In this document: piece by piece, positions 1 to 34,567 of the stretch | Numbering within the stretch: position 1 is the stretch's first letter | Layout of the letters: every line of letters begins with the position of its first letter | From: an uncultured Campylobacteraceae bacterium | Lineage (GTDB): Bacteria > Campylobacterota > Campylobacteria > Campylobacterales > Arcobacteraceae | Length of the DNA stretch: 34,567 nucleotides | Direction: 5' to 3' | Assembly (NCBI GenBank): GCA_937138295.1 | Contig: CAKZOX010000144.1 | Location: 1 to 34,567, forward strand | Notes under the pieces: generated by a model | The model's database searches: none | Told to the model about the DNA's origin: nothing | Seen by the model: the letters and a program-made list of their open reading frames with translations, nothing else | Made by a program: the position numbers and the translations under genes

Positions 1-77
1 GATGTATTAGTCAAAGAAGATTCAAAATTAAGAATAGATTGACAAGTTATTCCTGGTAATGAAGCAAGTGTAAAATT
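1..77. repeat. Terminal overlap, left copy
   Basis: Bases 1-77 are identical to 34491-34567. The reading frame of the gene at the right end continues without a break into the gene at the left end when the copies are merged. A 77-bp end overlap is what a k=77 de Bruijn assembler leaves on a circular contig, so this is more likely an assembly overlap on a circular or circularly permuted genome (unit length 34490 bp) than a real terminal repeat. Confidence 0.93.
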
Positions 78-675
78 CTTAGAATCTCAATTAAATTTCT
101 TAGGGCAATTAGAAAAAACTTATGGTAAAAATCTTCCTGCTGATAAACAACTTGAACTTAGACAAAAATATGATGTAGTTTTTGATAAAACAGTTACTAG
201 AGATAAAATAACTAAATTTCAAGATGACTTACAAGTAAAATTAGCTGACAGCTTAAGAGCTGAACTTGCTAAAAATAACCCTGATTTAGATGTTTTAAAT
301 AAAGAGTTTGCATTTAATAAAGGACTACAAAAGGTACTAGATGATACTATTGAAAGAACAACTGGTCACGATGATAAATGATTAATTGGAACATTATCTG
401 CTTGACAACAAGGTTGAATAGGTGCAACAATATGAGGTACAGCTTGATTTGCAGTATGAGGTACTCCATGAGCTATTGTTTTAGCAGCAATATGAGGTGC
501 TACATGAGCTAAACTAGCTTCAGTAGTTGCCAGCCCTAAATATAAACTTGTATCTGCTAAGAAAAAAGCTGAACTTGCTGATGCAATAGCAGAGAATAAT
601 CCATGAAAAATTGAAAAAATACTAGATTCCATTATAATATCACAAGGGATAGGTTGATTGCCTGAGGAACAATAA
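1..675 (+). CDS. Putative ejection/internal virion protein, C-terminal part (gene wraps from 33534)
   Basis: This is the C-terminal 224 residues of a 543-residue protein whose start lies at 33534. The first half is charged and helical. From about residue 446 of the full protein there is a long hydrophobic glycine-zipper segment (GLIGTLSAGQQGGIG, then repeated IGG and TGA motifs) able to form one or two membrane helices, followed by a charged tail ending PEEQ. Ten or more of its glycines are TGA codons. Its position after the lysozyme-bearing virion protein and before the fibre, with a membrane-active segment, suggests a podovirus-type ejection protein that enters the host envelope with the DNA. 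The role is inferred from context; I recognise no family. Confidence 0.75.
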
Positions 676-691
676 AATTTAAATAAAAAAT

Positions 692-781
692 ATGATAGAT
701 AACCTTATAGCAAGTTTTATAGAACATAAAGATATATTTTTTTATATGTTTATAGGTTTAATTATTTCGTTAATTTTATAA
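692..781 (+). CDS. 29-residue membrane peptide
   Basis: A short gene encoding a charged N-terminus (MIDNLIASFIEHKD) and one hydrophobic helix (IFFYMFIGLIISLIL) that runs to the C-terminus. It lies 16 bp after the ejection-protein gene and 3 bp before the next gene, as in the rest of this operon. It contains no TGA codon. A holin-like or accessory membrane role is possible, but nothing in the sequence identifies it. Confidence 0.55.
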   Translation: MIDNLIASFIEHKDIFFYMFIGLIISLIL

Positions 782-784
782 AAA

Positions 785-955
785 ATGATTACTTTCTTAT
801 TACTGTGTATATTATTAATACAATGAGCTGATTTTTATATTAGGAATGAAAAGCTGATTAAAAAACTTTCAAGAAAAAAAGTTTGAGAGTTTAGTATAAA
901 TAAAAAGTGAGTTGGGGATAAAATAAAAGAGGAACTTTCAAAGAATAATTTTTAA
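785..955 (+). CDS. 56-residue protein with N-terminal membrane helix
   Basis: Residues 2-13 form a short hydrophobic segment (ITFLLLCILLIQ) followed by a lysine-rich, probably cytoplasmic tail of about 40 residues. Three TGA codons give Gly14, Gly34 and Gly42. The two adjacent small membrane proteins may act together, for example in lysis or virion attachment, but this is a guess from context. Family unknown. Confidence 0.6.
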
Positions 956-965
956 TTAAAATATT

Positions 966-1088
966 ATGGAAAATGCAATAAGAGATGAAAATCATGTTAC
1001 TGTATTAATGGGGGTTAGTTCGGTTGACGGAACTCCATTACCAATAACAGTCAATCCTGCTAATTGAGCAATTTTATGCGAAGCATAG
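966..1088 (+). CDS. 40-residue paralogue of the tail-fibre N-terminus
   Basis: The product MENAIRDENHVTVLMGVSSV... aligns with the first ~40 residues of the next gene (both have NA-RDENHVT, GVSS, then PI-VNP or PVQINP, then G). It stops with TAG after 40 residues, where the fibre continues for another 400. It is therefore either a free-standing copy of the fibre's attachment peptide or the residue of a partial duplication. Its intact frame and start context argue that it is expressed. Confidence 0.7.
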
Positions 1089-1108
1089 TTTAATATTAAT
1101 AATACATT

Positions 1109-2455
1109 ATGACAAACGCAAAGAGAGATGAAAATCATGTTACAAGTATGCTATGAGTTAGTTCTTCTGATTCATCTGTTACTGTGCCAGTACAAATAAA
1201 CCCTGTAACAGGTAGAATGAAAGTTGATATTACTTGATGAGGATGAAGTTGAGATGTTGTATGACCAGCTTCAGCAGTTAATAACAACATTGCAACCTTC
1301 GACACTACAACAGGTAAACTAATTCAAGATTGAGGGAGTACAATTGCACAAGTAAAAGATAGAGCAAATCATACAGGAACACAAACAATGAGTACAATAT
1401 CAGATGCTTGAGCTTTAGCTACATTAGACACAGTAGATACTGCACAAATAGATAATGATGCTGTTACACTTGATAAAATACAAAATATAGCAACAAATAG
1501 AGTTCTTGCAAGAAGTACAGCTTGAGTATGAAGTGTTGAAGATTTAACTTTACCTGCTTTTAGAAGTCTTATTAATGTAGAAGATTGAGCAGATGTAACT
1601 GACACAGCTAATGTAACAGCTGCAGGAGCATTAATGGATTCAGAGGTTACAAACCTTGCACAAGTTAAGGCTTTTGATTCTTCTGATTATGCGACAGCAG
1701 CTCAATGAACCAAAGCAGATAGTGCATTGCAAATAAATCCTGCATTATGAACTCCTACAAGTTGAGTAATGACTAATGTTACTGGTACTGCTTCTTGATT
1801 AACCGCAGGAACTGCAACAGTTGCAAACTGATTAAAAAGTGCTACAACAACAGTGAGTGTATCTTCTTCAACAGCACCAACTACTTGACAAGTATTAACT
1901 GCTATAGATTCTACTACTGCAGACTGGCAAACTCCTTGAGGAGGGTGAGGTGGAGGATTTACTTTATTAGATAGTTCTAATCTATGAGTTGCAGCTACAA
2001 GTTTAACAAGTTGAACATTTACAGCAGTAAATAATTTAATAATTAGAATATTTATTCCTAGTACAGATTCTGCTGCTTCAGGAGCAAATGGTGTTATTAG
2101 ATTTAACTGAGATACTTGAAATAACTATGGTTATTATAATTCAGTAAATGGATGAACTCCTGCATGAGCTTCGTCTGCAACGTTCATAAGAATGAAAAAT
2201 ATAGCTGCTACACCAATTGCTAATGTATCCTCTCAATATCATTGTGTGGATGTAAGTAATTTATCAGGACAAAATAAATTCCTTAATATACAATCAGCTT
2301 GAAGAAATACATCAAGTACTGGTATATTTGAAACAAATGAAAGTGTAGGTATATGGTGAGATACAAGCCAAGTTACAAGTATTACATTGACTACATTTGA
2401 TTGAACTGCATTAATGGCAGCATGAACTAGAATAGATGTTTACGGACAAGATTAA
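1109..2455 (+). CDS. Tail fibre / receptor-binding protein
   Basis: A 448-residue protein rich in Thr, Ser, Ala, Gly and Asn. Around residue 129 it carries TNRVLARSTAGVGSVEDL, a signature common in phage fibre proteins (consensus like NRLLGRSTAGSGxVEEI). A helical segment with VTNLAQVKAFDSSDYATAAQ follows. Residues 277-283 are a heptaglycine hinge written TGA GGA GGG TGA GGT GGA GGA. The C-terminal ~150 residues look like a beta-sandwich ending GTRIDVYGQD, a frequent phage surface-protein terminus. It probably forms a trimeric fibre. Glycine is predominantly TGA here, unlike in the capsid gene. Confidence 0.85.
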
Positions 2456-2471
2456 TTTTTAAATTAAAACT

Positions 2472-2909
2472 ATGGAAGCAATAGTAAGAAAATGAAACAC
2501 ATGGTCTCTTATATGAATTTCAGATAATGAATGAGAATTAGAATTAGCTCAAAAAAAATATGATGAAGTTATTACTGATTTTACAGTTACAGATGAACAA
2601 AAGTTTCTAATAAATAACTGAGCATCTTTTACTTATAATAATTGAATTATACTATGAGACACCACAGAAGTAGAAAATAATTGTAAAAAGCAAGAAATTT
2701 CTGCAAAAGTATCTAGAATGGAAGAGATAAACAAAGAATTGTTACAGTTATGAGATTCTAACGCTTTAGTATCATATCCAGCCCTAGATACTATTAGAAA
2801 TAATAAAATAACATCATTAACTGCTGAATTTGAATCTATAAAAGCAGACTTAGATAGTAACTATGAATCTACACTAATAGATGATGTTCTTAACTCATTA
2901 TTTAGTTAA
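2472..2909 (+). CDS. Fibre-associated helical protein, 145 residues
   Basis: Directly follows the fibre gene. Residues 1-70 look globular (KGNTWSLIGISDNEGELELA). Residues 75-145 are helical and charged with heptad-like spacing. The order fibre then helical small protein is common for fibre chaperones and tail-fibre assembly proteins, but no family motif is recognisable. Function inferred from position only. Confidence 0.65.
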
Positions 2910-2910
2910 T

Positions 2911-3048
2911 ATGGATAAGACTATAATTAAACTATTAGTTGCTACATTAATAATCCTCTCATTATGAGGCGTTGCTATGTACAGTAGAGTTGCTAATATA
3001 GATAACAATGTAAATAACAATGTAAATAAATATTGTTTAAATAAATAG
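2911..3048 (+). CDS. 45-residue single-pass membrane protein
   Basis: One hydrophobic helix at about residues 5-25 (IIKLLVATLIILSLGGVAMY) with a short Asn-rich tail (DNNVNNNVNKY). Two bases separate it from the gene before and three from the DUF1353 gene after. The location at the head of the lysis-like cluster makes a holin or spanin-like role possible. Confidence 0.55.
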
Positions 3049-3051
3049 ATT

Positions 3052-3441
3052 ATGAACTTAAAAAAATTATATAAATCAATAGTAATCTCCCCTTTATATG
3101 GGGGAAGAAAATGGATTGTGTTAAAAGATATAGAATACACGTTTAAATCTTTTTGAAAACCTTTTACAGTTTATATAAAAAAGGGCTTTGAATTTGATTG
3201 AGCTTCAATTCCTCGCCTATTTCACATTATATGAACTCCAATGTGAACAGACACTCTCCCTGGCGCTTTATTTCACGACTTTTTATATAGAACTCAACAA
3301 CTAACTAGAGAACAAGCAGACCAATGCTTTAATGAACTAATGATTGATACTAATGTAAGATTTATTAAAAGAAATTTATTCTATTTATGAGTAAGGATTT
3401 GAGGTTGGTTGGCATGGAAACAAAATAAGACTAGAAAATAG
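3052..3441 (+). CDS. DUF1353 family protein
   Basis: A 129-residue protein with the DUF1353 signature: GFEFDGASIPR (DGAS with TGA-coded Gly), then LPGALFHDFLYR, then a helix with REQADQCFNELM and a C-terminal hydrophobic RNLFYLGVRIGGW. DUF1353 proteins are common in phages and usually sit near tail or lysis genes; their biochemical role is not established. Full family length. The stop codon lies inside a terminator hairpin. Confidence 0.85.
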
Positions 3442-3451
3442 TCTTTTTTTT
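3427..3451 (+). terminator. Intrinsic terminator after DUF1353 gene
   Basis: Stem AAGACTA (3427-3433) pairs with TAGTCTT (3439-3445) over a five-base loop, followed by an eight-T run. The stop codon of the DUF1353 gene forms part of the stem, and the last Ts form the start of the next -35 box. Confidence 0.85.
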
Positions 3452-3477
3452 GACATTCAATTTTAAATCCTTATATT
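3450..3477 (+). promoter_or_regulatory. Promoter TTGACA-16-TATATT
   Basis: TTGACA (3450-3455), 16-bp spacer, TATATT (3472-3477). It directly abuts the terminator and reads into the XhlA-like gene, so it starts a separate lysis transcript. Confidence 0.75.
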
Positions 3478-3503
3478 ACAATTAATAACTTTAAAATATA
3501 AAA

Positions 3504-3917
3504 ATGTCAGAACATATAACAAGAGCTGACTTACTAAAACATGAATCTGATTGAAAAGATAGATTAAATAAAGCAAAAGAAGATATATATAACAAAATAC
3601 AAAAAGATAGACACGACTCTAAAAATAGAGACCAGATACTTTGATATGATATATCTGAGAATAAAGAGAATATAGCTTTACATAATCAATGAATAGAATT
3701 TATGAAAAATGAAGTAAGTGAAATTAAATTACATGTAAAAGAAGGTATTGCAGATATTAAACAAATAATCGAAAAGCAAGCTGAAACTTTTGCAACTAAA
3801 GCTGAACATAGGGAAAATAGTACAAAAATAAATTGGGTAATTAAAGTAATGTGGACTTTTTGAGTCGTAGGCATTATAGCACTTGCAACTTTTGCATGGG
3901 AATCTATTATTAAATAA
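3504..3917 (+). CDS. XhlA-like coiled-coil protein with C-terminal membrane anchor
   Basis: 137 residues. The first ~110 are highly charged and helical; the C-terminus has AEHRENSTKINWVIKVMW followed by one hydrophobic helix (FGVVGIIALATFAW). This layout matches XhlA-type holin-associated proteins, in which an amphipathic N-terminus lies on the inner membrane face and works with a holin and endolysin. Assignment is by architecture, not strong sequence identity. Confidence 0.6.
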
Positions 3918-3922
3918 TAAAC

Positions 3923-4120
3923 ATGAATTCATTAAGAATACTATATCACATGATGATTATAATTATATTACTATTTATAGCTGTAATGTTATATTCTAAT
4001 ATATATTCTAGCAATCAAGAAATAATTGCTAATCACAAGAAAGTAATTAAAAAGCAAGATGAATTATCTGCTGAAGTAAAAAAGATTAACTATCATTTAA
4101 AACGTTTAGAACTTTACTAA
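3923..4120 (+). CDS. 65-residue membrane protein with coiled-coil tail
   Basis: A hydrophobic helix at about residues 7-26 (LYHMMIIIILLFIAVMLYS) is followed by a charged helix (ANHKKVIKKQDELSAEVKK). The topology resembles an Rz/i-spanin-like or holin-accessory protein. It sits five bases after the XhlA-like gene and contains no TGA. Confidence 0.6.
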   Translation: MNSLRILYHMMIIIILLFIAVMLYSNIYSSNQEIIANHKKVIKKQDELSAEVKKINYHLKRLELY

Positions 4121-4126
4121 TAAAAT

Positions 4127-4225
4127 ATGCCTACAATTAAAAAACCAGACGGAACTAAAAAAAGAATCAGAAGAAGACTTAAACCAAAAAACCCAATGAA
4201 AAAAAGAAGACAAGGGGTTACTTAA
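4127..4225 (+). CDS. 32-residue highly basic peptide
   Basis: About half of the residues are Lys or Arg (KKPDGTKKRIRRRLKPKN and KKRR), with no acidic residue except one Asp. Nucleic-acid binding is likely from charge alone. It ends one base before the next -35 box. Too short for family assignment. Confidence 0.5.
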   Translation: MPTIKKPDGTKKRIRRRLKPKNPMKKRRQGVT

Positions 4226-4252
4226 TTGACATTTACATAATCCATATATAAT
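4226..4252 (+). promoter_or_regulatory. Promoter TTGACA-15-TATAAT
   Basis: TTGACA (4226-4231) begins directly after the TAA of the basic peptide; TATAAT is at 4247-4252. The spacer is 15, one shorter than in the other promoters. The expected start is about 4259, inside or next to a hairpin with a T run. Confidence 0.65.
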
Positions 4253-4253
4253 T

Positions 4254-4279
4254 GAGTTATTATTATTAACTCTTTTTTT
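4254..4279 (+). terminator. Hairpin plus T7 between promoter and start codon
   Basis: GAGTTA (4254-4259) pairs with TAACTC (4267-4272), followed by seven Ts and immediately by ATG. It looks like an intrinsic terminator for upstream transcription. Because it lies just downstream of the -10 box it may also form the 5' end of the metallopeptidase mRNA. The same arrangement recurs at 28029-28056. Confidence 0.7.
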
Positions 4280-4738
4280 ATGATTAAAGAATATAAATGA
4301 GTAGAAGTTGTCTGTAGTACAAAAGAAACTACAAGAAACGGTAAATACAATAGATTTTCTCAAATAATCGTACTATATCCTCATTTCTTCACACTAGATA
4401 AAATCAAACAAACATCAATACTAGAACACGAATACTGACATCATATATGGCATAAAATGCCTATGCTATATAAAAAGATTTGGGAATGGTTAAGTAATTG
4501 AAAGCTAATAAAAACACTAAATATAATGTGACTAACAAAAGCTACTACTAATTCTTATGTATCTTCTTATGCTAAAAAGAACATCAAAGAGGATTGGTCA
4601 GAATGTATAGAAGTTGATTACTTAGTAAAACATCACCCAGACTATAAAGGTACTAAATTAAAAGCATTTGCCACATATAAAATGTGAATAGCAGTATCAA
4701 TGTATAATTATTTTGCTAAAAAAGAACAATGAAATTAA
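4280..4738 (+). CDS. Zinc metallopeptidase (HExxH)
   Basis: 152 residues with ILEHEYGHHIW: His50-Glu51-Tyr-Gly-His54 is a gluzincin-type HExxH, the Gly being TGA-coded. About 50 residues later VSSYAKKNIKEDWSE provides Glu104 and Glu108 as likely third zinc ligand; a YAxxNxxEDxxE segment after HExxH is typical of small phage and bacterial metallopeptidases. There is no signal peptide. The stop overlaps the CHAP hydrolase start by 10 bases, indicating translational coupling, so a role in host-wall lysis or lysis-protein processing is plausible. Confidence 0.8.
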
Positions 4739-5322
4739 AAGATTTTATAGATAAATGGGAATGAAAAGTAATTGATTATGATGGGTATTATGGGTATCAA
4801 TGCACTGACCTTGTAAGACAATACTGTTTAGAAATGTTTTGAGAGACATATAAACCACATGGAAATGCTTGAACTCTATTTAATCAAGACTGGGGAAAAG
4901 ATTATATTAAATATGAATACAATTCAGAATTTATTCCTAATGAATGAGATATAGTTATATTTGATTGACCTACTAAATACGGTCATATTGCAGTTGTAAC
5001 AGAAGCAGACCTTATGAGTTTATTTATTATAGACCAAAATACATGAAGTTGAAATTGAGATTGAAAATGAGACAATAAAATAAGAGTTCATTCTCATTCT
5101 TATGCTGGAGTTATATGATATATTAGAAATATTAATTATAACACATTTAATATGAATAAATATACAAACATACTAGAAGACCTAGCAAAAGACGGCTATG
5201 AGCCAGTTTTTAATGATTATGAGTGAGATGATTGAGAAACTAAAACATTAATTGAGATTTGATTAGCAAGACAGGAGGAAAAGATAAAAAATAAGTTGAA
5301 AGATTTTATAAATTCAATATAA
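4729..5322 (+). CDS. CHAP-domain cell-wall hydrolase
   Basis: 197 residues. The N-terminal ~140 form a CHAP (cysteine/histidine amidohydrolase-peptidase) domain: YGYQCTDLVRQY with nucleophile Cys25, then NEGDIVIF, then KYGHIAVV with His86, then FIIDQNTGSG with an Asp/Asn near residue 101, and the closing strand GVIGYIRN. The last ~55 residues are charged and may bind a partner or wall. CHAP enzymes cut peptidoglycan amide or peptide cross-links; this is a strong candidate endolysin. No export signal, so it would need the nearby membrane proteins. Confidence 0.88.
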
Positions 5323-5356
5323 TATATTTGTTAAGAAATACGAAAAAAGCACTACT

Positions 5357-5391
5357 AAAAAAAGAAGAGATTCATTACCTCTTCTTTTTTT
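5357..5391 (+). terminator. Intrinsic terminator after CHAP gene
   Basis: AAAAAAAGAAGAG pairs with CTCTTCTTTTTTT across a nine-base loop. Because both the A and T flanks pair, it could work in either direction. Confidence 0.88.
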
Positions 5392-5393
5392 GT

Positions 5394-5421
5394 TTGCATA
5401 AATTTTAAACTCATATATAAT
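5394..5421 (+). promoter_or_regulatory. Promoter TTGCAT-16-TATAAT
   Basis: TTGCAT (5394-5399), 16-bp spacer, TATAAT (5416-5421). The predicted transcript starts near 5428 and at once contains TAAGC (5425-5429) pairing with GCTTA (5441-5445), with a Shine-Dalgarno-like AAGGAGA in the loop and the start codon at the stem's end. Confidence 0.7.
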
Positions 5422-5444
5422 ATATAAGCAACTAAGGAGAGCTT

Positions 5445-5558
5445 ATGAACAGAAGAAAGCGTAATAGAACACATAAACGTACTGCTTTTAACTCTAAATA
5501 CTGGTTTCGTAAACAAGCGAAGCTTAAGGAGGCTATCTCTTTTACTCATAGAAAGTAA
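5445..5558 (+). CDS. 37-residue basic peptide with a true Shine-Dalgarno
   Basis: MNRRKRNRTHKRTAF... is strongly basic with aromatic residues (KYWFRK). It differs from its neighbours: it has a canonical AAGGAGA five bases before ATG, three CGT arginines in a genome that otherwise uses AGA, more G/C at third positions, and no glycine at all. A nucleic-acid-binding role is likely from charge. The separate promoter and terminator make it a one-gene transcript, possibly acquired from elsewhere or under strong expression selection. Confidence 0.7.
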   Translation: MNRRKRNRTHKRTAFNSKYWFRKQAKLKEAISFTHRK

Positions 5559-5581
5559 TCGTAATAAAGTTGTAACAATTC

Positions 5582-5605
5582 GCTAGATTTATTCTAGCTT
5601 TTTTT
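5582..5605 (+). terminator. Intrinsic terminator
   Basis: GCTAGA (5582-5587) and TCTAGC (5593-5598) form a stem over TTTAT, followed by seven Ts. Confidence 0.85.
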
Positions 5606-5616
5606 ATTTTTATATA

Positions 5617-5721
5617 TATAATGTAGGTATAAATATTTGTACCTCCTACAACAAGTATTTAATATACTTTATATAAAAGTCGTTAATTGTAGGAGATTAG
5701 CGTCTTTTTGTTTATTTAAAT
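5617..5721 (+). promoter_or_regulatory. Structured leader of the first HNH gene
   Basis: TATAAT at 5617-5622 (or TATAAA at 5628-5633) could be a -10 box; no convincing -35 is seen. CTCCTACA (5643-5650) is an exact complement of TGTAGGAG (5688-5695), enclosing a second stem AAGTAT/ATACTT. The same CCTACA can instead pair with TGTAGG at 5622-5627. The two pairings are mutually exclusive, and the second could be an operator dyad. A GTCTTTTTG run follows just before the coding region. Confidence 0.5.
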
Positions 5722-6261
5722 ATGGAAAAAGAAGTTTGGAAAGATATTCCTGGTTATGAATGAAAATATTCTGTTAGTAATTTATGAAATGTAAGAAGTA
5801 ATAATTATAGAAGAACATGAAAAGTGAAAAAACTAAAGCTGTGCGATAGTAGATGATATAAAAGAGTAAATTTATCAATATACTGAAGGTATGATAGATG
5901 TTTAATACATAGATTAGTGGCAATATGTTTTTTATGATATAGTGAGTTATATGTTAATCATAAGAATTGAATTAGAAATGATAATAGAGTAGAAAATTTA
6001 GAATGGTGTACTCAATCTGAGAATATAAGACATGCTATAAAATATTTATGAATGTGAAAGAATAGAAAAATAAAGTATTGAAAAAATAACCCATTGTATT
6101 GAACTTGAAAATCTGTTATCCAATTTACAAATACGTGAATTTTTATTAAAAAATGGGATTGTGTAAGAGAAGCAATAGAGGCTTTAAATATTAAATCAAT
6201 ATATAAAGTAATAGATAAGTATGAAAAAACAGCAGGAGGCTTTATTTGGAAATATGAATAA
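5722..6261 (+). CDS. NUMOD4-HNH homing endonuclease
   Basis: 179 residues. The N-terminus EVWKDIPGYEGKYSVSNLGN is a textbook NUMOD4 DNA-binding module, with two TGA-coded glycines. An HNH_3 domain follows at about residues 65-110 (LIHRLVAICFLGY, then VNHKNGIRNDNRVENLEW). The C-terminus (residues 140-179, ending TAGGFIWKYE) matches a NUMOD1-type helical DNA-binding module. Such genes spread by cutting unoccupied sites. This one is free-standing between genes, with its own structured leader. Confidence 0.92.
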
Positions 6262-6298
6262 TTGTATATTGACAATGTGAAGATTTTGTGTGTTTTTA

Positions 6299-6326
6299 TT
6301 GCTTTAATTAGTTTTATAAATATAAT
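6299..6326 (+). promoter_or_regulatory. Promoter TTGCTT-16-TATAAT
   Basis: TTGCTT (6299-6304), 16-bp spacer, TATAAT (6321-6326). With the terminator at 6444-6468 it defines a transcript of roughly 135 nt. Confidence 0.65.
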
Positions 6327-6355
6327 AAAGATGTTTACTTACTAACTATCGACCT

Positions 6356-6445
6356 ATGACAATAGAAGATAACAAGAAAATTGTGGCATTAGAATCGAGG
6401 AGAGCAAGAGTACAAAGATACTTTCTTCTATATATTCACAACTAA
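6356..6445 (+). CDS. 29-residue peptide on its own short transcript
   Basis: MTIEDNKKIVALESRRARVQ... is charged with a short hydrophobic C-terminus (RYFLLYIHN). It fills the transcript defined by the promoter at 6299 and the terminator overlapping its stop. The unit could alternatively be a small regulatory RNA and the frame fortuitous. Confidence 0.4.
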   Translation: MTIEDNKKIVALESRRARVQRYFLLYIHN

Positions 6446-6468
6446 AAGAGATTAATTTCTCTTTTTTT
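6444..6468 (+). terminator. Intrinsic terminator
   Basis: AAAAGAGA pairs with TCTCTTTT around ATTAAT-like loop bases, followed by a T run. It overlaps the stop codon of the 29-residue peptide. Confidence 0.85.
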
Positions 6469-6568
6469 CTTGCAAATAGCCTGAAATTGACTAATATTTA
6501 TCTGCCGGGACAAGTATTTGTCAAAAACATTTTAGTTATTGCTGAAAGGTTTTATTTTAAAAAAAGTT

Positions 6569-6596
6569 TTGACTTTATTTTTGATATAGATATAAT
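6569..6596 (+). promoter_or_regulatory. Strong promoter TTGACT-16-TATAAT for structured RNA
   Basis: TTGACT (6569-6574), 16-bp spacer, perfect TATAAT (6591-6596). No start codon follows for almost 500 bases; the transcript enters the pseudoknot-capable RNA at 6603. Confidence 0.8.
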
Positions 6597-6602
6597 ACCT
6601 GT

Positions 6603-6697
6603 ACAAATTAAATTACATTCTCTCACAATAAAGCATTGCCTAAGTAAAAGGGTGTAATTTGCGAACAAACATTGTTGTGAGAGACAGTGTTTTTTTG
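6603..6697 (+). ncRNA. Pseudoknot-capable small RNA
   Basis: Two perfect helices cross: AAATTACA (6610-6617) pairs with TGTAATTT (6653-6660), and TCTCTCACAA (6619-6628) pairs with TTGTGAGAGA (6675-6684), the latter extendable by three pairs. Their order A-B-A'-B' is that of a pseudoknot or a two-state switch. The second helix is followed within a few bases by a T run (6690-6696), so it can also serve as terminator. A strong promoter lies just upstream. No open frame of note. Novel or known class not recognised. Confidence 0.65.
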
Positions 6698-6716
6698 TAT
6701 TGAAATTATCACTACA

Positions 6717-6990
6717 AGATTAAAAAGATTAAATCTTCCTCTTAAAAGCTAATTAGACTGAAATGCTTGGGATAGATAAAATTTAGTAAGTAGTTCACGG
6801 TCGAACCACAATGAGAGCCGAACTCTATAGCTATAGGGCATACTTACAAAAGGGAACTTGTGCTAGGTTTAGTTGCCTAGTCGTCTCTATCTGAGAAGCT
6901 ATATCAAAGATAGATGCTAGCCGAATTAAATAAGCTAGATATAAAATCCTCATTCCAGAGCTTTTAATTTTATTGAAAGTTGTGATGTGC
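6717..6990 (+). ncRNA. Large multibranched structured RNA
   Basis: A non-coding stretch with nested long-range complementarity. TTAAAAGCT (6742-6750) pairs with AGCTTTTAA (6959-6967). Next comes CTGAAATG (6758-6765) with CATTCCAG (6951-6958), 7 of 8 pairs, then GGGAT (6769-6773) with ATCCT (6946-6950). Inside are GTAAGTA/TACTTAC (6786-6792/6841-6847), AGAG-CCGAA-CTCT (6814-6826), CTAGG/CCTAG (6863/6880), TCTATCT/AGATAGA (6886/6914) and CTAGC/GCTAG (6917/6938). It is probably read from the 6569 promoter. I could not match it to tmRNA, RNase P, 6S or a group I intron by eye. Confidence 0.65.
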
Positions 6991-7078
6991 TGTTTTTATT
7001 TACGAATCTATTGTTTTGTAACTGATGTAATAAACTCTTTAGTTAGATACCCGTAATTTATTTTCCTTTTCCTACATT
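6991..7078. other. AT-rich leader before 7079
   Basis: No gene or clear promoter is visible here. A T-rich stretch (7059-7071) precedes the start codon at 7079. It may be the 3' end or processing region of the structured RNA. Confidence 0.4.
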
Positions 7079-7246
7079 ATGATAACTGCAACCCAAAGAA
7101 AGAGATTAAAAGAAGAATGATTAAACTGACATGATCTACGATATATTAAATCTATAGAACTAAAAGAAAAAACTAAGAAAGTATTATCTGTAAATTTATG
7201 AAAATGACTTTATGTAGATAAATATTGAAAACTACAAAATATTTAA
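7079..7246 (+). CDS. 55-residue basic protein, unknown
   Basis: Lys-rich (QRKRLKEEGLNGHDLRYIKS) with five TGA-coded glycines in 55 residues and a C-terminal GKGLYVDKYGKLQNI. The high density of in-frame TGA in an otherwise sensible sequence supports coding. Family unknown; first gene of the early block. Confidence 0.6.
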
Positions 7247-7263
7247 TTATTAACTATAAAATT

Positions 7264-7872
7264 ATGAGAAAAACTAAAATATGAGATAAAGAATATGAAT
7301 TATCTTTAGAAGATACAGAATATACAGAAAGTAGATGGTTTATAAATGATAATTGAGAAAAAACATCTTTTAGTTGACATTTTACTCCATTTGAAATAAG
7401 TATAAAAGAAAGTAATTATATGAAATCTAGTTATTTATCTTGAGATGATGTTAGAAAACAATGTGAGGGTACTTTAAAAATGAATTGAGTACAAGTATTT
7501 GAATGTTGGAATAGAACTTATGATAGAGTTTATAAAGAAATCCAACAATTTATAGATAAGTTAGAATTAATAGATATGGACGAATTTATTAATGATAAAT
7601 GGAAAGGTAAAATTATAGGATATAAAGAGCAATTATTTGTCATTGATTATAATATAGTAGACCAAGGTTGTATTATTATAAAACCTAAAGATTGAATTAG
7701 AAAACCATTTTTATGGGAACTATGAGATATGGAAGAATATCCTGAAAAATTTGAATTAAAAGAATCTATAAAATTGTGTATAACATCAGATATTGACTGG
7801 TTTATTAATGAAGAATTATATAAATGTACTTGTTGACTAAATCAAGCTTGTAGTAATTGTAACATTAAATAA
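7264..7872 (+). CDS. 202-residue protein with C-terminal Cys cluster, unknown
   Basis: Mixed alpha/beta composition; no catalytic motif recognised. The C-terminus contains YKCTCGLNQACSNCNIK, a CxC-x5-CxxC arrangement that could bind zinc. It is the largest unknown in this block and sits at the start of the early gene series, where host-takeover proteins are often found, but that role is not shown. Confidence 0.75.
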
Positions 7873-7877
7873 AAAAT

Positions 7878-8054
7878 ATGAACGAAGTACAAATGCTCGT
7901 TACTTATAATGAAGTAACACAAGAAGAATTTGAAGAATACGAGAATATAGCTGAAAAGATGCTAACTTGAAAATATGTATGACAAACAGAAATGAAAGAA
8001 GCTCTTTGATTTTATGTATTAAAGAGTTACTTATTAGAAAATAAACTACTATAA
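7878..8054 (+). CDS. 58-residue acidic protein, unknown
   Basis: A short acidic helical protein (NEVTQEEFEEYENIAEKMLT) with three TGA-coded glycines, ending in a Leu-rich helix (FYVLKSYLLENKLL). Five bases after the previous gene. No recognised family. Confidence 0.65.
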
Positions 8055-8077
8055 TTAATTACTAAATAAAGAAACCT

Positions 8078-8440
8078 ATGAAAGAAATAAATATTTACAA
8101 TAACGTATTTGGATTTAAAGTCATATGGGTTATATGAGAACCTGAGGAGTTTATAGATTATATGAATAAAAAATGAGTAGATATTTGATTAGAATGCATA
8201 GATTGAATTACTCATGTATGAAATGACCATACTGCTTATTTATATTTAAGTGATATTAGTGACTATGTCCTTTTGCATGAATGTATACATATTATTCAAC
8301 ATATATTAGAAAATAAATGAATTACAACAGGATTGGAAAACACAGAAGTTCTAGCATATAATGTAGATTGGTTATATAGAATGTTGCTAATGAATTATTA
8401 CAAATGGAAAGGTAACGATAAATGGAAAACGTATAAATAA
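8078..8440 (+). CDS. HExxH metallopeptidase-like protein
   Basis: 120 residues. LLHECIHIIQHILE gives His67-Glu68-x-x-His71, and ENTEVLAYNVDWL about 20 residues later supplies Glu90 as likely third zinc ligand. The layout (HExxH, short loop, NTExxAY) resembles small phage-encoded metalloprotease-like proteins. It shares no clear similarity outside the motif with the HExxH protein at 4280. Substrate unknown. Confidence 0.7.
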
Positions 8441-8454
8441 ACCTTATAATATAA

Positions 8455-8544
8455 CTAGACAAAGAACTAGAAGCCTGACATATAGAAATAGACCAGTATA
8501 ACAGACTGGTAGAATGAATTGATATTTTAGAATTAATGGAATAA
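8455..8544 (+). pseudogene. Possible start-less remnant of a small gene
   Basis: An open frame of 29 sense codons (DKELEAGHIEIDQYN then RLVEGIDILELME) looks protein-like and ends three bases before the next start codon, as real genes here do. It lacks any ATG, GTG or TTG at its head, where a TAA directly precedes CTA GAC. Either the start codon has decayed or initiation is unusual. Confidence 0.35.
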
Positions 8545-8546
8545 AT

Positions 8547-8750
8547 ATGGATAAACTACTAATAATAGATAAAAATAATAAGCTACTTGTATCTATGGAT
8601 AAAGAAGATTGAGATGAAATAATTGTTGATAATTCAATTACATTATCTTCAAATTGAGAAGGTATAGTTATACAATTAAATGAGGACTACAATACTCAAT
8701 GAGATGCGGAAGTTATTATTAAAGATTGAGAAATAAGATTTAAAGCCTAG
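8547..8750 (+). CDS. 67-residue beta-rich protein, unknown
   Basis: Acidic and beta-rich (MDKLLIIDKNNKLLVSMDKE, then ITLSSNGEGIVIQLNE). Last gene before a terminator; its TAG stop is in the hairpin stem. No family recognised. Confidence 0.6.
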
Positions 8751-8768
8751 ATTAATCTAGCTTTTTTT
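8745..8768 (+). terminator. Intrinsic terminator
   Basis: CTAGA (8747-8751) pairs with TCTAG (8756-8760) over TTAA, then a seven-T run. Confidence 0.8.
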
Positions 8769-8777
8769 GTAAAAGAT

Positions 8778-8856
8778 TTGCTTTTATTAGAAAAAACAAT
8801 ATAATACTTATGTGTTAATGATTATTTAGCACATTTTACAAAATAAATTGTACATT
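8778..8856 (+). promoter_or_regulatory. Early-class promoter and hairpin leader (8778)
   Basis: TTGCTT (8778-8783), 16-bp spacer ending AAAAAACAA, TATAAT (8800-8805). A 9-bp stem ATGTGTTAA/TTAGCACAT (8810-8818 and 8826-8834) follows at the predicted start, then TTTACAAAATAAATTG. The next ATG at 8857 opens an eight-codon frame (MNFFNQNI) that ends two bases before the real gene at 8886, a possible leader peptide. Confidence 0.8.
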
Positions 8857-8885
8857 ATGAATTTCTTTAATCAAAATATTTAACA

Positions 8886-9320
8886 ATGTTTGAAATACTA
8901 GAATTAAAATACAATAAAGAGGAACTACAAACTTACATTAACAAGAAACATCATACATTCCTTTGATTTAACGAATGACTAATGATATTCAAATTTAAGC
9001 AAGTAACAAGTAGGCAATTAGTAGCTAAAAAAGAAGCTGATAAGTTTTTTGAACAATTCCAAGATATTAAAAACCCTGTTATAGATAATACTCTAATGAG
9101 TAAACTAGCAGATGAGTTATGAATACAATGGAATAATGAAAAAGAAACATTAGCAAAATTTATAAACTTTTGGACAGAGTGAAAGACTGAATGAAAAGCT
9201 AAATGGGAAAAAGAGAGAACTAAGAGAGGTACTTTCGAGATAGTTAATAGAATGAGAGTATTTCTAGGAAATAAACCTACTTTAAATAATTATAAAAAAC
9301 CATGAATAAGAAAGATATAG
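8886..9320 (+). CDS. Phage replication-type protein
   Basis: 144 residues. The C-terminal half has LAKFINFWTEGKTEGKAKWE followed by TFEIVNRMRVFL. The pattern F-x-x-(Y/F)WTE ... G-K-x-(R/K)WE ... TF-x-x-x-x-R(M/L) is typical of the C-terminal region of phage and mobile-element replication proteins related to DnaD or lambda O. The N-terminus is an unassigned helical region. As the first gene behind an early promoter it may recruit host replication enzymes. No helicase or polymerase motif is present. Its stop overlaps the next gene by 19 bases. Confidence 0.6.
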
Positions 9321-9718
9321 TAATTCTTAAATTGTGGGATAATGAAGAAGTTATAGTAGAAATGAATATAGAACACTTTTTAGAAATGCAAAGAGAAGAT
9401 TTGAATCAATGAGTAAAAGAGTTTTATATATCATCTATGCAAAGAACTATTTGTTATTCTGATATAAAATGAAAACAAGGCAAAACTCAATATTTAAGCA
9501 TCGAAGCACCTAAAAACGAACCAACACTCGCAGAGAAAGAAAAGAGTGCTGAAATCCTTAGAAAACTAGCAAGAAAAGCAGAAGAATGAAAAGAGAAAAG
9601 ATTTATTGAGAGAAGAAATGAAATATTAGAGGATTTAAGAAAAAAAGAAGTAGCTTTAGGGTTGGAAACAACTGTTGATAAAATAGAGTGATATAACAGA
9701 TTAAAACTAATTAAATAA
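9302..9718 (+). CDS. 138-residue charged protein, unknown
   Basis: The N-terminal half is mixed beta/alpha (NKKDIVILKLWDNEEVIVEM). The C-terminal half is a long Lys/Glu helix (residues 75-125), probably a coiled coil. It overlaps the replication-type gene by 19 bases, so it may be co-translated and act with it. Confidence 0.65.
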
Positions 9719-9724
9719 AAGATT

Positions 9725-9907
9725 ATGAAGGAAGAAACTAGGTGTCCTGATTGTTGATGATTTTGACTACATTGATGTACAGGTAAAAAATATCCTTGAA
9801 GTGATGATATTGTAGGGATTAATAATTTCACATTATATTCATACCAAGAAGAATTTATTAAAAAGATAAATAGTTGAAAAGACATTACTTTACTTAAACT
9901 AAAATAA
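9725..9907 (+). CDS. Small DnaJ-type zinc-finger protein
   Basis: 60 residues beginning MKEETRCPDCGGFGLHGCTG. The CxxCxGxG repeat of DnaJ-like zinc fingers appears only if TGA is glycine (four of the glycines here are TGA). One full CxxC plus a single further Cys means a partial finger. Possible partner for the replication or nuclease proteins nearby; function unknown. Confidence 0.65.
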
Positions 9908-9909
9908 TT

Positions 9910-10044
9910 ATGATAGATATAAGCACAGGAAGAAAAACTACTTGGTTTAAATTAATATTTACACCTATTTGATATTTAATAGCTTTTGTTTTCCAAGTAT
10001 TTTTAGTGTCACTCATTATACAGTTTTTACTTAATAATATATAA
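9910..10044 (+). CDS. 44-residue membrane protein
   Basis: A short basic N-terminus (GRKTTWFK) and one long hydrophobic helix (LIFTPIGYLIAFVFQVFLVS and on to residue 40). Two bases after the zinc-finger gene and three before the next. Confidence 0.55.
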
Positions 10045-10047
10045 ATT

Positions 10048-10209
10048 ATGGAAGAAATAATAGATAAAGCTAGAAAAACAAGAAAGTCAGAATTAGAAAT
10101 AGCAGAAAAAATATTTAAAGAATGGCAAGAAACTAAATTTTGAAAATCAGTAACGGAATTACAGTATCAAACATATTTACAAACTGAACGGACTAAACAA
10201 CTTAATTAA
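10048..10209 (+). CDS. 53-residue helical protein, unknown
   Basis: Highly charged helix (ARKTRKSELEIAEKIFKEWQ) with a single TGA-coded glycine. No family recognised. Confidence 0.55.
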
Positions 10210-10222
10210 TAAATAAAGCCAC

Positions 10223-10378
10223 ATGAGCTACAATATAGAAAATCACTGAGACTACTTACATATATGAGTAAGTCTAAAAGAAAATATGACAAAAGGACAA
10301 TGGGTAAATATAAAAGTACCTAAAAGACATATTAAGGACAAGAGCCTTGATGACGATATTTTATTAAATGATGTTTAG
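10223..10378 (+). CDS. 51-residue protein, unknown
   Basis: MSYNIENHGDYLHIGVSLKE... is mixed in composition with a basic middle (KVPKRHIKDK) and an acidic end. Two TGA glycines. Unknown. Confidence 0.5.
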
Positions 10379-10381
10379 ATT

Positions 10382-10546
10382 ATGAAAAACTTAAGTATAA
10401 GAGTAAATCGTTTACTAGACCTTTACAAAATTAACTACATAGACTTCTGAAATGATGAGTCTGCAATGAGTTTTATTAATAAGCTAGTAGAAGAAAGAGT
10501 GAATAATAAAATATCAGAATACAAGAAATTAATATGTAAAGTATAA
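10382..10546 (+). CDS. 54-residue protein, unknown
   Basis: Amphipathic helical protein (KNLSIRVNRLLDLYKINYID then FINKLVEERVNNKISEYKK). The N-terminal SIRVNRLLD... is slightly reminiscent of ribbon-helix-helix strands, but not enough to assign. Ends at the next promoter. Confidence 0.5.
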
Positions 10547-10551
10547 AAGAT

Positions 10552-10624
10552 TTGCAATTAATATAAAAAACAATATAATACTTATATATCAGCTAACGAG
10601 AGCATATCTAATATTGATTATAAG
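10552..10624 (+). promoter_or_regulatory. Early-class promoter and hairpin leader (10552)
   Basis: TTGCAA (10552-10557), 16-bp spacer, TATAAT (10574-10579). The transcript start region folds as CTTATA+ATCA (10581-10591, one-base bulge) with TGAT+TATAAG (10615-10624). Confidence 0.8.
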
Positions 10625-10655
10625 ACTTAGAAACAAGATATAAAACTTAAAAACT

Positions 10656-10919
10656 ATGCAAAAACATATAAAAAACTATCTATCATATTATTGAATAGAT
10701 AATCCTGAAGAATTAAGATGTGAAGTATGTGGTATGAGAGCAACAGATATTCATCATATAATATTTAGAAGCCACTTCTGAAAAAACAAGAAGGACGAGC
10801 AAGATAATATTAAAAATTTGATAGCACTTTGTAGACTTGACCATGATAAAGCTCATTTTAAAACTGAACCTTATTTATCTAAGGAAGAATTACAAAATAT
10901 ACATAACGAGAATCTATAA
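10656..10919 (+). CDS. HNH endonuclease (small)
   Basis: 87 residues with a compact HNH fold: LRCEVCG (Cys22, Cys25), DIHHI (His33-His34), then NLIALCRLDHDKAH with the second CxxxH zinc pair. This is the zinc-coordinated HNH family used in phage recombination, packaging or homing. There are no DNA-binding modules, unlike the NUMOD genes. First gene behind its promoter. Confidence 0.88.
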
Positions 10920-10941
10920 TTTTACAATTAAAATATATATT

Positions 10942-11220
10942 ATGAAAAAATCAAAAACGATTACTATATTAGAAAACATGGATAACTGACAATGGTTAAG
11001 TAATAAAGACTTAAATAATATTGCTGGCTGGAGGTTTGGTTGAAGAATACATGATTTAAAAAAATACTGAGTTAGATTTACAAAAAAGAAATGAGAATGA
11101 TATGTTGAATGGTTTAAAATTATTCATATACCAAAAAACATACAATATAAATGAAGAAGAACATTAAAAGTAATTAGAGAAAAAACATTGATACAAAAAT
11201 TTAAAGCATTATTTAATTAA
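10942..11220 (+). CDS. Winged-helix DNA-binding protein (HTH_39-like)
   Basis: 92 residues. WLSNKDLNNIAGWRFGGRIHDL followed by KKYGVRFTKKKGEG is a winged helix in which RFGGRIHDLKKYG forms the recognition helix and wing, matching small phage HTH_39-type proteins (pattern GxRIxxLrxxGyxI). A regulator of early transcription is a reasonable inference. Confidence 0.65.
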
Positions 11221-11221
11221 T

Positions 11222-11443
11222 ATGCAAAAATTAAACGAACTAGCTTGTGAAATGTCTGCAATATCTTTTACAATTGTAAATCTAAAAAAGAAACTAAACT
11301 GGATTTTAAACGATAAAGAAAGATGTGATACAAGACAAAAGCTACAGGTAAAACAAAACGAACTAAAACAATTACATCAACAATTCAATTTACAGATTAA
11401 TGAATTATTATGTTGACCAAAATGACAAAAAAAGAGAAATTAG
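11222..11443 (+). CDS. 73-residue coiled-coil protein
   Basis: Starts one base after the previous stop. Residues 1-62 form a heptad-repeat helix rich in Leu, Lys and Gln. Under the standard code it would end at residue 64; with TGA=Gly it continues as GPKGQKKRN to TAG. It overlaps the next gene by 22 bases. Confidence 0.65.
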
Positions 11444-11532
11444 AGGCCATTTATAAAACTAAAAGCAAAAAATATCCTAATACTAATCTTACTGAAAAAG
11501 AGATTAAAAGAATAATAGAATTTAATTGTTAG
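11422..11532 (+). CDS. 36-residue basic peptide, unknown
   Basis: MTKKEKLEAIYKTKSKKYPN... then LTEKEIKRIIEF resembles a short helix-turn-helix or zinc-less adaptor, but is too short to assign. Embedded by overlap in the coiled-coil gene and two bases before VRR-NUC. Confidence 0.45.
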   Translation: MTKKEKLEAIYKTKSKKYPNTNLTEKEIKRIIEFNC

Positions 11533-11534
11533 AT

Positions 11535-11918
11535 ATGACAGTACCTTTAGAAAATGAAGAATCAGAAAAACTAGCTAATTGGTTAAGATTAAATAAGTAT
11601 ATGTTTACGCACATAGCTAATGAATCATGACTTCCTCCTAAGGTTGCAATGTTAGCAGCAAAAAGAAAAAAGAGAATGGGGCTTTCTCCATGATTTCCAG
11701 ACTTTTGTATAGTATTAAATATTAATGCTTTATTATTTATAGAGCTTAAAAGGCAAATAGACTACTCTAAAAGCAAGAAAGGAAAGAAATGGAGTACTAT
11801 ATCACCAGAACAAATAGAATGGTGTCAGAGGTTAAATGAATGTAGTAATACACAAGCTGAAATCTGTTATGGAGCAGATGAAGCAATAAAATTAATAAAA
11901 AGAATTGAAAAATTATAA
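11535..11918 (+). CDS. VRR-NUC domain nuclease
   Basis: 127 residues covering a stand-alone VRR-NUC fold: HIANESGLPPK, AKRKKRMGLSPGFPDFCI (the GxPD catalytic Asp), ALLFIELKR (ExK), SPEQIEWCQRL (Gln of the QxxW motif) and a C-terminal EICYGADEAIKLI strand-helix. Viral stand-alone VRR-NUC proteins are PD-(D/E)xK nucleases often adjacent to replication and recombination genes, as here. All catalytic residues are present. Confidence 0.9.
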
Positions 11919-12040
11919 AAAAAAGATATACTTATTACACGACAACAATAATTATATATAATCAGGAAAGAGCTTTTAAAGGTTAGTTGTCGTAAACTAT
12001 ATATCCCTTGAGAGTTCTTTTTTGTTATAACAATTTAACT
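11905..12040 (+). promoter_or_regulatory. Promoter and long structured leader of second HNH gene
   Basis: TTGAAA (11905-11910), 16-bp spacer, TATACT (11927-11932), overlapping the end of the VRR-NUC gene. The predicted transcript begins with ACGACAAC (11939-11946), exactly complementary to GTTGTCGT (11986-11993). A competing pairing, AAAGAGCTT with GAGTTCTTT (two G-U pairs), encloses TAGTT/AACTA and ends in a T run near 12018, so a terminator form excludes the 5' hairpin. An internal TATAAT lies at 11957. This is suggestive of attenuation. Confidence 0.6.
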
Positions 12041-12571
12041 ATGGAAATTTGGAAAGACATACCTTGATATAAAGGTTCATATAAATGTAGTAATAAATGA
12101 AGAATTAAAAGTTTAAAATTTTTAAAAGAAAGGATATTAAAACCCGCTTCTTGAAAAACATGATATTTAACTATTCAATTATGAGGGAAAACAAAAACTG
12201 TACATAGGATTATATTATCTACATTTAAATGAGATAGTTTATATGAATGTAATCATATAGATTGAAATAAATCTAATAATAATATCGATAATTTAGAATG
12301 GTGTACTCATAGTGAAAATATCATTCATAGGAAAGAAAAATTATGATATAAAAGTTTATTTGAGACTAATCATCCTTTTGTATGATTAAAATGAGGTGAT
12401 TGTCCAAATAGTAAAAAGATTAATCAATATACTATTGATTGAAAGTATATAAAAACATATTCATGTGCATCAGAAGCTTCCAATATTACATGAATATGAA
12501 GAGCTAATATCTCTGCGGTATGTAGTTGATTAAGAAAAACTACAGGTGGATTTAAATGGAAACATGCTTAA
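12041..12571 (+). CDS. NUMOD4-HNH homing endonuclease
   Basis: 176 residues. MEIWKDIPGYKGSYKCSNKG is NUMOD4; the HNH_3 core spans about residues 60-105 (TVHRIILSTF, CNHIDGNKSNNNIDNLEWCT). The C-terminus (INQYTIDGKYIKTYSCASEA to GGFKWKHA) is a NUMOD1-type module. Similar in layout to the gene at 5722 but clearly divergent, so the two are separate acquisitions or an old duplication. Confidence 0.92.
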
Positions 12572-12662
12572 TTTTAGAGTTGAAAGTGTTGAATTAACAA
12601 CAAAACAAAAAAAAGAAATGACAGGACATTATGTCAGAATATACATTTATAAAAACAAATAA
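12564..12662 (+). CDS. 32-residue peptide overlapping the HNH gene
   Basis: Starts eight bases inside the HNH gene and ends with TAATG shared with the next gene. Basic middle (TTKQKKEMTG) and aromatic C-terminus (HYVRIYIYKNK). Translational coupling on both sides favours coding; the role is unknown. Confidence 0.45.
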   Translation: MLNFRVESVELTTKQKKEMTGHYVRIYIYKNK

Positions 12663-12790
12663 TGATACAAGAAGTAGTAGTAGAGAATATAGGAGAACCT
12701 GGTAAAATAGTTTATAGAACAGAAGACCCTAACTTTAAACATTTTTTTAAAAAGACTGATTGAAAACCTAGAGGAATATTAATAAAATAA
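12662..12790 (+). CDS. 42-residue protein, unknown
   Basis: MIQEVVVENIGEPGKIVYRT... with a basic C-terminus ending RGILIK. Coupled to the gene before through TAATG. No family recognised. Confidence 0.5.
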
Positions 12791-12794
12791 GATT

Positions 12795-13385
12795 ATGGAA
12801 GAAATTTGGAAAGATATTGAATGATTTGAATTAAAATATCAAATTAGTAGTAAATGAAGAGTAAGAAGTTTATTTTTCTGAAAAAAAAGAATATTAAAAA
12901 CTAATGTTTCACGAGATATAACTACAATTACTATATGAAAGAAATGATTCAATGTTATTAGATTAGTTGCTCAACATTTTTTGCTAGAAGATTATAATCA
13001 CCCTAATATACATTTAATGAGTATAAAATTAAATGAAAAATGAGAACATAATATAAATACTTGAAACATATCATTAGAAAAGAAAAAAAGTAAAGCAAAA
13101 CGAAAAATATATAAAAAACAAAAAGATGATTTCCTAGTGTTAAGATATGAAGATGAACTAAAAAGTATTTGTAGTAGATATAGTTTATTATTAAAAGAAG
13201 AAGTATTATCTGATAAAAGAAATAAATATATCCAACAATGAAGATATGAATGCTATAAATTTTTAAGAAATAAATGATTTAGTTATTTACAAATAGGTAA
13301 AGCATTCAATAAAAATCATGCTGCAATTTTATATATTATGAAAAAATACAAAAAAGATTTGCAATTAGAAGAAAAAACAATATAA
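12795..13385 (+). CDS. NUMOD4 - DnaA-domain-IV-like fusion protein
   Basis: 196 residues. The N-terminus EEIWKDIEGFELKYQISSKG is NUMOD4-like. The HNH core is degraded: the His-Asn-His positions are absent in RLVAQHFLLEDYNHPNIHLM and following. The C-terminus (about residues 145-188), CYKFLRNKGFSYLQIGKAFN followed by KNHAAILYIMKKYK, matches the DnaA C-terminal helix-turn-helix (IGxxFxxRxHxxVxxxxxK). It may have been converted from a homing endonuclease into an origin- or operator-binding protein. Its last codons contain the next promoter. Confidence 0.7.
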
Positions 13386-13472
13386 TACTTGTAACTAAGG
13401 ACAACTAAAACGATTTAATTCAAACTAGCTGACTCCAAAGTTATAAGTATTTTTACAAATTAAATAGATATT
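13359..13472 (+). promoter_or_regulatory. Early-class promoter and hairpin leader (13359)
   Basis: TTGCAA (13359-13364), 16-bp spacer, TATAAT (13381-13386), all inside or across the 3' end of the preceding gene. Stem ACTTGTAACT (13387-13396) with AGTTATAAGT (13439-13448), ten pairs including one G-U, followed by the leader tail ATTTTTACAAATTAAATAG before ATTATG. Confidence 0.82.
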
Positions 13473-13697
13473 ATGAAAACATTTAAATTAACACTTCCTG
13501 TACCAGTTAAACTGAATGCAGAACAAATAGCAGATATTAGCTCAAGAGCTACTATAACAACTGATTCAGAATGATTAGTTACAGAATTAGAAAACGATAA
13601 CTTATATATGTTATCAGCAGCAATAGACACTTTATATGTTTATATGGAATCAGAAGATTATTTTAATAGTAAATGAGAATTTGTATGAGTGAACTAG
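13473..13697 (+). CDS. 74-residue acidic protein, unknown
   Basis: First gene behind its own promoter: MKTFKLTLPVPVKLNAEQIA... then acidic helices (YMLSAAIDTLYVYMESED). Overlaps the next gene by 13 bases. Location just upstream of recombination genes suggests a DNA-metabolism accessory role, unproven. Confidence 0.65.
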
Positions 13698-13951
13698 AAA
13701 AATATCAAGAAACAGGAAGAAGAACTCCAACTGACTTTAACGCAAAAGACCAACAAGTAAGTATGAGTGAAGAAATAAGAGAAAAAGAAATTAGAATGGA
13801 AAGAAGAAAACAATACGCAGAAAGTTTAGAATCAGAATGAGTGAAACAAATCTGGTCTAATATTCAAAAAAGATATATTCCTGAATGAGAATGGAATGAT
13901 GAGATGATAGAAAAAGAACAAGAACTTAGAGAATTTTTATTTGGTAACTAG
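13685..13951 (+). CDS. 88-residue charged helical protein, unknown
   Basis: Mostly charged helix (MSEEIREKEIRMERRKQYAE) with a Trp-containing C-terminal part (KQIWSNIQKRYIPEGEWND). Coupled between the acidic protein and the annealing protein. No family recognised. Confidence 0.6.
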
Positions 13952-13956
13952 GAAAT

Positions 13957-14616
13957 ATGGAAGAAAAGAAAAACTATTTTACAGAGTTAAATAAAATTAA
14001 CTGTGAAACTTCTGAAAAAAACAAACTAACTTATATTAGTTGGTCTGACGCATGGACAGAAGTAAAAAAAATGTATCCAGAGTCAACATATACTATTTAT
14101 GAAAACGAAGAATGATTCCCATTTTGGGAAAGTAAGTTTGGTATTGACTGTAAAGTATGAGTTACTATTCAATGAATTGAGCATATTGTTAGACTTCCGG
14201 TTATGAACGGAGCAAATAAAGCAATGAAAGCAGAATCATATACTTATCAAACTAATTATTGAGAAAAAACAGTTGAAGCAGCTACTCAATTTGATATAAA
14301 CAAAACAACACAAAGAGCATTTGCAAAAGCAATAGCAATGCACGGTATTTGATTATATGTATTCAGATGAGAAGATTTACCTGAAGATATGGAATGAGAA
14401 GTTAAAAAGACAACAACTCAAACAGCAGAAACAAAACCTAAATACTTTAACTATGAAGATTTAGTAGCAGTAGTAGAAGCATGAAATAATACACTAGAAG
14501 AAATCTTAAAAGTAATAAGAGAAGATTGATTTACTGTATCAGCTAATGCAAAAAAAGCTATTGCTGAATATGTGAACACTTGAGAAATAAACAAAGATAC
14601 TTTCTTTGGAAAATAA
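13957..14616 (+). CDS. Single-strand annealing protein (DUF1071/Sak3-like)
   Basis: 219 residues. LTYISWSDAWTEVKKMYPES opens the domain, followed by GVTIQGIEHIVRLPVMNGAN, KAMKAESYTY, ATQFDINKTTQRAFAKAIAM and HGIGLYVFRGEDLPED. This is the DUF1071/Sak3 signature (ISWxxAW, LPVM, NxxxxRxxxKAIAxxGLGxYxxxGEDLP) of Rad52-like phage recombinases that anneal single-stranded DNA. The C-terminal ~75 residues form a separate helical region, perhaps for SSB contact. It is the only recombinase recognised in the genome. Confidence 0.9.
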
Positions 14617-14638
14617 TTAATAACTAAATAAACAAACT

Positions 14639-15007
14639 ATGGAATTAAATAAAGCATATAATATTACGTATAAATGATACGAAGATAAACCAACTGATGA
14701 AATTTGATTGATTATAAATATAAAAGAAGATGAAATTACATATAAAACAACAGCGTCTGATTCCTATAATTGGATAAAAACTATAAACATAGAAAAAATT
14801 ATAGAAGTTTCAGAAATAAATATTATTGATTTTTCTGAAACCTTAGTTTCTAATACCGAAGAAGATATAAAAAGATTAGAAAGAGACTTAGAAGAAAAAA
14901 AAGAAAGACTTAAAAAAGTAGAAAAATTTATAGAAAATAGAAGTTATTTATGAAAATTTAAAACACTTTTATGATGTAATCCTTCTTTTACAAGTAATCA
15001 TTGGTAA
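14639..15007 (+). CDS. 122-residue protein with coiled coil, unknown
   Basis: Residues 1-70 are beta-rich (AYNITYKGYEDKPTDEIGLI). Residues 76-103 form a strong coiled coil (EEDIKRLERDLEEKKERLKK), followed by a short basic tail. Lies within the recombination cluster. Unknown. Confidence 0.65.
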
Positions 15008-15009
15008 TT

Positions 15010-15387
15010 ATGAAATGAAATAAAGAAAAGATAATAGAGTACATGAAAGATGACCAAGAATATATATGTTGTAAGGTAGAGAGTAAGGAAGGAAGAACTA
15101 TTGCACAAAATAGAACTTACTGGAAAATATTTACAGGAATAGGACAAAAGCTCTGATATTCAAAAGAAGAAACAAAACTGAATATACTCACTGCTTTGTT
15201 CTGAACCTATGAAATTAAAATGTTTTGAGAGGTACATAAAATCCCTCATAAAACAAGCACTACACAATTAAGTAAAGACGAAGCTATTCATTTAATAGAC
15301 TCATCACTAGCTTATGCAAAGAAAATAGGTGCTTGAATTAAAATAGAACCTCGTGAAATAACGAGCTTATATAATACTTATAATTAA
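15010..15387 (+). CDS. NinB-like recombination protein
   Basis: 125 residues. IAQNRTYWKIFTGIGQKLGY, SKEETKLNILTALFG, IPHKTSTTQLSKDEAIHLID and AKKIGAGIKIEPRE follow the pattern of the NinB/Orf family (QNxxxW, then T-S-x-x-L/M-S-x-x-E-x-x-x-L-I). Orf proteins help load annealing recombinases onto SSB-coated DNA, consistent with the Sak-like gene two positions upstream. Similarity is by motif only. Confidence 0.5.
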
Positions 15388-15393
15388 AAAACT

Positions 15394-15849
15394 ATGGAAC
15401 TATTAACAATTGAAGCATTTTTTCAACTTATAATAAATATTATAGCATTTTGAATTATGCTTAAAATATGAACTAAAATATCAAAAAAAGAACACGAAGA
15501 CCAGCTAGCTAAAGAAAGAATTGAATGGGAAGGTGAGAGAGAATTATTAGAAGAACAAATAGATGATTTTGTAAGAAATAACACTTACTGGCAAGATGAG
15601 TATACAAAAGAAAAGAAATCTAACAAAGCTCTTAAAGGTTGGAATACTAAGTATGTTAAGACAATTGAGGGATTAAGAGAAGAAATAGATAAATTAGAAT
15701 ACTGAAGTGATATAATGGAATCATCTATTGAAAACAAAAATAAAAAAATAGACGAAAGTAAAATCCTATCTGAAAAACTACTAACTATGGTTAAGAAAAA
15801 AGACATGGAAGAAGCAAAAGCAATAGTAAAAAAATATTATAAAATGTAA
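15394..15849 (+). CDS. Membrane-anchored coiled-coil protein
   Basis: 151 residues. An N-terminal hydrophobic helix (residues 5-26, IEAFFQLIINIIAFGIMLKI) is followed by about 120 residues of charged coiled coil. Could tether the phage replication machinery to the membrane or act in lysis; nothing decides between these. Confidence 0.6.
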
Positions 15850-15858
15850 TTAAAAGAA

Positions 15859-16044
15859 ATGAAGAATAAATGAGGTGCTCCAAAGAAAGGGAAAGGACAA
15901 ATCGTACAAAAAACTTATACACTTTATCCACAAGACTTACAAAATCTTGAAGATTTAAGATATATTTGGAAATGTAAAAAAACAGAAGTACTTAGAAGAT
16001 TGCTTAGTGAAGGGATTGAAAGAGAAAATAATAAAAAAGTGTAA
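15859..16044 (+). CDS. Ribbon-helix-helix DNA-binding protein
   Basis: 61 residues: a Gly/Lys-rich arm (KNKGGAPKKGKG), a strand QKTYTLYPQDL, then two helices (QNLEDLRYIWK and KKTEVLRRLLSEGIERE). This is the CopG/Arc/MetJ plan with the strand in the usual place. A repressor of the early promoters is plausible; the 16051 promoter starts seven bases after its stop. Confidence 0.72.
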
Positions 16045-16050
16045 AATAAT

Positions 16051-16130
16051 TTGCAATCTATTTAAAAAACAATATAATACTAGTGTAGGTTAATAAAGAC
16101 CTACACTTTTTACAAAATAATAATAACATT
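16051..16130 (+). promoter_or_regulatory. Early-class promoter and hairpin leader (16051)
   Basis: TTGCAA (16051-16056), 16-bp spacer, TATAAT (16073-16078). Perfect 9-bp stem AGTGTAGGT (16082-16090) / ACCTACACT (16099-16107), then TTTTACAAAATAATAATAAC before ATTATG. Confidence 0.85.
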
Positions 16131-16340
16131 ATGAAAAATAATTTAAACCAATTTAATGCATTAGCATTAGCAGTAATGGTTATTACAATGGTTGTAGCAT
16201 TAGCATTTGTTTCAATAGCTTATGTTGAACAAGAAAAAGCGTATAACTGTAATGAAATTCACAACAATAGTGAATACAAAGTAGAAGAACTAAGTGAAGC
16301 AGGGTGTTTTGATGATTTAGATTATATCAATAACCTTTAG
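16131..16340 (+). CDS. 69-residue membrane/secreted protein
   Basis: Residues 9-32 form a hydrophobic helix (ALALAVMVITMVVALAFVSI). The outer segment has two Cys (YNCNEIHNN and AGCFDDL) and is acidic. It heads the operon that contains the anchored lysozyme and could be a holin or superinfection-exclusion protein. No glycine is TGA-coded. Confidence 0.65.
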   Translation: MKNNLNQFNALALAVMVITMVVALAFVSIAYVEQEKAYNCNEIHNNSEYKVEELSEAGCFDDLDYINNL

Positions 16341-16344
16341 AAAG

Positions 16345-16587
16345 ATGAAATATATTATAACTATAACATTTCTACTTACATTTGTTGTGATTTTACATTT
16401 AAGTTGAGTAGAATGAACAGCGCAAAAATTTGATAGATTAATGAATGTAAAATGTAAACAATTATGATGAACAAAAAGATGAAATACAAGCAATACCTGA
16501 TGGGGAGAGGTGTATGCGGAGTGTATCATATTTAAAAATGGAAAAATGGAAAAGATTAGCTTTAAATATTTACCTTATTACAAATAA
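16345..16587 (+). CDS. 80-residue protein with signal-anchor helix
   Basis: N-terminal hydrophobic helix (YIITITFLLTFVVILHLS), then a basic, Cys-containing segment (VKCKQLGGTKRG and VYAECIIF). Two Cys residues are consistent with an extracytoplasmic location, where they could form a disulfide. Unknown function. Confidence 0.6.
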
Positions 16588-16590
16588 AAA

Positions 16591-17343
16591 ATGAGCTACA
16601 AAAACAAATACAGAAATATACCTTGAACAATAGACATATCAGGGAAAAGAACAATAAGAACTATAGACCAAAGAGAAGTACCTTTTAATACTAAGAAGTT
16701 TATGCAAATAATTTGATTATGTATTCTAACAGTTATTCTATTATTAATGATTAATAAGACAGAAGCTAACGACCCGAAATACAAAACAGATATTTGTGAC
16801 ACTAATAAATGTAAAGCAAGAGTTGAAAGACTTAATGAATGCGATTGAGATATTAAATGTGCTGTTAAATTAACACAGGAAGCATCTTATGAACATTTAG
16901 TTAAAGATATAACTAATTTAGAAAAAGAATCGTCTAAGGAAGTAAAACAAGGCTTAAAACAAGCAGTTGAATTTACTGCAAACTTTGAATGATTAAGATT
17001 AAAAGCATATTTCGACTGATATGCAAATAATTCAAATAGATGGTCTATATGTTACGGGACTAAAAGTTATAAATGAGAAACAGCAACAAAAGAAGAATGT
17101 AAGAAAAGAAAAATGGCTGTAATTACTCCTATATATAATAGTATCCCTAATTGTTTTAATGATAGCCAAAAAACAGCACTAACTTCATATATGTACAATA
17201 CTTGAGGATTTCAAATGAATCTTAAATATCATATATCAGAGTGTAGAAAGAAAGATGTTGAATATATTATGAATGTTTACGGTTGGAATAAAGAATTAAT
17301 ACCAAGAAGAAAAGCAGAATTAGTTAAATATCATAGAAATTAA
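16591..17343 (+). CDS. Membrane-anchored GH24-type lysozyme
   Basis: 250 residues. A basic N-terminal cytoplasmic segment, one hydrophobic helix at about residues 37-53 (KFMQIIGLCILTVILLLMIN), a charged Cys-bearing linker (residues 60-120), then a GH24-like domain: NFEGLRLKAYFDGY with likely catalytic Glu133, SICYGTKSYKGETATKEE, then helix NSIPNCFNDSQKTALTSYMY and GWNKELIPRRKAELVKY. The single N-terminal helix suggests a SAR-endolysin-like or membrane-tethered enzyme that cuts peptidoglycan. Its position among early genes, far from the CHAP cluster, is unusual for a lysis gene. Confidence 0.82.
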
Positions 17344-17347
17344 AATT

Positions 17348-17518
17348 ATGAAAGAATTAAGTAAATTACAGAAACTACAAATAAAAAGAGATTTTCACTT
17401 ACAATATTCACAACATTGAGGATTAATGAGTGATGCTATAATACAAGGTTTAAATAAATTAATCGAACAAGAAAAATGAAACCACTATGGATTAGACCAA
17501 GAGAGAATTGAGAAATAG
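17348..17518 (+). CDS. 56-residue protein, unknown
   Basis: KLQKLQIKRDFHLQYSQHGG... helical with His residues and three glycines, two by TGA. Overlaps the next gene by 43 bases in another frame. Confidence 0.5.
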
Positions 17519-17679
17519 AAATAACTGTATCTACTAGAGAAGGTTCAAGACCAGTACACATGGCAGATAGTGAAGCAGATAGGTTATTGACTGAACCTGA
17601 TTATCAAAAACTACAAGCAGAACTACAAGAAAGATATTGATTCTTATTTAGAGATAAGGTTAATAAAATATTAGACTAA
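17476..17679 (+). CDS. 67-residue protein, unknown
   Basis: MKPLWIRPRENGEIEITVST... beta-rich start, helical C-terminus (EPDYQKLQAELQERYGFLF). Overlap with the upstream gene suggests coupling. No recognised family. Confidence 0.6.
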
Positions 17680-17701
17680 TTTATATATTAATAACATAGG
17701 T

Positions 17702-17911
17702 ATGAAAACTATATCAAAAATACTACAAATAAATTGATTTTACAAAAAGTGAAATGTTTATGATAGAGATGATTGAATACAAGTAAATATATTAAAAAAT
17801 GCAATAAGAATGGATGACTGAGATAATGAGCCAAACTTATATGATTTTAAAAACAAATATGAACTTATTTGATTTTTAGTTCTAAGGTGAATAATTAATA
17901 GATTATTTTAA
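17702..17911 (+). CDS. 69-residue protein, unknown
   Basis: KTISKILQINGFYKKGNVYD ... with seven TGA glycines in 69 residues, ending in a hydrophobic helix (YELIGFLVLRGIINRLF) that could associate with a membrane. Confidence 0.55.
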
Positions 17912-17935
17912 CTTATATTATTAAACTATATTAAC

Positions 17936-18112
17936 ATGAATGAATATATGTATGAATCTTATTTTGAAAGGTGATTAAAATATTTTAAAATAGATTGCTA
18001 TGAAGAAGCTATGAGACAATTTATATTAGCAAAAGAATATTGATGAGAAGAAAACTATGATAAATGTGAAAAAGAAATAAATAAATGTGTAGATTTTATT
18101 ATTAAAAATTAA
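17936..18112 (+). CDS. 58-residue TPR-like protein
   Basis: Helix pairs YFERGLKYFKIDCYEEAMRQ and FILAKEYGGEENYDKCEKEI resemble a single tetratricopeptide-like repeat (GLxYFxxxxYxxAxxxFxxA). One repeat alone is weak evidence for a protein-binding role. Confidence 0.5.
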
Positions 18113-18114
18113 CT

Positions 18115-18273
18115 ATGAAAACATTAATAATATTTATTATATGAACTATTCTTACATTTTCTCCTACTATATTCTTTTATTATGTTACTTGAATAACTTC
18201 AGAATATGTTCCTGTAGTGTTTATTATACAAATATTAGTAATATGGGGAGTTTTAGAAGATTTAAAAAAATAA
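18115..18273 (+). CDS. 52-residue two-helix membrane protein
   Basis: Two hydrophobic helices, IIFIIGTILTFSPTIFFYYV and VPVVFIIQILVIWGVL, separated by a short polar turn and ending EDLKK. Topology fits a small class II-type holin, but placement in an early operon leaves this open. Confidence 0.55.
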
Positions 18274-18275
18274 TT

Positions 18276-18488
18276 ATGAAAGAAATACCAAACAACTGGT
18301 CAATAGAAAAATGGGAAGAAAACAAAGAACTTGCCCAAGAAATACTAGATAGCTGAGAAGAACTATGTTTAGCTACTAAGGTTAAAATAGAACAAGTGTT
18401 AGGAATTAGAGAGAAACCAAATGAAGAACAAGTAAAAAAGTTTAGAAGTAGATTATTAATTAACTTACTAGGAGAATGAAACCAATAG
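18276..18488 (+). CDS. 70-residue acidic protein, unknown
   Basis: NNWSIEKWEENKELAQEILD and a second helix (EQVKKFRSRLLINLLGEG). Overlaps the next gene by 13 bases. Confidence 0.6.
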
Positions 18489-18901
18489 AACAATTACAAG
18501 AAATACTATGTGAAGTAGAGAGTGTAGAGAAAGATGTGAAGGAGTTAAGGTTTGGGTGTGAATTTAGTGCCTTATGAGCTAAACAAAGATTTACCGAATT
18601 AGACCAATGATGTATCTATATTAATAAATGATGAGAATTAGTATATGATACAGATGAATATTGAGAAGTTCATTGTAAAATACTCTGAAACCCTCTATCA
18701 CTAAAACATCTAATGATGTATTGTAATGAGAAAGGAATAAATTTAATTACACAATGAGAATGGATTTTTAGTTTAGAAAAATGACAAAAATTAACACCAA
18801 AATCAAAACTAGAAATTGTGACTAAATACGACATCACAAAACCACTATACCAACAATCAGACGAAGTGCTAGAAAAGATATTTAATTTTTTAAAAGGATA
18901 G
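18476..18901 (+). CDS. 141-residue protein, unknown
   Basis: Helical start (EQLQEILCEVESVEKDVKEL), then a beta-rich core with nine TGA glycines (GCIYINKGGELVYDTDEYGE) and a helical end. The helix-then-beta layout and length suggest a globular early protein; no motif assigns it. Confidence 0.65.
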
Positions 18902-18902
18902 A

Positions 18903-19262
18903 ATGAAAACATACAGATTAAAAAAAGATATTATAGGTGCTAAGAAGTGAATGGAGTTCGGGTATTCTTATGGCGAAATAACTTGACAAATTGCAGTTGA
19001 ATGAAAAAGCTTATGACAAGTAATGGGTTTAATAAGAGCAGTTTGAATAGAGAATACAGAATACTTTGAGAAAGTGAAAGAAGTTGAATTTAAGGTGGGG
19101 GATTATGCAGTTTATGGAAATAATTCTTATACTGATTATATTAAATATATAAAAATAGATGGTATCACTATATATAATGATTGAGATATTTTTTATAACT
19201 GATATAAACCAGAAGATTTAAGAAAACCAACACAAGAAGAATTAAATTTATATTTTAGATAA
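18903..19262 (+). CDS. 119-residue beta-rich protein, unknown
   Basis: N-terminal KKDIIGAKKGMEFGYSYGE ... then VEFKVGDYAVYGNNSYTDY, KYIKIDGITIYNDGDIFYNG and a helical end with YKPEDLRKPTQEELNLYF. The FKVGDYAVY segment recalls small barrel domains of phage proteins of unknown function. Confidence 0.65.
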
Positions 19263-19268
19263 GAGGTA

Positions 19269-19373
19269 ATGAAACACAAACCAATAATTAAATACTGCTA
19301 CTGTGATGAATGTATGAAAGAATATAAACTTAATAATAAACCAATATGAACAACTTCCACGACAAAGAAGTAA
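19269..19373 (+). CDS. 34-residue Cys-cluster peptide
   Basis: KYCYCDECMKEYK holds a CxC-x2-C cluster that may bind zinc. One of few genes with a Shine-Dalgarno-like AGAGGT, two bases before ATG. Overlaps the next gene by 28 bases. Confidence 0.45.
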
Positions 19374-19507
19374 GCGATTGTGTTGATGAGTCAATGAAAT
19401 TAATTAGTGAACTAGAACAAGAAATACAAAGCCCACAAGTAATAATGGCAATTGAAGAAGAAAAAGAAGCAATTGAATTAATGCTAAGTTGGGTTGATAA
19501 ACATTAA
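19346..19507 (+). CDS. 53-residue acidic protein, unknown
   Basis: Acidic helix (LISELEQEIQSPQVIMAIEE) with no glycine. Last gene of the early block, its 3' end containing the -35 of the next promoter. Confidence 0.5.
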   Translation: MNNFHDKEVSDCVDESMKLISELEQEIQSPQVIMAIEEEKEAIELMLSWVDKH

Positions 19508-19558
19508 AAAATAAGTATACTTATAACATAAGATAGCTAATTCGAATACAGCTATCTT
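19494..19558 (+). promoter_or_regulatory. Promoter and 5' hairpin of the terminase operon
   Basis: TTGATA (19494-19499), 16-bp spacer, TATACT (19516-19521). A perfect 9-bp stem AAGATAGCT (19530-19538) / AGCTATCTT (19550-19558) with an 11-base loop lies at the predicted start. Confidence 0.72.
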
Positions 19559-19563
19559 TAACA

Positions 19564-19797
19564 ACAGAGGGGATTTTTACTCCTGGTAAATTCATTTTAA
19601 TCCCTCTAATTCATACCACCTAGCATGCTTATTTTCATAAAAACCTTAATGAGATGTAAAAGGCTCAATACTTACTCTGTAAGCTCGTTAGGGATTAACT
19701 ACTCATAAGCAGTAGTAAAAGACGGTAGTTAATAGATTTTAACTTACAAAGTAGGTGAGCTTGGTGGTGTGAGTTTTTACAAATTAAATAGAATATT
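19564..19797 (+). ncRNA. Large structured leader RNA upstream of terminase genes
   Basis: No gene in 290 bases, but extensive pairing. First comes a hairpin AGAGGG(G)ATT/AATCCCTCT (19566-19608). Then TCATACCACC (19611-19620) closes with GGTGGTGTGA (19763-19772), ten pairs with one G-U. Directly stacked on it is AAGCTC (19681-19686) / GAGCTT (19757-19762). Inside are TTAT-TTTC-ATAA, ACCTT/AAGG, CTTAC/GTAAG and ATTAACTAC/GTAGTTAAT (19694-19702/19725-19733). The closing stem is followed by TTTTTACAAATTAAATAG and ATTATG, the same leader tail as simple hairpin leaders, so the domain seems to replace that hairpin. Confidence 0.68.
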
Positions 19798-19929
19798 ATG
19801 GAGAATACTATAGTGTACGAAACTCATTGTATAACTAACCTTAGTAATGAACTAAGTGAAGTAAAACAAGAATTAGTAGAACAACACTTAAACGAAATTA
19901 ATAGAAAATTTAAATTATTAATAGATTAA
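19798..19929 (+). CDS. 43-residue peptide, unknown
   Basis: First coding unit after the structured leader: METHC-like start (MENTIVYETHCITNLSNELS) and a charged helix. One base separates it from the terminase small subunit. Unknown. Confidence 0.55.
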   Translation: MENTIVYETHCITNLSNELSEVKQELVEQHLNEINRKFKLLID

Positions 19930-19930
19930 T

Positions 19931-20467
19931 ATGATTGAAACAAATAACTCAAATGAAACTATAAAACCAAAAGTATCAAAGACTGGGAAAATTATTAGTC
20001 CAAATAATCCAAACCAAAACCCCGATAAACAATGAGGGAGAACAAGTAAGTTATCTTGATTCGTTGAAGCATTTGAAGAATTAATGAAAACCAATGAAAA
20101 TGATGTTATCTATTTAACAGATGATGAATTAAGAGAATCTTGTAATGAACTACTTGAAGAAAAGGCCCAAATAAGCGAAGCAACTTTTAAATCATGGAAA
20201 GCAGGGACGCAAGAAAACAATATTGACTATTTCAGGTTTCTAGCTCTTTATAAAAAAGCACTTCAAAATCAAAAGAGAAATCTGTTTACAAAATTACAAG
20301 ACGACCCTCAAGCATGGCAAAGATTCGCTTGGATTATTGAGAGGAAGTTTAGTGAATGGAATCTAAAACAAATTAGTGAGAATATAAATAAGAACACTAA
20401 TGTGAACCACGAAGTAGAAGACACTGGAGAATTTAAAGACCTTTTAAAAGATAACTGATTAATATAA
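19931..20467 (+). CDS. terS: Terminase small subunit (putative)
   Basis: 178 residues. A basic, Pro/Asn-rich N-terminal arm (PNNPNQNPDKQGGRTSKLSG) precedes a helix-turn-helix-like region (ELLEEKAQISEATFKSWKAG) and helices DYFRFLALYKKALQNQKRNL and AWQRFAWIIERKFSEWNL. The pattern of arm, HTH and then an oligomerisation helix with an ...ERKF-x-x-W end is typical of small terminases, which bind the packaging site. The large subunit lies 1.5 kb downstream. The true start at 19931 (not the internal ATG at 20084) requires TGA=Gly. Confidence 0.72.
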
Positions 20468-20685
20468 TGAATTTACCTGACAATATAAAAGCTACTATCA
20501 CTATTATTTGGAAGTCACAAGATAAAGCAGTTCAACTATGAGAAGAACTAATCGCTGAATGATTTATATTTAAAAAGAAGTGAAAGTATGTAAAAGATAA
20601 GCTAACATTTAAAGTGGCTTACAATGAAGATATAAAAGAGGAGTTCCAAAGAGAAGTAAAGTTTGATGAGATTAAAAAGAAATAA
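20467..20685 (+). CDS. 72-residue protein, unknown
   Basis: Starts on the last base of the small terminase stop (TAATG). LPDNIKATITIIWKSQDKAV... mixed, then Lys-rich (FIFKKKGKYVKDKLTFKV). Unknown. Confidence 0.6.
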
Positions 20686-20703
20686 TATTTAATAATAAAA
20701 AAC

Positions 20704-20874
20704 ATGGAAACTATATTAGGACTAATTGGATTATATATGTTATATTCAGTAGTACACTTCGGAATAGTACAACATAAGAAAGCATACATTGAAAGAACAG
20801 GATACGAAAGATTTATTACTTGGTTCGGAATTGTAGTAATTGCAATTATATTCTTAGATGTAATGTTTGGATAG
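20704..20874 (+). CDS. 56-residue two-helix membrane protein
   Basis: Hydrophobic helices ILGLIGLYMLYSVVHFGIV and FITWFGIVVIAIIFLDVMF around a basic loop (QHKKAYIERTG). Its TAG stop is at the terminator stem. Holin-like topology; no glycine is TGA-coded. Confidence 0.6.
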   Translation: METILGLIGLYMLYSVVHFGIVQHKKAYIERTGYERFITWFGIVVIAIIFLDVMFG

Positions 20875-20895
20875 ACTCGAAAGGGTCTTTTTTTT
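20873..20895 (+). terminator. Intrinsic terminator
   Basis: AGACTC/GGGTCT with a GAAA tetraloop (20873-20888) and an eight-T run. Confidence 0.9.
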
Positions 20896-20941
20896 GTACT
20901 TGAATTAACGCTAACCCGAGCCAAAAGTAAACAAAATGTAC

Positions 20942-21048
20942 AAAAAAGTATAAAAAAGTCTAAAAAAGATTTGCATTATTAAATAAAAACAATATAATAC
21001 TTGTGTACTTAAGAAGTACAAACACTTTTACAAAATAAATTATAGATT
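20942..21048 (+). promoter_or_regulatory. Early-class promoter with phased A-tracts and hairpin leader
   Basis: Three A6 tracts at 20942-20947, 20952-20957 and 20962-20967 repeat every 10 bp directly upstream of TTGCAT (20971-20976), 16-bp spacer and TATAAT (20993-20998). Such phasing bends DNA and can act like an UP element. Stem TGTACTT/AAGTACA (21004-21010/21014-21020) follows, then TTTTACAAAATAAATTATAG before ATTATG. Confidence 0.85.
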
Positions 21049-21225
21049 ATGAAAACTACAATATTAAAATTTATCGAAGCTAGAAATACTACTGAAAACG
21101 AAACTCCTGTAACTGACAAAGAAATTATTTCTACATTAAATTATATCAAAGATACTAACAAAGAACAAATTACTAAAAACTTAGCTAAAAACTACATTGA
21201 ACATATTGAAGCATTTGGATTATAA
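21049..21225 (+). CDS. 58-residue protein, unknown, single-gene transcript
   Basis: KTTILKFIEARNTTENETPV then helical (YIKDTNKEQITKNLAKNYIE), with one glycine coded GGA. It has a strong, bent promoter to itself and no close downstream gene, so it may be an abundant early protein. More canonical codons than its neighbours. Unknown family. Confidence 0.65.
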   Translation: MKTTILKFIEARNTTENETPVTDKEIISTLNYIKDTNKEQITKNLAKNYIEHIEAFGL

Positions 21226-21258
21226 TATTTAAGTATATAGTAAAGTCAATTTAGTTAC

Positions 21259-21436
21259 TTGAATTAAGGAGTAAGAGAATAGAATAAAAACAGACTTTAA
21301 ATATGTTGATTATAGTGCTGAAAAGTCCTAAATTAGCATACTACTTTAAAGTATAAAAAACGGTTATAGATTTGACTCAGAGTAGAAAAAAGATACAATA
21401 AAAAAGAGATAGCTCGCAAAAACTTCTCTTTTAAAT
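21259..21436 (+). ncRNA. Possible small RNA with long hairpin and terminator
   Basis: A weak promoter (TTGAAT at 21259-21264, 15-bp spacer, TAGAAT at 21280-21285) precedes ACTTTAAA (21294-21301), exactly complementary to TTTAAAGT (21345-21352), extended inward by TATG/CATA and TGCT/AGCA. AAAAGAGA (21402-21409) pairs with TCTCTTTT (21425-21432) as a terminator. There is no convincing open frame. It could be an independent sRNA of about 145 nt or a long leader for the gene at 21457. Confidence 0.45.
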
Positions 21437-21456
21437 TTGTTTAATGTATAACTTAA

Positions 21457-21939
21457 ATGTATGAAAAACACTCAATAAGTCAAGAGAAATTATGAAAAAT
21501 ATCAAGAGATGACTTAAATAAGTATGTTAACTTAGAAACTTGAGAGGTTTTAGATATTACTATCAGTAAAAAACAAAGCTCAAGTGTTTATATAAAACTA
21601 AACTATAAATTTGCAATGATTAATAAAGATATAGACCATAAACTATTAATAAAAGACTTATGACCTACTTATTATGGGTATTTGTTATTGTTAGTAACTC
21701 ACATGAAGACTGACAATAGAATAGATTATTCTTTGTTATGATTAGAAAAACCTTGATTAAATAAACTAAAAGGGATATTTAAAAAGAAAGGGATAATTTT
21801 ATGGTTAAGATTGCATAATAGAAAAAATAATGAATACTTTGTAAATCCTTATATTAGTTCTTATGATAGAAAAGTGTCGCTTGAATTAGTAAAAGAGTTT
21901 GCAGAAGTTAATGAGAGAATATTTAATATTAAACTATAA
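21457..21939 (+). CDS. Winged-helix protein (RepL-like or regulatory)
   Basis: 160 residues. The central region LGPTYYGYLLLLVTHMKTDN, DYSLLGLEKPGLNKLKGIFK, KKGIILWLRLHNRK, EYFVNPYISSYDRKVSLELV reads as a winged helix: helix, recognition helix, KKGI wing, then FxxNPYI. The FVNPYI ending is shared with several plasmid replication initiators and phage regulators. Located just before the terminase large subunit. DNA binding likely; the exact role is open. Confidence 0.55.
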
Positions 21940-21963
21940 TTAACACATAACATAATATAAATT

Positions 21964-23625
21964 ATGGATAAAAACATTTATGAGTTATTCCAAGATAAAG
22001 AAAGTAGATATAAGTTATGTAGAGATAGTTTGTATCTTTTTGGTATTTACTATTATAGAAAATATTTTACTCATAAGAGTCCACAATTTCATAAAGACAG
22101 ATGTAAGGTTGCACAAAAGTTAGGTAAGAATTGAGAGCCTAGATTTTTTGTAGATTGTGAGTTTAGATGAGGCGCTAAAACTTCATGGGAAAAGATAGAC
22201 TTTGCAAGAAGAATATGTTATTGAGAAAGGAAAATGATGTTGTACGGTTCAGTAGATAAAAGAAACGCAGAAAATGCACTACTTGATATAGCACTTGAAT
22301 TACAAACAAATGAATTATTAATTAAAGACTTTGGACAGTTGTTCTTCGATAATGATAAGACTGAAAAGAAAAGTAAGAAGTCTTGAATATCTGATTTCCT
22401 TACTTCAAACGGTGTAAGAGTACAGGCCATAACAACGGGGCAACCTATTAGATGATTAATATTCTGACCTAACAGACCAGATTATTTAGTTTATGATGAC
22501 TTTGAAACAAATATCACTAAGAAGTCTACTGCATTAACTAGAAAAGTTATAGAACACTTTGATGAAATGTTACCTGCTATTGCACCACATTGAGTAGTGG
22601 TGTTTCTATGTAATAAGATTAGTGATACTTGAAGTGTTGCGTGGTTATATGATAAATTTGAGAATAACCCTGAATGAGTTATATTTGAAAAGGCAGTAAT
22701 TGAAGAATGAGAAATCACTTGGAAAGATAAGTTTGTTCACACTGATAAAGAAGCTGAAGAAATAAATAAAGACAGACCAAAAGAAAAGAGAATATCAAGT
22801 TTAGAATCTATTAAAAGAACTTTAAATAAAGACTGACGTAAGATATTTGAACAAGAATATTTAAACTTACCTTTAGTAGATTGAGAAAGATTCTTTGATA
22901 TTGAAATGATAGACGATGCACTCGATAGAGCAAAAGAACTAGATTATGTTAGAGACGGTAATTGGAAAATATGGGAAGAATACAATTGAATAGATGAGTA
23001 TAAGATTGGTGCTGATGTATCTGAATGATATTGATTAGATAGTTCGGTTATCCAGGTTATCAATATAAATACATGAGAACAGGCTGCAGAATTTGAAAGT
23101 AATCAAATACCACCTTGAATGCTAGCAGATGAATTAATTGCAGCTAGTCAAAACTACTGAGATTGTACAGTAACACCTGAAAGGAATAGTATCGGTAATG
23201 CTGTTATCACATCTATACAAGAAAAATGACACGGAAACTTATTAACAACTCAAAAAGTAATCAATAAAAAAGGTTGATGAACTGAAAATAGATTTGGTTG
23301 GTATACAAACGCAACAAGTAAAAGTAAAATGTTATTTGATTTACAAAGAGATTTTAACGAATGAGCTTTAATTATTAAATCACTCCCATTACTAAGAGAA
23401 ATGAGGTCTTTTGCTAACTGAGATTTAAACGTTGCACACTTTGATGAAGAAGTATCTAATCACTACGATAGAGTTATGGCTATAGCTATTGCTAACCAAA
23501 CAAAGAACATAGGAGGTCAATTTGCAATAAAACAAAAAAAGATTAATATAGGAGTTGAATCAGCACCGTCTTGAATGGACTTGCAATTCAAGTGAGGTAA
23601 ATTTAGAGCTAAGTTTAAACATTAA
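21964..23625 (+). CDS. terL: Terminase large subunit
   Basis: 553 residues, normal length. The ATPase domain has Walker A CEFRGGAKTSWEK (Lys72, Thr73), with Gly69 coded by TGA and Gly70 by GGC, and Walker B YLVYDDFE (Asp178-Asp179). The C-terminal RNase H-like nuclease has GADVSEGYGLDSSVIQV (Asp351) and HYDRVMAIAIAN near residue 500, supplying the late acidic residue. It packages DNA into proheads and cuts it. Its 26-bp spacing from the winged-helix gene and 9-bp spacing to the portal match a packaging operon. This gene is one of the best proofs of the code, since Walker A fails with Trp at TGA. Confidence 0.95.
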
Positions 23626-23634
23626 AAATAAATC

Positions 23635-25332
23635 ATGACTGTAGAAACAAAAGCAACTCAAAGAAGTGACTTTAATACTTGAGAACTAATTAAAGAACTT
23701 AAACTAGATATGTCTGATGACGAGTTAAAATCGCTTATCAAAAAATGGACAACTATTGCAGCAAATAACGATACTATATTAAATTCAGACTGAAAAGAAA
23801 ACAAGGCTTACTATAATGGTCTTGATAAAAGAACTGAAGATATAATGGACGATAAAAGTAAAGTTACTGACAATAGAATCTTTACAGATATGGAAACTAT
23901 CTTGCCTATTGTTACGTCAACACCTGCAAAACCTATTGTATTTATACCTAGTGGACAATGATGAGATACAAAGGAAAAAATTAGAGACCAATCTATTAAA
24001 ACTCAAAAAATTCTATTAGCTATATATGAAGACCAAAAACTACAACAAAAGTTTGAGAAAATGTATAGACAGCATCAAATATATAGAATTGGTATGATTA
24101 AATATGGTATATCAGACGACCAAATATTTGCTGATGTAATACTTCCTCCTAGATTAATGCTAGATAGTGAAGCTACTACAATTGAAGATTCAGAGTTTAT
24201 TTGAGAAAAAATTGTTGATACTGCAAAGAATATTATTAATAAATACCCTGATAAAGAAAAAGAGATTAGCCAAAAAGTTCAAGGTAAATTATGAACTAAA
24301 CTAACTTATATCGAATGGTGGACTGATGAATTCGTAGTAGTATCTATTGATTCTGAAATTATATTAGAAAAAAAGAAAAACCCTTTATTTGATTATGAAG
24401 GTATAACAAAAACAGAAGTTGACGAGTTTGGTAAAGAAATTGAGGGAAATCCTACAAAAAATAACTTCTTTGTAAGACCTAAAAAACCTTTTATTGCTTT
24501 TAATGTATATAATATAGGAGAAAGTATAATTGATGAGACAACTACTTTAATATTATGTAAATCGCTACAAGATAATATAAACGATAGGAAAAGACAAATA
24601 GCTGACAATTCTAATCTTGTTTGAAATCCTATAAGAGTGTATACTTGATTTAACTGAGACCAAGCAGCAGAAGCTAATGATAATTTAGCAGCTTGAGATG
24701 GTGTAAACTTATCAGACTGACAATCTATTAGTTATGTTCAAGCCGCTCCATTACCTGCTTATGTATCAAACGATTTACAAGACACTAGAAATTCAATAGA
24801 TAATATCTTTGGGATTCATGATACAAGTAAAGGGATTAGAGCTTGAGGAGCAGGAGAATCTGGTCTTGCAAGAGAACAACTAAGAGAATGAGACCAAGAT
24901 AGGCAAGCTACTATTGGTAGAGCTATTGAGCAAGTATCTGAAGAACTATATAATGCCTTCGCTCATCTTATTAAAGTGTTCTATGATACTGACCAACTAA
25001 TTCCTATAATGTGAAAAGGGAATGCAGAAGATTATGTGCAATTTAAAAGAGATGATATTGCTGAAGGTATGAAAATTAGAGTCAAACCTTGAAGCACTAT
25101 CCCTGAGGATAAGAATGCACAAAAAGCACAAGCATTAGAATTATTACCTGCGTGATTAATTACAAAGAAAAGAGGTTATGAAATGATGGGTATAGAAGAT
25201 GCAGAAGAAGCAGCAAAAGAACTTGAATTAGAATGAGCTTTAGCACAAAAAGCACAGGAAGAAGTATTAACAAAAGAGAAACAAGAAGACACTATGAGTC
25301 AACTACAAGAACAAATAGGTCAACTTAATTAA
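23635..25332 (+). CDS. Portal protein
   Basis: 565 residues, in the expected place after terL and of the right length. It has an N-terminal helical wing (NSDGKENKAYYNGLDKRTED), stem-region helices, IFADVILPPRLMLDSE in the middle, and SGLAREQLREGDQDRQATIG, RAIEQVSEELYNAFAHLIK near the C-terminus, a pattern common in phage portals with an ExxR... crown helix. A C-terminal Gln-rich helix ends the protein. It forms the dodecameric DNA channel at one capsid vertex. Confidence 0.88.
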
Positions 25333-25333
25333 T

Positions 25334-25424
25334 TTGACAAAGTTTTTAAAAGAATTATATTATCTATAAGACCGTATCGTAATGAAGTCTCAAAACTAAT
25401 TTTATCGTAATAACTATTTAAAGA
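25334..25424 (+). promoter_or_regulatory. Promoter of the capsid operon
   Basis: TTGACA (25334-25339), 16-bp spacer, TATATT (25356-25361). The leader holds a weak AGAC/GTCT hairpin (25369-25390) and a direct repeat ATCGTAAT (25376-25383 and 25404-25411). It would give the scaffold, capsid and decoration genes their own transcript. Confidence 0.75.
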
Positions 25425-26162
25425 ATGGGAGATACAAACGCACAAGTTGAAGATTATTTTTCTAAATTTGATAATGAAGAAGAAAATCTAGTAAACTTTT
25501 CAGACTCGTTACCTGAAACAAAAGAAACAGATACTAAAGAGACTAAGGAAGTAATTGACCCAAAAGGAACTGAGGAAGAAGTTTCAAAAGAAGCTGAACC
25601 AGAAATCCCTGAAGATACTCCTTTTCATAAACACCCTAGATGGCAAGAAAAGCTAAGTGAAAACAAAAAATTGAAAGAACAACAAAGTGAATGGAAAAAA
25701 GAAAGAGAAGAACTACAAGCTAGACTTGAAGCTCTTGAAAGTGTTCCAAAAACTGATGAAGAACTTGAATGAATGACTCCCGCTGAAATTCAAGCATATA
25801 CTAGGGAACAGTTAGAAAAGGAAAATGCTAAAAAAGCTGAACTATCTAAAAGGGAAGAAGAAGAAGCGGATAGATACATAGATGAATCTCTTGAAGCTAT
25901 TAAGGATACAGGATTTAATTTAACTAAATCAGTTGAAAATGAAATCTTAAAGTATTCTAATGACTACACAGAGGGAGACATCGCAAAAGCATTTGAATTG
26001 TACCAAAAGATACATCAAACAAAAGAATCATGAAAAGAAGAAGCGGCAAAAGAAGCAGCAAAGAAAAAAGCTGCTCAAACTAATAGAAGTAATAAAGGCT
26101 CTACTTCAAATACATGATGATTTGTAAGATGAACAAGTTGGGATAGTTTAAATCTTAAATAG
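25425..26162 (+). CDS. Scaffolding protein
   Basis: 245 residues, very acidic and helical, located between portal and major capsid gene. TPFHKHPRWQEKLSENKKLK opens a long coiled coil (residues 66-150, EWKKEREELQARLEALE); the C-terminus is basic with GGFVRGTSWDSLNLK. Scaffolds are typically like this, with a C-terminal capsid-binding segment. The standard code splits it at TGA codons 116 and 203. Confidence 0.82.
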
Positions 26163-26186
26163 ATTTAACTTTATAATTAAAATAAT

Positions 26187-27233
26187 ATGACTTTCGGAAC
26201 AGATTTACAAAACAATATGAGAGACCAAATTGCACCTAAAATAGTTGATACTGTATTAGGAGGTAACTTGATTCTACAAGTAATGTTAGGAATGAGAAAA
26301 AGTTCTTTTACATCAGATGTAAAAAGATATGTAGTTAAAACTTCTACAGCGTGAAATGGTGGTTCTTTTTCTGGATTAGACAGATTCAACACTAATGTTG
26401 TTAACACAACTCAAAAACTAGAATTTTCTCCTAGAATGTATGAACAACCTATTGTTCTTCCAGGTGATGAATTATCTTTATCTAAAACTAAAGATTCAGT
26501 TAGAAACTTACAAACTCAAAAAGGGGAAGAAGCTAGTCAAGAAATGGCTGACGGAATCGGGACTCTTTTATACGGTGATGGTACAGGGAACTCTAATAAA
26601 GATTTCTTAGGACTAATCGCTGGTTGTGATGACGGTACTAATGTTGCTACTTACGGTGGTTTATCAAGAGCTACTTATACAACAATTAAAGGTACTTTAG
26701 ATTCTACTACAACTACTATTACTTTTGCAGCTATTGACGCAATGTTAAGGTCTACAAATTCAGGTAATGAAAAAGTTGATATGATTCTTACTACTGAAGC
26801 AATCTTTGATTATATTGCAGCATTATTCACATCTACTAATAATCAAACAAACGCAAATACTTCTACAGGTGGTTTAATTAAAACTGCTATTTCAGGACTT
26901 GCGGGTGAAGCTGGTTTCACTTCTTTATTCTATAAAGGTGTTCCAATCATTGCAGATGAAAAATGTCCTGCAGACCATGTATTCTTCTTAAATACTAAAA
27001 CTTGGGAATTCGCTACTGTTGATGATATGTTTGGAACTACTCCAGTAATGTTAAAATCAGCTGAAATTGAAGGACAATATAATGTTAATACTGAAAAATC
27101 TTATGGATTTAATGTATCATCTACTATGTCTCCAACTGACCAATATGGTTTTATATCTCACTTATTCTTAATGGGTAACTTGATTTGTAAAAATCCTAGA
27201 AGAAACTGATATATGAATGCAATCACTGCGTAA
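26187..27233 (+). CDS. Major capsid protein (HK97-like)
   Basis: 348 residues, following the scaffold. An N-terminal helical arm (MTFGTDLQNNMRDQIAPKIV), a beta-rich P-domain region (FSPRMYEQPIVLPGDELSLS), A-domain segments EMADGIGTLLYGDGTGNSNK and KVDMILTTEAIFDYIAALF, then YKGVPIIADEKCPADHVFFL and TMSPTDQYGFISHLFLMGNL fit the HK97 fold of many podovirus capsids. Of 34 glycines only two (residues 56 and 341) are TGA; the rest are GGT, GGA or GGG. The standard code would see only an internal fragment from 26436. Confidence 0.88.
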
Positions 27234-27269
27234 TAGAAAGAAAACTTTAATAAATAATTTAAAAGAACT

Positions 27270-27542
27270 ATGTTATATAAATGAGCTGCTGATAAAGTAG
27301 GAGATGTTGAATTAGTTGCTGTAACAGTTTCGGCTGCTGCTGCTTCTGGTGTATCTGCTGCAAATCCTGCTTTAGTAGGTGGGAAAATCTTAGGTGCATA
27401 TGCTACAAGTAACCAAGACCAATTCGTTGATAGTATTGCTATTGGTGCTACTGGTATTGTTACTGTAACTCTTGCTGCTAATGCTACTGCGGACAATGTG
27501 TTTGCTGTATCTGTACTTAGATCAACTGGTAATGATGCTTAA
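27270..27542 (+). CDS. Head decoration-like protein
   Basis: 90 residues of small, hydrophobic and Thr/Ala-rich sequence (VELVAVTVSAAAASGVSAAN, then ATGIVTVTLAANATADNVF). Its position right after the capsid gene and its beta-strand character fit a minor capsid or decoration protein. Codon use resembles the capsid gene (many GCT, GGT; one TGA), so it is probably abundant. Confidence 0.65.
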
Positions 27543-27547
27543 TTATT

Positions 27548-27565
27548 AGAGAGCTTCGGCTCTCT
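27548..27565 (+). promoter_or_regulatory. UUCG-capped hairpin without U tract
   Basis: AGAGAGC (27548-27554) and GCTCTCT (27559-27565) form a perfect 7-bp stem closed by C(TTCG)G, the most stable tetraloop. No T run follows, so it is not a classical terminator. Placed after the abundant capsid and decoration genes, it may protect their mRNA end or limit readthrough. Confidence 0.7.
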
Positions 27566-27568
27566 ACT

Positions 27569-27997
27569 ATGACTGAAAAGTCTCCATATTATAACTTAAG
27601 ACAAGCAATTATGTCTATGACTGAACAAGAATTAAGAGCACAAAGAACGAAATCAACAAGTATAACAAATATTTTAGATAAAGATTTTGACTTTAAATGG
27701 GATTCAGTAGATTACTGTATTGAAAAATCAGAAACACAATCACACCCTTTTTACTTAGCTGAACATGCAGCATTTCATATGGCTAGAACATATTGTACAG
27801 AAAAAGGTATAGAATTTCATAAAAAAGGTTGAGAAATCGTTGATAAAATAATGGGTAAAGAATTTATTGAATATAATAAACTTACTAAAAAACAAGCAAT
27901 TGAATTAGCTAAAAAAAGAAAAATATCTTTAGAAGATAATAAAGGTAAAGAAAAATCTAAAGAAGTATTGATTGCTGACTTAAAGGCAACTCACTAA
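27569..27997 (+). CDS. 142-residue protein with SAP-like C-terminus
   Basis: N-terminal helical region with SYYNLRQAIMSMTEQELRAQ-like sequence and a conserved-looking HPFYLAEHAAFHMARTYC segment. The C-terminus (LTKKQAIELAKKRKISLEDN then SKEVLIADLKATH) resembles a SAP helix-extension-helix motif, which binds DNA. A head-completion or capsid-vertex role is possible given the location. Confidence 0.6.
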
Positions 27998-28000
27998 TAT

Positions 28001-28028
28001 TTGATTTTATAGACAAAATATATAAAAT
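28001..28028 (+). promoter_or_regulatory. Promoter TTGATT-16-TAAAAT
   Basis: TTGATT (28001-28006), 16-bp spacer, TAAAAT (28023-28028), directly followed by a hairpin and T run. Weaker -10 than the others. Confidence 0.5.
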
Positions 28029-28056
28029 AAGAGTAATTAACCATTACTCTTTTTTT
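28029..28056 (+). terminator. Hairpin plus T7 directly before start codon
   Basis: AGAGTAAT (28030-28037) pairs with ATTACTCT (28043-28050) over TAACC, followed by a T7 run (28050-28056) and immediately ATG at 28057. It would terminate the capsid operon. The possible promoter just upstream makes the hairpin also the 5' end of the next mRNA, as at 4254. Confidence 0.85.
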
Positions 28057-28743
28057 ATGAAAAAATTTAAAAGCCTTAATTTCACTTATGAACGACTAAA
28101 AACAGAAGTTGAAACGATGACTAAAAAATGAATAGCGTTAAATGCTCAATATAATTTATTAAATGATAAAGTTAAAATAAAAGAATGACAACTAAAAGAA
28201 TTAGAAAAAATATTAAAAGAAAATACTCACAATAATAAAGTAGATATTACAAACTTTAATAAAGATTTTGTTGAACAAATAGAAAAGAAGAATAAAGAAT
28301 TAAAAGATTTACAATATTTATTGACTCTTAAAGAAAATGAGTTAAAAGAATTCCATATAGCACAACAGAAAACAGAAATACGACTACAAGGTCTTGAAAA
28401 AGAATTAATATCCTTAGAAAGGCAATTAAGCATCAAAGACAAGGTCTTGAATGAAATTCAGTCAGATTTATTACAAAAAACAGAGGAATTAAAAGAAAAA
28501 GAGAAAAACTGGAATAAAAAACTGAAATCAAAAGAAGAAGAGCATAAGGCACTAGAAAAAAATATTAAAGAGTTAAGAAATGAATCTATTGTAACGAATC
28601 AAATTCATAAACAAGAAATAGAAATAATAGAAAAGCAAAAAATGGTACTAGAAAAAGAAAATAAAAGGTTATCTGATTTAGAAATTAAAATCAAATCAGA
28701 TATGAGAGAACTCTTATCAGCTAAACAACATACAAATGGCTAA
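28057..28743 (+). CDS. Long coiled-coil virion or assembly protein
   Basis: 228 residues, nearly all one charged helix with heptads of Leu/Ile and Lys/Glu (residues 40-225). Only four glycines, two of them TGA. Too short for a tape measure of a long tail, and located between head genes and the tail-hub gene. A scaffold-like or tail-assembly role is possible. It overlaps the next gene by eight bases. Confidence 0.68.
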
Positions 28744-30220
28744 ACAATTATTAAACATAGATAAATTCCCTACAGGGATAATAAATAATGAAACATCTCA
28801 AACTGTTGACGGTTTTGTTGATATGGTTTGAATTGATATGATTTCACAACCTTGAGTGGCACAAATTAATAATAGATTAGAAAATGATACTACTACTTGA
28901 ATGACTACAAGGCCATTATCAGCTGCTGTTTTTGATGGCAAGGTTTTAGTTTGAAATGAAGACGAGGAAATATGGTATGAAAATACTGCAAATACATGGA
29001 CGTTATTGCATACAAATACAAATAATTGAGATATTGAAGATTTGATAGTATATCAAAAACATTTAATATATGCTTCGATTGATGAATTATGAAGAAGTAC
29101 AAATACAACTATTGCAGGTTGATTTACTGACAATCCTACATGGGGAAGTGGAACGAATGCATTTGATGTATGAGAATCTGATAAACCTCATTTCTTCAAA
29201 ATATTTAATAACAGATTATATATATCTGATGGTAACTTATTAGCTGAATTAGATTGAGCTTCATCTCCTTCAGACCCTACATTGTGGGTATTTACTTCAG
29301 ATAAATTTATGTTACCTGAAGGTGAAATTATTATCAGTATGGAAGTTATAGGTAGTTTATTAGCATTATGAACTGAATCAGGAAATTATTATGAATGGGA
29401 TTGAGTAAGTGCTAATGCATCTACTATAGTAAAATCAAATATATGAGGTATTAATGCTCTTATTCAAATAGAAAACACACTATTTGCTCTCGCTTGAATT
29501 GATTGAGTAGTGTATAGATTTAATGGTGCTGATTTTAAGCCTGATATAAAGATACCAAATAATAGATTTAATTTATCAAGTACATCAAAAACAAGGAAGC
29601 CAGCAGTAAGAAGATATAAGAACTGATTTATGTTTGCTATTCCTAAAAACGGAATTTATATATATGATAGAGTTGACACAAATAGTAAATTCATCTTAAC
29701 TAAATATGGTAACTTAAGTGATTGACAATTAATAGACCAATTTGATTGAGATATTCGAATGTTATTTATTACAGACCCCACAAGTTCTATAGATTCATTT
29801 ATTGTATGATATGAATATAATGGAACTACTACAATTGATAGGACATCTTCAAGTACTAAATATAGAATGTATGAATCATGAGCTTGAGATGATACATCAG
29901 CACCATTTTTTGAAACCCAAGTATATGAATTAAGAGATAATAATTGAAAGCCAAATAAGGTTCAATGAGTTCAATGATTATTTAACGATACTAATGAAAT
30001 ATCAGAATTTTGAAATATAAGGATATATTATAGAATAAATAGAAATGAGACTTATGTTCTGCTCTGAGATATTTGAAATGACTGAGTAGATTTTGATAAA
30101 ATATTAAGAGGTATCTGAAAGAGAGTAGATAAGGTCCAGTTTAAAATACTATTTTGAGCTGAAACAATATCTGATACAAATCCAAGAAACACAAAACTTA
30201 CTTGACTAAGAATATTTTAA
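28736..30220 (+). CDS. Tail hub / beta-propeller-like virion protein
   Basis: 494 residues with repeated beta-hairpin units that look propeller-like: VFDGKVLVGNEDEEIWYE, VYQKHLIYASIDELGRSTN, IFNNRLYISDGNLLAELDG, VIGSLLALGTESGNYYEWDG, IENTLFALAGIDGVVYRFNG, YKNGFMFAIPKNGIYIYD. After these comes a beta-sandwich ending KVQFKILFGAET... and LTGLRIF. This resembles the large tail-hub (tub B-like) proteins of short-tailed phages; position between head genes and the adaptor supports it. Over 30 TGA glycines. Confidence 0.7.
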
Positions 30221-30222
30221 AA

Positions 30223-30681
30223 ATGAGTATTAACCAAAGACATTCACATTCGTGAAGATGATGAGATTGAGAGAAAATAGATTATAAAAATCTTAAAAAC
30301 TTACCAGACTTATCTGCTGTAAAATATTTTCAAGATAATGATACCAGATGGACCTGAGCGTATACTGCATGAGATTTTACTGTAACATCATGATTTCCTC
30401 CTAAGAGGATCGATATAAAGTCTTCTTTTGAATGAAATAATGAATGAGCTTCAATATGAACTGCAATTATTAATGATGATTGAACAATAGAAAATGGTTG
30501 TATATTTGTAGATTGAAGCTTTACTACACAGTGGAGAACACAAAATTGAATTATATGAGCTATTAAAGCATGAGCTTCATCAACTGTATTTGAGGTAACT
30601 GCTGTATCAAGTACAGGATTTACCTTAAATGTAAATAATAATAACTGGCCATTTAATACAATTATAACAGTTCAATGATAA
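30223..30681 (+). CDS. Tail or appendage protein, 152 residues
   Basis: N-terminus SHSGRGGDGEKIDYKNLKNL has the H-S-x-G-x-G-G ... I-x-Y-x-x-L-x-N-L-P pattern often found at the start of phage tail-fibre proteins. The C-terminal half is a beta-sandwich (PPKRIDIKSSFEGNNEGASI, IENGCIFVDG, FTLNVNNNNWPFNTIITVQG). Two bases after the hub gene. Probably a small fibre or adhesin on the tail tip. Confidence 0.65.
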
Positions 30682-30684
30682 TTC

Positions 30685-30738
30685 TTGCTATTAATAAGAA
30701 AATTCATATATTCATATATAACATATAACAAAATAATT
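30685..30738 (+). promoter_or_regulatory. Promoter TTGCTA-16-TATATT
   Basis: TTGCTA (30685-30690), 16-bp spacer, TATATT (30707-30712), starting just after the previous stop. The AT-rich leader lacks the hairpin seen at other promoters. Confidence 0.6.
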
Positions 30739-31440
30739 ATGGCTAAAAAAACATATTGAGAAATGTTTAACAAGATTGTTAGGAAAGTCGGGTTAACAAA
30801 TACATTTAATGATTGAACTGATGAGACAGAATCTATTAAAGAAGATATAAACGATATACAAAAACAAGTATTATCTATGTCTAAAACATATTTAAAAAAA
30901 TCAGGTGTTCTTGTATCGTGAGGAACTGTTGCGGGGCAGGCAGAATATGATATACCTACAACGGTTGATAAAGTATCTTTTGTAAAAGTTACAGTTGATA
31001 GTAATGATTATTTCCCTGAACAAATAACAATTCCAGATTTTAATGAATTAGTTAATATTAACCAATCTTCTGATATTCCTGAATATTGGGTAATAGATAA
31101 AACTAAATTAGTTTTATATCCTACTCCTGTAACTAATTCATTACCAATTGAATTAAATGCAAATATATTTGCGACAGATTTAGAAACAGACCCATCTGTA
31201 TCAACTGATGAGTCAACTCAATTAGAAATAAAAGAGGGTTATGAAAATGTGATATATTATTATTGTTTAAATGAGGCATACGAAAGACAAGAAGATACAA
31301 CACTATGAGATAGGCAATTAAACAAATATGAGAAATTAATGAAAGAGTATAAAGATGAGGTTAAAAATTCAACGAATAGTGTAGTCGTGAAACACAGATG
31401 AAATAAATCATTTAAAAGAGATTTTACTATTACAAACTAA
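30739..31440 (+). CDS. Head-tail adaptor protein
   Basis: 233 residues. SGGTVAGQAEYDIPTTVDKV, then EQITIPDFNELVNINQSSDI, PEYWVIDKTKLVLYPTPVTN and a C-terminal helical region (GYENVIYYYCLNEAYERQED) follow the pattern of podovirus-type adaptor or tail accessory proteins (beta-strand G-x-x-x-Y-x-(L/I)P, then a yPtP strand). This class joins the portal to the tail hub. Confidence 0.72.
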
Positions 31441-31449
31441 TAAATAAAT

Positions 31450-33522
31450 ATGGCTAAAAATAAACTCGATGCTATTAAAAAAAGATTAAACACTCAAGTA
31501 GACACATTAACTACTTGAGGTCTTTCTAGGGAAGATGCTTTAAAGCAAGTTGCTTGAAAACTCAAAGGAACAGAAACTCTTGATAATATCAATAAGTTAA
31601 GAGAAACTCCTACGACTCCTACAACTCCTACTGAAGAAGTAAATCAAACTCCTATTACTAATGGAATACAAAAACCTGAAACTACAGTGACTGCTCCAAC
31701 TGAAACTGAAGAACAAAGAACTCTTAGAGAACAAGTTGCTCAAAAGGTAGCAAGCGAAAAATCAAGAGAGCAATTATTAATAGAACAAAGAAATGCAGAA
31801 GGGAGATGAGATTTAGTTGAACAATGAAATCTATTTAGACAAGAAGCTGCTAATGTACAAGAAGATTTAGCTAATATATCTGCGTGATTAAAAGCAGAAG
31901 GTTGAGCAATTACTAATATTGCAGCATCGAGAATTAGAGAGGCTAGGTCAGCCCCATTAAGAGACCAGCTCACAAGTCTTGTAAAAGGTCAAGAGTTAAC
32001 TTCTGCTAGTCTTAAAGAACTAGATAGCTCCATTGATGCAATACTTGAAGCGAGAGCTTTAGATAGGCAAGATGAAGTAACTAAACTATCAACTCAAATA
32101 GAAAGTTCGAATCTTACCACTGAACAAAAAAATACTTTATTGAGTCAGTTATGAGTACAAACTGCTAGAATGAAAAGAGAAGAAGAAAATGAAGCATTTA
32201 GACAAAAAGAACAAATCAAAGCAGATATAGCAAGAGCAGATGAAGAAAGCATTGCAAAAACCGGATTAACTGCTGAACAGAATCTACAAGCTGCTAACAT
32301 TATTCAGGATTTTGATGTAAAAGAAGATAGTATTGCTTGACAATCTATTAGAAAACTTTTAAAAGAAGGGAAAACTCCTGAACAAATAAATCAAATACTT
32401 TGATTATCTACAGATTCTACTTGAAAAATAGATGATGAACAATTCACGAGACAAGAAAAACTAAGAAAAGAATTTGAATCAAGTGCTTCTGTTAAAAACT
32501 ATCTTGAAGCTACTCAACAATTTGCGAGTGTTGTTTCAAGTTTATGACAAGAATCTTGACCATGAGATATGGCTGCCGTGTTCTCTTTTATGAAAACACT
32601 TGACCCAAGTTCAGTAGTAAGAGAAACTGAATTTGCTGCAGCTGCTAATTCTTCAGGTATACTAGACAAAGCACAATCTTTACAATTATTAAAGAAAGCA
32701 GAAACTTGAGAAATACTTACACCAAAACAAAGACAACAATTTGTACAAATTGCGAAAGCATTATTTGAAAATAGAAAATCCGCATTTGATGAAAGAGCAA
32801 GTAGATTTATTACTCTATCAAAAGAAGCATGAGCTAATCCTAGAAGTGTTGTACTAGACTTTGATAATATACCTTGATTTGCATCTAATCTTACTGAAGA
32901 TGATTTAGCTCCAATTTGAGCCAATAGTTCTGATGAAGAAGTTCTAAATTATTTAAACAATAGCAGTAACTTTAGTCAATATAATGCTGAAAATATCGAC
33001 AATGCTAGTGATGATGAAATAAATTCTCTATTATGAGGTTTTAATTCAGCAGACCAAACTGCTTGACCAAAGGATTTAACTAGCTTTATAAAAAGTAAAG
33101 AAGGATTTAGAGCTGAAGCATATCTTGATTCTGCTTGAGTTCCTACTATATGATATTGAGCTACTAAAATAAACGGTCAACCAGTAAAATTATGAGATAC
33201 TATTACAGAACAAGAAGCTGATAAAGTATTTCAAGAAGATTTAAAAAGACATAGCAATTTTACAAAATTAGTTACTGTACCATTATCTGAAGCACAGAAA
33301 ACAGCTCTAGCAAGTTTTGAATTTAATTTATGACCGAATATATGGAAATCTACTTGAAAAAGTATTATAGATGATATAAACAACGGTAATATAGATAGAG
33401 CAGTAAAAACTCTAATGGCTCATAATAAGGCAAGAAATCCTAAAACTTGAGAACTCCAGGTTATAAGAGGTTTGCAAAATAGAAGAGCTGAAGAAGGTAA
33501 TTTATTAAAAATTAATACTTAA
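31450..33522 (+). CDS. Virion-associated GH24 lysozyme (ejection protein)
   Basis: 690 residues. The N-terminus LDAIKKRLNTQVDTLTTGGL and SREDALKQVAGKL is followed by a Thr/Pro-rich linker (residues 58-85) and a long helical region (90-530). Residues 540-690 are a GH24 lysozyme: FIKSKEGFRAEAYLDSAGVP with catalytic Glu551, TIGYGATKINGQPVKLGD, ITEQEADKVFQEDLKRHSNF, QKTALASFEFNLGPNIWKST, and RGLQNRRAEEGNLL. All core residues are present. A lysozyme on a large helical virion protein next to the hydrophobic ejection-like protein suggests local wall opening during infection, as with T7 gp16-type proteins. Confidence 0.88.
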
Positions 33523-33533
33523 ATTATAAAAAT

Positions 33534-34567
33534 ATGGCAGCAACAAAAGAAGCTCAACAATTTAGAGAACTCATTAAAAGATGAATACCTCAAGATAGAG
33601 CAGTTAGATTAATACAACAGTCAAGAAGTTGAGAGGTAAAAAAACAACAATCACTTGCAGAGAGAACATTAAGACAAGCTGATGAATTTTGAGCTAATCA
33701 AATTGAAGAAGAAGTTGTAACTCCTGAATCTACTAAATCTCCTGAAACACTTGATGTACTTGAAAACTCTATATCTGATAAAGTTACTAACTTTTGAAAG
33801 AAGATACAAGAAGAAGCAAGAGGAGAAGTAACACAAGCTACTTGAAGTGAATTACCATTTACAGAAGAAAGTAAACTTGCTGAAAATTTTATACCTTCAT
33901 CAAAAAAAGCATTCTGAGAAGTTGTAGAGGTTGTATGAAGTCCTATTGAAGCTATAGGTAATTTATGAGCTACTATAAAAGCTATTACAATGAAAGGATT
34001 AGAAAATGACCCTTTATTATGAAGGTTTTTTGAATCTAGTGAATGAGATAAGGCAATACAAGAAGCTATATCAGAATGAGCTACAAAAGTAAAAGCTAAA
34101 ATAGAAGAAAAATGAGTTATTAAAGCAACAAATGAGGCTATACAAGAAGACCCAGCACTTGCTGCAACTATTGTAACAAGTCTATTTAAAAAACTAGGTA
34201 GAGTATGAGGGATTAGTAAATCTGAACAAGCTAAAATAGATAAACTAAAAAAAGAATCAGAAGCTAAAATAAATCAATTTCTTAAACCTACTAAAAACGA
34301 AAATAAACAAATAGCAAAAAAAATTACTCCTGAAATTCAACAAAGATTAAAAGACGGTAGAATTACTGCTTCTGATAGAGAAGTTCTAAAAGAAATTACA
34401 GATACTAATGTTGAAAATGTAGGTCAAAAAATATGAGATTTTATTGAAGCTGGGAAAGTACAATGAGAAATAGACTTTGATAAAATGATTGATGTATTAG
34501 TCAAAGAAGATTCAAAATTAAGAATAGATTGACAAGTTATTCCTGGTAATGAAGCAAGTGTAAAATT
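33534..34567 (+). CDS. Putative ejection/internal virion protein, N-terminal part (wraps to 1-675)
   Basis: First 344 residues of the 543-residue protein. The N-terminus FRELIKRGIPQDRAVRLIQQ (helix with G-I/L-x-x-D-x-A) echoes the start of the preceding protein (TTGGLSREDALKQVAGKL), so both may bind the same virion site. Residues 75-240 include AFGEVVEVVGSPIEAIGNLG and amphipathic helices; residues 250-344 are charged and coiled-coil-like. The sequence leaves the window in frame and resumes at base 1. Confidence 0.75.
34491..34567. repeat. Terminal overlap, right copy
   Basis: Identical to bases 1-77, see the left copy. One of the two copies should be removed to give the circular map. Confidence 0.93.

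Follow-up and report, generated by a model that had tools for sequence, protein, structure and literature searches.

The DNA analysed here, called the window throughout, is a stretch of 34,567 nucleotides. Its first 77 bp are repeated directly at its end (1-77 and 34491-34567), and it is therefore a complete circular phage genome, which uses genetic code 25. TGA is read as glycine: in the NUMOD4 motif IPGYEGKYSVSNLG it stands where glycines are conserved, and 134 TGA codons occur across the main structural genes. The relatives of the bin that holds this code-25 phage appear to use the standard code, so the phage has probably been mis-binned. IMG/VR holds relatives of its terminase, portal and capsid, and the accessory region 2472-13957 is mostly absent from phages in which these three are related. 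No tRNA or tmRNA gene was detected in the window by ARAGORN.

Between a CHAP endolysin (a late lysis gene) and the early genes lies a plus-strand unit composed of a probable sigma-70-type promoter (6569-6596), a leader with two mutually exclusive predicted folds (6603-6696) and a conserved multi-branched RNA domain of 321 nt (6707-7027), the last supported by model scores and compensatory pairs. The GC content of 6790-6940 is 41%, against 28% for the genome, and the remaining most GC-rich stretches of equal length are all genic. A different code-25 phage, represented by IMG/VR contig 3300023245_001286 (IMGVR_UViG_3300023245_001286, hereafter L061), has the unit in the same place, with the same endolysin gene upstream. 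The early genes that follow encode a Sak-type annealing protein and a resolvase-like protein in the window, and a DnaD-like loader and a DnaB-type helicase in L061; as judged by eye, the two phages have unrelated genes directly after the RNA, which is thus not bound to any particular one. In both phages the RNA sits between complete genes, in agreement with a preliminary description of the locus made from the window alone. The homing endonuclease that this description placed beside it is indeed its upstream neighbour (NUMOD4/HNH, 5722-6261, plus strand; Pfam NUMOD4 1e-15, HNH_3 1e-10), ending about 450 nt before the RNA, but it forms no part of the feature. No NUMOD4/HNH ORF is present among the listed ORFs between endolysin and RNA in L061, and paralogues occur at 12008-12571 of the window and in the relative phage G110; to judge from these sequences, the endonuclease is therefore an inserted neighbour outside the unit.

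Two smaller features share the plus strand of this intergenic region. A small RNA of about 170 nt may lie between the endolysin and the homing endonuclease (5393-5600), bounded by a promoter-like site (5393-5421) and a terminator-like site (5582-5598). After the endonuclease comes a 29-codon ORF without TGA (6356-6445; MTIEDNKKIVALESRRARVQRYFLLYIHN), read by eye as a possible small gene; an AT-rich hairpin resembling a terminator, also seen by eye, lies just behind it at about 6448-6471.

The homologous RNA (L061:10402-10721) was located in pattern scans with the exact patterns GTTCACGGTCGAACCA and TGAAATGCTTGGGATAR, which represent two parts of the region; L061 was the single viral contig with both. 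A single-sequence model of the region scores 252 bits at this site. With the model R2 the window reaches 394.5 bits and L061 387.9 bits, both of them training sequences of that model, and the E-values of the RNA models are rough. The family is known from two sequences only, with each change seen once. The conserved block, which extends from the T7 tract at 6690 to 7074, is 87-89% identical between the phages and its core (6742-6967) 92.5% identical, whereas the adjacent endolysin gene reaches 71% identity in DNA and 64% in protein. Apart from a short marginal hit, tblastn matches just two window proteins to L061, and the head proteins of L061 fall in PHROGs families other than those of the window. 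That two structurally different phages share an RNA conserved far above the neighbouring gene suggests a function in infection. The region encodes no protein, as had been proposed: no long ORF is common to both homologues in code 25 or 11, and no plus-strand open frame of more than 47 codons is shared.

The domain is closed by helix P1, in which the 5' strand (6707-6730, comprising 6707-6711, 6713-6720 and 6726-6730) pairs with the 3' strand (7005-7027, comprising 7005-7009, 7013-7020 and 7023-7027); in L061, C6715-G7018 is replaced by U-A and U6730-A7005 by A-U. Inside P1, hairpin P2 (6733-6777; 6733-6740/6769-6777 and 6746-6749/6765-6768) shows A6733-U6777 changed to U-A. Domain P3 (6786-6847) is predicted to pair GTAAGTA with TACTTAC around two hairpins, and the CGG and CCG of their loops, noted previously, could kiss. 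The P3 helices are invariant between window and L061, and the longest stretch without any difference, 51 nt at 6782-6832, falls mostly within P3. Three hairpins follow, each with one exchanged pair in L061: P4 (6862-6881; G6867-C6876 to A-U), P5 (6886-6914; U6892-A6908 to C-G) and P6 (6917-6938; C6917-G6938 to U-A). The arm P7/P8 (6941-6999; 6941-6945/6995-6999 and 6959-6967/6973-6981) also carries compensatory changes, with C6961-G6979 replaced by U-A, U6962-A6978 by C-G, U6965-G6975 by U-A and U6942-A6998 by U-G. Beyond P1, a small hairpin conserved in L061 (7041-7045/7054-7058, one G-U pair becoming A-U) has the loop GAYACCCG and is followed by a likewise conserved TTTTCCTTTTCC tract (whole element 7041-7074), which reaches the next start codon; conservation ends at 7074.

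The fold scored against L061 was the minimum-energy fold of 6707-7027 computed from the window alone, its endpoints having been taken from the two-sequence consensus, with the homologue in view, before that fold was tested. The comparison gives 8 double compensatory changes, 3 broken pairs and 2 pairs that stay consistent through a one-sided change. When the same 32 substitutions were placed at random, the mean was 0.53 double changes (maximum 5 in 20,000) and 10.4 broken pairs. The two-sequence consensus fold, which the window's minimum-energy fold nearly equals, is closed by the same P1 strands, includes eight double changes and beats column-shuffled or substitution-shuffled alignments by 3.6 s.d. 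(z -3.6), and none of 500 shuffled alignments reached 8 double changes. One further two-sequence shuffle control, weak by construction, was set aside. The plus strand is favoured by G-U pairs that persist or alternate with A-U. Because L061 keeps the same fold through matched mutations, we hold with high confidence that the fold is conserved and that the RNA itself is under selection.

The preliminary description had instead framed the RNA by three nearly coaxial helices: TTAAAAGCT (6742-6750) with AGCTTTTAA (6959-6967), 9 pairs; CTGAAATG (6758-6765) with CATTCCAG (6951-6958), 7 of 8 pairs; and GGGAT (6769-6773) with ATCCT (6946-6950), 5 pairs. These complementary stretches exist, as do the inner hairpins, but the argument that such long-range pairing is very unlikely by chance is wrong for this sequence taken alone, in which both the closing duplex and the folding energy are ordinary. 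The duplex reaches -16.2 kcal/mol, and a scan of the same 34.6 kb yields about 40 non-overlapping pairs of stretches with similar spans at -17 kcal/mol or better. The folding energy of 6717-6990 has a z of -0.41 (64 of 200 shuffles equally good), that of 6742-6967 a z of -0.86, and that of the 6707-7027 domain itself falls within the shuffle range. The absence of compensatory changes in a homologue had been named as what would speak against the structure, and it is found for the three closing helices, where L061 has two pairs broken, one turned into G-U and none changed in a compensatory way; in the inner hairpins the comparison has the opposite result and supports them. The 5' strand of the stack belongs largely to P2 and its 3' strand largely to P8, both hairpins with compensatory changes, and the P7/P8 arm competes with the 9-pair helix. 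The closed domain, placed earlier at 6742-6967, accordingly has its bounds at 6707 and 7027. With its fold kept through the eight double changes and no Rfam family matching it, the characterisation as a large unrecognised structured RNA stands.

The Rfam 15 search, which covered the whole window at E up to 5, returned no match in the RNA, and a permissive search of 6262-7078 (E up to 10) gave three hits in all, each below threshold and none extending past 6694. Blastn and the single-sequence model produced only noise in same-family genomes, phage and plasmid collections and closer phage relatives. Scans guided by the proteins of the downstream ORF and of the endolysin yielded no further homologue, neither did two genome-collection scans, and among 397 genomes of the bin's phylum R2 matched only the window. 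The literature searched on phages of recoded candidate-phyla bacteria and their RNAs yielded nothing on this RNA. Several candidates were rejected: a model match in G110 (22.5 bits), which lies inside a coding gene and was judged to be chance; the pattern hits L095, L098 and L099, discarded as chance; and a match in a neighbouring genome (L003), which lies within an unrelated standard-code gene.

The promoter TTGACT-16-TATAAT agrees with the consensus at 11 of 12 positions and is the top-scoring site in 5300-21990, in AT-rich DNA where promoter-like matches are common and about as frequent as expected by shuffling (121 vs 122.7). Some 110 nt separate this best site from the domain, the early genes follow downstream, and L061, read by eye, has TTGACA and an AT-rich -10-like stretch in the same relative place. 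The leader is predicted to fold either as a terminator, in which CATTGT (6670-6675) pairs with ACAGTG (6684-6689) before T7 (6690-6696), or as an antiterminator, in which CTCTCACAA (6620-6628) pairs with TTGTGAGAG (6675-6683). Its folding has a z of -2.75 in the window and -3.83 in L061, and no shuffle folds as well. The two folds reach -21.5 and -22.5 kcal/mol in the window and -27.9 and -26.5 kcal/mol in L061, about 1 kcal/mol apart in each phage, so that both leaders have the mutually exclusive predicted folds of near-equal energy that mark an attenuator. From promoter to T7 the phages cannot be aligned, yet both keep a terminator hairpin with a loop region that can pair with a segment lying before it. 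Among all runs of T6 or longer on both strands of the window and L061, only the homologous T7 of each sequence has this arrangement; the two cases were known when the pattern was drawn up, so the argument rests more on its uniqueness. The pattern suggests that the sequence of the upstream switch has been replaced across the two phages and its logic kept.

The reading that we favour, tentatively, is that the RNA is the 5' leader of the phage early operon, with the upstream leader and the domain on one transcript and the domain presumably acting in cis on transcription. Transcription would start at the promoter at about 6569-6596, and within about 95 nt the leader would fold into one of two structures close in stability, an intrinsic terminator or an antiterminator. 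Polymerase that passes this point would make the closed multi-branched domain of about 320 nt (P1-P8) and continue into the early genes; the most likely target of the domain would be the transcription complex or a host factor, through which it would set or sustain early transcription. This reading is preferred because a probable early promoter and a predicted bistable terminator stand upstream, conservation runs to the start codon and no terminator of the RNA's own was seen. Its antitermination role is weakened, since a simple scan of the plus strand from the RNA to the terminase genes came up with no terminator-like site. The main rival, almost as likely, is a trans-acting noncoding RNA: the 321-nt domain may be processed from the early transcript or made apart from it, and would bind a host protein, the ribosome or polymerase at take-over, with the upstream terminator setting its dose. 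A closed domain with a long P1 stem, an invariant stretch of 51 nt around P3 such as a binding site would show, unrelated first downstream genes and conservation far above the neighbouring gene all fit such an RNA, but the terminator scan found no terminator-like site at its 3' end, and conservation continues past P1 to a few bases before the next start codon, as in a leader.

The remaining explanations carry much less weight. If the unit were an antisense-regulated attenuator for superinfection immunity, the leader would diverge as the carrier of specificity, a counter-transcript would tip it into the terminator fold and the large domain would be the rest of the regulated leader; leaders that cannot be aligned and nevertheless keep two alternative folds are what this predicts, but it is improbable, as no minus-strand promoter-like site occurs within 6262-7300 and the strong conservation of 6707-7027 is left unexplained. 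A decayed fragment of a structural gene of this phage group, with accidental structure, is more doubtful still. A 21-aa stretch in frame +0 does resemble the product of 31450-33522, above 1000 shuffles, and the RNA models match the same place in relatives' versions of that gene; against this, some 60 genes could have matched, nucleotide identity is at background over the whole aligned stretch, and the compensatory changes and lack of a shared long frame fit an RNA, not a protein. Least probable of all is that the homing endonuclease left behind part of a group I or group II intron, an idea for which that upstream gene is the argument: no intron family or core was matched in 6262-7078 even at the permissive E of up to 10, no split gene was seen, the RNA occurs in L061 with no endonuclease beside it, and the compensatory changes indicate present selection.

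The upstream leader resembles the attenuators of the pT181 type and of P4 immunity, in which mutually exclusive terminator and antiterminator folds form in the leader, in having two exclusive folds at 6603-6696; unlike them, it is followed by a large conserved RNA domain, and no antisense promoter was seen. The EAR antiterminator, a cis-acting structured leader proposed to modify elongation in Bacillus exopolysaccharide operons, is smaller than the domain, and no Rfam match to it was obtained in 6262-7078. The functions of GOLLD, ROOL and OLE are mostly unknown, GOLLD and ROOL are often phage-borne, and the domain is about half their size or less. With these large multi-branched bacterial RNAs (PMC12286853) it has its general form in common, but no Rfam match. 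The put RNAs of phage HK022 (putL and putR) are structured RNAs that follow an early phage promoter and require no dedicated protein; they are about 70 nt long, with two stem-loops, and bind the beta' zinc-binding domain (PMC9378689). The RNA described here probably likewise stands at the head of an early operon, but it is 321 nt long and multi-branched, with at least eight helices. Because size and architecture differ, membership of the put RNAs is not claimed, and they may serve as a precedent for its possible action. That it founds a class of its own among the regulatory RNAs of viruses of code-25 bacteria, in which a terminator switch and a large polymerase-modifying RNA domain would drive early transcription without a dedicated protein, seems unlikely on present evidence. 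The RNA is common to two phages with different structural genes and matches no Rfam family, and because it precedes the early genes and follows a predicted terminator switch of conserved logic, early-gene control in these uncultured phages becomes testable in a cell-free system.

A second structured RNA candidate stands on the plus strand at the head of the terminase genes (19607-19778). It spans 166 nt with a long closing helix, followed by TTTTT, has a z of -5.07 to -5.15 with no shuffle as good, and has no Rfam match. A syntenic noncoding stretch before the terminase genes of the relative phage G107 (L041:16177-16400, minus strand; z -6.1, closing helix of about 21 pairs) is possibly the counterpart of 19607-19772, although its model match is weak (18.8 bits). 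A repeated motif, approximately ACAAATTAAATAGAATATTATG, occurs at 13450-13475 and 19774-19800, which are 96% identical, and at about six weaker sites; the copy at 13450-13475 extends into the ORF start codon at 13473. G110 carries TGCAGGTTCGAGTCCTGCC, which resembles a tRNA T-arm, in noncoding DNA close to its terminase genes (L040:3087-3340, minus strand).
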